Shown here piece by piece: positions 1-64,000 of a stretch of DNA of 64,000 nucleotides. The stretch is from Corallium rubrum. Its lineage: Eukaryota > Cnidaria > Anthozoa > Scleralcyonacea > Coralliidae. Position 1 is the first letter of the stretch. The number at the start of each line of letters is the position of its first letter. A model generated the notes under the pieces. The model was not told the DNA's origin. It did no database searches and worked only from the letters and a program-made list of their open reading frames with translations. Location of the stretch: positions 17,209,760-17,273,759 of the forward strand of contig OZ035998.1 in the NCBI GenBank assembly GCA_964035015.1, written 5' to 3'. Position numbers and translations under genes: made by a program.

Positions 1-512
1 CGTTTGGTTTGTTTTCGAACAAAGCAAACTTTCGTATTTTATACTCTGTCTAACGCCAGACGATTTTACTAGCCAAGTGGAGAGCCCTCGGTAGTGAAGG
101 AGCGATGCTCTTTCAATACTATTTTAAGAAGCAATAAAAAAATGTTATTTTCATATACAAGGTTAATGATACTTTTTCAGTTCAATCTACAACTTCGTTC
201 AGTTCGTTGAACTTATTAAACCTTGGCAGTGATGAATTTTACACTTTTTCTTATTACTGCATGCCGACGAATACTCGATATACATTTGAATTTCTTTTCG
301 ATATAATAATATAATAAATGTATTAAATATATTTGTAAATATAGTAAGTCAAAACAAAATGTTGAGTAGAAGCGAGAATCTGTGGAAACACCGTGACGTT
401 TACTATATGTCGACTTAACTGTCGACGACCTATATTGAGTATATAAGACCGTAAAAGACCACAAAGTCTTGCTTCTATTACAAATTGTCAACATGTAATT
501 ATTCAAATATTT
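1..512. other. Gene-free flank
   Basis: No ORF here has codon structure or similarity I recognise. Around 45-110 the text resembles the interior of the TTAA-flanked MITEs at 19192-19466 (shared words such as CTAACGCCAGACGATTTTACT), so an old partial copy probably lies here. Confidence 0.5.
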
Positions 513-1003
513 AAACTAAACTAAACTAAACTAAACTAAACTAAACTAAACTAAACTAAACTAAACTAAACTAAACTAAACTAAACTAAACTAAACTAAA
601 CTAGACTAGACTAGACTGGGACTGGAACTGAAACTGGACTGGAACTGGACTGGAACTGGACTGGAACTGAACTGAACTGAACTGAACTAATCCTATTTAC
701 ACTGGGTACTAGTATAGCTCTATCAGTTACAATATATCTAACTGTTCTCCCTAGAGGTCTAGTAAGGGGCATCCCTTATTAGTCCAGTGTTACTGTATAC
801 AGGAGCTCGAGGAAATTAACCGGAGTACCCGGAGGAAACCTGGGGTGTCCGGTAGAGTCAAACTGGAAGCATTCTTCTCACATGCGGCCACGGTGAAATT
901 TTTTAATCATGCAGATAACTGCTGAGAGCAGGTATCGAACCCAGGTCGCAGAGGTGAAAGGCACGTGCGCTAACCATGCACTGTGCCACCAACACCTCAC
1001 CAA
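513..1003 (-). mobile_element. tRNA-derived SINE with (TTTAG)n tail
   Basis: Read on the minus strand from about 1003, a tRNA-like head carries a B-box-like GGTTCGATACC (near 926-936) and an A-box-like GTGGCACAGTGC. A body with two 'CTCCGG' words follows, and the element ends in a long (TTTAG)n tail, seen on the plus strand as CTAAA repeats at 513-604. A second copy with the same head and body lies at 10645-10940. The head marks pol III transcription and the tail marks LINE-assisted insertion. The exact 5' end is uncertain. Confidence 0.8.
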
Positions 1004-2141
1004 CTCCCCATAATAAAAAAATGTAGAATCGTGAAATCTTGCACTTTTTATTAAAAATATTTATTTGTGAAAGAATAGAAATAAAAGATATTTTTATATA
1101 ACAATCAATTGAGTATTTTATACCAAACCGTTACATTATTAACAAAAGAATATATCTAGAATAGTTATTACATAAGAAAACGTTGTTAGGATATGTTTAC
1201 CAATAGTAATACTACATGTATATGGTGAAGGGTGAACATATTATTCATTGCATATAGTTGCATCGTTGAATTGATTGTCATTAGAAGCTATTACATGTTA
1301 CAGAACTTAATACATATGATGATTAACTATATCAATATTCAATAACCGAACCACATCAATACATTTACTTCTCCTACTTGGGAAATTTAGTTTTTATATA
1401 AATAAAGAGTGATTTTACACCAAATAGCCGCCATTTCTATTTATTCCTATTGAATTATTTAATTTAACATAATAAGGGTATTCTTTAACAATTACTAGAA
1501 AGTACTGCATTTCAAAGTAGAGTTTTCATGCGGAAATTGAGTACAGTTTTTTCGATAACATTTGGACATTTCCACGATCGAACAACGACTGATAAGTGCT
1601 ATTTTCAAAGATAGATTTTTAAGAACCCATCCAAGATTATTACCATCCAATAATTTGTTCCATTGTAATCAAGCTTATTATTATTATTATTAAGTCACTT
1701 ACAGTAACCCAATCAAAAACCTCAGTGTTAGAAAGTAAGCGACATTGTTATATAGCTAGAGTTTCGCTGGATACAACGATGACTATCATTGGTTGGTTTG
1801 TGGTCACATGACCTTAGCTAAATTTCAATGTCTACCGAGCGGGCAATAATTGAGAACTTATTGCCTGCGCGGGCAATAAGTTTTCAATTGTTGACCGCTA
1901 GAACTTTGAACTCTTCACGGTTTCCTATAAACAAAAGCTTGTTTGGTAAGAAAAAAAGAATATTATAGGTCTTCAAAGCATGTGTGAAGATTAACTGGAG
2001 AAATGTATTGTTGTTCTTTTGTCCTGAGACTCATATTTGTTTATTTGATGTGAAATTACAGAGCCAGGCGAAATGTTTTGGTAAGTCTTTCCCTTGATAA
2101 ACGTCGAAATTATTCAGCGAAACTCAAGCTATATAACAAAA
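1004..2141. other. Gene-free AT-rich stretch
   Basis: Both strands are broken by frequent stops. I see no exon-like segment, RNA gene or TE terminus. It lies downstream of the receptor gene, which ends at 4232 on the minus strand. Confidence 0.4.
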
Positions 2142-2282
2142 CACTTAATGTCTGATCCCTCGAGAAACAGTTAGTTTTGTTTTCCCTCGAGTCTCGATGT
2201 TTCCTTCGACTTCGTCTCAGGAAATATCAAGACTCTCGGGAAGACAAAACTAACTGTTTCCCTCGGGAGCAGACATTAAGTG
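2142..2282. mobile_element. Hairpin MITE (CACTTAATGTCTG ends)
   Basis: The two halves are reverse complements: CACTTAATGTCTG and AAACAGTTAGTTTTG on the left match CAAAACTAACTGTTT and CAGACATTAAGTG on the right. The whole element folds into a long stem of roughly 60 bp per arm. The element at 33441-33551 has the same plan with related words (AAACAGTATG, CCCTCG). Confidence 0.7.
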
Positions 2283-3714
2283 TATATTATATCTAACCTA
2301 TATTAAATTAGGCCAACCTGTCCTACGGGTTTACTCGTTTTAACGACTTGGCTTCGTGCTTACCACAAGTTCTATAAGTAACAACACTGCGAGGGTTGAC
2401 TACAGTACAATAAATTACAAGGTTATAACAACGTGACAGTGTGACTATCGTAAGTTGGGCACTTAGACGACGAAAAGCACATGAGTGATAAGTTTTCCGC
2501 CTATTCAGTTGTACTGCTCTTTGAAACAATTTTTATCCAAGATTAAGCAGGTTGACTTTTGGACCAAAATAACAGGAGTTGGGACTGTACTATAATGTCA
2601 ATGGTTTTAATTTTCTAAGTGGCCCCACTTACAGTATAGTTCCACTGTAATTGTAACAATAATTATTGCTTTAAACATGTCGGGTTTTGAAGAATACCAC
2701 AATAGTGATTTGTTAATCAAAAACAGTTTTTGAAATACCCGCTTGTCAGTCGATGACCAATCGTGAACATTTTCCAAAGATACCAAAAATTGTACGCATT
2801 CATCTCATGGAAATCTTATTTTAAAGTATACTTTCCAGCACTTGCCCATGCATACACTGTAATTAAGGTCAATAAAAAGAATCGATTTTATGAGGATTGT
2901 CTCAGCTGCCAAGAGGTACGTTTACAAAGTTCTACATAATAGAAAGATATGTTTTAATTAGTTACTTCTCTTAAACAAAGTGACGTGTTAAACGTGAGAC
3001 GCACTCGTTACTGCGCATTCGCGGAGTTTGCTTACATTTCAGTCTTTGTTGATATTTTATTTTTCTTACGGATGAGTAAAATCTGAAACCCCCATTACGA
3101 CGGTTTGACCTTGGCCTTTGGTCAGTTGAGGAAGGAATCACGCTGTATTTAGCAAAATCTTTCGTTGTTACTCAAGATAATCATCTTATTATACCTGAAC
3201 ACGATCATAATATATATAAGAACGGAGCAACATACAACCAAGTTACCGATGACTTAGCATGGTATAAATAAAGTAAAGCGCGTATAGACACTAGTTAGCT
3301 TCCAGAATTTGGAATTTTCCTACATTAGGTTTTAAATTGGATATGAGAGAGCACAGTATAAAAGCATTATAACCCAATATTGCGTGCCACCTTCGACTCA
3401 AAGCAAATAATTGTGGGTGCGACAAGACGACTAAAATTATCTGTTAACAGATATATACACTGCATAAGCATATATGTTTCTAATGCCTTAGTTCGGCCAC
3501 ATTTTGACTGCTGCAATAAAGTATATGATTCTTTTTCTGCAGTGAACTAAGAGATTTTAATCTATTTTAATCAAAAGATTAAGCCCATTACAAAACAGAT
3601 CTGAAAAAATTGTTCTGAATGTGAGTAATAGGTGTTTACAAATTCACAAAATAGAAAAGTTGCACAAGGTATGACGCCAAATTATCTGTTTATAAATAAA
3701 ATGCATGGAGAATT
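2283..3714. other. Gene-free stretch
   Basis: No convincing coding exon, RNA gene or intact repeat was recognised. The short ORF at 2323-2529 (minus) has no domain and looks like chance. Confidence 0.4.
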
Positions 3715-3880
3715 TTTGTACTATCACTATCACAACTACTACCACTACAACAACATGCACTACCACAACTACTATACCACGACTACCACAACCACGACCA
3801 CTACAACAACCACAATCACTAACACAATCACTACTGCTACCATAACCACTCTTACCACTTCAATCACCAGCACCAATACA
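3715..3880 (+). repeat. Degenerate ACCACAACTACT-type microsatellite
   Basis: Irregular trinucleotide-based repeats of CAC, AAC and ACT units run for about 165 bp. A shorter patch of the complementary composition (GGTGGT, GTTGTGG) lies at 4165-4230. An ORF of His, Tyr and Thr repeats through it is a by-product. Confidence 0.7.
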
Positions 3881-3905
3881 TATATAAATATACAAACAGT
3901 GAAAT

Positions 3906-4075
3906 AAAAGTAGTGCATGTGCTGCGTGTAGGCACTGTTGAAATACAAATCGAAATATCCTTCGTTAGAGAGGTTGGTTTCTCTCTGACGAAAGGCCTTT
4001 GCTCGAAACGTTAGAAAACTACAGTACGTTCAATAATTTTGGCAGTACTCAAACCTTACTATATTTGGATTTATA
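3906..4075 (-). mobile_element. Degraded copy of a hairpin repeat family
   Basis: It carries the family's tail (GTGCTGCGTGTAGGCACTGT), then AATCGAAATAT, then GCTCGAAACGTTAGAAAACT and CTTACTATATTTGG. Better-preserved copies are at 45561-45766 and 51899-52038, where the tail reads CTGCCTACGCAGCACGCTAC in the opposite orientation. Confidence 0.6.
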
Positions 4076-4168
4076 AATACACAACTCGTGCATGTAGTGG
4101 CAATAACTTATTCATATTTTAGTTAAAATGAGTTATTGCCACTGCATGAGTTGTATATTTATAAATGT
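4071..4168. repeat. Short perfect-looking palindrome
   Basis: ATTTATAAATACACAACTCG near 4071 is mirrored by GAGTTGTATATTTATAAAT ending near 4168, and GTGGCAATAACT by AGTTATTGCCAC. The arms are about 45 bp around a short loop. Confidence 0.6.
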
Positions 4169-4231
4169 ATTGGTGGTGGTGATTGCAGTGGTAATGGTAG
4201 AGGTTGTGGTTGTAGTAGTGCATGTTGTTGT

Positions 4232-4352
4232 CTAATACTTTTTACTTCTCACCTTTTCATCAGCAAGGTAACTTTCGGTGATAGCGACAATTTCGTTAAA
4301 GTCTGGGCGGTCATGCGATTTTACGTTCCAACATTGAAGCATCAAGTCATAA
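4232..4352 (-). CDS. Receptor exon 24: kinase alphaH-alphaI and C-terminus
   Basis: It encodes [18 protein letters not shown], the classic 'YxLMxxCW...RPxF' end of a tyrosine kinase, then a short 20-residue tail to TAG at 4232-4234. The acceptor is GGCAG at the high end. The one-base carry-over completes an Ile codon with exon 23. The tail contains one Tyr (SYLADE) and ends in KKY. Confidence 0.9.
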
Positions 4353-5775
4353 CTGCCATATATCATAAAACAAAAATATATTTGAAGATGACATGTTAGT
4401 ATAGGTAATAGCATGGTTTCGAGTGCAATTTGGAAAAAAACATGCACGAGTGAGTTTTTCAAAGACTATCAAAATTGCACGAGTCCAAAGGACGAGTGCT
4501 ATTTGAGGTCTTTGAAAAACTCACGAGTGCATGGTTTTTTCAAATTGCACAAGAAATCATGCTATTACTTATTAATAATATACGTGAAAAAATTTAACAT
4601 GAAGAGAATTTTTCCAATCAAACTGCTTTGTGCAAATAACATACATGAAAAAATTTAACAGGAAGAGCTTTTTGCTGATCAGCAGAATAGAGAGTCAGCG
4701 AAAACAGTGAATAAAAGTGCAACTTTGAATACAACTTTCAAAACTATGAATAAAGAACAATTTAACGTAGAAGAAAAATAAAGTAAATTGTGTCGAATGT
4801 TGTCTTTAGAAGATGGTTTTAGGTTTGTGAACTTCTAAAGCGAAGTACTAAAAATAATATTTGATATTCTATTTTCCTTGTTTGTTCAGAATATAACAGA
4901 TTGATATACAACTACATGTACGGTTATGAAAGTAAAATGTAGATTAATCTGCCCAAACGTACATTCTGTCGGGACATTTTTCAGGCTTCTGCAGACGATA
5001 ACCTCGACGAAGGTGTTCTATTAGCTTTGCAACTTCAAGCTCCTGGTAAGGCATCATAGCTTAGGGAAATAACATCAAAAGTACGTTAAAAACACATAAA
5101 AATATTAAAACACTACCAGTATTATTGTACGAGTCCCAATCATGCACATATTTTGGTTTGTCAGTTACAATAATATTTGTAGTAGTCTTTACACGTTTCA
5201 GACCAAATGTAAAATTTTGACCACGTATCTGAATAATAGAATTAGAATTTCTCTATTTTTGCAATGTTTGTATCAGCACGATGCGGTGCTCACGTTGTAA
5301 ACAATTAAAATGCATGTCAAACATGTCAAAAAACTATATAAAGATCATTTTAAAATCAGTACGTTTTTGCCTTTGGTATCGAAAATTAAGGTTTATCTAG
5401 ATGCATTGTATGGATATTAAGTATAAGTCTCAGTAGACCAAAGTATAGATCAGGTATGTTTTATTAGGTTTTATATGTAAAGTTTCAAACAAGTTTTGAA
5501 TCTGTTCTTCTTCGAATCCTTTTCTGTTCGTATTTTAGATCAGTTCCTTCATTATCTCATCTAGTGCATGTCGTACGTTTTATGTCTACACACCTCCTGT
5601 TTCAATTTCCCACAATACAATACCATAAGACCACCTTGTAAAAAATAGGATCAGTAGGATTAGAAATGTTCTGACTATTGGGGTGGGTCATAATTTTAGG
5701 GTCGGGCTTGGTAGTTTAACCCAGTAGGGGACTTTGTGTCCTATTGTTATTCCGCCATGTATATACTTGTTATAC

Positions 5776-5859
<84 letters not shown>

Positions 5860-8800
5860 ATAGAATAGAAGCTATTCATAAAATTAAAATTATACTTTTG
5901 ATGACGATTTGGTGTGCATCCACATATCTTTTGAAAACAATTATGACTCTTGATAATTAGGTTCAAGGCTGAACATGTTGGAATAATGAAATACCCATAA
6001 TAATTTCCCTCTTTTAATACTTTGATCCAAACACATGAGATGTTGCGAGACTCAAAAAAACCCGTCAAAAAAAGTTGAGCCACTAGGGTGTGGGTTTACA
6101 TTGTCCAGAAGTGTTGATCAATTGTATATCTCAAGCTCATTAATAATTCATGCTAAAAACAAAGCAAAGCAGTACTGTGTCGGTGGTCTAAGTATCACAG
6201 AAGAAATAATTTTCTATTAAAATACTTATTTATTTAAAATGATATAGAAAACACTGGGAAGAACGTTTCTTAAGGATATCCAAACACTTCGAAGTTTGTT
6301 TAAAAACATCGACTTTATCTAAATTTTCAACAAACGTCTAGACGTTTGTAAATCCTAATGAAACACTCGTCCCCGTGTACGATATATTCTATGAACCACT
6401 TTTTATGTACTGTGTGCTTCAAGATAGGGTTAATCTATTTTTTGTTGTTAGTACTAAGTTATATACTTACACGTCACTTTTTAAGGTATAAGAGCCATCT
6501 GTTAGTGATTCAAATGCCATCCAGCGTGCTTGCAGCTTTCCCTAAAATTGTTTTAATATAATCTATAAGAAAACTTAGAAATCTGTAGATCTCGAGTGAC
6601 AGACGACCACATAAAGAACTAATAGACAATGTATACTCTTGAATAGAAAAAAATATATATTTCTTTTTATGTTGGAAAAGATTTCTGAAATTTTCTGTAA
6701 GCTGTGTTTTCATGTGTTTGTTTGTTTGTTTGTTTGTTTGTTTGTTTGTTTGTTTGTTTGTTTGTTTGTTTGTTTGTTTGTTTGTTTGTTCGTTCGTTCG
6801 TTCGTTCGTTCGTTCGTTCGTTCGTTCGTTCGTTCGTTCGTTCGTTCGTTCGTTCGTTCGTTCGTTCGTTCGTTCGTTCGTTCGTTCGTTCGTTCGTTCG
6901 TTCGTTCGTTCGTTCGTTCGTTCGTTCGTTCGTTCGTTCGTTCGTTCGTTCGTTCGTACGTTCGTTCGTACGTTCGTTTGTTTGTTCGTTTGTTTGTTTG
7001 TTTACTCTGGCTGTGTTTGGAAATGTTATAAGCTAATAAACTAAAGCTAATTGGTTATCACGTAACTAATTTGTTTCACAATTAAAAATTAGGGGCCGAT
7101 TACATGACTCGGCTAACCGGGCTGACTCGTGTCACGAAACTCTTTCCTCGGCCACAAAAGGAGATTTTAATCAACGTTAGGATTTGTTTACATCTAAATT
7201 AAACCAAATCTTCTTTGCAAATTTAGTTTATGCGAGTTGCAAAACCACAGTACGATCATGCGTGCGCCAGGCTAACCCAGTTAACCGGGCTCATGCATGT
7301 AAACAGCCCCTTAGAACAAGAATGTACGTCTTGGAAACCATAACTTTCAAATAACCTTCAGAAAGAAAAGGGCGTAGTTTTTTGCGCGTTTATAAAACCA
7401 TGCATTGACCACACAAATAACATAAATAGTAAAAAATTGATATGGCAACTGATATTTTAAAGACTTAGTCTATTTCCCTATTAAGAAATCGATTCCGTAT
7501 TAAACCCTTACAGTTGAACGCAACAGTTTACTTACCCCATTTGCTTCTTGATAAGTCCCTCGTTCGTAGATGTCACGCGCGAGTCCAAAATTAGAAATTT
7601 TTGCAGTTAAGTCTCCAGTAAGAAGAACATTTTTAGCGGCTAGATCTCTGTGAACAACCTAAAACATTAGAAGATAATTTATGTGAAAAATAGTTTGCTG
7701 TTAACTCAACAAACTGTGTGATTATAGATTTCTAATCTGTGGCATTTTATTAGTGTTGTTATTAGGATTGATCCATTACCTGAAATGTTTTTTAAACTAA
7801 GTCAAAAAAATCAACTTAGTTTTCTGATGGTAAAATCATAAATTGTTGTTTACTGTGTACAAGCCCTGAGCTTACATTTAGAAAATTTGGATATACCATT
7901 CTAAATCTTAACAACTTGGGAAGCTTAATAAGTAAAGAACAAAACATATTCCAAAAAAATTCCATCCTGAAAACTCAAGATATGAGTTAAGACAAGCGGA
8001 ACTACGGTGAAATTGTATTAATAATTAAATTTAAATAAGTAAATCTATTAATAATTATGCACGGTACTTCTAACATAAGACCCTCGTTCCAAAACCGTGG
8101 TACAAAGAATCGAAATTTCAAGAGCACTGAGACAACCTTTCTACGTGGTTCAGTTCAACGCTCTCGTCATTTTGGGTTTGAATATTGTACCATGTACTAA
8201 TTTTGCGTTTATGGAAAAGAAGAGGTCCAAAAAGTTGCCTTTACTTACCTAATAAAAAATATTAAGTTTGTTAAGTTTGATAACAATCTCAAGCTCGCTT
8301 AAAAAAACTCAGCTTCACGAGAGAGTTTATTTATTTGAAAGGTAGGGCGCTTATTTATTTTAAAACAATGCAGCAGGATAAGGTATTAGGGTTCAATTTT
8401 TCTCACAAGTTGCTAAATTGTAATTGCCCATAATAATTGAAAACTCGTTATAAAGGATAAAGGACTGGGTGACAAAGTTTTTGTAATGTAACCTTACCTT
8501 TGCATCGGCAAGATGATTCATTCCTTGCGCAATTTCATTAGCCAATCTCATTTTAACTCTTGCTGACAAAGCTTCTACTGCATAATTTACATCTTGGTTC
8601 TCTCTGTTCTCCTTTAAATAGTTGTCCAAGGTTCCATTACTGCACAACTCAAGAATTATTAACGGATTTTCTACAGATATCAATTGTGCAATTCCGTTAA
8701 GATTAATGTATAAAAGCACAAAAAATGATAAAAAATAAATGCAGAAGAGACTAGATTATATAGTGTAGACCCTAGAACCGTTCTTGATAATTTTTTTCAA

Positions 8801-11800
8801 AGTTATGATGATTTGAGCAGCGCTCAGTAACATATAAAGTAGCCACCATATGCTTAATAAAAGACTACCAAAGCCAATCATTGCAGCAGCACATGTATAC
8901 GGAAATAAAAAATTACTCAGTTCTCATACTACAGTGTCACGACATGCAGGAACCGTCCATGTTAATACACAAGTTCAATTTTTGGACGTAATTTGGTTTC
9001 AATTGATTACGTAATTTGGTTTCAATGATAGATCCACTGTCTCTCAGCTCATGATAGATCCAATCTTAATAAAGTAATTTGGTTTCAATGATAGATCCAC
9101 TGTCTCTCAGCTCATTCAAGTAGTTCATGAATATGCCACGGCACTTGAGAAAAAACAACAAGTTGATGTTATATACTTAGACTTTGCCAAAGCTTTTGAT
9201 AAAGTCTCTCACAATAAACTTTTGTATAAACTAGAGTCTTTCGGTATAAAGGGTAATTTGTTATCTTGGTTTCAGGCATATTTATTGGGTCGACAGCATA
9301 GGGTTGTGATTAATGGTAAGGCTTCAGATTATTTACCAATTACATCGGGAGTACCTCAGGGGTCAGTCTTAGGACCCCTGTTGTTTCTCATATATATTTA
9401 TGATATGCCAAAATGTATTTCTAGAGAAACTAGTCTGCCATTGTTTGCAGATGACTCTAAGTGTTTTAGAGTAATTTTGGGGCAAGAAGATGGTAATGCA
9501 TTGCAGAATGATCTTAACAGGCTTTTAGATTGGGCTAAGACCTGGGGTATGGAATTTAACCGCTCTAAGTGCAAAGTTATGAGAATAACACGAAAAAAAG
9601 TACCGTTTGAAAGAGATTACTATCTTGGCAATTGGAAATTGAATAGAGTTATAATCGAAAAGGATCTAGGAATACTTATATCTCATAATTTAAACTGGAA
9701 TGAACACATTGATTTTATTGTATCAAAGTCTCACAGGATGCTTAATCTCTTGTATCGTACCTGTAAGGATATAAGTGATACTCAAGTTAAGAAACAATTA
9801 TATCTAACATGGGTTAGATCTCGGCTTGAGTATGCTTGCCCTGTTTGGTCCCCTTACACTAAGAGAAATATAAGAGCTTTAGAGCAAGTACAAAGGAAAG
9901 CCACGAGATTTATTGTTGGCAAAGACTTAAACTATAATGAAAGGTTACTAAAATTAGAACTTTTGCCCTTGATATACAGGAGAGAGATTCTAGACCATAT
10001 ATTTTTTTATAAATGTTTTAAGGGCATATGTGAATTAGATATCTCGCAGTATGTCTCTTTTCGTATTAACACCAGAAATCTTAGAAGTATAGACAATCTA
10101 ACTTTAAGTGTTCATTTCAGTAGAACTGAAGCTTTTAAAAACAGTTATTTCATTCGAATATGTAGATTATGGAATGGGCTGCCCTTGAATGTACGTGAGT
10201 CTGAGTCACTTGCGATATTCCAACGTAAACTTTATTTGTTATATAATGGAAAATGTTATTATTAATGATTATTAGGATTACGTATTTATTTAATATTATT
10301 AATTTTGTTACTGATAGATGTATATTATTGTTTATTTATTTATACTTAAATTAGTGATAAGTAACCTATACATATATTGTATTATACGGTAGATTTATAT
10401 ATTATTTGGTGGTTTAAACTCGATGGAATCTTGAATTCTGTTTTAAACCTACCTAAATAACATTATAATTATATAAATTTGTAATTATTGTTATTTAAAC
10501 TTGATTAAATTCAAATTCAAATTTATTAAAAATTCTAGACTAAGTGAAAAAGGCATATCTATATATGGAGTAATATTCAAAAATTTTTATTAAACATAAT
10601 TTGACAAAAACAAAAATGCAATATAGTAAACCAAAACCATTATAAAAAACCTAAACTAAACTAACCTTATTTATACTGGATAACTCTATCAGTTATATCT
10701 AAACTGTTATCCTCAGAGATCCAGTAAGGGCCCATCCTCATTGGTCCAGTGTTACTACTGGAGGAAACCGGAGTACTCGGAGGAAACCTCTGGTGTTTGG
10801 TAGAGTCAAACTGGAAGCACTCTCCTCACATGCGCCAAGGTGAAATTTTAATCAGATAACTGCACGTGCAGGAATCGAACCTGGCTCGCAGAGGTGAAAG
10901 GCACGTGCACTAAGCACTGTGCCACTAATACCCCCTCTAGCAAGAAAGTCAAATCTAATGCACTATAGGCTCGGTTTGTGCGATTCTTTTCGGTTGCACG
11001 CAGATTAACTATTATTTTGTACTAATTTTGCATCCTTTTTCAATTTGCGCAAATATTAATAATAAATCTAATTTTTTCAAACATTTCCCCTTCAAACATT
11101 TAGCCGAAAATTTAATAAATTTGTAATGAGACAGAAAAAATTCTGAAGAAACTAAACATACCATCACGTGTACAAGCACCAATTAAATTGACAATATTAT
11201 TGTGCTTGCCGACCTCCGAGATATTACGCAGTTCTTCCATTAGATCATTGACATCTTCTTCATTGAAGTCATCTGTGTAAGGGGAATCAAAAGAAATTTT
11301 ATACCACAATGACGGAAAAGAGAAATAACTTAATAGACATTGATCAAACCTTTTATACTGCACTACAATATTTGTGAAGCTATCTTTTGAAATTGTAATA
11401 CAATGCCTATACAGCACTATATTATATAGTAATTGTTTGTGCTTGCGTATGTACATACTATTAAACTACACTACCTTTTAACATTTTAACTGCACACGGT
11501 TCAGTAGTATTTCCAATCGGTCTTAAAACTTTCCCTTCGACAACAACAATGCCAAAATCTCCTGGTTCTACAGTTCTTTGTATCAGTTGAACTGAAGATC
11601 TTGGTATCTCATTCCAACACGGTTTTCCTTCTGTTTCTGAAATAGCTTTATTTTCGTAAACATTTTCATTCCGTCTGTTCCTGACTATCATTTGAAATGA
11701 AGCCTAAAATAAAAATGTCAAATATTTCATCAATTGACACAGGCTTGCGTGCCTAAGATTATTATTTAAGGATAATCGCTGTTGAGGCAGTCGTTCTCTC

Positions 11801-11915
11801 TGCCTTCTCCGACATTGCAGACCGTGTAGTGAAACCTCAATTATACAACGACCACCAAACTTGCTGGTGCAACTATCTACAGTAGACGAGTAGCTCTCAC
11901 ATAAGTGTTCTGTTG

Positions 11916-11990
<75 letters not shown>

Positions 11991-14900
11991 CTAAAACTCA
12001 TCAATAATTCATGAGGAGAACACAAAGAAAGTACAGGTTTAATGAGGGTCTACTTGTGTGATATAGATTCCTCTTGATTTACATAAACTTTAGCTTCGAT
12101 TTTCTCGACTTAGACAACGATTCTTTTAGAAAAATTACTACGCCAATGAACTTACCAAATATATCGTTTTATAATCGGGATCGTTTAAGAATCGGCTTAT
12201 ATTTATATTATAATTATAGTTGAAAAAAACCCTTATTACACTTCAATGGAGTTTTAGCTGGACATTAGGAAAGGTTTTTGTTAGGAGAAGCTTCGCTGTG
12301 TAGTGTATAATAAAAATGTGTAAAATAACCGTGAATGGAGAGAATGGAGCATATTTATTGTGACCATTAGTGTTAATTCCAAAAATGCACGCATGCCGTT
12401 TGATTCTGACTTAATGTTTTTGTTTTGCAGTAACATTAATACATTTTCTGTTCTGTAATATATACAGGATCAAATTTTAGAGCGCTGTTGTTGCCATGCA
12501 CACCATTCAATTCTACTAAATTCTGTTTGTTCTTTTCAGTTGTATTCCATGCCATTCTATATTACTCTTTTCCGTTGTATCACACTATACCCCAACCTGT
12601 TTATTTCTATTCCATGCCATCCCATTCCATCTGATCCCAGCTTTCTTTTGGAAAAACGATATGTTTAACATATAGATTCAATTTTCCATTGTCTGCTCAG
12701 TCATAAATTCACAGATGACGTCACAACGTTGTAAAACAGTCAAATTGGGGAATGACGTCCTTACTACGTTGTGATGGGTTTTTGTTTGTGCTTTTCAAAC
12801 TTCTCAATTATTTTTGTTCACTCAGTATGTTTATGGCAAAGTATTTGACTGTTCGATTGAGAAATACTTAAGAACTGCTTTGACACTAGCTAAATATCGA
12901 CTGCATTAATCAGGGGCGTCGGAAGCGGGGGGGGCACTTTTTTTTGGGGGGGGGGGCAGAATATGTTTGCCCCCCCACTTTTTAACAAGACCAGAGGCCA
13001 GTAATAAAGTTATGATTAACAAAATCAACAAGAAAACAATTTTTATACATACCAAAACAAGAATTAAATTAAATCGCTGCTGAATGAAACATTTCAGAAA
13101 ATTTCTCCTTGCAAGTCTACTATGTAGCCTGACATAACCTGACCCTGAACCAAATAATAGGCATACATGAAGTAGTTACCCTGGGACTGCTGACTGCACG
13201 CTGGCTTGAAAATGCTGACGTGCGGCTTTTGTGGAATTTACATAATGTGGAGTTCATAAGAGGAGTAAAAGAAAACAATCAGCTGTCGAAACATTCTTTC
13301 CGAAAAGGTACAGTTATTAAGTTATTACCTTATAAATTAGGACTTAAAATTACAAAGAATGTTTATAAAATACTTTCTAAACTTGTTCGTACTTCGTTTA
13401 AAAGGTGCAATGCATCAGAATCACCCGAACCTCGACCAGAACTAGACCCCGCAGAAGCATTTCAAGAAGAGGCTGCTTTAAGTGATGCAGAAACAGAATC
13501 TCTTGAATCTTCTCACGTTCATGGCTCCACCCCAAGTGAATACCAGTACGGCAGAGTTGGGGATAAAATAGATTCTTTATCCAGCAGCAACAGCGATCAG
13601 GTAAGGTGGCTGGTGGCACGTAGTTTATTAGTATTGTTATTATCGAGCCTGTGGAGATTTCTTCATTACTTGACGTCTACGGTGTTTACATGGTGTTTCC
13701 TTCACTATATGTATGCAATATAAATTATGAGTATTAACTTTAGTTTATCTTACTTTTTTAAGGAAGCACAGGTTTCTTTGACTTGCGATCAACTTTGTTG
13801 CGCCTCTGACTCTGCACCTAACCAACCTTCTGATACCAATATATTACAAAATACTGGAATTGAATACATATCGGGTAACAAGAAAAAGAAACGCTGCATC
13901 AAGCCGCAATGGTTTAGATCTTTCAGCTGGCTAACGCTTTGTGAGTCTCAGAATAAATTGTTTTGTTACATTTGCCGAAAAGAAGATAGACGAAGTACCA
14001 TAATATTTAGCAAGAACGCCGAAAAAGCATTTACACAAGATGGATTCAACAACTGGAAGAAAGCCATCGAAAAGTTCAAAGGACACGAGCATTCCCTATG
14101 TCATCGCGAAGCAAGTATTAAGTACAAAGCCAGTCAAAACCAGCAACCAGTATCTCAGCAATTGTCCAATCAGCTGAAAGCGGAGCAAGAAACCCGCAGA
14201 ATGTGTTTGCTCAAGCAACTAGAGAGCCTGACTTTTCTTCTTCGCCAGAGTCTTGCGGTGCGTGGCCATAAAGATGACGAAGGAAATCTTAGACAGTTGC
14301 TAAAGCTTAGGTTGAAAGATGTACCAGCTCTGGAACACTGGATTTCAGAGAAAAATTACTTTTCGCCTGATATCTTAAACGAGCAGATATCAATTGTGGA
14401 TGAAACATCGGATGTTGCGAATCAAGAACAATTCAACATTTCAATAAGATGGGTTGGGGAAGATTTTGTCCTTTACGAAGATCCAATAGGAATGATAGCT
14501 GTCCCAGATACCACAGGAGAAACTCTGTTTAATGTTATTAAAGATGTACTCATTCGATTGAATCTTCCAATCAGAAACTGCCGCGGCCAAGCTTATGATG
14601 GAGCAAGTAACATGCAAGGAAGTATAAAAGGAGTGACAACCCGAATACAAGAAGAGGAACCTTCTTCCATTCACGCCCATTGTCTGGCTCATTGCCTTAA
14701 CCTATGTTTGCAAGATGTTGCTAGGCAGTGCAGGCCCGTTCGAGATGCTCTTGACCTCGTTAACGAAATTCTGAAGCTGATCAAAGGTTTCACCAAAACG
14801 ATCACAATTATTTAACAACATCAAATTGGGAAAATCTCCGGAAACGCCCCAATTGCGAAAGCTTTGCCCAACGCGATGGACAATGAGAACAGCATCGATA

Positions 14901-17900
14901 GACTCGATACTAAAGAATTATACAGCACTTATCGATACTTTGGAAGACGTCAACGCAGGAAGCGACGAGCATGCAAGAAGAGTTGGCGGTCTTCTAGCTC
15001 TAATGGAAAAGTTCTCAACCTTCTTTGGTCTGAAACTTTCTCATTTACTTTTTGCTGCCTCAGAGCAACTGTCTCTCACTTTGCAAAGTAAAGACATATC
15101 CGCACAGGACGCTTTCAAGGCAGCATCGCTGACAAAGGCGTATTATCAACGGAAAAGAAATGATGAGAACTTCGATGAATTTTACTCATATGTCTTACAA
15201 GAAGCTGGAAAGATCGAGCATGTTGAGGAACCAAAACTTCCAAGACGAAAGAAAGTTCCGAGGCGTATAGATGATGGAGCGGAAAACCACGTTTACCTCA
15301 CGCCTAAAGCGCACTTTAAGCATAATTTTTTTGAAGTTATTGATTGGATCATTGCTGAAATTTCTAACCGCTTTGATCAACCATCCTTAACGTTCATTCA
15401 AAAAGTAGAAACGCTTTTCATCGATGCCGCGAACGGAAAAGAAGCTCAGATTCCCACAGATGTCAGACAGTGCTATGACAATGACCTAGATTTTGACCGG
15501 CTACATCAGCAACTCCAAAGCCTTCCCGACCTATGCAGTCATTGTCGTAAAGTGACAAACATTGATACGATAACACAAGCTCTTGTCGAGTCAGACAATA
15601 GAGCAATCAGATCGATGTTTAGTGAAGTCAGGAAGTTGCTTCAGTTGTATCTTACCGTCCCTATCACATCCAGCACTTCGGAGAGGAGTTTTTCGGCACT
15701 TCGTCAAATTAAGACATACCTACGGAACACAATGGGCCAAGCGAGAATGAATCATGCTGTGATATGTTACGTACATAGTGACAGAACTGACGCTGTTGAT
15801 CTCTTAGAAGCAGCCAAAGAGTTTGCTTGTGCAAACGACAACAGGGTGAAATTCTTTGGTACTTTCTTACGATAATATTATTATATCATAATATGTGGTA
15901 AAACAATCAGTGTTCCTATTTAAGTTCCTATTTGTAATAAGACAAACAGCCATGTATGTACTGAGCTGCATATATAACTTATGTTTGTAAACATGCAACA
16001 AATTTTAATAAAATAATTGCTGTTTCTAATATCCAGTTATGGCCTTATACCTGTCTTCCCTTTTTGCATCAGTCATAACATTGAATTATGTTTTTAAATG
16101 TACCTCTTCGTCTTCTTGTAAGCCTGACCCAACACAACACACTAACCCTAGCTAACCCAAACTTTGAATAAAGATACCTATAAAGAAATTTGATTGCAGA
16201 TATTCAATGTCCGGAAAAGTGTTGTCTTTTGAGTATTTCATTACGTTTTTGGACCTTTAGAATTCTGTAAATCCTTGTCCCAAAATGCAGGAAATGGCAC
16301 TTCAGAGACTCTAGATTTGAAAATTTCCGGGGGCATGCCCCCGGACCCCCTAAAAATTTTGGGACCCCCTCCCCCACTTTTAGTGTCGCTCCGACTTCCC
16401 TAGCATTAATAGAGTTAAGGTAATCAATATAATAAAATGTAGGTTTGATTCTATATTTTTGTGAGTGATTCCGCTTTATCAGATCAACAACTGAATTAGT
16501 AATATTACCATTAATTCATCTAGCTGCGCGGTATTTTTAACCGATGTGGTTATTTTGGCCAGCCGCTCTGTAATTAATAATTATAAATTTTACAAAAAGA
16601 CCATAAATGTACTGTACGCACAATAAAACAAATAAAAAGCAAATAAAGAACAAATTATGACGAACCTTAGTTTGCTTTTCGTGTGATTTATCACGTTTTC
16701 TTCCAATATGCCCAGAACCATTCAATGTAAATCTCCGGTAGAATAAGACAACAATGACTAGTAAACCGATTACGAGAATACAAATGATCGGAGCAACATA
16801 ATACCAAAGCGAGAGAACTATATATAAAAAGAAAACAACATAAAATTACAAACACATCCACATCCAAAATACTTCTTATAAATATTGTTATAACTTATAT
16901 TGATTTAGTTCAAATTTCACGCGGCTTTCTTTGCTATTCATAAGTCTTTATCTCGCATGCAAACTGAATTCAATTGAATTGTCATTATAAAGGCACCGTC
17001 TTTATCTGTATAAAGCCCAGGGAAGTATACAGATAAAGACAAAACTCTTGTGGAAATTTGAACACAATTAGCGCGCCGAGGGAAGTATAGGCTTAATTAA
17101 TGCCTCGGTTCGAGGTAATTAAGACCCCATCCACACGTATACGTTTTCCTAGCGTTTTCATATTGTTTCAGGTAATGAGACCATTGTTTTCTGCTCCCCT
17201 GAGTACCGAGAATAATATAAAAACGCTATGAAAACGCATACGTGTGGACGTGGCCTAACTCTTACCTCTGTTCGAGGTAATTAACTCTTACTTAGCGATA
17301 TTTAAAATTAAAAAATACAATTAACAAGTACAATTAAAAATATTCAACCACATGTTCATTCGCCAAACTGTATTCACGAGGTGTACCTTCTATCTTCATT
17401 GTTTTAACTTCCACTGTACGACTTTTTCTGCTCATGCCATAGACATTCTCGGCAAAAATTTGAACACTGTAAAAGGAATTGCTCTCTAGGTTCCTCATTG
17501 GGCCATTGGTAGATAGCTGGGCATGTATACTATTGTTATTCCAACTTTTCTCTCCACGTTTACGATATCTGATGTAATATCGTTCGATAGAGAACATTTC
17601 ATAGAGTTCTGGTGGATCCCAGTAAATATGCATCGTATCTTCTTTTACATCCGAATAGGTAACATTGACGGGAGGAGGGGGGCGTACTAAACATTAAAAG
17701 AAAGAAAATAAGGACTTATAGAGTATGTAGTATCTGTTTAAATTTAGGATGTAATTAAGCCTGGTTTCCATATAATTGTAATTGTTGTAATTCAGTCGGC
17801 GATTGATCGGCGATTGTTTGCGATCTTTTACAACAGTCGTGTTTCCATTCGCTCGGACTGAGGACTTCTTGGTTTTGACAAAGTTCAGATGAGCTAAGTT

Positions 17901-20900
17901 TGATATTCAAAAACAAATTGAGTGAATAAAACTTTGTTTGTGATCATTTTCACAGTTTATATAACAATATAACAAGCATTATTTACAAGTTCAGTAACTT
18001 AGTCGCTTAAATCTCATGTTTCGTGAACGTTTGACGACAGTTGCAAACATTTGAGCTGGCGTACGGCATTCAAGTCTACGAATTAGTCATTTAGTAGACT
18101 TCTTTAACAAAATCGAGGGTTTTCTGAAAGGATTTGGCCGGATTTTGTAAATAATTTTGTGTTTTTGTTGCAAACATCTAGCAAAAAGTCGCCGATTGTC
18201 GGCGATTGATGTTTCCATTAACTGTTGTCACATCGGCGACTGTTGTAATTGTTGTAGAAGTTGAACCTGATTCAACTTCTACAACAGTCGCCGACTGAAT
18301 TACAACAATTACAACTATATGGAAACTAGGCTTTAATGAAACAATAGGAATAGGATTGAAACCACTTTGTTTAAGTGAATCAGGGTTAAAACATAAATAT
18401 AGGAAAGATCTCTAGAAATAATTGAAGTCTGTATCATTCGCAAAATGGTTTAAAAAATTAAATAAAGGGAATTGGTTATTGGGCATTAACATTATAAGGA
18501 AAAATAGCCAAATACGTAAAAGAACCTTAATTAGATTTATTATGTATTAAAAATTTGCATGCTGAACAAAGTTTCTTAATTTGTATGAGCATACAAACAA
18601 AACATGAGAATGTTATTAAGCTAATTTCCTGCACCAACCTCGTCCTCAGGGGCTTTTTGAAATTTGGGGGGCGGGAAAAGGCCCGGCATCGGCTGCATTT
18701 TCACTGGTTAATTGCTTTTCTTAAACATTTCTCAGGAAACGTTTTGTACCAGTTATAATCAAATAGCTTTAACGGAACCGCCAACGCGACCAATGAGACC
18801 GCCCATTACAATGAACTTATTAACAATATATGCCCTATTTTAATTAGGAAAACTTTCTGTATCCAATTAGAAAAAACTAGAATTTAAAAAAGAACGTCTA
18901 TTACTTAAAGTTGTATTAGTAGTGTGTGTTTATTACTTGCTGTACCTTTGAGTTTTATAACTTCAGGAACAACAAGAATATTGCCAATACGACCTTTCTT
19001 TAGCTGATTGTTTAGTTTTTTACCGACACGTATTGCGATTACATCATTTGTATTTTTGGAAGGCTTTTTAACTTTTAAAACAACTCTGAAAACCACTTTA
19101 ATACTTCCTTTTCTAAAAAGGAACAAAACATTTCAGAAGAAGAAGAAGAAGAAGAAGGATCGACAAAAGTGCCTAAAACTAAATTATTTAACCCTTTAAT
19201 GGTCACAGTTACCTTTTGGCAACATATTAATTTGACTCTGTCTAACGCCAGACGATTTTACTCGCCAAGGGGAGAGCTCCCGGAAACCTGGCCAGTAAAG
19301 GGTTAAAAAGTATCTTCTATAACCCTTTACTGGCCACAGTTGCCTTTTGACAACTTATTAATTTTACTCTGGCTAACGCCAGACAATTTTACTCTTGCTA
19401 ACGTCAGACGATTTTATGTAATCGTCAAGGGGAAAGTTTCCGGAAAATTGACCAATAAAGGGTTAAATAGTCATCCACTACTTACACAAATCCTAAAATC
19501 TGTATGTCATCAAATCCAGGAGTGTTGTTAAAAAACTTGTAAAGCTAAAATTAGAATAATAGGTAATTTTAAAATGAATCACATTTAAGTAAAGTTTAAA
19601 AGAAGTATTATCGACAGTAAATTATGATGGTTAACATAATGGTTTCTAAGAATTCAAATTTTTGTTAACCCAACACTACACACGTAAAAACACACAAGCT
19701 GTTACAGACCTGCAAGCAAGTTGTTACAAAGCTGTTCAGCAGGCTGTCACCGTCATGTGTTCGCACTGGCTGTCCCAGTCTGTTAACATGTCTGTAACAG
19801 GTTGTTGACAACTTGTAACACGGCTGATGACTCCAACAGACTGATGATAAGTTGTTCCAACAACCTGTTACCGCTCTGCACTCAACAAGTTGTTAACAGG
19901 TTGATGCTAACAAGGTTGTAGCAGCTTCTTGAATGGTCAGCATTGTTACAACTTGTTCCCAGCCTTGCTACAAGCCTGTTGCGAACACATCCTGTTGACA
20001 AGCTGTGAGATTTTTACGTGTGTACCTGTAACCTCCGCATTAACCTTAACCCCAAACATTCCTAAACCTAACCCAAATTATTATGTGGACCTAACAGATA
20101 GTAGATACGAGACGAATGATTGGCGTTGCTGCAAGTCTCCAGATCGAACTAACGCAATAAAAGATAAGAAAAACATATTCACACACTTGTAAACTATTTG
20201 GCCAGCTAGCGGTGTGAGCTGAGCACTTGGAATCATTACATATCCCCGAATAAAAACATGTTTCTCACCGAATTTGGAGAATCTCAAAATTGGTTTTGAA
20301 AAAAAGTGGTGGGGTGGGGGAGGGGGTAGCACTCGTCCCCCCAGTCGTCCCCCACCCCCCCCCCCCCCCCTAGCGACGTCCCTGGCTTTGTTTACTGGAT
20401 CTTTGTTTTACGTATTTTTTACTGGAAGTAAGTTTTTAGTTAACAAAATTATTTCATAGAGTAATACAAAAGGAAATTTATGGTAACACCTACGCCATTA
20501 CAGTATGTCCTTAAAATTTTCATTCGTTTTCGCAAAAAAGTGTCCCACTTTGTATTAACGGATAGTATACAATTCCCTAGTGTAAATTAATGCAAAACTC
20601 TAAACTCGCAGAATCCTTTATAGCTTCTTAAAATGATGTGTATAGTTATCAAAAAGGGGCGTGAACTCTCTTTATCTTCACTACCGAAAGCTAGCTCGAA
20701 AATATACCATACGGTAGGCAAGGATTTAAACCTAAACATAGTCTGGTAGACAGTTATATAAGGTATTCAACAATATGAAGGCTTGTATATATTTTGAATT
20801 AATACGTGGAGCGCTATAGCTATTTTTCCCAAAAACGTACCCTAAAGGTTAGCCAACTTAATATGTCATTCTTCTCTCAGTGTCATTTAGCACTATATGC

Positions 20901-23796
20901 TATAGGCCTGGTCTCACCGTTTTTCTAATATTTTTTTTAGTGTTTTTTTTTAAATACAACATCCTTCCCTATAATCATCAGAAGATCTTTCTCCCATTTC
21001 GGTTGATACTATTTCCCGTTTGTACTATCAATGTTTTGTTGTATCTCTTCACATATTTTGTAATTAAGTGTCACTTTAAACGGGTTCAGTATTATATAAG
21101 TAACTATAACTCATATTGTATATCGTATAAAAACACTTCACTTCAATTACCTCATTATACACATTCTTTTCTAATTTTTTGTAAACTGGCGAGCTCTTGT
21201 TTTTAAGTTCTTCTTTGAACGTTTCATTGGACAGTTGAATTTCGACATCAATATCGACTATAACTGAAAGAGAAGTTTAATTTTGTTATATTACAAGTAA
21301 TATTTGGCATTTTACTCGATTAAACTGGATGTTCTGGGTAATTTTAGTTAAGGAAAATTTCGAGTTTAGAATACATATTATACTAACCAAACCGGGACCA
21401 GTTGCGAAAAATGCAACATCAAGGCCTTAATTCGGGCTATGAATTTAATTTTGTTAACTTGTTTGTTGGAACGAAATTTTTTGTCAAATGCCGGATGACA
21501 TTTCTTTACCCATCACAGCAATATATAAAGACAAAAAGGCAGCAGTGAAGAGGTATACTACGAAATTTCGTATGTTTATTTCAGAAAAGGAGAAATAATA
21601 ATTTGTTGAAAAAGTCAATGTAACGCGACTGAAAAGTTGCGAGATTTAGTTGTAGAGAGTAAGATAAGTTAGTCAGATAGCGTAAGGAATGAAGAGGTGG
21701 ACAAGTAGAGTAAGCGATAAAGAGGTGCAAAAACGAGTTAGCGAGATTTCTGTCGGCACTATTAGAAAGCAACAAAAAAGTAGATAAGGCACATACTACG
21801 GGCTTTCTGAGAACAATGAACGAAGACAGAATACAGAGCAAAAGCAAAAAGCGTGGGCCATGTTGGATTACTTACAAGACGATAGATCATATAGAATAGC
21901 ATAAAAAAATTTGGAAGAAATTGGTTACGACTTTATAGAACGAACTCCCATAGATCAGATTACTTTCACACACAAATATGTCCGCCGTCTTTTATCGCAC
22001 TTGTTACAAAGCACATAAAAATTCGTGGATATTTTAATAGTTGAAACTGCTGTAACATTTTCAGCAACAACAAAAAGCATATGCTAAACCCACAAATTGG
22101 TCAATATTAGTTCATGTTGTGCATTATTCAAAAAGCAGTATACAGTTTTAAAGTAGATCAATACAAGACACAATTATTTGCAAAATTCACTCTTACCTGG
22201 ATTGATAGTCAGATGAGTCTCGTAAGACTGGTATCCAAGGATATTTGATGCATTGCATATATAGTCTCCGCTGTGTTCCGTAGATGCATCAAGGAGATGA
22301 TAATCTCCATCGTCTTTATCTGTTGTGCGTTTGATTTGGATACGTTCTCCGTCTTCACTTCGACGCATCCAGGTAATGACTGGTGTTGGATACCCAATTA
22401 CCTTACAGATTAGAGTTACGTTCGTTTCAACCAATTGGGTAACATTAGCGGCTGATTTTCCTATAATTTTCGCAGGACCTAAATAAATGGAAATGTATTT
22501 AATAGAATTAATTCAAACTTATGTCAAGAATATTTAAGATATCCATTTCCATAAATTATACTGTACAACAACAAAGGAAAAGGGTCCCACATTCCTAACT
22601 GAACACAATTAAGAGCTAGAAGTTAGATATGTTTATTGTGCGCTATATCATGCGTGCATGTGCAAGACCGTGTGTTTTTGTGGACACGAGATACTCCACA
22701 GCCAAATATTTCAACTAATTTCAAGATTCAGGTCTAGAAAGAGTTTTCAGCTGGTATATTTTTCGGTGCAATAACTCTAATTGAAACACTCATATATCTT
22801 TGAATTTCAATCCCATCTTTCACTAGTAGAAGATTTGACGTACATGTTATATACGACTATAATACCTGAAGGAATTTTAAAAACATTTGCAGGACATCGA
22901 GTGCGAGAATATGTAGTTGGAAGTGTAGCAAAAAACCACTTACCTTTGCACTTTTCACCATCTCCAAAAAATCCTTCAAAGCACTTACAAATGTAAGAGC
23001 CTACGATGTTAGTGCAGTTGGCATACTCGTGACAGGAATTCAAAATTTCGTTTTTACATTCATCAAAATCTAATGCAACAGAAAATTTGTATCAGCATGC
23101 AAGTTCGTCAACGCCTTAACATTAAGAATGTTTTTGACGTTTTGAATTGTGAAACTCAATATACTTTTCCTCATAGGTAAAATGTGCAAGTATACACAAT
23201 GCTTTTAATTCGAATTAATATTCTGTGATCTTGGTCCGTGCACCAGCATGGAGGTCTTCAGCAAATGTCATATCTGCATGCACGAATGCATGCATGCATG
23301 TATGCATGCGCGCTAAATTGCCCAATGAGGTTATGAGTTACATTTTTAATTATATATACAATTCAATAAGAACACCGTGTTAACTTAACAGTTGCCTTGC
23401 ACTTTGCTAAATCTGATTTTCCTCAGCTGAACACGACAGTGTCCTCGTCCCGATCTTCGTCAGCCAAGTTGACCTCATCTTGACGTCCGTGTCGCGTTTT
23501 TCAAGACTCCCTAGCCATAAGTTCAACAATGCTGTACTGAAAGAATCGGCTGTTGTCAAACACGAGTGCAAAAAATACACGAATAAAGTTTTAAGGAAAT
23601 ACAGTGCAAAAAAAGGAAACACAGTGCAAATTTCTGGAGCCAATAAACCAATTAAAAACAATAAAAATTAAACTATGAACTGAAACAATAAAAACTGAAA
23701 TTAAAAGAACCAATTACGTTTCATAGCGGATTTTACAGCCGATATTGATTAAACATTCATTTCTTTTGAATTTTCTTCATGAATTATTAATGATTT

Positions 23797-23870
<74 letters not shown>

Positions 23871-25612
23871 ACAGTAGCGAATAGGCCGCGCACTTGCAAT
23901 AAATATTTTTTTTTAGTTTCAAAGGATTTACTTATGAAAAAACCACCTGACTCTACTGTAAACTTGACAAAGATAATTATCTTTAAAGCAACTTGTGGTA
24001 TCAGATTATCATGCAAGTTGCTGAGTATTTCAGCTATTTAGTATTGATAACCGTAAGATCAATGTCTCTACCACCGAATTTACATAGTTTCCAGATAAAT
24101 ATTCCAAACGTTCAGATTTACAGTCACAAAGTTTGCCGTAAACACTACACTCACCTCCGGTCATTAAACGTTTTCGAAAGTTTTCGAAAGTTTTCGAAAG
24201 CTACAAGTTAATCACGTTTTTGTGTAATGTGCTACCCTCATAAAATAAAGTTATCTTATCTCATAAACGATTGAATTGAGAAGAAAACTGCACTGTATTA
24301 CATTACATGTTTTTGCACTGTATTAGGTTAAAATTGCATTTCTTTTAGCCAATCAGATGTCAGAAAATCTTGATATATATTCTATATTATTTTTTCGCCA
24401 GAGCTACAAAACAGTGTAAACCATAAACAAATACAAAACAACAAGAAAACAAACAAACAAACAAACAAACAAACAAACAAACAAACAAACAAACAAACAA
24501 ACAAACAAACAAACAAACAAACAAACAAACAAACAAACAAACAAACAAACTACCTTTAACTTCAGTGAATAATTTGTCAAAAGTGTGACCAGCAATTGTC
24601 CTTGCTTTATTTAACTCTTTGACAACTATTGATGGTGGTTGAATGAATTTAGTGTCAAACCAGATGACAATTTTTGCTATTACACTTCCTTTTCTGAAAA
24701 AAAATAATAAAAAAAATAAAATAAAATATAATGGAAGAAAAGGAACTAAAACAAAACAAATAAAAAAGGAAGCCAATAAAATAACAGAAAGTGGAGTAAA
24801 ATAAAGTAAAGAAAATGGAATGAAATAAAATAGAATGACTAAAAACGCTCCGATGCCATATACAAGATTTTTAAAATAATAATCTGAAAGACTATATGAT
24901 CAGCTGAAATTGATAGAATTTGCCAATTGAAATGGTTAAAAACCTACCTAAAACCAGTTATAGTGGACTTGATGTATTGGAAACCAATGTTTGATTGCTT
25001 GTAGATAATATCAACCTTAAAACAACATACAAAAGACATTTACTGAAACTAATTTGATACAATGCGACTTTTAGCCCAACAAGTACTTGTGATACATGTA
25101 CGCTTTGACTAGTTCTCAGGCGTATAAATATCTAAAAACAACCTCGGTCTACCATCTAACTCAATCAAGACAGAATGATGAAAGCATTCGGCTGGCATTC
25201 GGCATATCTGAGTTTAACTTACGGCAGCTTGCACAGCAAAAACATACAAATAACTAATAATCTTATTGAAAATCAAACAACGAAAATCTAAGTTGCTATA
25301 TACTAATAATATTCTGGGTGTATTATTTTTTTCTGCCCGATATGATACTCTAGTTCATCATCATAATCAATACACTTTAATACTGCCATTGTCAAATTTA
25401 CAAAATATTGTCAAAATTAAAAAATATCCAGTATATATTATTAGACTGGGACCATTTATAAAACTCATACCGACTGTTCCAAACTAGATTTCAACTCCTC
25501 GTAACGCCCAGAAGATGGATCTTCTAAATACTTTGAAAATTCTACATCCGTCAACTTGACATCAAGTTCATATCGCTTATTGTTTGTATCTGTTTAAGAA
25601 ATAGATTAGAAA

Positions 25613-25684
<72 letters not shown>

Positions 25685-25856
25685 CTGACTGTTTCTTACT
25701 TAAAACATCATTGTTGCTACTCTGAGTTTCACGCGGTTAGGCGATCATCAGGCAACTGTGAAAGATTCAGTTAGTCTAACCGCTCTGCTCATGTATAGGT
25801 ACCGAGCACTCTTCCATCTACTACTAACATTTTATATATATATATCTATATATGTA

Positions 25857-25922
<66 letters not shown>

Positions 25923-28900
25923 CCAATATCCATACGTCAAAATAAATTGTGTAATTGTACCGACTGGTGCCTGTGTATTGACATTATTCTACCAAACCTT
26001 GTTCATATATTCTGCCAAACCTTGTTCATATATTCAAGGTCGAGCTAAATAGTATACAATACTAATAAAATTGCATGTATCTTATAGACATTTAAATACT
26101 AATAATATACATGAAAAAATTTCTCAATTTTGATTGGTTTTAAGGACGTTAGTACAGTGCAGAAAAATGGAATGCAATGCAAAATTTTAAAACCAACGAA
26201 CCATCAATAACAGTATATAACTAAAAAGAGCCAATCAGGTGCTACAGCGGATTTTGACGGATGGCATGCATTTTCTAACCTTCTACCCAGGCTCTTCCTG
26301 CACAAAATAAACAAAGATGGCAGCCAAGATTTGGAACAGAGGAAAACAATTCGTTCAAATTTGAATCTAATTATAAATTATTCCTTAATTATTTTCAAGT
26401 AAAGTACCTGCAAGAAAACGAGAAGATTCTTAGTGCTTTCAGTAAACATTTTGGAGTAGTGGTAGAAGAAGTGAAGTTTTTAAACAACCATATATACGAG
26501 GAGTGGACATTGCCGAAAAGGCACTGTAATGTAAGTTAATTTTCATGTATATTATTAATAACTAATAACATGGTTTCGAGTGCAATTTGGAAAAAAAACA
26601 TATTTTTACATAAAACTTGAACGGAAAATTATAATTATGCATCAACAATATAATAACATGTAAGTGTATGAATATATTTCTTTCAATAAATTCTTACATA
26701 ATGTAATATGAACAATTTTTCATTCCATATGGGAATCAAACATTCAGAAATCCAACATTTAAAATCGTTAATATTCATTAGATTAGAATATCAGCGCTCA
26801 ACGTATGGCTAATGTACAATTTTAAGTTTGTTTATTTGCAGTACAGTATGTTGTTGTTCAGCTGCATAATTACGTTCTTTCTTGATAATACAATGTTTCA
26901 GACCTCAATAGCCATTACGACTATTTGTATAATTTGTTTCGCTCCAGACAAACAATCTCTTCCTCTACATTTTCACTTTCAACCCTAAATATATTTTTAG
27001 TTTTATGTCATGTCTTGTACTGGCTCATCATCTACCTATAGATTAAAAAGTCTTCGGATTGGTTTAGATAACCTAGCATGGAGACAAATTGGTAATTGAC
27101 AATGTGATTGATTACTTATAGCCAATCAGAAAACTCATTCATATTAGGTAGGTCGTTACTACTTGTAACTGGATAGTTGGCAGAAAATGTAAATTAAATA
27201 AGATATGAAAGCATAAAATGCAAAGAAGTATAGTTTAACAGAGTAGAGTACAGTGAATTGTAAGTTTGCTTATAGCACTGAAGTACTTCAAAGATAAACA
27301 AAACAAGGAACATACTTGGTTTTGTTGTTGCTTTTACTATAGCATGAGGAATTTCTCCAAAGTGTGTACTTCCAGACAATACAACAGTGTAACTAGTATC
27401 CGGTTGAAGGCCAGCAATAATTACATCAGTTCTAGCTGTATAAACCACTTTGACACTGTGGTTGTTTTGGAACACAGAAATTCTGAATGTTATTTTTTGT
27501 CCATCCCAGAATATTTTAGGAATTGGTTTCCAGGCTAACTTTATTCCTGTTGTGCTAGTTTCTGGCGTACTTTCCAAAATTACCGGTCCAGATGGAACTA
27601 CAAAAATATATAGAATGCTTTGTTAATTATATTCGTTCCTTATTCCATTATTAATGTTTCTCATATGTGCCAGGTCCACAACTAATTTAGTTTGGTGAAT
27701 GGTGGATCGGTTGTCAATCATACGGTAAGTGTTGTAGTGTTCTTTGCCAAAAAAACCAAAGAAGTTATAATAATTTATAAAAAATATAGAATAAAAAAAA
27801 TTAACAAGACGTGTGATATAACAAATTATGCTGTTAATGCTGTTAGAAACTAACCTTTACCAAATCGACCAAATCAGTTGAAAACGTTAGTTTTTAATAA
27901 ATAATATTTTGTTGTACTAAATTTGTCTTGTCAGCAACATTTATGCTGGCCAAGAAATGTCAAAACGTTCATTAGCAAACGAGTTCGTAAAACTTCTAAA
28001 ACTGGTTAAGTGCTTTTTAAAAGAGTATATAAGCTTTTGGCATAAATTTACAAGTTTATAATGCAAATCCTCGAATTTCATTGGCTATTGCAGGAGTTTA
28101 TAATTGGTGATATAAACCTCTTGGATAAACTAATGAAAGTCATTCTTTTAAAAAAATTGACCAATCACAAAATGCGTAGTATAACACGAACAATGATCAT
28201 TAGAGCCAGCGGTTGTTCTGTTAAGCAACAATGGCGCCGAAATTATAACGGAGTATGCAAATGAAAGAAGAAATTGAACGTTTAGGCGAAGCAATACGTT
28301 CTACAGATAACAAAAACGGCTACAAAATATTTAGAGTGGAAATTATTAATGGTAAGAGCGTTAAATTGTTTATCTGTGTTCGTTTAAAACGAAATAACTG
28401 CAAATAAAACACATTTCAAAATTACGCTTGCTGTTGACAAGATTTCGTGATGTAAACTATATGCTAAATTGAATGTTTCTTTCAACTTTTTGTCACTTTT
28501 ACAAATCAAATGAGTGGATATATATTGTTTCAATATTGTACATGAAAATTCATGCTAAATTATGCAAGAAAACTTTACTTTTCCATCAGTTACTGTACGG
28601 GCAAGGAGATGTCCGAAATGACGGTTGAACGTTTGTTGTTGGCAGTTAAAAAAATGTATTAAACGAGCCTCAAAGAATATGTTATGGTCGAGAATTTATT
28701 TAACTTTTGCTGGTAAATTTATACTAAAACAATTAGACAACTCGCCCTCGTTTTCTATGAGCGATAGTCAACTCGGCTTCGCCTCGTTGACTTTTCGCTC
28801 ATAGAAAACTCGGTCTCGTTGTCTAATTGTTAAGTATATATTTTAATTATCCCACTTTAGTATAAAAGTAACAAATTGCATCAGCATTTGCTAAAAAAAA

Positions 28901-31900
28901 TTCTTTTACAAACTTGTTATGAATTAATATAGGTTCAATTTAATCTTGCAAAGTTTGAACTACCTTGATTAATACAAAAATAAACAATTTAGCATCTGGC
29001 TAATTTGGCACTAATTGTCAGCTTTTTAACAATAAGCTACTAATAGCATTTCACTGACTTTAATACAAATAAAAAATCTGTATTAAATGATCCCCCCCCC
29101 CCCCCCCTATCCAGATATGGTTAAACTAAAAAGTAAAATACAGTGCATGTAAACCTCTTTATTTCAATGTATTTTATTTAAAGCAAAACAATGCAAATCT
29201 TGATACACTTACGGAAAACCGTTACATCCACGAAAGACGACAGTTTCGAGACTTCTCCTAGAGTTCCTTTACATTGATATTTCCCAGAGTCTTTAACACT
29301 TGAATTTGCAATCAGTAGCTGATCAATTGAAATGACCTTGTATCGATTTGATGATGATATATCGAGAGGTTTGCCATCTTTAATCCAATATAAATTACTT
29401 ATTTTTGCAAAACCGATTACATCTTCATAGGTACATCTTAAGCTAAAGTTCACCCCCTCTTTAACTTGCACTAAAGAAGACCAGACTTTAAGAGTAGGAA
29501 AATCTAATAAATAAGAAAAACCATTCTTAAGTAATAGCATTACATTACATTGCATTGCATTGCGTTGCGTTGCGTTGCGTTGCGTTGCGTTGCGTTGCGT
29601 TGCGTTGCGTTGCGTTGCGTTGCGTTGCGTTGCGTTGCGTTGCGTTGCGTTGCGTTGCGTTGCGTTGCGTTGCGTTGCGTTGCATCGCATCGTTCCGCAT
29701 TGCATTGCATTGCATTGTACCGTATCGTATCGTATCGTATCGTATCGTATAGTATCGTATCGTATCGTATCGTATTGTATTGTATTGTATTGCATTACAG
29801 TGCATTACACTACACTACAGTGCATTGTATTGCATCGCATCGAATTGCATTACAGTGCATTGCATTGCATTGCATTGCATTGCATTGCATTGCATTGCAT
29901 TGCATTGCATTGCATTGCATTGCATTGCATTGCATTGCATTGCATTGCATTGCATTGCATTGCATTGCATTGTATTGCAGTTTTACTTAGCTTTTCATGA
30001 ACAATATAACTTTTCATAATATTTGCATACGCCGTGTTACAATACGTCACACTTACCTGCACCATGAAATTCAAATATCCAATCGCATTTAGGTAAAATT
30101 AAAATTTACTGAAATAACATTTTCTACTTACTTTTTACCGATACGTAAGCAACAGGTCTATAAGCGCTCCTGACTTCATTACTAGCGTTGCAACTATATT
30201 GTCCGTTGTTTTTCATCGTCACGTTATGCAAGAATAGCATTCCATCATTTTGTACAATTGCCGTAATTGATGTCGTTATGTTTTGTCCCAGTAAATACCA
30301 TGTAAACGTTGGATCTGGTTTTCCATCGCCATTACATGATATTGTTATATTTTCACCTTCGTAGATAATATAGTGACCAAGCCATTTAGGATCATTTAAA
30401 TCTATAACATCAATAACATCAGTAAAATAAAAAATATATATATCAAAACACAACTCAGCAATTATGTAGTTATTTAAAGTTAGGCAAACCCGTTTACTTA
30501 CACCATACTGTTAAGTTAACTTGTTTTGACTCTCTGCTTTTTCCACCTCTGCTGACTTTGCAACTGTACTGTCCATCATCATTTCTTAAAACAGGGTTGA
30601 TCTCAAGGCTTCCATTTGCCAAAAGGGTATATCTAGGCCTTCTAACGTTTACGATGCGATTTTCTTTCAGCCAGCTGTAGGTTAAGTTCTGTTTATCACC
30701 ACCTCTGCATGATAGTACAACAGAATTGTTTTCCACACCTACTGGTTGCGTTGGAGTTACAAAAATGTCAGGAAGTGCTATAAGAAAACATACAAGATGT
30801 TGATATACAGTACCTTCAAGTTTTCAGTTACTGTAAGTTAGAGCAAAATTGCGAGGGTGTGCCTAAGCGCAGTTTAAAAATTAAAGCTTAGCTAATAGAT
30901 TTACAATTTCACAACATTGTTAAAATCTACTAAATGTATACTATAGTAGTAAGAATTAAGAATTCATAGCTATTCTTCATTCAGTTATACAGTAAAACCC
31001 CGCATATAAGAACCTGCATTTTTCAAGTTAGCCTAAAAAGGTTCTTATATAATTAGTGTTTACTGGGAAATTAGGCTATTTGGGTTCTTAAGAAAAAAAA
31101 AGTGTTTCTGGAAGAATATTGGTACAGCCCAGTTCACTGGTACAGCCTATTATTTATACAAAAAATGAATATAATTATGTCTAAATGACTTCAATCTTAA
31201 AAAATACAAACCTATCCTTGGTTATCGTATTCGCTGTATGCCCTTTTTACTTTGAATTCTTAAGTATAGTAAATTATAAAATAAGAACCTTTTCAAATTT
31301 TAGGCTAAAACAGGTTCTTATGTGAAGGGGGTCTAAATGGACAATCTTAGCCTAACAGGTTCTTAAAAGCCAGGTTCTTATATGCGGGGTTTTACTGTAC
31401 TTTTAATCTAAAAAAACGTATAATTTTATTTTAGCCAATTTGAGCCAGGAAATATTTTTTAAACAAAATCCGATTATCCATTAATTTTTACCACGTTCAT
31501 TGGAAAACCGCAATTTTTAAATATTATATACTCGGAGACTTGTAGATTGTCTCTACAAACATGCACAGATGAGAACACCAACAGAGTCAAAACAATTTTG
31601 AACAATATTTAAAGTTGTTTAATTTTAAGAATCATGAGAATATACCCTTCGTGAATAGTGTGTTATATATTACGTAGCAATTTCTCATTACAAAAACAAA
31701 TTAATAATTTTTAACAATTGTGCATAAATAGAAAACACACACAAAAGAGACAATCAAAGAGACTTACCATAAATGTCTAACACAATTCTGGCGATTGTAA
31801 TGCCATGGCCATTTGTAGCTTGACATGAATAATTTCCGCTATCAGAAAAAGTTGTTGACAAGATAATCATGGTAGACTTCACACCATATTCATTGATACT

Positions 31901-34373
31901 TTGATGATGTAACACATTGTATTTGGGAGTTTCGTTTGAACCTTTTATCCAGGTTATCTTTGGTCTTGGAATACCTTCTGCTACACAAACTAGAGCTGCG
32001 GGCTTGCCCACAAGAGCATTATTGCTGGGGTTGGAATAAATTTGTGATATTCTTGGAGGTTCTACAATTAAAGAAAGATAAAACGGTTATGTTTGATAAA
32101 TAAAAATTAAACAAAGTTAGAATACGCGAAAAATTAGAATCTGCGGGAAACGCCAAATCAACAGATTTTCGATTTTTCGGCGATTTTTCGCACGCTCAAG
32201 GGGGATTTATCTACCGAAATATTAGCCAAACTAATGGAAATTTAGACTCTAACGACTCCTGAAGTAAGTATAAGAACTTGCCTGTTGTAATTATTTCGTA
32301 GATTAGCAATAATTTGGTAAGATTTGACAAAAACCATCTCGGCCAATCTATTATTTATCAACCATTTATGGAACAAAATTTACAAAATTTTGCCTAAACA
32401 TGGCAGTGTTGTAATAGCAAACAGGAGTAAATATAATGCGATATAACCTGAAATCTGAATAGCTGACATAAAAACGATCTTAATGATGTATTATGGTCTT
32501 ACGTTGCGGTACAATTCTGTTTCAATTTGTAAATTTCCAAAGCAAGTGAAAACCACGCGCTGTGGCGCAGGATGGGGGGTCGTCACAGTGGGCTGTCTTC
32601 AAATAGCAATATAATATTTGCGTTTTATTTTGTTGCCTTGATTTTTTCAGTTTGAATTTGTGAAATGCTGCTTTTCATTTTATTCATACAATTTTTTTTT
32701 GTAAAATAATTTATTGTCTAAATAGTTATCTTTTTATCATAGATTATAATATTTTTGTAATAATTCGCATAAATTAGCATAATTTGAAAAATGAGTTGTC
32801 CAATAAGACCCGATGACCTAAAATTTGAATAGTAGAGGTAAAAGCGATTCAAATTATATATTGTGGTATTATTTTTGTGTTATTGTGCCATGTTAATTCA
32901 CAATTTGCTGAGACCACCTGTTGTGCGTGGTTTCTGAGCTGGACAGGAAATCATATAATTGATTTAATGGCACTTGGGTTAAGAGTGTCCACATGAGATA
33001 AGTGTTTTTATTATATACCAAGTGTCAAAGTTCGTGTTTTCTTGCGTCTCATTGGGCGAGAGGGTATCACGTGATAGTGATGAAATTCCACTGTCTCCCA
33101 GTAATAATAGTGAATAATAATAACAGTGAATAATATGTTATGGACCGGTGAATAATAAAATCCTCAAGTTATGGAACAAAAACAAAGGTTCGCTAGCCGA
33201 AGCAGTGATGAAATAGATAATTTACTCAAAGATAAAGACTTAACATCGACGAAAAAGGTCACCAAGCAAGCAGTTAAAATCTTAAGGGAACTTTGTATCG
33301 AAAAAGGACTTGCCGTCGAGTTTGAAAATCTTACAAAAGTACAACTCAATGAGCTTCTTCGACAATTCTCTTATATTTACTTCAGTGATTTGATGTCTTT
33401 CTTTTTTTGTTTTCTTTGACACTTGGTATATAATAAAATACTTATTGACTGGGACCTTCGGCAAACAGTATGTTTTGTGGTCCCTCGACGGCTCGTTGTT
33501 ACGGTCTTGGGGTCACAAGACATACTGTTTCCCTCGGTCCCAGTCAATAAGTGTTAAGTACTAGAAATACATGAACCCTCGCCCGCTTTATATGCATCCT
33601 TTAACCTCCCCTCTCCCTCCCCCCTGCCCTAATTTCTGTTTTTTGTTGTATTATGAACACAGATCAGAAAACATCCAGAAAATTAGTTAGCAAGGTTCAT
33701 CACTTCGTCTGTAGTCGTGTATTGACACACCGAAAGAACATGCAATGTCAATATTAAAAACAAAACAACGAGATGAACCAAATGACAAATTTTCATTCAA
33801 AAATATATATAAACAGTGGCCAAGAAAAGACACAAATCACAGCGTCAACGTCCCAGCGTTGAAAGACAATTCTAGACAATATATTATTTATTATATATAT
33901 CATTTTCAAGATTTCTTCCGTTTTAACTCAGCTAAACTGTTAAATATGAATCTCCTACCATTAAATTTTCTTCTGCTTTTGTCACCACAAACACTGCCAA
34001 TTCAGTCTGGTCTTTTCGGATTGTTTTTCTCGTTCGCGGCTTCTTACTTTTTTTCGTTGTTGACACATAAATATGACAAGGCATCATTCAGTTCTCTTCA
34101 TAAGTCGTATTTATTGTTGTCTTTTTCTCGCTGCCACATCTCTTGTTAGCCTTCTTTCTTTGGTCTTTTTTCATAGTAATATTAACGTGCATTTTAGCGG
34201 AAACCATTTTTTTTGGCAAAGATTTCTTTCGTCATGTTCGTTGAAAAACTATTTCGTAATCCAACCGAACTTATACATTATAATTTGCTGACGTAAATTT
34301 AAATAATTTGAATAATTTAACAGGTTAGTTACCAGTACCCTGCTATTCGAACTGCGCAAGTTGTGGATTTGAT

Positions 34374-34449
<76 letters not shown>

Positions 34450-34968
34450 AGAAATAAAAAACGTGTCGCGTGCGATTATCGAGTTATAATGCACGAGAGA
34501 TGCGTGTAAAGCACGAGGCGATAGCCGAGTGTTTTACTAGCTTCTCGAGTGCATTATAACTTGATAATCGCACAGCGACTAAGTTTTTTATTTCTTTTAT
34601 AAAATAATGACTTTAAATTGTCAATAAACCCTAGAAAAGTAAGCAAAAAAACAGATTACCTGTCTCAGGACGAGTTTGTTACCATTTAGCGCCACGCGTG
34701 ACTCGTACAACATGTCGGCGATTTTAGCGATGAAAATGCACTTAAAGTTGCACTGAAAACATTGTGCTGTGTTAATTACGTGATTAGACATATATCCAAG
34801 TAATTTTGACTTTCGTTGATGATTAAATCCACATAAAATTCATCAAAAACGACAAAATCGTCGCGAAGTATCTCGTGTGTCGTACGGTTATGGAGTTATA
34901 ATGGCACGCTTGTTTGACTCGATAGCCAATCAGAGTGCGTGTTGTCATTCATTTACTTTCGGTTATTT

Positions 34969-35027
<59 letters not shown>

Positions 35028-35491
35028 ATCTCGCAGAATTTCTTTCCCACTTGCGTGTAATTTCGCGTGTACTCCACGCGTGTCGAGATTAGCACCCTCA
35101 CTCGGGCTCCGGGCCTACGGCCCTACGCCCGGGCTCGGGGATTAAAGTAGACGTTTGACGCAGTAACACCTAAATATATTTTCTCGTACTTCTTTGCTTG
35201 ACTTACCTCCAACACTAACTGTCGTATTTCTTTCGTCTTTTGAATATTTATTGCTAGCTTTACATACGTACGTTCCAGAATCATTTAAAGAAGCATTTCG
35301 AATAAGCAGTGTACGGTTACCATTTTCCAAAATAAAGTTGGGTAAATTATTTAATGGATTAGTGTTGTCATTGACTTTTCTCCAGTTGACGTAAGGCATA
35401 GGTCTTCCCTCAACGTGACAAGTTAACGTGAGATTGCTGTTCAGTCTATAAACGCCACCGCCTGTTATCGAGACTACAAGAGCAGGAGTAA
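4232..35491 (-). CDS. Receptor (pseudo)tyrosine kinase, Ig/FN3/SEA/EGF ectodomain, 24 exons, 5' partial
   Basis: This is my model of a single-pass cell-surface receptor of about 1,395 residues, without signal peptide or start. Domain order is Ig1-Ig5, FN3, SEA, EGF, Ig6, SEA, FN3, TM helix, juxtamembrane, FGFR-like kinase. All 24 exons have GT donors and AG acceptors and compatible phases, and together give one open frame to the stop at 4232. Ectodomain exons are almost all phase 1-1, the arrangement expected of exon-shuffled modules. The kinase most resembles the FGFR group (KMLK followed by an acidic alphaC entry, [13 protein letters not shown], then HRDLAAKN). DFG is NFG, the P-loop is EPGDFG and APE is AFE, so catalysis is probably weak or lost. 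It may signal by binding or by pairing with an active receptor. The first exons lie beyond 35491 and were not found. Confidence 0.88.
4405..4569. mobile_element. Hairpin MITE (GTAATAGCATG ends)
   Basis: GTAATAGCATGGTTTCGAGTGCAATTTG on the left pairs with CAAATTGCACAAGAAATCATGCTATTAC on the right, and GAGTTTTTCAAAGAC with GTCTTTGAAAAACTC. It sits in the last intron of the receptor gene. A half-copy begins near 26568. Confidence 0.7.
4963..5059 (-). CDS. Receptor exon 23: kinase alphaG region
   Basis: It encodes [20 protein letters not shown] and then QKPEKCPDR, matching the 'PY...L...L..GYR...P..CP' segment of receptor tyrosine kinases. The donor is GTACGT and the acceptor CTAAG. Length is 97 bp. 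Confidence 0.9.
5594..5634 (-). CDS. Receptor exon 22: kinase alphaF (41-bp micro-exon)
   Basis: This 41-bp exon encodes [13 protein letters not shown]. The preceding exon supplies SDV, so the junction gives the conserved SDVWSYG of tyrosine kinases. The acceptor is TACAAG and the donor GTGTGT. It is too short to appear as an ORF. Confidence 0.88.
5777..5862 (+). repeat. (AAAT)n microsatellite
   Basis: An almost pure AAAT array of about 85 bp in intron 21 of the receptor gene. Confidence 0.97.
6471..6541 (-). CDS. Receptor exon 21: activation-segment end, AFE in place of APE
   Basis: It encodes [20 protein letters not shown] and then KSD. The family norm is 'RWMAPESL'; here the Pro is Phe (codon TTT). 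The motif Glu, which usually salt-bridges to an Arg near alphaH, is kept. Donor GTAAGT, acceptor TTTAG. Confidence 0.88.
6717..6998 (+). repeat. (TTTG)n then (TTCG)n microsatellite
   Basis: About 75 bp of TTTG units change abruptly to about 165 bp of TTCG units, with a few GTAC variants and a return to TTTG at the end. The phase is kept through the switch. The long ORFs of Val-Cys-Leu-Phe or Arg-Ser-Phe-Val repeats here are by-products. Confidence 0.97.
7092..7310. mobile_element. PIF/Harbinger-like MITE, TTA target duplication
   Basis: The ends are GGGGCCGATTACATG and, reversed, GGGGCTGTTTACATG, flanked on both sides by TTA (7089-7091 and 7311-7313). The 3-bp TTA duplication and G-rich ends fit PIF/Harbinger. 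A related copy lies inside both arms of the foldback element at 42613-45462. Confidence 0.75.
7536..7658 (-). CDS. Receptor exon 20: catalytic loop (HRD) with NFG in place of DFG
   Basis: It encodes [20 protein letters not shown], then [20 protein letters not shown]. The HRD loop with its catalytic Asp and the downstream Asn is intact. The Mg-binding Asp of DFG is Asn (codon AAT; GAT would be Asp, one transition away). [12 protein letters not shown] keeps the usual activation-loop Tyr positions. Length is 123 bp, phase 0-0. Confidence 0.92.
8498..8670 (-). CDS. Receptor exon 19: kinase hinge, alphaD and alphaE
   Basis: It encodes [20 protein letters not shown] and on to [16 protein letters not shown]: the hinge and the helix leading to the catalytic loop. 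Acceptor ATCTGTAG, donor [19 protein letters not shown] aligns with the FGFR/VEGFR hinge. Confidence 0.9.
8990..10510 (+). mobile_element. 5'-truncated CR1/Jockey-type LINE
   Basis: A non-LTR retrotransposon starting inside its reverse transcriptase. The ORF runs from about 9078, just after a TAA, to 10265, and a 3' region of about 245 bp follows. A short duplication of the truncated end (words from GTAATTTGGTTTCAA to CTCAGCTCAT recur at 9002-9052 and 9074-9114) lies at the 5' border. It lies in intron 18 of the receptor, in the opposite orientation. Confidence 0.85.
9078..10265 (+). pseudogene. LINE reverse transcriptase C-terminal part
   Basis: RT motifs in order: [41 protein letters not shown] and the catalytic box FADDS, followed by the thumb and the usual C-terminal tail ([16 protein letters not shown]). 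The box reads FADD where most relatives read YADD. The endonuclease and first ORF are missing. The frame is open for about 395 codons, so the insertion is fairly recent. Confidence 0.88.
10645..10940 (-). mobile_element. tRNA-derived SINE, second copy
   Basis: On the minus strand from about 10940 it has GTGGCACAGTGCTTAGTGCA, then a B-box-like GGTTCGATTCC, then the same body as the copy at 513-1003 (GGTTTCCTCCGAGTACTCCG) and a short TTTAG tail at 10651-10668. Confidence 0.8.
11162..11272 (-). CDS. Receptor exon 18: kinase alphaC and beta4
   Basis: It encodes [20 protein letters not shown], then [16 protein letters not shown]. The alphaC Glu that pairs with the ATP lysine is present (second E of MEEL by alignment to FGFR). 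GKHxNIxNLxGAC is an FGFR/PDGFR/VEGFR hallmark. Confidence 0.92.
11475..11703 (-). CDS. Receptor exon 17: juxtamembrane, degenerate P-loop and VAVK lysine
   Basis: It carries the juxtamembrane part, then [15 protein letters not shown] where kinases have LGxGxFGxV, then CAVKMLK. The first P-loop Gly is Glu and Pro follows it; the second Gly and FG are kept. The ATP-anchoring Lys is present. Phase 0 in, phase 1 out. Confidence 0.9.
11919..11988. repeat. (TA)n microsatellite
   Basis: A pure TA run of about 70 bp in intron 16 of the receptor. Confidence 0.97.
11989..12910. other. Intronic stretch without recognised gene
   Basis: Part of intron 16. It contains loosely repeated 'TTCCATGCCAT' words near 12545-12625 but no exon or intact TE. 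The hAT element begins at 12911. Confidence 0.4.
13220..13600 (+). CDS. hAT transposase exon 1
   Basis: An open frame ending at CAG before GTAAGG (13601). The last 65 codons are acidic and Ser-rich ([19 protein letters not shown]). The intron is phase 0 and the next exon starts at 13763. No in-frame ATG is evident near the 5' end of the open frame, which opens at a GTG, so the true start is undetermined and may lie in an earlier exon. Confidence 0.65.
13763..15875 (+). pseudogene. hAT transposase exon 2, ZMYM/DUF4371-like, one frameshift
   Basis: It starts after TTTTTAAG at 13762. A TTF/ZMYM-type zinc-finger region comes first ([11 protein letters not shown], then [20 protein letters not shown]), then the DUF4371/RNase-H-like core ([36 protein letters not shown]), then the C-terminal hAT dimerisation domain ([20 protein letters not shown]). 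A one-base-type frameshift at about 14785-14800 splits it into frames ending at 14815 and starting before 14826. The rest is open to 15875, so inactivation is recent. Confidence 0.9.
16666..16817 (-). CDS. Receptor exon 16: transmembrane helix
   Basis: It encodes a hydrophobic helix ([19 protein letters not shown]) followed by basic stop-transfer residues YRR and a polar juxtamembrane segment ([13 protein letters not shown]). This fixes the membrane topology: Ig/FN3/SEA/EGF outside, kinase inside. Donor GTTCGT is weak but phase-compatible; acceptor TATATAG. Confidence 0.9.
17121..17258. mobile_element. Small inverted-repeat MITE
   Basis: GACCCCATCCACACGTATAC pairs with CGCATACGTGTGGACGTGGC, and CTAGCGTTTTCATA with TATGAAAACGCTATG-type text on the other side. 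It lies in intron 15. Confidence 0.65.
17387..17686 (-). CDS. Receptor exon 15: membrane-proximal FN3 domain
   Basis: A fibronectin type III fold: start [12 protein letters not shown], conserved W in [10 protein letters not shown]-x-I-R-Y-R-K-R strand, and [16 protein letters not shown]. The 100-codon exon is phase 1-1. The reading frame runs on to a stop at 17334, but GTACAC at 17381-17386 is the donor that keeps frame into the TM exon. Confidence 0.88.
17759..18331. mobile_element. MITE of about 570 bp with long inverted repeats
   Basis: GCCTGGTTTCCATATAATTG on the left matches the reverse of the right end (ACTATATGGAAACTAGGC), and both continue through ACAACAATTACA-type and CAGTCGGCGA words. 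Flanking TTAA-like bases are ambiguous. An inner perfect hairpin lies at 18244-18279 (GTTGTAGAAGTTGAA and its reverse). Confidence 0.75.
18946..19112 (-). CDS. Receptor exon 14: SEA domain 2, third part
   Basis: It encodes [18 protein letters not shown] and on to [18 protein letters not shown] corresponds to the G/S autoproteolysis site of SEA domains (consensus GSVVV). Phase 2 in, phase 1 out, as in exon 9 of SEA domain 1. Confidence 0.8.
19192..19466. mobile_element. Two adjacent TTAA-flanked MITEs (piggyBac-like)
   Basis: The first copy, 19192-19302, starts CCCTTTAATGG, ends CCAGTAAAGGG and has TTAA on both sides. The second, about 19323-19462, starts CCCTTTACTGGCC and ends AATAAAGGG followed by TTAA; its left flank reads ATAA. 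Both share the CTAACGCCAGAC interior. They sit beside exon 13. Confidence 0.7.
19486..19544 (-). CDS. Receptor exon 13: SEA domain 2, middle (59 bp)
   Basis: It encodes [19 protein letters not shown]. The equivalent segment of SEA 1 is [20 protein letters not shown]. Donor GTAAGT, acceptor TTTTAG. Phase 0 in, phase 2 out. Confidence 0.8.
19679..20023. mobile_element. MITE with ACACGTAAAAA ends
   Basis: CACACGTAAAAACACACAAG on the left is answered by GAGATTTTTACGTGTG on the right. The body is full of imperfect GTTGTAACA/TGTTACAAC words in both orientations, so it can fold on itself extensively. It lies in intron 12. Confidence 0.7.
20305..20385. mobile_element. Fragment resembling a hAT terminus
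   Basis: G-rich and C-rich runs end in TAGCGACGTCCCTG, whose reverse (CAGGGACGTCGCTA) resembles hAT termini such as the one at 12911. The partner end and the target duplication were not found. Confidence 0.4.
20386..21144. other. Intronic stretch without recognised gene
   Basis: Remainder of intron 12. I see no conserved exon or complete repeat. Confidence 0.4.
21151..21263 (-). CDS. Receptor exon 12: SEA domain 2, first part
   Basis: It encodes [20 protein letters not shown], then [16 protein letters not shown], the beta-strand and helix of a SEA fold. Acceptor CTTTCAG, donor GTAATT. Phase 1 in, phase 0 out. Confidence 0.8.
21264..22196. other. Intron 11, nothing recognised
   Basis: About 930 bp between Ig6 and SEA2. 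An 88-codon minus-strand frame at 21581-21847 has no domain and no splice support, so I leave it unannotated. Confidence 0.4.
22197..22478 (-). CDS. Receptor exon 11: Ig domain 6
   Basis: An I-set-like Ig domain: first Cys in [13 protein letters not shown], Trp in [10 protein letters not shown], second Cys in [11 protein letters not shown]. It lies between the EGF and SEA2 exons. 94 codons, phase 1-1. Confidence 0.92.
22944..23069 (-). CDS. Receptor exon 10: calcium-binding-type EGF domain
   Basis: It starts [19 protein letters not shown] and ends [13 protein letters not shown]: six Cys, the D-x-D-E-C calcium-binding start, and the N-C-x-x-x-x-G-S-Y hydroxylation-type core. 42 codons, phase 1-1. 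Confidence 0.93.
23070..23797. other. Part of intron 9, no gene recognised
   Basis: It includes GCATGCATGCATG-type words near 23270-23310. No exon was recognised. Confidence 0.4.
23798..23868. repeat. (TA)n microsatellite
   Basis: A TA run of about 70 bp. Tyr-Ile ORFs here are artefacts. Confidence 0.97.
24175..24204 (+). repeat. Three copies of TTTTCGAAAG
   Basis: Short tandem repeat GTTTTCGAAA with a palindromic TTCGAA core in intron 9. Confidence 0.8.
24449..24550 (+). repeat. (AAAC)n microsatellite abutting an exon
   Basis: About 100 bp of AAAC units. The last unit touches the splice donor of exon 9 (24548-24553), so the array lies directly at the start of the intron on the transcribed strand, as (GTTT)n. 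Confidence 0.95.
24554..24693 (-). CDS. Receptor exon 9: SEA domain 1, third part
   Basis: It encodes [16 protein letters not shown] and on to [18 protein letters not shown] carries the G/S site of autoproteolytic SEA domains. Phase 2 in, phase 1 out, joining the EGF exon as Asp. Confidence 0.85.
24948..25015 (-). CDS. Receptor exon 8: SEA domain 1, middle (68 bp)
   Basis: It encodes [20 protein letters not shown] followed by GF. Acceptor TTTAAG, donor GTAGGT. It is too short for an ORF call but keeps frame with both neighbours. Confidence 0.85.
25471..25589 (-). CDS. Receptor exon 7: SEA domain 1, first part
   Basis: It encodes [20 protein letters not shown] and then [16 protein letters not shown], the first strand and helix of a SEA fold. 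Acceptor AAACAG, donor GTATGA. Phase 1 in, phase 0 out. Confidence 0.85.
25616..25920. repeat. Two (TA)n arrays
   Basis: TA runs at 25616-25683 and 25857-25920, separated by unique intronic sequence. Confidence 0.95.
25921..27193. other. Part of intron 6, no gene recognised
   Basis: It contains a half-copy of the 4405-4569 MITE near 26568-26600 (ACATGGTTTCGAGTGCAATT). No exon was found. Confidence 0.4.
27316..27597 (-). CDS. Receptor exon 6: FN3 domain 1
   Basis: Fibronectin type [23 protein letters not shown] with the conserved Trp, then [20 protein letters not shown] with the conserved Leu and Tyr. 94 codons, phase 1-1. Donor GTATGT. Confidence 0.9.
27598..28727. other. Part of intron 5, no gene recognised
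   Basis: About 1.1 kb without a convincing exon. A plus-strand frame at 28061-28264 has no domain. Confidence 0.4.
28728..28832. mobile_element. Hairpin MITE (AACAATTAGACAAC ends)
   Basis: AACAATTAGACAACTCG is answered by CGTTGTCTAATTGTT, and TTTTCTATGAGCGA by TCGCTCATAGAAAA. About 105 bp in intron 5. Confidence 0.75.
29213..29503 (-). CDS. Receptor exon 5: Ig domain 5
   Basis: First Cys in FSLRCTYED, Trp in [10 protein letters not shown], second Cys in [12 protein letters not shown]. 97 codons, phase 1-1. Donor GTAAGT. Confidence 0.92.
29536..29985. repeat. Pentanucleotide array of three unit types in one register
   Basis: About 450 bp of 5-bp units, read on the plus strand as TGCGT, then CGTAT, then TGCAT, with mixed units between. 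Blocks of each type start at positions congruent to 1 modulo 5, so no net indel separates them. It lies in intron 4, just upstream of the Ig5 exon. Confidence 0.95.
30132..30401 (-). CDS. Receptor exon 4: Ig domain 4
   Basis: First Cys in [13 protein letters not shown], Trp in FTWYLLGQN, second Cys in [12 protein letters not shown]. Acceptor GTTATAG chosen because it gives 90 codons and phase 1-1. Upstream in-frame text (DVIDVI) is probably intron. Confidence 0.88.
30502..30777 (-). CDS. Receptor exon 3: Ig domain 3
   Basis: First Cys in [12 protein letters not shown], Trp in YSWLKENR, second Cys in [13 protein letters not shown]. 92 codons, phase 1-1. Confidence 0.92.
30990..31397. mobile_element. 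Tc1/mariner (pogo/Tigger-like) MITE, TA target
   Basis: Perfect 27-bp inverted ends starting CAGTAAAACCCCGCATATAA, flanked by TA on each side (30988-30989, 31398-31399). 408 bp, non-coding, in intron 2. Confidence 0.85.
31768..32061 (-). CDS. Receptor exon 2: Ig domain 2
   Basis: First Cys in [13 protein letters not shown], Trp in ITWIKGSN, second Cys in [14 protein letters not shown]. 98 codons, phase 1-1. I-set-like. Confidence 0.92.
32062..33006. other. Part of intron 1, no gene recognised
   Basis: AT-rich with no exon-like segment and no intact repeat found. Confidence 0.4.
33007..33437 (+). mobile_element. 430-bp inverted-repeat element carrying a Crypton/KIAA1958-like N-terminal ORF
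   Basis: A perfect 24-bp inverted repeat, TATATACCAAGTGTCAAAG with its AT-rich outer bases, bounds the unit at 33007-33030 and 33414-33437. Inside, 33171-33419 encodes an 82-residue frame starting [19 protein letters not shown] and continuing to LNELLRQF. It resembles the N-terminal segment of KIAA1958/ZMYM2-type (Crypton-derived) proteins, from memory of the family. It looks like one captured coding fragment. Confidence 0.5.
33441..33551. mobile_element. Hairpin MITE (CTTATTGACTGGGACC ends)
   Basis: CTTATTGACTGGGACC and AAACAGTATG on the left match CATACTGTTT and GGTCCCAGTCAATAAG on the right. It directly follows the inverted-repeat element at 33007-33437. Confidence 0.75.
33552..34375. other. 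Part of intron 1, no gene recognised
   Basis: Open frames at 33745-34149 and 34073-34291 (plus) show no domain and low-complexity hydrophobic composition. Confidence 0.4.
34376..35023. repeat. (TA)n arrays flanking a hairpin MITE
   Basis: TA runs at 34376-34446 and 34974-35023. Between them, 34449-34596 is a hairpin MITE: AAGAAATAAAAAAC and GCGATTATCGAGTTATAATG on the left match the reverse of GCATTATAACTTGATAATCG and TTTTTTATTTCTTT on the right. Confidence 0.85.
35207..35491 (-). CDS. Receptor exon 1 (first exon seen): Ig domain 1
   Basis: First Cys in [13 protein letters not shown], Trp in YVNWRKVND, second Cys in [11 protein letters not shown]. 95 codons. It starts at acceptor TTTTTCAG in phase 1, so at least one further exon with the signal peptide lies upstream, past this point or outside the window. 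Confidence 0.92.
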
Positions 35492-35507
35492 CTGAAAAAT
35501 AATACAA

Positions 35508-38780
<3,273 letters not shown>

Positions 38781-38927
38781 AATGGAAACTTTATTGATTA
38801 AATTTAGTTCTTACATATACAATTGTAAATCTCACTTATTAAGGTAATTTACAACCGGCTACTTGAATCGATGGTATACTATAATATATAACTATAAAAA
38901 CACATAACAAACTCATACAATACAACA

Positions 38928-39545
38928 TTAAAAAGTTAATAAATCTGGGTTTGTCCATTCCTTATTTCGGCAACAGAATATATAATATGTAGTTCTGATG
39001 GCAATTGTCGTCATTCGTTTCACACAATAGTTTTGGTGAACTTTGTCAAAATGAAGATCATTTAGCATTTTTAGAAATGTTGAACATTCTTTCGCAAAGA
39101 CACCAAGAGAGCTAATTGATAAATTTATAAATTTTACAGATATAAATAATTTCCTTTGTTCTCTAATTAATTCTAAATATTTAGTTTTTTTACGTTCCAC
39201 ATTCTTTTGAAGATTAGATTCAAAACCAGCAGTTAGTTCAACAATGTATAAGCATCCACTAGTTGTTGTCAGGAGCAAGTCTGGACGGTATGAGTCGCCG
39301 GTTAATATGGATGGACTTTTGTATCCCGGAAGATCGACATAGAGATTTGAACCGCTGACCGTCTTTAGGTTTGACGCAAGGAAGTTCAAAATTGAATCAT
39401 GTCTCCACGTAAACCTTTCGAGATACGATTGGCAACCTGCTACGACGTGGAGTAGAGTTTCTGGTCCTAGACAAAGGGAACAATCCGGTGTTGGTGATAT
39501 ACCCCATCTTGCAAGGTTTTGGCGTGTTGGTAGAGAGTTATTCAT
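38928..39545 (-). pseudogene. RLE-LINE C-terminal part: zinc knuckle and endonuclease
   Basis: An open frame of 205 codons. CSLCLGPETLLHVVAGC is a CCHC knuckle. RPDLLLTTTSGCLYIVELTA has the P-D ... E spacing of restriction-like endonucleases, which nick the target in R2-type elements. It continues 5' to about 39610, where a MITE interrupts it. Confidence 0.8.
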
Positions 39546-39610
39546 GTAACGTATCGTAAAATTGAAGATATTCTTAGGTAGTTTAGATTGAGCCGCGCAC
39601 CATAACTTCG

Positions 39611-40050
39611 TTAATAGGCGACTTTCACGATCATGCGCAGTAGCAACAAATATTCAAATTTTCGTCGGAGATAAAAACAACTGTTTTAGCTGGAACGAGC
39701 ATATTGAAAATAGTAGAAGTGCAAAGTTTGAAACGAATTGCTTAACAAATGGAAAAAGTTTCACAAGCGGAAAGTTGACCATTCCAACAGGGATTTATTA
39801 GTGATTTAATAGGGATTTTGGCTTGGCGGGCGGGAGTTGCACGCCAAGCCAAAATCCCTATTAAATCCCTAGCGGAGAGCAAAACTTCCGAAGAGCGTAG
39901 CTTTCGCACTATTTGTCCGATTTATTTTAAACTTTGCACTTTTACTATTTTTAATATGATCTTTCCAGCTAAAACAGTTGTTTTTACCTCCGATGAAAAT
40001 TTGAAGTAAAGTTGCTACTACGCATGAGCCTGAAAGTCGTCTATTGAGAG
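39611..40050. mobile_element. MITE inserted in the RLE-LINE
   Basis: AATAGGCGACTTTCACGATC on the left matches the reverse of GCCTGAAAGTCGTCTATT on the right. A perfect central palindrome spans about 39810-39865 (GGGATTTTGGCTTGGCG and its reverse). AACTGTTTTAGCTGGAA and its reverse also pair. Confidence 0.75.
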
Positions 40051-40106
40051 AAGGAGAACTTTGTGATGTTAGAGCTGTTAGATGATGAAAAACGAGCCTT
40101 GACAGA

Positions 40107-40943
40107 TTAGATGGTTATGAAGTCTATCCTCGTGCTCAGAGTGAAAATCTTTAAGAACTTGCTTGGTAGAGGTATAGACGTCATACTGGATGTTTGAGCT
40201 GTTGCTGGTTGACTTCCATAGTTCATTGATCTGTTTGTTGGGAGATGTTTTAAGAGCTGTCGAAGTACTGTTTGGCATTGGGTGAATTTGACTGATGGCG
40301 GACAAATACTAAGGCCGAATTTGTTTCGGGTTAAGAAAACGGTACTTAATGTTCCCGATATTGGTATTTCAAGCCACTTCCGAATGTAACTGTTCATTAC
40401 GGAGTCGATATTTTCTGATATCCAAGTTTTTGACAGAGAAGTAACGGTGAAATGCCAAGAGATTTTGGACAAAACAAAGCGAGTGTACAGTAGGATTTTA
40501 TTTTTTGGATGGAGTGGCTTCGAGTCAATATCAGTCATTAGTTCGTCAATGAGCGTGGTAAGTTCAGATTTATGTTGCTGATCTGTCATCTTAAAATCAA
40601 AATATCTCCCAAGATATCGAAAACATTCTCCAATTTTGGTAGCTGGAATTAGCTGGTTGCCAATAAGGAGTTTAGGTAGGTATTGGATAGATTTTGTTAC
40701 ATCTTTTTTAATGCCAAAGGAACTACATTTATCAACCCGGATAATCATGCTGGACCATTTGCACCAAATAGCGAAACGGTTCAAAAGATGTTGGTTTTCT
40801 TTTTCTTGACTAGTTATTACGGCAGCGTCATCGGCAAACTGAAACCAGTGGATGGGATTTATAAATTGGAAGGAGAAACCAAATTGACGATACTTCTCAT
40901 CTTTGATATGTTGAATAAAGGTGTTAAAACACATATTAAATAG
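40107..40943 (-). pseudogene. RLE-LINE reverse transcriptase, C-terminal half
   Basis: An open frame with LFNMCFNTFIQHIK, the catalytic box FQFADDAAVITS, then FRYLGRYFDFK and LLYTRFVLSKISWHFTV. It is cut at the high end by the hAT element at the codons after 'QGDCLSPL'. Confidence 0.85.
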
Positions 40944-41367
40944 AAGAGGACCAGTGGCGTGCTGGCAGGGGGGCCGGGGGGCCATGCCCCCCCCCCCCAG
41001 TTAAGATTTTTTAGGGGGCGCCAAAACTGAAAGGGGGCGCCAAAATTGCCCCAAAGGACACAAAAGCGTTAGTCGGTATTTGGTCATGTACCTACGAGCC
41101 ACGACTATTGCCGTATTGCATTGTTGTTAGTTGTCACACGCAATCGCTGAATAGAGCATCGGAGTTGAGCACATTTGTCATTTGTGGCTTGCTAGCCAAA
41201 TTAGGCAATAGGTATACTGTGTTGTTCGATGGCTTCAGCCTCGCTCGCTGCGGCAAAATTTACATTTGAAAATCAAATCCAAAACCTTTCAACTTACAAT
41301 AAAAACCCCACTTATTTTCAATTCTCCTAATCTGATCATCTGCGTTATGCTACTATAGCCTGCAGAT

Positions 41368-42600
41368 ATGTCCGACAAACGACAGAAGTCCAGAGCTGAA
41401 TCCAGAAAAGCAAAGAAAGCTAGGCAACATGAGAACAAACAGCTTAGTTCTTTCATGCTAAAGTACTTCCAACACAAAAATGAGACTCGGTGAGAGTAAA
41501 TCTAGAGCCTGAAGCAAAAACTGTTCAACGTTCAGATGTAGAAGGGGCGGAAGCTGTGAAGGTGAAAGGCCTAGATCTCCAGCAGATTCTCCAGAGTCAG
41601 AAAAAGATTTGGATGTCAAGCAGTAAACCAAGGCGAGGAAAGTTCAATAGTTGAAGTTCATCAAGAATTCTGCAAGGATCAGGATGTTGAGAACTTGCGC
41701 GAGGTTGAAGAAACGGCAGAGACGACACTGCAAGAACAAGATGATGTCGAGGAACCAATTAAGCCACTGGCATGAGAAATGTCACAGGGAACTGTCGATT
41801 GTCGAATCCAAGAATCGTTGTTGATGAAGTCAGTGGAACATCCGATCCTGCATCACTTGTTGGCTTAAAGCTAAGCACAGAAGATAAAGTAAAATTACTT
41901 TAAAAAAATGGAGCCTTGCCAACCAAGTCAGTCGACATTAGAGTTGAGAAACAAGTAGTTTGACGAACGTTCCAGATATTGTTCACAGCAAGTATTTTTT
42001 CACGATGACGTTACAAGACGGAAATGGATTTCCTATTCATTGAGCGCGGATAGCCCGTTTTGTGTACCTCGTCTCCTGTTCACAGATGCATTATCACGGG
42101 GCGAGTTAACACGCTCAAATCAAGGAAACGCCTTTACGTTTGCTAGTGTTTGCCGGGTTTCCAATTGGAAGAAACAACACAGCGTTGTTGACAACCACGA
42201 GATGTCAGCAGCTCACGCAAACGTCGCAGAGGTTCTTTTCTTGCAAGAGATAACTATTGCTTCATGCTTGGGGTAACAAGAACACGAAGAAGCTGCACGA
42301 AGAAAGTTATTAGCAATAGGAATGTAATGACGCGCATCGTAGATTCTATAATCTTCCTTGAGAAGCAAGGACTTGCATTTAGAGGCCATCGAGAATCATT
42401 TGAAAGTGAATTATTAAACACCGGAAATTTCTTGGAAGTGTTGAAGCTCTTGTCTGTTACCATCTGCGATCATCTTGAAAAAGTTCGCACGCGCAGCATG
42501 AAGCACTCGTGGTAACGGTTGGACAGCGATCAGTAGCCAAGCAAAAGTTCTATACGACTGTTGTAGAGGCATTAAAGTCTGAAGGTGTCACCTTTGGTAA
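41368..42600 (+). pseudogene. hAT element 2 transposase remnants
   Basis: Three traces in different frames. MSDKRQKSRAESRKAKK at 41368 resembles the basic start of DUF4371-type hAT proteins. KWISYSLSADSPFC at about 42027 and SNWKKQHSVVDNHEMSAAH at about 42160-42214 belong to the zinc-finger region. FLEKQGLAFRGHRESFES lies in the 42264-42515 frame. Stops and shifts separate them, and the catalytic core is missing. Confidence 0.7.
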
Positions 42601-42689
42601 GGTACTTGTATATGAGGCGCCAGGTGTAAAAAAATTATTTAGCAAATTTTGTTAATCAATTTTCCATGGTTTGTAAACAATCACACAAA

Positions 42690-42960
42690 ATAACCGATTA
42701 TTTATAAATAAGCAATTCAATGCAGTATGATTGTTTATAAACAATCATTTTTGAAGAAATGCTTATTTATAAATAAGCATTTGTCACTCATGGATTGTTT
42801 ATAAACAATCATTTTTGATGAAATGCTTATTTATAAATAAACATTTCTTCAAAAACGATTGTTTATAAAGCGAAATATTGCTTATTTACAAATAATCATT
42901 TTACGTTTAAACAATACTTATTTATAAATAAGCAATTGCTTATTTATAAATAAGCATTTT
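42690..42960. repeat. Cluster of alternating 18-bp palindromes, left arm
   Basis: GATTGTTTATAAACAATC and GCTTATTTATAAATAAGC, both perfect palindromes with a TTTATAAA core, alternate about ten times, some degenerate. The same cluster lies mirrored at 45115-45385. Confidence 0.9.
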
Positions 42961-43163
42961 GGATGGTTGCTACTTCATGTATGCCTATTATAAGGTCCTG
43001 ACATATTATGTCCTCAGAGGCTCAGAGGGCCGTAGACTGCAGCACAAAGAGTAGAGAACAATTCAGTAGAATACTTTAGAGTGAATTAGACTGCTTTAGC
43101 GTGAATTAGACTGCTTTAGGTTGCTTTAGACTGCTTAAGCTTTAGACTCCTTTAGCGTGCTTT

Positions 43164-43390
43164 AGGCCGGGGCTGATTTGACATGACCTGGCTAACCGGA
43201 CTGACTTGTGTCACGAAGTTCTTTCTTCGGCCACAAAAGGAGATTTTAACCATCGTTATATAGGATTCGAAAACCTAAACCAATTCTTCTTTGCAAATTT
43301 AGTTTATGCGAGTTTTAAAACCACAGTAAGATCCTAATCAATCGCGTGAGCCAAGTTAACCGGGCTAGCCCGACTGCGTTTGTGTGGCGC
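43164..43390. mobile_element. Captured copy of the 7092-7310 MITE family
   Basis: GGGGCTGATTTGACATGACC, then GGCCACAAAAGGAGATTTTA, GCAAATTTAGTTTATGCGAG and AGTTAACCGGGCTAGCCCG follow the MITE at 7092-7310 in order. A mirror copy lies in the right arm at about 44685-44912, so it was present before the arms were duplicated. Confidence 0.75.
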
Positions 43391-45560
43391 GCATTCGCTT
43401 GCTACGTACGAAAAGAGACCCTGCAGCCAATAAGTCAATCTTTGTATTTGTGGGAAATCAGTTGACTGGTTGAGAAGAAGGGGAAACGTGTTACGTTTTT
43501 TCGACTCCATTACAGACTTCCAGGTAATTGTTTTGGGGTGTCTTCGATGCTGTTTTTGTATTTGGGATCTACAATTGTCCCCAATATTTTATAAAGGGGG
43601 GCCAGAATAGCTTTCCAAAAAATAATTGAATTTAAAAAAATTGCATTATAAGTGCGACTTCGATTGCGCTGATCGGCCAATTAATAATAATAATCCATCC
43701 GGACTCACGGATAGCAAGAGACTCACAAATTGTAATGAAAGAATTAACGAAAGGGCCTAACGAAAGAGGTAGAGGAGACTCTGAAAATGCCATTTCCGAC
43801 GATCTAGAGACTCCAAATTTTCAAAATTTTACCGCTCGGCGCCAACCATGGTGGCGCCTCGTGGGAGTCGGCCACCCTAAGTTTATCAAGCTTCCTACGC
43901 CCCTGATGTAAACCTCGTATTTCCCTCATCACTCACTCATGCAAGAGGGAAATTTATCCTTTGTCTTCTAATTTTCCCGTGCATGTTGATGAGGGAAAAT
44001 TAGAAAGAAATCCTTTGTCTTCTTCTAAATTTCCCGCTTGCATATATTTTCCCTCATTCAAAACGCACGGGAAAATTAGAAGACAAAGGATAAATTTCCC
44101 TCTTGCATGAGTGAGTGATGAGGGAAATACGAGGTTTACATCAGGGGCGTAGGAAGCTTGATAAACTTAGGGTGGCCGACTCCCACGAGGCGCCACCATG
44201 GTTGGCGCCGAGCGGTAAAATTTTGAAAATTTGGAGTCTGCGGTAAAATTTTGAAAATTTGGAGTCTCTAGATCGTCGGAAATGGCATTTTCAGAGTCTC
44301 CTCTACCTCTTTCGTTAGGCCCTTTCGTTAATTCTTTCATTACAATTTGTGAGTCTCTTGCTATCCGTGAGTCCGGATGGATTATTATTATTAATTGGCC
44401 GATCAGCGCAATCGAAGTCGCACTTATAATGCAATTTTTTTAAATTCAATTATTTTTTGGAAAGCTATTCCGGCCCCCCTTTATAAAATATTGGGGACAA
44501 TTGTAGATCCCAAATACAAAAACAGCATCGAAGACACCCCAAAACAATTACCTGGAAGTCTGTAATGGAGTCGAAAAAACGTAACACGTTTCCCCTTCTT
44601 CTCAACCAGTCAACTGATTTCCCACAAATACAAAGATTGACTTATTGGCTGCAGGGTCTCTTTTCGTACGTAGCAAGCGAATGCGCGCCACACAAACGCA
44701 GTCGGGCTAGCCCGGTTAACTTGGCTCACGCGATTGATTAGGATCTTACTGTGGTTTTAAAACTCGCATAAACTAAATTTGCAAAGAAGAATTGGTTTAG
44801 GTTTTCGAATCCTATATAACGATGGTTAAAATCTCCTTTTGTGGCCGAAGAAAGAACTTCGTGACACAAGTCAGTCCGGTTAGCCAGGTCATGTCAAATC
44901 AGCCCCGGCCTAAAGCACGCTAAAGGAGTCTAAAGCTTAAGCAGTCTAAAGCAACCTAAAGCAGTCTAATTCACGCTAAAGCAGTCTAATTCACTCTAAA
45001 GTATTCTACTGAATTGTTCTCTACTCTTTGTGCTGCAGTCTACGGCCCTCTGAGCCTCTGAGGACATAATATGTCAGGACCTTATAATAGGCATACATGA
45101 AGTAGCAACCATCCAAAATGCTTATTTATAAATAAGCAATTGCTTATTTATAAATAAGTATTGTTTAAACGTAAAATGATTATTTGTAAATAAGCAATAT
45201 TTCGCTTTATAAACAATCGTTTTTGAAGAAATGTTTATTTATAAATAAGCATTTCATCAAAAATGATTGTTTATAAACAATCCATGAGTGACAAATGCTT
45301 ATTTATAAATAAGCATTTCTTCAAAAATGATTGTTTATAAACAATCATACTGCATTGAATTGCTTATTTATAAATAATCGGTTATTTTGTGTGATTGTTT
45401 ACAAACCATGGAAAATTGATTAACAAAATTTGCTAAATAATTTTTTTACACCTGGCGCCTCATACTTGTACAGACGTAGGATGGGGCTTCAAATATGAGT
45501 GGTTGTTATAACGGGCTACACGCAATCATGAATGATGAAATCGGCAGTCATGTAGTATAA

Positions 45561-45766
45561 ACAATCGAAATATAGTAAGGTTAGATACACTGCCGAAACA
45601 GAGAACGTAGGAATCTAACGTTTCGAGCGAAGGCCCTTCGTCAGAGAGAAACGAAGGGCCTTCGCTCGAAACGTTAGACTCCTACGTTCTCTGTTTCGGC
45701 AGTATATCTAACCTTACTATATTTCGATTGTTGTTTCTACACTGCCTACGCAGCACGCTACTTTTA
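45561..45766 (+). mobile_element. Hairpin repeat with 35-bp tail, copy 2
   Basis: CAATCGAAATATAGTAAGG and ACTGCCGAAACAGAGAACGT on the left match their reverse on the right, followed by the tail GTTTCTACACTGCCTACGC and AGCACGCTACTTTTA. It sits in the right end of hAT element 2. Confidence 0.75.
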
Positions 45767-45942
45767 TTACACTATTTAGTCATGTAGTATACACTCATTG
45801 CTATGCTCATGGGCTCAACTTCGTCTTTTCGGACTCAGATATGATGCTTACAAAGATGCATGGAAATTTGGGGGCTGGGGGCGCCAAATTCACTGTTGGC
45901 CTCCCCTGACGAACAAAGGCCAGCACGCCACTGAAGAGGACT

Positions 45943-47459
<1,517 letters not shown>

Positions 47460-48555
47460 TGTCACTATCAAGATGTCGATGGATAAAAGTTGCCTGGAGA
47501 CGGGAGCATAAAAATGAGTATTGTTCGATAAAGAGGGAAGCAGAAGAGGCAATGGAGATGGCTGGAGAAGAAATTAGTTTCGGGATAGGAGAGGTTTACT
47601 TGAATGGCGAAAAGATGTGTGGAACTTGGAAGGATGCTTAGAGGAGGTTGAAAACCTTGCTGAAATCGAAGACGGAAGAAGGACGTATCAATCAATATCG
47701 AGAGAAGAAGTTACAAAGTGAGGTTTTCATGGGTCAAGAAGAGAAATGTAACCAGTGGTTGGAGTGCAACCTAGACTCCAGAAAGATGGCAGCAGTGATG
47801 GGGATGTTAGAGCAGATGGTCGAGACCAGAGCTTGAAAGGCCTTAAGGGGAATAGATCCGATAGAATCGGAGAATTGTAGATTGTGTTCTGATAAGAGAG
47901 AAACCGTACATAATTTGTTGGCTGGATGTAAGGTTGTTGCTGGTAATGAGTACATGATAAGGCATAACAATGTGCTAATGGTATTTGCTGTGGAATGGGG
48001 AAAAGAGGCAGTCTTGCTTGAAGAGAGTGTAGTGTGGTACAAAACAGCGTGGAAGAAAGGAACAGTTATTGAAAAGCCGGGTAAAAAGCTTGTGTGGGAC
48101 TTTGAATACAAGATGAGAAAGACAACAACAGCAAGAAGACCTGATCTGATTCTGGAAGACATCGAGGAAGGTAAAATTTGGATAGTAGACATGGCATGTC
48201 CTGCAGAGGCGAACATTGCAGAGAAACGGAGGGGAAAATTGCAGAAATACCAACAGCTGGCATTTGAAATCCGCGAGAGGCGTCTAGGCTTTATGGTTGA
48301 AATAGTACCTTTGGTAGCCGGATGCTTAGGAGGAGGGTTGGAGAAATTGGAAGAACAGATAGAGAAGAAGATAAAAGAGAAATCCCGACAGAAGTGGGTA
48401 CTAAAAGAAATACAAAAGATCATATTAATGGAGAGTGAATCCATTTTAAGGAAAGTGATGTCTAGGGTGGTGCAAGTAGAGTAGACTCAAACAAAAGATA
48501 AAAACAATTTGGTATCTTGAGGTTTTGGCCCATAGAAAATGGGCTCTATATAACC

Positions 48556-48556
<1 letters not shown>
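47460..48556 (+). mobile_element. R4/Dong-like LINE copy C, C-terminal part
   Basis: Coding from the RT thumb end to a stop at 48483, with two premature stops (near 47639 and 47834). Domains: CRLCSDKRETVHNLLAGC knuckle, then ARRPDLILEDIEEGKIWIVD endonuclease core. A 3' region of about 70 bp follows before (AAT)n. It is close to copy D in text, e.g. shared WIKVAWRRE, KYQQLAFE and MESESILRK-like words. Confidence 0.85.
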
Positions 48557-48633
<77 letters not shown>

Positions 48634-48652
48634 GTAATAATAATAATAATAG
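48557..48652 (+). repeat. (AAT)n microsatellite
   Basis: About 95 bp of AAT units with a few AGT variants. It is read through as Asn repeats at the start of the copy D ORF, which is a by-product. Confidence 0.97.
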
Positions 48653-50801
48653 TATTGTGAAAGATTATCGACCGATCACGTGCTTGAACACAGTATATAA
48701 AATCTACACTGGAATGATTGCAAAATATTTGAAAAGCCATGCAGAACGAAACGAAATGTGGGATCAAAATCAAATGGGAACGAGAGAAGGTGTATTGGGA
48801 ACAGTTGATCAGTTACTAGTTGACAATTGTATCATGGATGAAGTGCGCGAACAACACCGGAATCTAGCCGTGGCGTATTATGATTATCAGAAAGCATATG
48901 ACATGGTACGGCATGACTGGATCTTAAAAGTTTATGGGTGGATGGGAGTGCCAGAAAATGTATGTAGGCTGGTCGAAAACCTGATGAAAAAGTGGATGAT
49001 TAAGCTGGAAATTAGGGTGGATGGGGAGAAAAGAATGAGTAGATGGATAAATATACGAACAGGGTTTCTACAAGGAGATAGCTACTCGCCAGTGGGTTTT
49101 TGTTTAAGTGAGGTACCAGTGATGATGATGTTAAGAGAAACAAAAGGATACAGAATGGGACCATCTGGCAACAGAGAAGTAGTGAGAACGCACAGTCTGT
49201 TCGTGGACGACCTGAAAGTATATCAGGAAAACCACGAGAGGCTGGCTATTGCAAATGAGATTATCGTACAAGCGAGTCATGATACAGGGGCATGTTATGG
49301 TGTCAAGAAATGCGCTGAGATAGTGTTTGAAAGAGGCAAGATGGTGAAAAGCGAGGGACTAGATATCCTTGAAGAAAGAATGAAGGCTCTAGACCCTGAA
49401 ACTAGCGAAACCTACAAGTTTCTCGGATGCGAACAAGGAAAGAAAATAGATAAAGAGAAAGTGCTAGAAAGAGTGTCATTGGAGGTGCAGGAAAGAATGG
49501 AAAGTCTGGTACAGATGGAGCTATATGATAAGAATCTAGTTAAAGCTATAAACTGTAGAGTAGTACCAGTAGCGGGGTATGTAATGAATGTATGCCGATT
49601 TAGTAAAAACGATTTAGCAGAACTAGATATGATTGTCAAACGGGTGTTGAGGAAAAATGTGATGCACGGACGACAGGCAAGTAATGAGAGACTATATTTA
49701 CCACGAAATAAAGGAGGAAGAGGACTGAAAAGTATGCGAGATGTCTATAATGAGACCAAAGTTAGAATAGCTTGCTATATGACATATTCGCAAAGTGAAT
49801 GGATCAAAGTGGCTTGGAGGCGGGAATGCAAAAAGGAATATTGTTCTATTAAGAGAGAAGCAGAGGAAGCGATGCTAGACATAGGGGAGAGCATTAAGTT
49901 CGGTGAAGAGGCGGTGTGGCTAAATGGCGAAAGGATGTGTGGGGAGTGGAAAGAGATATGGGGTAAACTGAAAGCCATGTTACAAACCAAGACCGAGGTG
50001 ATGCGTATAGAACAATATACAAAGAAAATCTTACAAAGTGAAGTGTATAGAGGGATCGAGGAGAAGGGCCATGGATGGCTGGAGTGTAATATGGACTCAA
50101 GAAAGACAGCAGCAGTAATCCTTATGCAAGAACAGATGGTGGAGACACGGACATGGAAAGCCCTTAGAGGAATGGAGGTGGAATCGGAAATGTGCCGCCT
50201 ATGCGGCATACAGAGAGAAACAGTACACCATCTGTTATCAGGATGTAAAGTAGTAGCTGGAAACGAATATGTACGAAGACATAACAACGCATTAATGGTG
50301 TTGGCTGTAGCATGGGCAAAGCAAGAAGGGTTGATAAATAAGGATGCGGTATGGTACAAAATACAATGGAAAAAAGGAAATGTGTTGGAGGGAAGTGGAA
50401 TGAAGCTCTGTTGGGACTTGGAATATTGTATGAGAAAAACAACTACTGCAAGAAGACCAGATCTAACGTTGGAAGACAACAACAAGAAACTAATATGGTT
50501 CGTAGACATGGCATGCCCAGCAGAGATAAACATTGTACATAAACACCAAGAGAAGCTACAGAAATACCAACAACTAGCTTTCGAAACTCGTGAAAAACGA
50601 CGAGAATACAAAGTCCAAATCGTTCCAGTTGTAATTGGAAGTTTAGGTGGAGGTATGGTAAAGGCGAGGAGACAAATTGGAAAGGTAATACGAAACGAAA
50701 AAGAAGTTGAATGGATTGGTAACCAAATGCAGAAGACGGTGCTGATCGAAAGTGAATCGACACTACGCAAAATAATATCTGGGATCGTACAAGCAGAGTG
50801 A
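48653..50801 (+). CDS. R4-like RT plus restriction-like endonuclease, about 715 codons
   Basis: RT motifs: DYRPITCLNTVYKIYTGMIA, VAYYDYQKAYDMVRHDW, TGFLQGDSYSPVGFCLSE, and the catalytic box LFVDDLKVY, which is VDD rather than the ADD or MDD of other LINEs here. The thumb has YKFLGC. C-terminal parts: CRLCGIQRETVHHLLSGC and ARRPDLTLEDNNKKLIWFVD, the CCHC knuckle and PD-(D/E)-x-K endonuclease of R2/R4-type elements. No stop or shift was seen, so loss of the 5' end is its only visible defect. Confidence 0.88.
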
Positions 50802-50930
50802 CATATAAGTGTGGACATTGTTAGCGAGACTGGCAAAATTATTGGCAGTACTTGTACCTTTCTCACAATTATTGTGAGTCAAAGGCCATGGGCCGTAAAG
50901 GTTATCAATTTTCATAATAATAATAATAAA
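48653..50930 (+). mobile_element. R4/Dong-like LINE copy D, best preserved
   Basis: 5'-truncated inside RT at the (AAT)n array, then one uninterrupted frame to 50801, a 3' region of about 115 bp and a second AAT-rich patch at 50915-50970. Both borders are therefore in TAA-type sequence, as expected for R4-clade insertion into TAA repeats. Confidence 0.87.
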
Positions 50931-50970
50931 AATGATAATATTAATGACAATAATGATAATGATAATAAGG

Positions 50971-51898
50971 ATGGTGATGATCCACATCATTGATTATAGT
51001 CATGATCATGTTATAGTCATGATCATGATCATGACCATGTTGAAGATAATGACTATAAAAATACAACATCAACTAGTTCTTGTCAGCTAAAAATGCTCTT
51101 CAAATCATCAGTTGTCTATTGTGAAAAGGATCGATACCAATAACGTGTACTTATTGGTTTATAACAATTTTCAAACGAATTATGATATGTTTAGCACATA
51201 TATATTACCTCTTCTCAATATTTTCATGCAAACGTGCCAATATACTAAATTTTATAAATTATTCATAAAATTTATAGCAACTTCTAAACAAAGTTTGTGA
51301 ATTCTCTTTCTTCTTCCCGATGTATAGATTTAACATGAAAATGCGTAAGTGCTTTACTTTTTCAATAAATAGCTCTAGTACGAAACGTTTTGGGGAAAAT
51401 ATGTTAAGAAATCACCTGACTAATTTGTCTTCTTTTTTTTATAATATCATTGATAAATAACTAATGTTTGTAATTTCGTTTTATCTATGTTATGCGATAC
51501 TTTCAAAAAGTCGAAAAAAGATTTTTACTCAACAACAACATATCCGGCCCAAGTGTCGTTTGGATCACAGTATCAGACAGGTGAAATTAGTACGGTTTGT
51601 CTTATAAAAACTAAATAACCTTAAAAACTCCTTAATTCTATTCGAGAAAAAAAATACAAACTCTCTCGAAACTAATTTACTTTTCAATATCTTTACGATC
51701 GACGTTTGCACACAAACCAATAAGCAAGGAACAAAATGAAAAACTGAGCTAGCAAGCTGAAACATGCTTTTAATTATCTTATTGTTTTTGCCCAATTACA
51801 TGAGGAAAATCGGGTCACGCATATTTTCTTCCTCGATTGTTTTTTGTTTGTTTTTTAAACTTTATTTAAAAGAAGGTATAAACATCTTTACATATTGT
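50971..51898. other. Spacer without recognised gene
   Basis: A GATCATGATCATG-type patch lies at 50999-51040. The rest shows no domain or TE end. Confidence 0.4.
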
Positions 51899-52038
51899 AA
51901 TCGAAATATAGTAAAGTTAGATATACTGCCGAAACAGAGAACGTAGGAGTCTAACGTTCTCTGTTTCGGCAGTATATCTAACCTTACTATATTCCGATTG
52001 TTGTTTCTACACTGCCTACGCAGCACGCTACTTTTTTT
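51899..52038 (+). mobile_element. Hairpin repeat with 35-bp tail, copy 3
   Basis: The same ends as 45561-45766 (AATCGAAATATAGTAAAG) with a shorter stem: ACTGCCGAAACAGAGAACGT and its reverse meet after only a few bases. The tail ACACTGCCTACGCAGCACGC is the same. Confidence 0.75.
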
Positions 52039-52084
52039 ACATATTGTATTCTACAAGCTGGCCTTCATTAGTTAAAAATCAATA

Positions 52085-52500
52085 AATAATTAGTTGCAGA
52101 GTCCTCCAAGTCTGCTACTTCATTATTTTGTTCTAGAAAATATTTTTTTAGTTGAAATGCTAATATTGCTAGTTTCCCTTAAGCGGTTAGGGAGCGAGTT
52201 AAATAATAAAGCTCCGCTATGCGAGATTTTTGTTTTACCAAGCTCACTAGAGACCTTTGGAACTTTCAGATCTGTCAGTGACGCTCTTGTGCTAACACTA
52301 TGTGCTTCACCGACAAACTGTAACAAGTTATGCAGGTTTGATGGAGCTTTATTTTTAATACTGTTAATACTAATATACGTTTTCTTAGTTTAAATAGATT
52401 ATGTAGTGGAATCCATCCAAGCTTTTTAAATAGTTCAATTGATGATTCATCAGTAGATGCCTAGGAGCCTGTAACGCTGTAGAAAATTATACATACTATC
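52085..52500 (-). mobile_element. LINE 3'-end remnant (CR1-like)
   Basis: On the minus strand, STRASLTDLKVPKVSSELGK, then GALLFNSLPNRLRETSN, is the C-terminal tail typical of CR1/L2-like RT proteins ('LWNSLP...R'). Only this tail and some degraded upstream text remain. Confidence 0.7.
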
Positions 52501-52664
52501 GTAAACATGTCTTTCTAAAATTTTGGAAACAATGGATAATTTGGAGAGAGGCCTGAAGTTTGATCTATCAGATAACGGATCACTCTTGTGTTTTGGTGTA
52601 AGCCTGGCTCGTTTCCATCATAGTGGAAAGACTCCGCTAGTGATACTAATGTTAGATAATGTTA

Positions 52665-53104
52665 CAAATTATCTTCATCTTCAAGAACTCTTGGAAATGA
52701 TAAAGAATTGTTTTTCCAGTTTTTCCATATCTCACTTCGTTCTCAAATTATTTAGATTTGTTTGGTATGTAAATAAGATAAACTATGACGTAAAGTTATG
52801 TGCAGATCATTGTAATTTATTAGAAATCATGTATATCTGCGATTATTGAAGAAAATTATTTAAAACTTTGCAAATATTTGCATCTCAACACACTAAACAT
52901 CACAAGACCAAATTTCGTTTAATAATGTCGAAGATATATGTGATTTCCATATAACTTACAATTATATGTACATAATTTGTCGTCATAGTTTATCTCATTT
53001 ACACATCAAACAAATCTAAATAACTTGAGAACGAAGTGAGATAGGAAAAACTGTAAAAGCAATCCTTTATCATTTTCAAACGTTCTTGAAGATGAAGAAA
53101 ATTT
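52665..53104. mobile_element. Foldback MITE with arms of about 125 bp
   Basis: The left arm 52665-52792 (TCTTCATCTTCAAGAAC, CTCACTTCGTTCTCAA, AAGATAAACTATGACG) is answered by the right arm 52981-53104 in reverse order. The arms differ at several sites and by small indels. Confidence 0.7.
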
Positions 53105-53639
53105 AATTTTCGCATTTCATGTCATTTTCTCTTTAAGGCATAATCAATGCCTTTTGCAGTGTTTTTATAAGCACGAATCACCGTGTTTTTGGCGAGTTAA
53201 GTATTTCTTTTTGAATATTTTTAAAACTATATAAAAGGCCTACTTTACTTATAGATATAATGTATTTTTTATTTCCAGTATTCCAGAATAAGCTGACAGA
53301 ATAATTTGCTTTAATATATAAGTTCAACAAAATTGCTATATGGTCTATAGATTTTCGTGTTTGGATATTGACCAATCATACTGTGCGTGGCATACATTTT
53401 TGTATCTGCGCAACGCGCAGATATATTGCTATCGTGTTGTGTGTTTGTGTGTTTGTTTGTTTGTGTGTTAACTTTTTGGTGTAACCGCTGACCTGTAATG
53501 TGTGCAGTAGTGTGACTGTTTATATTTCCTCGCCATGTTGTATGAACTACGGAGCGAGACGAAGAACAACATTATTTTCGAAGAAAGTCAATTGCAACGC
53601 TGTATGATTGGAGTAGTATGATTCAGGTATACTTTAAAA

Positions 53640-54350
53640 TGATTGCGTTTGACCGTACGCCAAGTGATAGCATAATAATGCAATTTGATATTTGCGCTCA
53701 TCTCAGTTCAAATATATTTTTCTCCGTTGCTATTCTATACGATTTGAGTTTTAATTCACATATGTTGTACAGAATTTAACGCTCTATCTAACCGTGCAAG
53801 TTTCCCAAATGGCACAAACCTACAGACGATTGATTTACAGTTTACTTTAAATATGACCGCGTTTGACCGTAGGACAATAAATAGCGTAAATAATGCAATT
53901 TGATATTATTTTGCGCTCATGTCAGTTCAAATAGCCTTTTCTCCGTTGTTATTCTATACTATGTTCTCTAATTCACATATGTTGTACAGAATTTAACGCT
54001 CTATCTAACCGTACAAGTTTCCCAAATGGCACAAACCTACAGACGACTGATTTACTTTAAATATATGACTGCGTTCGACCGTACGCCAAGTAAATAGCCG
54101 TATAATGCAATTTGATACTAGCGCTCATCTCAGTTCAACTGATATATTTTTCTCCGTTGGTATTCTATACGATTTGTTCTAATTCACATATGTTGTACAG
54201 AATTTAATGCTCTATCTAACCGTGCAAGTTTCCCAAATGGCACAAACCTACAGACGATTGATTTACTTTAAATATGACCGCGTTTGACCGTAGGCCAAGC
54301 AAATAGCGTAAATAATGCAATTTGATATTTGCGCTCATGTCAACAGACGA
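53640..54350 (+). repeat. About 213-bp tandem repeat, three full units and a partial
   Basis: AATGCAATTTGATA recurs at about 53676, 53894, 54104 and 54316, with AATTCACATATGTTGTACAG and CAAGTTTCCCAAATGGCACA in each full unit. Spacing is 218, 210 and 212 bp. The array lies about 500 bp upstream of a LINE RT frame. Confidence 0.85.
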
Positions 54351-54599
54351 TTCAGGGGTATTTAGACCCGCGGTAGCCGTATTATTGGTCATTGGGATAT
54401 ATCTTCCAGCAGTTCGCCGTTAAATTCTATATTTCCGACAAAGTTTTGCACAAAAACATTTCGGAGACAGGGGTTATTGCTGATAAACTGGTTAAGTATT
54501 TTTAACGTGACTTATAGTAAACTTGTGAGTGTGATCTACCACAGTTTTTGTGAGTCATGATGAGTCATGATAAAAAATTATTAAGGTCAGAGAACGTGT

Positions 54600-54725
54600 A
54601 CTTTCTCTTTAATTAACTTATAAGATCTCGCTAAAATCTTATAAGATCTACGTGTAAAAATCTTAAGATTTTTCTTAAGATCTTACAAGATTTTCCAAGA
54701 TCACACAAGATCTTGACATGATTCT
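54600..54725. repeat. Cluster of AAGATCTT-like words
   Basis: ATAAGATCT, CTTAAGAT, AAGATCTTAC and AAGATCTTGAC words recur about ten times in 125 bp. I know of no function. Confidence 0.6.
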
Positions 54726-54844
54726 CACAGTGGTGGGTTTGCGCAGATACATGTACGCATAGCGGACCTTTTGTTATATAAATATTACCATATCGAAGTG
54801 CGTGTTCAAATGTAAGGTTATATATCACCGAAATAGACCCTAAT

Positions 54845-56589
54845 TGAGAACTCTGGCCGACATTGTTAAAGCTGGCGTTACCAAAGCCCCTCCGCGTACA
54901 ATCGAATACCGTTCTTACAGACACTACAATAAAGAGTGCTTCTTAAAAGACCTTAAAGATATCGATTGGTCTGTTGTAGAAAATGACGACATTGATGTTA
55001 CTGTTAATAACTGGTGCAAATGTTTTACAGATATAGCAGATCACCACGCGCCTATCAAGAAAATGAGAGTTAAGGGGGTTAGAATTCCGTGGATGACTTC
55101 TGAACTCAGCCAGGCAATGCAAAATCGAGATCACCATCACAAGAAGGCTCTCAAAACACAATCGAAAAAACATTGGTCTACATACCGCAAACTCCGTTGT
55201 TTTGTAAATAAGAAAATTCGCGAATGCAAATCTAAGTACTATGAAAATTTGATTCAAGACAACAACAAAAATCCGTCCGGTCTTTGGAAAACACTTAATG
55301 AAATAACATCTCGTAATAAGTCGTCACAAGCCCCATGTTCTATTGTTTCGGATGGGGTGGAATACCAAAACATTAAGTCAATAGCATCTCTGTTTAACCA
55401 ATTTTTTACAAGTATTGGAGTAACTTTGGCCAACGCAATCAAACAAAAATGTACACCTACTGTATCTCCGGAACTGGCATTCCGACTTAATCCATCTTTT
55501 AAATTCAAAGAGATCGAGGTTTCTTCTGTCCTTAAACAGCTGTTAACTCTTAAAACCAACAAAGCTACCGGCCTCGACCGTATCAGCGCCCGTCTAATGA
55601 AAGATGCAGCTACAGTCATAGCTCCATATTTAACCCATATTTTTAATAAATCTCTCAAGTCTGCCACTTTCCCTAAGATCTGGAAAGACGGCAAAGTAAC
55701 ACCACTTTTTAAGTCAGGAGATCGCTCAAATATGTCAAATTACAGACCTATTACTGTCTTACCAACCCTGAGTAAAATTCTGGAGCGCTTTGTCCATACG
55801 CAGATTTACAATTATTTAACTGAACACAAAATCCTTTCATCGCAACAGTTTGGCGTTAGACCTAAACTATCTACCAGTACCGCTTTGGCCTTTTTTACGG
55901 ATAATATTCTTCAAAATGCTGATAACGGTCTTGTCACGGCCTCTGTTTTCCTGGATTTTAGCAAGGCATTCGACACAGTTGATCATAGCATTTTGTTGAA
56001 TAAACTGAAATCTATTGGCCTAGATAATAATTCACTAAGTTGGTTCCAGTCATACCTTACCTCCCGTCGACAAATAACAGCTATTAACGACAAGCTGTCT
56101 AGCTCTTTACCAGTGTCAGTTGGTGTTCCACAAGGCAGCATCTTAGGTCCTTTGCTGTTCATCATTTACATTAACGATATGCCTAACATTGTCAAACACT
56201 GCAAAATAATACTCTACGCAGATGATACTCTTCTATATTATTCCTCTAACTCTGCCAAGGACATTCAGATATACGTTAATGAAGATCTTAAATCGATTTC
56301 TCAATGGTTGGATAATCTTCTCACATTAAATTGCATAAAATCCAAGTTCCTTCTTTTTGGTAGTAATAGTCGTTTGAAAGCGTTTGCTGACATTTCAGTA
56401 CATATCAACGAACATCAACTTGCCCGAGAACGAAGTTTTAAATACTTAGGAATAACGTTTTCAGAAAACCTCTCCTGGTTTGAACATTTGGATAAAATAT
56501 CAACAAAAATTAGCCAACGTATCGGATTGCTAAGAAGAGTTAAAGCCTTCATTCCAATTAAAGCTCGCCTTACTGTATATAATGCTCTT
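54845..56589 (+). pseudogene. LINE RT, part before the insertion
   Basis: An open frame without a usable ATG, starting after the endonuclease domain. Motifs: NYRPITVLPTLSKILERFV, FGVRPKLSTSTALAFF, VFLDFSKAFDTVDHSIL, GVPQGSILGPLLFIIYINDM and the catalytic LYADDTLLYY. No stop or shift before 56589, so the host LINE was young when hit. Confidence 0.9.
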
Positions 56590-57215
56590 AGTAGTAATAC
56601 CCCCCCATATGGCGGCCAAAGGGATGCCGCCTCATTAAATATTCAACTTATTGTTTATTCATTCTCCTTTGTGACGTTCTAACCCTAATCTCATTATGCA
56701 TACGTCATTATTTCTCAGGCTCCTTTGGGACGTAGTAACCCTAACTCTCCCTCCAACCCTAGTTGTTACTCAACCCCCCGTGTAATACGTCATTCCCGAT
56801 AGGTCTCCGACTGATTCCCGAAGTTCTGGGTTACGTAATTATCAAAAGGCACTTGACTTATATCCTTACAAGTACTAGTAATTACCTTTTCATTTATACA
56901 CTTTTCCCTACTGACAGTCGACAGTTGTGGGACACGTAGACGTACAGAGCATGCGTACAGTAAACTTTAACAAAATAGACGTTCTTTACAAGGAACTAAA
57001 GAGAAAGTGAGAGAGGCACTTTATATTTTTTATCTGAAACCTTGTCTCGATGAGTATAGAGAGTTTTGGGCAGCCGAAGTGTCTGAATTGGCAGAGCTCG
57101 TATAGACTCAGATTAATAGCATACATGAATATTATATCAGTTTGGAACTTAAACGGCCAAACAGTTCTTTACACATTTGCTTGGACATATGTGCCGAATT
57201 GTCGCTTATTTGGCT

Positions 57216-57422
57216 TTAGTTTATAAAGTAAACGATGCCTTGAATGAAGAAACCGTTCGGCAAGCTGTTCGAAAGACATTGAAACACTTTCTTCAGATAA
57301 ACGGCTGACTCGGCTATTTTATTAACGTCGTCAAGCATCTTGTTAATGTTGCTACGGCTGATATTTGCATATTTATCCTGAGTGCACGTGCAGGAGACAA
57401 AAGAAAAACTCATTAGGGGCAA
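57216..57422 (-). CDS. Small 68-residue arm ORF, left copy
   Basis: Starts MPLMSFSFVSCTCTQDKYAN and continues NINKMLDDVNKIAES, a possible amphipathic helix. The right-arm copy at 63098-63304 is identical in protein. No family recognised. The identity reflects recent arm homogenisation as well as possible function. Confidence 0.4.
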   Translation of the reverse strand: MPLMSFSFVSCTCTQDKYANISRSNINKMLDDVNKIAESAVYLKKVFQCLSNSLPNGFFIQGIVYFIN

Positions 57423-57520
57423 TTAAGAGGATTAAGCGCTTAGGCAGGTATAGGCGAGAAAGTCATTAGCGTGCACTTTGCATAAGACAGAATTCACAAC
57501 AATCGGTTTAAAATATTTAT

Positions 57521-57809
57521 TTACACAAAAAACTCTTGATTATTTAGTGATCTATCGGTAACACTAGCATATGGACATACAGTACATCTTATAATCCGAA
57601 GGCATGGATCATGAGTCTTGAATTCTGTACCACAAACATTACATATCAGATTTCGAATAACGCATTTGTTAAAATATTTCCACAAAGTCCACAAACACTT
57701 AGGACACTCAATTACATGTGTAAAAGTAACAGGATTCTGACAACGTTCGCAATCAACAGGTTCGTCAATTATAGAATTTTCTGATTCTATTTCGGTGTAA
57801 TCTTTATCG
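57521..57809 (-). pseudogene. Zinc-ribbon protein, C-terminal part, left arm
   Basis: This is the left-arm counterpart of the gene at 62315-62999. Four Cys pairs remain: CERC, CPKC, CNVC and CTVC. The N-terminal part is cut off by the left-only segment; its first ~30 codons survive at about 58779-58873. One residue differs from the right copy in the shared part (Ile for Thr before ECPKC). Confidence 0.7.
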
Positions 57810-58778
57810 TAAAAATTATTTACAAACACACAAAGTTAAAATTCATAAATGTCTCCTTTTTGCTACCGGTTCTTTTCTGTTTCTAGTCGCCAACCACTCT
57901 CCGAAAGCCATTACTTCCGCTTTTGCACAGTGATGGTATGCATTTGGTGTTATGTGATTGCCACATGTTTCCAACCAAATCATGTCATCAAAAAGAAATG
58001 AAGCTTTAGGACAACCATAGTTTTGCAAGTTTAGTGATGGAATATCCAGTCTTTTCAGAAGATCCCTTTCAAAGTGACCGCCTTTAAATGCCAACATGGA
58101 CTGTTCGTTTATCTTTATGTCGGTATAGAGGGTTGCCACAATGCGATCAAGATCGCTCATCGGGAAGGCTTTCGTACCCCTAGGCACCCCGAAGGGGAGT
58201 TTATGTATATGATTCATTACATATATGCAGCTCTTTTTATCTCGTTCGTTCAAAGAGTACCAATTAACACCAAGATCGAAAAAATAGGAGTGAGCCTCTT
58301 CTCTCCGCACGTCTAACAGACCCAATTCTTTACAGCAGAATTTCCCGTTTATAATGAAGCCATCCATATCTAATATTCCCACTATGTTTTCCATCGTCAC
58401 GCGCTTAGTTGCCTTTCTGATATAAATCAGAACATTTTCTAAGTGTTCTCTCTCATAGTGTTTTCTGATATCCATGTGTTCTTTGAAAAACGAATGCCGA
58501 CGCAGGGATGGATAGTTTGTTACGACATAATAGGCGAATTAAGCGATATTAGCATTTGTGTTCTAGCATGTATCCTTAACCCGACATTCACGGGTGACTT
58601 TTAAATCAGCCGCTCTATTCATATGAATGTTTGATGTTTTCAACTTGTGTAATCTATTTTTAATTACGCCATGCTTGCCGCTCTGTATAGTTGAACGTCT
58701 ATTAAAAATTGTCAAGACTCTCGTATATAAAATCCCCACAAATTAGAGTTCCCCTACAAAGAACAAATTAGAGTTCCC
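57810..58778. other. Left-arm-only segment
   Basis: This segment of about 970 bp replaces about 305 bp of the right arm (62407-62711). The borders are at GCAAAGAAGACGC (inner side) and ACGATAAAGATTACACC (outer side). A 28-bp direct repeat, ACAAATTAGAGTTCCCCT with a few more bases, lies at the inner border (58737-58786). The segment carries the exonuclease-like gene at 57843-58475. Confidence 0.75.
57843..58475 (-). CDS. DEDDh exonuclease-like protein, 210 residues
   Basis: ATG at 58475, TGA at 57843. Possible RNase-H-fold exonuclease motifs in order: ILDMDGF at about 33-39 (D-x-D where DEDDh enzymes have D-x-E), FKGGHFERDLLKRLDI at about 129-144, LFDDMIWLE at about 160-168 and HHCAKAEVMAFGEWL at about 181-195 (HxAxxE in place of HxAxxD). 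Small GG-containing exonuclease-like genes of this kind are, from memory, common in cnidarian mobile elements. The order of motifs is visible; the enzymatic role is inference. Confidence 0.55.
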   Translation of the reverse strand: MDIRKHYEREHLENVLIYIRKATKRVTMENIVGILDMDGFIINGKFCCKELGLLDVRREEAHSYFFDLGVNWYSLNERDKKSCIYVMNHIHKLPFGVPRGTKAFPMSDLDRIVATLYTDIKINEQSMLAFKGGHFERDLLKRLDIPSLNLQNYGCPKASFLFDDMIWLETCGNHITPNAYHHCAKAEVMAFGEWLATRNRKEPVAKRRHL

Positions 58779-58915
58779 CTGCAAAGAAGACGCTGTCGCT
58801 TCATCCACTCCGTAGTCAAAGTGTGACAGTATTTCTTTAACACGAAAATCATCATGTAATCTTTCTCCCATCGTGTTCAGGGTTCGAATGAGGGTCTTTA
58901 CAAAATATCGTTCTT

Positions 58916-59233
58916 TTATATTAGTTCTGCGAGTCCTTCTAAAACAGGACCAAGTAAGACATCAAGAAATCCTGCACCTTTTTGAACCAGTATCTCCTTC
59001 TTTCTCATAAAACTACTTCGGGGACTAGCCAAAGTTGATATGTCGTCGCTATAAGGCTTAACGTCTTCAAGCAAAGCAGGTGATAATTGATATTGTATTG
59101 ACCAAAAGTTAAACATACAATCACAAATGCATCTAATTTGCTCGGGGCTTGCAGTCTCCAACAGAGCTCGCTGTTGAATAGGTTCACTTGTACATAAAAG
59201 TTCAAGAAACGGTTTGTGCTTTTTGATCAACAT
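58916..59233 (-). CDS. Conserved small arm protein, 105 residues, left copy
   Basis: A basic, Leu-rich protein starting MLIKKHKPFLELLC, with RALLETASPEQIRCICDC in the middle and GAGFLDVLLGPVLEGLAELI at the end. It differs from the right copy (61953-62270) at two residues, both conservative. Similar 100-120-residue proteins accompany Polinton/adintovirus-like genes in marine invertebrates, by my recollection; no function is established from sequence. Confidence 0.6.
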   Translation of the reverse strand: MLIKKHKPFLELLCTSEPIQQRALLETASPEQIRCICDCMFNFWSIQYQLSPALLEDVKPYSDDISTLASPRSSFMRKKEILVQKGAGFLDVLLGPVLEGLAELI

Positions 59234-59290
59234 CTCTATTTGACAGTCAGTGTCTAAATGAGGAAAACGCTACCAAAACACACATTTTAA

Positions 59291-59832
59291 GAGGAGGAGG
59301 AGAAAGAGGAGGAGGAGGAGGAGGAGGAGGAGGAGAAAGAGGAGGAGGAGGAGGACGAGAAAGAGGAGGAGGAGGAGGAGAAAGAGGAGGAGAAGGAGGA
59401 GGAGGAGAAAGAGGAGGAGGAAGAGGAGGAGAAACAGGAGGAGGAGGAGGAGAAAGAGGAGGAGGAGGAGAAAGAGGATGAGAAGGAGGAGGAGAAAGAG
59501 GAGGAGGAGAAGAAAGAGGAGGAGGAGGAGGAGGAGAAAGAGGAGGAGGAGGAGGAGAAAGAGGAGGAGGAGAAAGAGGATGAGAAGGAGGAGGAGAAAG
59601 AGGAGGAGGAGGAGGAGAAGAAAGAGGAGGAGGAGGAGGAGGAGAAAGAGGAGGAGGAGGAGGAGAAAGAGGAGGAGGAGGAGGAGAAAGAGGAGGAGGA
59701 GGAGGAGAAAGAGGAGGAGGAGGAGAAAGAGGAGGAGGAGGAGAAAGAGGAGGAGGAGGAGAAAGAGGAGGAGAAGGAGGAGAAGGAGGAGAAGGAGAAA
59801 GAGGAGGAGGAGGAGAAAGAGGAGGAGGAGAA
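59291..59832 (+). repeat. Purine tract (GAGGAGGAGAAAGAGG)n, left
   Basis: About 540 bp almost without pyrimidines on the plus strand, built of GAGGAG and AAAGAGGAG blocks. It is the inner end of the left arm. Long Ser/Phe/Leu, Arg or Glu ORFs over it are by-products. Confidence 0.97.
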
Positions 59833-59841
59833 ATAAATTAT

Positions 59842-61224
59842 ATGACATTCTCTAGAAATGTTTATTCTGCTCATGTTCTTCAACAAGTGAACATGTCTTA
59901 TGTCTGCAGCACTTGTGGAAAAACGTTTTCTACACTATTCAACATGCAACGTCATATAAAAAATTTCCATAAAAACAGTACTTATTCAAGACCAGCACAT
60001 CTTCTCAATGACGCAACAGTCATGCAGCATCCATTTACTTGCATTGTCGCTGGATGCACACAGAGTGGTAAAACAGTATGGGTGAAAACGCTTCTTGAAA
60101 ACGCCAAAACTACGATTAATCCTCCTCCCGAACGTATCATTTGGTGCTATGGGCAATGGCAGCCCATGTATTTAGAAATGATCAAAACAATACCAGGCAT
60201 CGAATTCTATGAGGGTATACCTTCCGACATTGACTCTGATAATTTTCTTGAAGTCTCTCAACGTAACCTGATCGTCCTCGATGATCTCATGGATCAGTCA
60301 GGAAGAGATAAACGTATTGCTAGTCTATTTACTAAAGGTAGTCATCACAGGAATCTCTCCGTGATCTATATTGTTCAGAATATATTTCACCAAGGCAAAG
60401 AAACAAGAAACATCAGCCTCAACGCACACTATATCGTACTATTCAAGTCTCCAAGGGATAAGCAACAAATTTCTGTCTTGGCACGGCAGGTGAACCCAGG
60501 TCATGTCCATGAATTTATGAAGAGTTACGAGGAAGCCACAACTCGTCCTCATGGTTATTTAATGCTTGATCTGAAACCGACCACGGACGACGATCATCGC
60601 CTCAAGACCAATGTTCTACCTGGAGAAAATAGCTCAAGCCTGCAGCAACAGCTGGGTAGTTTCATACAAAAGCAATCCTATCAATTACCTCCAATCGTTA
60701 ATGCCATGTACAATACAGAACAAAAAATGCAAGATATTGTACAAGCGCCACAGTTAACACCTGACGAAAAGAACGTACTTTACTCCAATCAGCTAGGACG
60801 TTTCCTGACGTTTCAAAACCAACTGCATAATCAGTCTCAACCTCTGACTAATCTTCAAACTCAGCAAAATACAGAAAATTTGACACCGGAGATAAAGCAA
60901 GAAACTGACGATCTTCCGTGGAGTTTCCATGCTACACCTAAAACCTATTTTGTAACACCGCCTCCTACCGTTGAACAACCGACGCTTAAACATAATTTCT
61001 TTCATAATTGGGAAAGCTCTTCGGATTGGAAGGAAAGCGACTTGGCAAAGATGACCCCAGATGATAGAGAAGAGTATGAACATCATCTATTGATGACTAG
61101 ATCAAAATATTTACCCATGACAAAAGAAGATGTATCACAATTATCACCAGAAGACAAGAAAGACTATCACGCTACCTTTAAAATAAAAACGCCTAAATAT
61201 AATCTAAGAAGCAGACCTTACTAA
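59842..61224 (+). CDS. FtsK/HerA-type (A32-like) DNA-packaging ATPase with N-terminal C2H2 finger
   Basis: Genome-packaging ATPase of the Polinton/adintovirus type, which pumps DNA into capsids. A C2H2 finger (CSTCGKTFSTLFNMQRH and on to H) comes first, residues 22-45. Walker A is GCTQSGKT at about 71-78 and Walker B LIVLDDLMD at about 142-150. Typical later motifs are IVQNIFHQGKETRNISLNAH and VLFKSPRDKQQ. The C-terminal 170 residues are Gln/Pro-rich and end basic (KYNLRSRPY). ATG at 59842 has T at -3; ATG at 59893 (A at -3, 443 residues) is a better start. The frame is intact, and it is the only gene in the single-copy loop. Confidence 0.88.
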   Translation: MTFSRNVYSAHVLQQVNMSYVCSTCGKTFSTLFNMQRHIKNFHKNSTYSRPAHLLNDATVMQHPFTCIVAGCTQSGKTVWVKTLLENAKTTINPPPERIIWCYGQWQPMYLEMIKTIPGIEFYEGIPSDIDSDNFLEVSQRNLIVLDDLMDQSGRDKRIASLFTKGSHHRNLSVIYIVQNIFHQGKETRNISLNAHYIVLFKSPRDKQQISVLARQVNPGHVHEFMKSYEEATTRPHGYLMLDLKPTTDDDHRLKTNVLPGENSSSLQQQLGSFIQKQSYQLPPIVNAMYNTEQKMQDIVQAPQLTPDEKNVLYSNQLGRFLTFQNQLHNQSQPLTNLQTQQNTENLTPEIKQETDDLPWSFHATPKTYFVTPPPTVEQPTLKHNFFHNWESSSDWKESDLAKMTPDDREEYEHHLLMTRSKYLPMTKEDVSQLSPEDKKDYHATFKIKTPKYNLRSRPY

Positions 61225-61259
61225 AACTTTTTATATGTATATGTTTGAACGAAAACCGA

Positions 61260-61265
61260 AATAAA
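61260..61265 (+). terminator. AATAAA polyadenylation signal
   Basis: AATAAA lies 36 bp after the ATPase stop codon, in the loop and before the pyrimidine tract. It supports pol II expression of the gene. Confidence 0.6.
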
Positions 61266-61317
61266 TATTTTTAAGCTAAATGCTTTTGTATGTATGTATG
61301 TGTGTGTGTTTATTTGT

Positions 61318-61897
61318 TCCTCCTCCTCCTCCCCCTTCTTCTCTTTCTCCTCCTCCTCCTCTTTCTCCTCCTCCTCCGCTTTCTCCTCCTCCTCCTCTTT
61401 CTCCTCCTCCTCCTCCTCCTCCTTCTCCTCCTTCTCCTCCTCTTTCTCCTCCTCCTCCTCCTCTTTCTCCTCCTCTTTCTCCTCCTCCTCCTCTTTCTCC
61501 TCCTCCTCCTCCTCCTCCTCCTCTTTCTCCTCCTCCTCCTCCTCTTTCTCCTCCTCCTCCTCCTCTTTCTCCTCCTCCTCCTCCTCCTCTTTCTTCTCCT
61601 CCTCCTCCTCCTCTTTCTCCTCCTCCTCCTCTTTCTCATCCTCTTCCTCCTCCTCCTTCTCATCCTCTTCCTTCTCATTCTCTTTGTCCTCCTCCTCCTC
61701 CTCTTTCTCCTCCTCCTCTTCCTCTTTCTCCTCCTCCACCTCCTCTTCCTCCTCCTCTTTCTCCTCCTCCTCCTCCTTCTCCTCCTCTTTCTCCTCCTCC
61801 TCCTCCTCCTCTTTCTCCTCCTCCTCCTCCTCCTCCTTCTCCTCCTCCTCTTTCTCCTCCTCCTCCTCCTCCTCCTCCTCCTTCTCCTCCTCCTCTT
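61318..61897 (+). repeat. Pyrimidine tract (CCTCCTCTTTCTCCT)n, right
   Basis: About 580 bp of C/T on the plus strand, the inverted counterpart of 59291-59832. The block order differs in detail between the two tracts. Confidence 0.97.
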
Positions 61898-61952
61898 AAA
61901 ATGTGTGTTTTGGTAGCGTTTTCCTCATTTAGACACTGACTGTCAAATAGAG

Positions 61953-62270
61953 ATGTTGATCAAAAAGCACAAACCGTTTCTTGAACTTTTATGTACAAGT
62001 GAACCTATTCAACAGCGAGCTCTGTTGGAGACTGCAAGCCCCGAGCAAGTTAGATGCATTTGTGATTGTATGTTTAACTTTTGGTCAATGCAATATCAAT
62101 TATCACCTGCTTTGCTTGAAGACGTTAAGCCTTATAGCGACGACATATCAACTTTGGCTAGTCCCCGAAGTAGTTTTATGAGAAAGAAGGAGATACTGGT
62201 TCAAAAAGGTGCAGGATTTCTTGATGTCTTACTTGGTCCTGTTTTAGAAGGACTCGCAGAACTAATATAA
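61953..62270 (+). CDS. Conserved small arm protein, 105 residues, right copy
   Basis: ATG at 61953 and an intact frame. Same protein as 58916-59233 with Val and Met for two Ile. It is followed after 44 bp by the gene at 62315 on the same strand, so both may be expressed from this arm. Confidence 0.6.
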   Translation: MLIKKHKPFLELLCTSEPIQQRALLETASPEQVRCICDCMFNFWSMQYQLSPALLEDVKPYSDDISTLASPRSSFMRKKEILVQKGAGFLDVLLGPVLEGLAELI

Positions 62271-62314
62271 AAGAACGATATTTTGTAAAGACCCTCATTC
62301 GAACCCTGAACACG

Positions 62315-62999
62315 ATGGGAGAAAGATTACATGATGATTTTCGTGTTAAAGAAATACTGTCACACTTTGACTACGGAGTGGATGAAGCGACAGCGTCTTC
62401 TTTGCTGAATAGTTTACTCGCGTCCTATGTCAACTTAACATGGAATCCCAAAGGAGAAATTGTGTATCAAGGAAGAACTATACCAAACACAAAAATAGCC
62501 GAATTGGTAGAATACTGCGTATCACCTTACGTCTCAGGCAATTCCCGAACCAGCTGGTCTAAATGTATTTGTAAAAGGACTCGCCGACATTAACATTGAC
62601 AAAAACCTTATCGAAAATGTTCGAGTGCTGACAATGTTGGCGCAGGCAGAAGAAGAAACAGAATCAGAGAGCGAAAACGAAGAAACGTCCTCCGAAGAAG
62701 ATTCAGAACACGATAAAGATTACACCGAAATAGAATCAGAAAATTCTATAATTGACGAACCTGTTGATTGCGAACGTTGTCAGAATCCTGTTACTTTTAC
62801 ACATGTAACTGAGTGTCCTAAGTGTTTGTGGACTTTGTGGAAATATTTTAACAAATGCGTTATTCGAAATCTGATATGTAATGTTTGTGGTACAGAATTC
62901 AAGACTCATGATCCATGCCTTCGGATTATAAGATGTACTGTATGTCCATATGCTAGTGTTACCGATAGATCACTAAATAATCAAGAGTTTTTTGTGTAA
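62315..62999 (+). pseudogene. Acidic-linker zinc-ribbon protein, right arm, one frameshift
   Basis: N-terminal part starts MGERLHDDFRVKEILSHFDY and includes WNPKGEIVYQGRTIPNTKIA. The frame shifts near 62541; a second frame continues through an acidic linker (EEETESESENEETSSEEDSE) to four Cys pairs (CERC, CPKC, CNVC, CTVC) and a stop at 62997-62999. Total about 228 codons. The W-x(3)-G-x-I-x(3)-G-x-x-I pattern recurs, from memory, in proteins of Polinton-type elements. In the left arm the same gene is broken by the exonuclease-bearing segment. Confidence 0.7.
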
Positions 63000-63097
63000 A
63001 TAAATATTTTAAACCGATTGTTGTGAATTCTGTCTTATGCAAAGTGCACGCTAATGACTTTCTCGCCTATACCTGCCTAAGCGCTTAATCCTCTTAA

Positions 63098-63304
63098 TTG
63101 CCCCTAATGAGTTTTTCTTTTGTCTCCTGCACGTGCACTCAGGATAAATATGCAAATATCAGCCGTAGCAACATTAACAAGATGCTTGACGACGTTAATA
63201 AAATAGCCGAGTCAGCCGTTTATCTGAAGAAAGTGTTTCAATGTCTTTCGAACAGCTTGCCGAACGGTTTCTTCATTCAAGGCATCGTTTACTTTATAAA
63301 CTAA
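63098..63304 (+). CDS. Small 68-residue arm ORF, right copy
   Basis: Protein identical to the left-arm ORF at 57216-57422. No domain recognised. Confidence 0.4.
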   Translation: MPLMSFSFVSCTCTQDKYANISRSNINKMLDDVNKIAESAVYLKKVFQCLSNSLPNGFFIQGIVYFIN

Positions 63305-63937
63305 AGCCAAATAAGCGACAATTCGGCACATATGTCCAAGTAAATGTGTAAAGAACTGTTTGGCCGTTTAAGTTCCAAACTGATATAATATTCATGTATG
63401 CTATTAATCTGAGTCTATACGAGCTCTGCCAATTCAGACACTTCGGCTGCCCAAAACTCTCTATACTCATCGAGACAAGGTTTCAGATAAAAAATATAAA
63501 GTGCCTCTCTCACTTTCTCTTTAGTTCCTTGTAAAGAACGTCTATTTTGTTAAAGTTTACTGTACGCATGCTCTGTACGTCTACGTGTCCCACAACTGTC
63601 GACTGTCAGTAGGGAAAAGTGTATAAATGAAAAGGTAATTACTAGTACTTGTAAGGATATAAGTCAAGTGCCTTTTGATAATTACGTAACCCAGAACTTC
63701 GGGAATCAGTCGGAGACCTATCGGGAATGACGTATTACACGGGGGGTTGAGTAACGACTAGGGTTGGAGGGAGAGTTAGGGTTACTACGTCCCAAAGGAG
63801 CCTGAGAAATAATGACGTATGCATAATGAGATTAGGGTTAGAACGTCACAAAGGAGAATGAATAAACAATAAGTTGAATATTTAATGAGGCGGCATCCCT
63901 TTGGCCGCCATATGGGGGGGGGGGGGGTATTACTACT

Positions 63938-64000
63938 GCTCTCATTCTCCCACTGTTTGATTACGCAGACATTATATGGGGTGACAAAAATAACTCCTCT
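63938..64000 (+). pseudogene. LINE RT, part after the insertion
   Basis: After the second target copy (GCTCTC) the RT thumb region continues as ILPLFDYADIIWGDKNN to the window edge, in the same frame as the part ending at 56589. Confidence 0.88.

What the first reader, a model, noticed from the sequence alone, without database searches (positions are those of the whole stretch)
56590..63937. A Polinton-like element reduced to a packaging ATPase inside a giant inverted repeat
Seen: AG-starting terminal repeats, a 6-bp target duplication (5 of 6 identical), arms of 2.6-3.2 kb that are inverted copies, and one single-copy gene between them, an intact FtsK/HerA-type ATPase. Known: Polintons/Mavericks have such ends and encode PolB, integrase, protease, ATPase and capsid genes. 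None but the ATPase is visible here. Inference: a satellite that keeps its own packaging motor while borrowing replication, integration and capsids from a full Polinton or adintovirus. Keeping the motor, not the integrase or polymerase, is unusual and would suggest selection for packaging. Near-identical arms and an intact gene point to recent activity.
Basis: partly seen in the sequence, partly recalled or inferred. Interest (0 to 1): 0.88.

Follow-up and report, generated by a model that had tools for sequence, protein, structure and literature searches.

The report
Palindromic Polinton satellite with packaging motor
This is one copy of a small repeated DNA parasite that seems to borrow replication, insertion and shell genes from larger virus-like elements in the same genome while keeping its own apparently intact DNA-packing motor, which would make it a possible eukaryotic counterpart of the phage satellites of bacteria.

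Summary
The element is real: 56590-63937 (7,348 bp), AGTAGTAATA inverted ends, 6-bp target duplication GCTCTT/GCTCTC in a reverse-transcriptase ORF that reads on across the empty site. It is not a one-off. The ATPase search gave 95 scored matches at 90-100%, the window's own included. Of 22 copies read, 17 hold both ends: 14 perfect and 3 5/6 duplications; 19 of 21 window-type copies have long inverted arms. The ATPase is open in 21 of 21, pooled dN/dS 0.19 (copies picked by protein score). PolB, integrase, capsid, penton and protease queries hit 0 of 17 bounded elements. A Polinton in the genome with integrase, capsid-like genes and PolB (one end read) shares the terminal sequence. It is not ATPase-only: the arms carry relatives of two Polinton genes, a decayed E1B-19K-like stretch and, here, another ORF. 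A second satellite-type family (116 ATPase copies, 84 in inverted pairs) has no listed capsid or PolB gene nearby. Best reading: a copy-back deletion derivative turned satellite, its motor kept by selection; packaging is inferred. The ATPase zinc-finger end differs sharply between families while the motor is conserved.

The parts
54844..56589 (+). Host non-LTR retrotransposon reverse-transcriptase ORF interrupted by the insertion
   Evidence: RVT_1 E 7.7e-37; empty-site translation TVYNAL-ILPLFDYADIIWGD
56584..56589 (.). Left target-site duplication GCTCTT
56590..63937 (.). Whole element, 7,348 bp, AGTAGTAATA at both ends
56600..57810 (.). Left outer inverted-repeat arm (terminal repeat plus 3' part of g2)
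   Evidence: reported 100% complementary to 62710-63920
57180..57302 (+). Decayed E1B-19K/Bcl-2-like stretch, left arm
   Evidence: tblastn with the 122-aa protein of L034, E 4e-9
57811..58780 (.). 970-nt segment in the left arm of this copy, in place of 304 nt
   Evidence: no blastn match (E 1e-20, 150 nt or more) in 20 of 20 related loci
57846..58475 (-). ORF210, uncharacterised protein; high-copy family often in inverted pairs
   Evidence: 143 proteins at E 1e-3; 158 matches in own genome; no Pfam or PDB match
58746..58871 (-). 5' remnant of g2 in the left arm, cut by the 57811-58780 segment
58919..59233 (-). pX-like 105-aa ORF, left arm
59291..59836 (+). GGA-type purine repeat
59893..61221 (+). 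Packaging ATPase, 443 aa: N-terminal C2H2 zinc finger, Walker A GCTQSGKT, Pox_A32 match
61318..61895 (+). CCT-type pyrimidine repeat (inverted partner)
61953..62267 (+). pX-like 105-aa ORF, right arm
   Evidence: 31% identity to L031:888-1220
62315..62999 (+). g2 gene, split over two frames in this copy (224 aa where open)
   Evidence: relative in L031
62710..63920 (.). Right outer inverted-repeat arm
63218..63340 (-). Decayed E1B-19K/Bcl-2-like stretch, right arm
63938..63943 (.). Right target-site duplication GCTCTC

Best explanation
The element belongs to a multi-copy family of non-autonomous satellites of Polintons (adintovirus-like endogenous viruses). Origin (inferred from gene order): a Polinton lost the integrase-to-capsid block, and its PolB half was replaced by an inverted copy of the other end, leaving two like termini around ATPase, pX-like and g2 genes. 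Mobility (inferred): protein-primed replication and integration are supplied in trans by larger Polintons that share the terminal sequence. Maintenance: the ATPase frame is kept open and looks under purifying selection (shown, with an ascertainment caveat), most simply because it packages satellite DNA into helper-made capsids (inferred). The sharp difference of its zinc-finger end between satellite families suggests that this end picks the DNA (inferred, weak).
For: 95 scored ATPase matches at 90-100% identity, the window's own included, 91 without an internal stop (95 scored of 2,176 candidates). 17 of 22 copies read have both ends; target duplications differ by locus, 14 perfect and 3 at 5/6. 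Arm-to-arm matches of at least 1.4 kb, pooled identity 93.5-99.8%, in 19 of 21 copies. In 14 elements the pX-g2 part of the arms is 99.8% alike within an element against 99.1% between elements (medians), own partner nearest in 24 of 28 arms. ATPase dN/dS 0.19 pooled, 0.16 for shared variants. Nine Polinton queries (two PolB, integrase, two MCP, penton, pVI, protease, GRF) hit 0 of 17 elements; each finds its own source locus, and PolB, MCP, penton and protease also hit another Polinton lineage. A Polinton with integrase, capsid-like genes and PolB shares CCAAAGGGATGCCGCCTCATTAAATATTCA near its end. pX-like and g2 are related to proteins beside its ATPase (31% and 27% identity), and an E1B-19K-like relic lies near the satellite ends (16 of 17). 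0 of 95 type-A ATPases within 20 kb of the 76 PolB positions compared; 0 of 116 type-B satellite-like ATPases within 10 kb of a listed MCP. L022 is one element whose halves carry the two ATPase types, TSD 6/6.
Against: No particle, transcript or mobilisation data. The dN/dS copies were the best by protein score, which lowers dN. pX-like and g2 show weaker constraint (0.43, 0.55), and g2 is broken in the window copy. No Polinton with this ATPase lineage was found. The Polinton used as helper model was read at one end only, and its ATPase start is out of frame in that copy. The genome-wide searches for the terminal repeat, the PolB protein and the integrase did not complete, and the answered lists are capped, so helper counts are incomplete. 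81 of 94 capsid loci have no PolB of the compared list within 15 kb.
Confidence: 0.65

Rival explanations
1. Ordinary dead-end deletion or rearrangement products of Polintons, multiplied with their helper but without selection on any gene (a large MITE-like family).
For: Terminal block shared with a Polinton; E1B-19K-like gene decayed; g2 broken in the window copy; weak constraint on pX-like and g2.
Against: ATPase gapless and open in 21 of 21 read copies, dN/dS 0.19 pooled and 0.16 for variants shared by at least 2 copies; 91 of 95 scored matches without a stop; both sets were ranked by protein score. A second ATPase family has the same arrangement.
Confidence: 0.18
2. One part of a multipartite Polinton: ATPase, capsid and PolB genes sit on separate elements that complement each other.
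For: 0 of 95 type-A ATPases near a compared PolB; 81 of 94 MCP loci without a compared PolB within 15 kb; PolB inverted pairs exist.
Against: The Polinton read here has ATPase, pX-like and g2-like genes of its own next to PolB and MCP, so the satellite genes look redundant with it, although the ATPase start of that copy is out of frame; 9 of 26 Polinton-type ATPases have PolB and 12 of 26 have MCP nearby; the PolB list is partial (76 candidates scored of 1,079).
Confidence: 0.1
3. The palindrome is an artefact of assembly or of repeat collapse.
For: Giant inverted repeats are a known assembly hazard (general knowledge); the assembly has 312 contigs.
Against: Same geometry at 19 of 21 loci, and matched target duplications at the 17 of 22 with both ends; arms differ by 0-0.4% within elements in the region compared; asymmetric and hybrid elements exist; the empty site restores a host ORF.
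Confidence: 0.03
4. The ATPase is kept as a weapon, interfering with helper packaging for the benefit of satellite or host, not for packaging the satellite.
For: Nothing specific; it fits a conserved ATPase with a changed zinc-finger end equally well.
Against: Walker A and DD motifs are kept, so the enzyme looks active; no evidence on expression or host benefit.
Confidence: 0.06

Closest known systems
Polintons/Mavericks (Polintoviricetes) and adintoviruses
   Same: AG-starting inverted ends, 6-bp target duplication, packaging ATPase with Pox_A32 match, pX-like and g2 relatives; 30-nt terminal block shared with a Polinton in the same genome
   Different: 5.4-8.1 kb in the 17 bounded copies instead of the 15-20 kb stated in PMC4028283 (passage seen); no PolB, integrase, capsid or protease found; long inverted arms
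MITE-like and other non-autonomous DNA transposons
   Same: Share ends with a larger relative and lack its enzymes
   Different: Carry protein genes, one apparently under purifying selection
Phage-inducible chromosomal islands (PICIs), which redirect helper packaging
   Same: Would likewise use a satellite-encoded packaging determinant with borrowed capsids (PMC6739421, title and start of abstract seen in listing)
   Different: Eukaryotic; whole ATPase rather than a redirecting factor; packaging not demonstrated
Palindromic defective adenovirus genomes (left-end inverted duplications, recalled)
   Same: Internal deletion plus inverted copy of one end of a protein-primed linear genome
   Different: Here inserted in chromosomes and multi-copy; no paper on the adenovirus case was retrieved
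Virophages
   Same: Small relatives of Polintons that depend on another virus
   Different: Virophages encode MCP, penton, protease and ATPase (PMC11071308 passage); of these only the ATPase was found here

Membership tests
Polinton/Maverick (autonomous) | Inverted ends starting AG and 6-bp target duplication (feature recalled) | tested here: met
   14 of 17 perfect, 3 of 17 at 5/6; 5 of 22 lacked an end
Polinton/Maverick (autonomous) | Protein-primed PolB | tested here: not met
   two PolB queries, 0 of 17 elements
Polinton/Maverick (autonomous) | RVE integrase | tested here: not met
   0 of 17 elements; the query finds only its own source L034
Polinton/Maverick (autonomous) | Packaging ATPase | tested here: met
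   Pox_A32 above cut-off; homologues with Walker A
Polinton/Maverick (autonomous) | Major and minor capsid proteins | tested here: not met
   two MCP queries and one penton query, 0 of 17 elements; MCP and penton labels are recalled
Polinton/Maverick (autonomous) | Cysteine protease | tested here: not met
   0 of 17 with the protease-like ORF of L035 as query; it does detect L034
Non-autonomous Polinton satellite | Shares termini with an autonomous element in the same genome | tested here: met
   30-nt terminal block shared with L034, one end read, autonomy of that copy not shown; genome-wide repeat search not answered
Non-autonomous Polinton satellite | Multi-copy with independent insertions | tested here: met
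Packaging-redirecting satellite (PICI-like) | Satellite-encoded packaging determinant under selection | tested here: inconclusive
   dN/dS 0.19 on copies picked by protein score
Packaging-redirecting satellite (PICI-like) | Satellite DNA found in helper-made capsids | not testable with these tools
   needs particles
MITE | No coding capacity | tested here: not met
   ATPase open in 21 of 21 read copies

The most novel reading that the evidence does not exclude
A eukaryotic capsid-pirating satellite. Two lineages of largely palindromic elements each carry a packaging motor whose DNA-reading zinc finger has been exchanged or remodelled while the motor is kept, so that helper capsids are loaded with satellite DNA. 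This would be a Polinton counterpart of phage-inducible islands, with the two-ended genome produced by copy-back replication.
Probability: 0.33. Interest if true: 0.92.

Novelty: new variant of a known kind. Interest (0 to 1): 0.8.

Why it matters
Whether Polintons still make particles in animals is open (general knowledge). A satellite family that keeps a packaging motor under selection would be indirect evidence that packaging happens, and would give a simple test: sequence nuclease-protected DNA and look for it. It would also bring satellite-helper piracy, well known in bacteria, to endogenous viruses of eukaryotes, and show how a protein-primed genome can turn into a palindromic satellite. 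In six searches of the held library the listings showed no ATPase-bearing palindromic Polinton satellite; most subscription papers are not in it, and most listed papers were not opened.

Tried and rejected
ATPase in viral contigs: no relative with the single sequence or with alignment A1. ATPase in phage records: no match. Rfam on the window: 0 at gathering score. ORF210 by Pfam and by PDB profile: nothing usable; a recalled resemblance to RNase H-type exonucleases was not tested, because structure prediction never ran. Idea that zinc-finger type follows terminal-repeat type: dropped, since window-type copies have several tip types, and L016 has different subterminal sequences at its two ends. 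Idea that this ATPase belongs to the other (beta) PolB lineage: the one such element read, L035, has a different ATPase. Genome-wide terminal-repeat census: not answered in any try.
Full report
What is there. The element runs from 56590 to 63937. Both ends read AGTAGTAATA; the flanks carry GCTCTT and GCTCTC. It sits in a non-LTR reverse-transcriptase ORF (RVT_1 E 7.7e-37), and joining the flanks with one duplication gives an uninterrupted frame. The outer arms (1,211 nt) are reported 100% complementary, the inner arms 90%. Between purine and pyrimidine repeats lies a 443-aa ATPase with a C2H2 finger and a Pox_A32 match; the 13 aligned family members keep the Walker A residues and the paired aspartates.

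The arms are coding. Each arm of the window copy carries a 105-aa ORF (pX-like, a label recalled from adenovirus core proteins), 31% identical to a 111-aa protein beside the ATPase of a Polinton; with that protein as query 15 of 17 bounded elements match. A 224-aa ORF, called g2 here, is open in 25 arms of 16 of 21 copies. It is related to a 243-aa protein in the same position in L031 (27% over 96 aa, E 2e-11 for the single comparison; L033's version similar), although tblastn with the 243-aa protein against the 17 elements reached E 1e-3 in only 1 of 17. In the window copy g2 is broken in both arms. The left arm has a 970-nt segment in place of 304 nt, with a 210-aa ORF (ORF210); none of 20 loci matched it at E 1e-20 over 150 nt, but L032 carries a 71% relative. 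Near each end is a decayed stretch similar to the Polinton's E1B-19K/Bcl-2-like protein (16 of 17 elements, not L030).

The family. The ATPase search scored 95 of 2,176 candidates; all 95 match at 90-100%, the window's own among them, and 91 have no stop. I read 20 further loci of the closest kind (L009-L028) and one of the next group (L030). Of these 21 plus the window, 17 show both ends; 13 target duplications are 6/6 by script, and L009 is 6/6 once an extra AGT is allowed for; L021, L030 and the window are 5/6; L013, L024, L025, L027 and L028 lacked one or both ends and were left out. Arm-to-arm matches of at least 1.4 kb at a pooled 93.5-99.8% occur in 19 of 21 window-type copies, repeats included; L017 and L022 are the exceptions. 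In the 14 elements with both arms complete, the pX-g2 region has a median identity of 99.8% between arms against 99.1% between elements (range 98.1-100), and 24 of 28 arms have their own partner as nearest; the four others are in L020, L023 and L024. So arms tend to be made alike within each element, as expected if one strand templates both ends at replication (inference).

Selection. The ATPase is gapless and open in 21 of 21 copies; pooled dN 0.0082, dS 0.0440, ratio 0.19 (210 pairs; single pairs reach 1.17). Variants shared by two or more copies: 13 nonsynonymous, 21 synonymous (site-corrected 0.16); singletons 49 and 48 (0.26). These copies were the best by protein score, which favours low dN; the estimate needs an unbiased set. 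pX-like and g2 give 0.43 (18 elements) and 0.55 (16 elements).

The helper. L034 and L031, neighbouring stretches on contig C13, hold GRF zinc ribbon, E1B-19K-like, rve integrase with chromodomain, penton-like, pVI-like and MCP-like ORFs, a 243-aa protein, pX-like, ATPase type B and PolB. GRF, integrase, ATPase and PolB pass Pfam cut-offs; E1B-19K stays below its cut-off; penton, pVI and MCP names are recalled from sequence look and position, though MCP and penton match a second Polinton lineage, L035. The protease-like ORF of L035 matches somewhere in L034 (E 5e-14); I did not place it. Only the left end was read, and the zinc-finger start of its ATPase is out of frame in this copy, so this copy need not be autonomous. 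That end reads AGTAGATGACCCC...CCAAAGGGATGCCGCCTCATTAAATATTCA; the window ends share this block, and L033, an element with ATPase type A, pX, g2 and ORF210, shares more. Of 13 Polinton queries, nine (PolB two kinds, integrase, penton, pVI, MCP two kinds, protease, GRF) hit 0 of 17 elements; E1B-19K hit 16, ATPase-B 17, pX 15, the 243-aa protein 1. Each query finds its own source, which is a weak control; PolB, MCP, penton and protease also cross between the two Polinton lineages.

Copy-back origin. In the Polinton the order from the left end is GRF, E1B-19K, integrase, penton, pVI, MCP, then (other strand) the 243-aa protein, pX, ATPase, PolB. The satellite half reads end, E1B-19K relic, g2, pX, ATPase. 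This fits loss of the integrase-MCP block and replacement of the PolB half by an inverted copy of the other end. L022 joins an ATPase-A half to an ATPase-B half in one element with a 6/6 duplication, so halves look exchangeable.

A second family. ATPase type B gave 142 matches, 142 scored of 1,557 candidates: 116 at 90% or more and 26 below 80%. The list is ranked by likeness to the satellite query and capped, so 116 against 26 is not a census. Of the 116, 84 are in inverted pairs within 8 kb; over all 142 there are 45 inverted neighbour pairs and no direct one; 0 of 116 have one of the 94 MCP positions within 10 kb or one of 32 PolB positions within 15 kb. Of the 26, 12 have MCP and 9 have PolB nearby, and 6 are in inverted pairs. 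L032 is one such satellite-like element; its ends were not in the fetched stretch. Type-A ATPases: 10 inverted neighbour pairs, 1 direct; 0 of 95 within 20 kb of 76 PolB positions, 1 within 40 kb. ORF210: 27 inverted, 2 direct among 87 of the 158 matches. PolB: 4 inverted, 0 direct among the 76.

Zinc-finger difference. In 60-nt bins the first two bins (about 120 nt) of the ATPase are 50-60% identical between window, L030 and L033, the third 80-83%, the rest 80-100%. Polinton L031 against satellite L032 shows 52-65% in the first three bins, then 83, 62 and 78-92% up to the end of the gene. This is a module swap or rapid change; that it sets DNA choice is inference.

Results against. 81 of 94 MCP positions (95 matches; a second piece of one gene left out) have no PolB of the 76 compared within 15 kb, which may mean many partial Polintons, a partial PolB list, or a split genome. 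No Polinton with the type-A ATPase was found. The terminal-repeat, PolB-protein and integrase searches did not complete, and no structure was obtained.

Literature. Seen: listings and passages of PMC11071296, PMC11071308, PMC6431247, PMC2871265, PMC4028283. No described counterpart was seen in these. After the filing check I added, corrected the helper and control statements, lowered the main confidence from 0.66 to 0.65 and raised the dead-end rival from 0.17 to 0.18, because the helper was read at one end only and its ATPase start is out of frame.

Noticed in passing
57843-58538 (minus); L032, L033: ORF210: an uncharacterised protein family with 143 proteins at E 1e-3 in the public set and 158 matches in this genome, often in inverted pairs 2.5-6.7 kb apart; conserved DMDG, HKLPFG and CxKVEVEAF motifs.
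   Followed up: partly
L022:1657-9789: Hybrid element: one half from the type-A satellite, the other with the type-B ATPase, with a perfect 6-bp target duplication.
   Followed up: partly
L029 (C49:8476340-8486330) and three other PolB pairs: PolB genes in inverted pairs: in L029 4.67-kb arms at 99.8% around a truncated ATPase, so copy-back forms may also arise from the PolB half.
   Followed up: partly
positions: Of 94 MCP positions, many full-length and open, only 13 have a compared PolB within 15 kb; partial or split Polintons possible.
   Followed up: partly
L035 (C1:69890300-69898200): A second Polinton lineage with its own PolB, ATPase, MCP-like ORF and an adenovirus-type protease-like ORF (labels partly recalled).
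   Followed up: partly
L034:4374-4742: E1B-19K/Bcl-2-like gene (Pfam E 1.9e-4, below the curated cut-off) in a Polinton, with decayed stretches in the satellite arms.
   Followed up: partly
P0002, P0015, P0022, P0023: Close ATPase homologues (60-66%) lie on metagenome contigs of 4.7-6.4 kb, about satellite size; they may be satellites of other hosts.
   Followed up: no
L033 (C8:1420300-1428900): A satellite-type element that appears nested inside a PolB ORF.
   Followed up: partly
13724-15875: hAT-type transposase pieces (DUF4371 and hAT dimerisation domain).
   Followed up: no
9078-10265, 40107-41000, 45835-46458, 48480-50801: Further reverse-transcriptase ORFs (RVT_1); one carries a run of asparagine codons.
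   Followed up: no
29178-29804 (minus): Possible host exon with an immunoglobulin domain.
   Followed up: no
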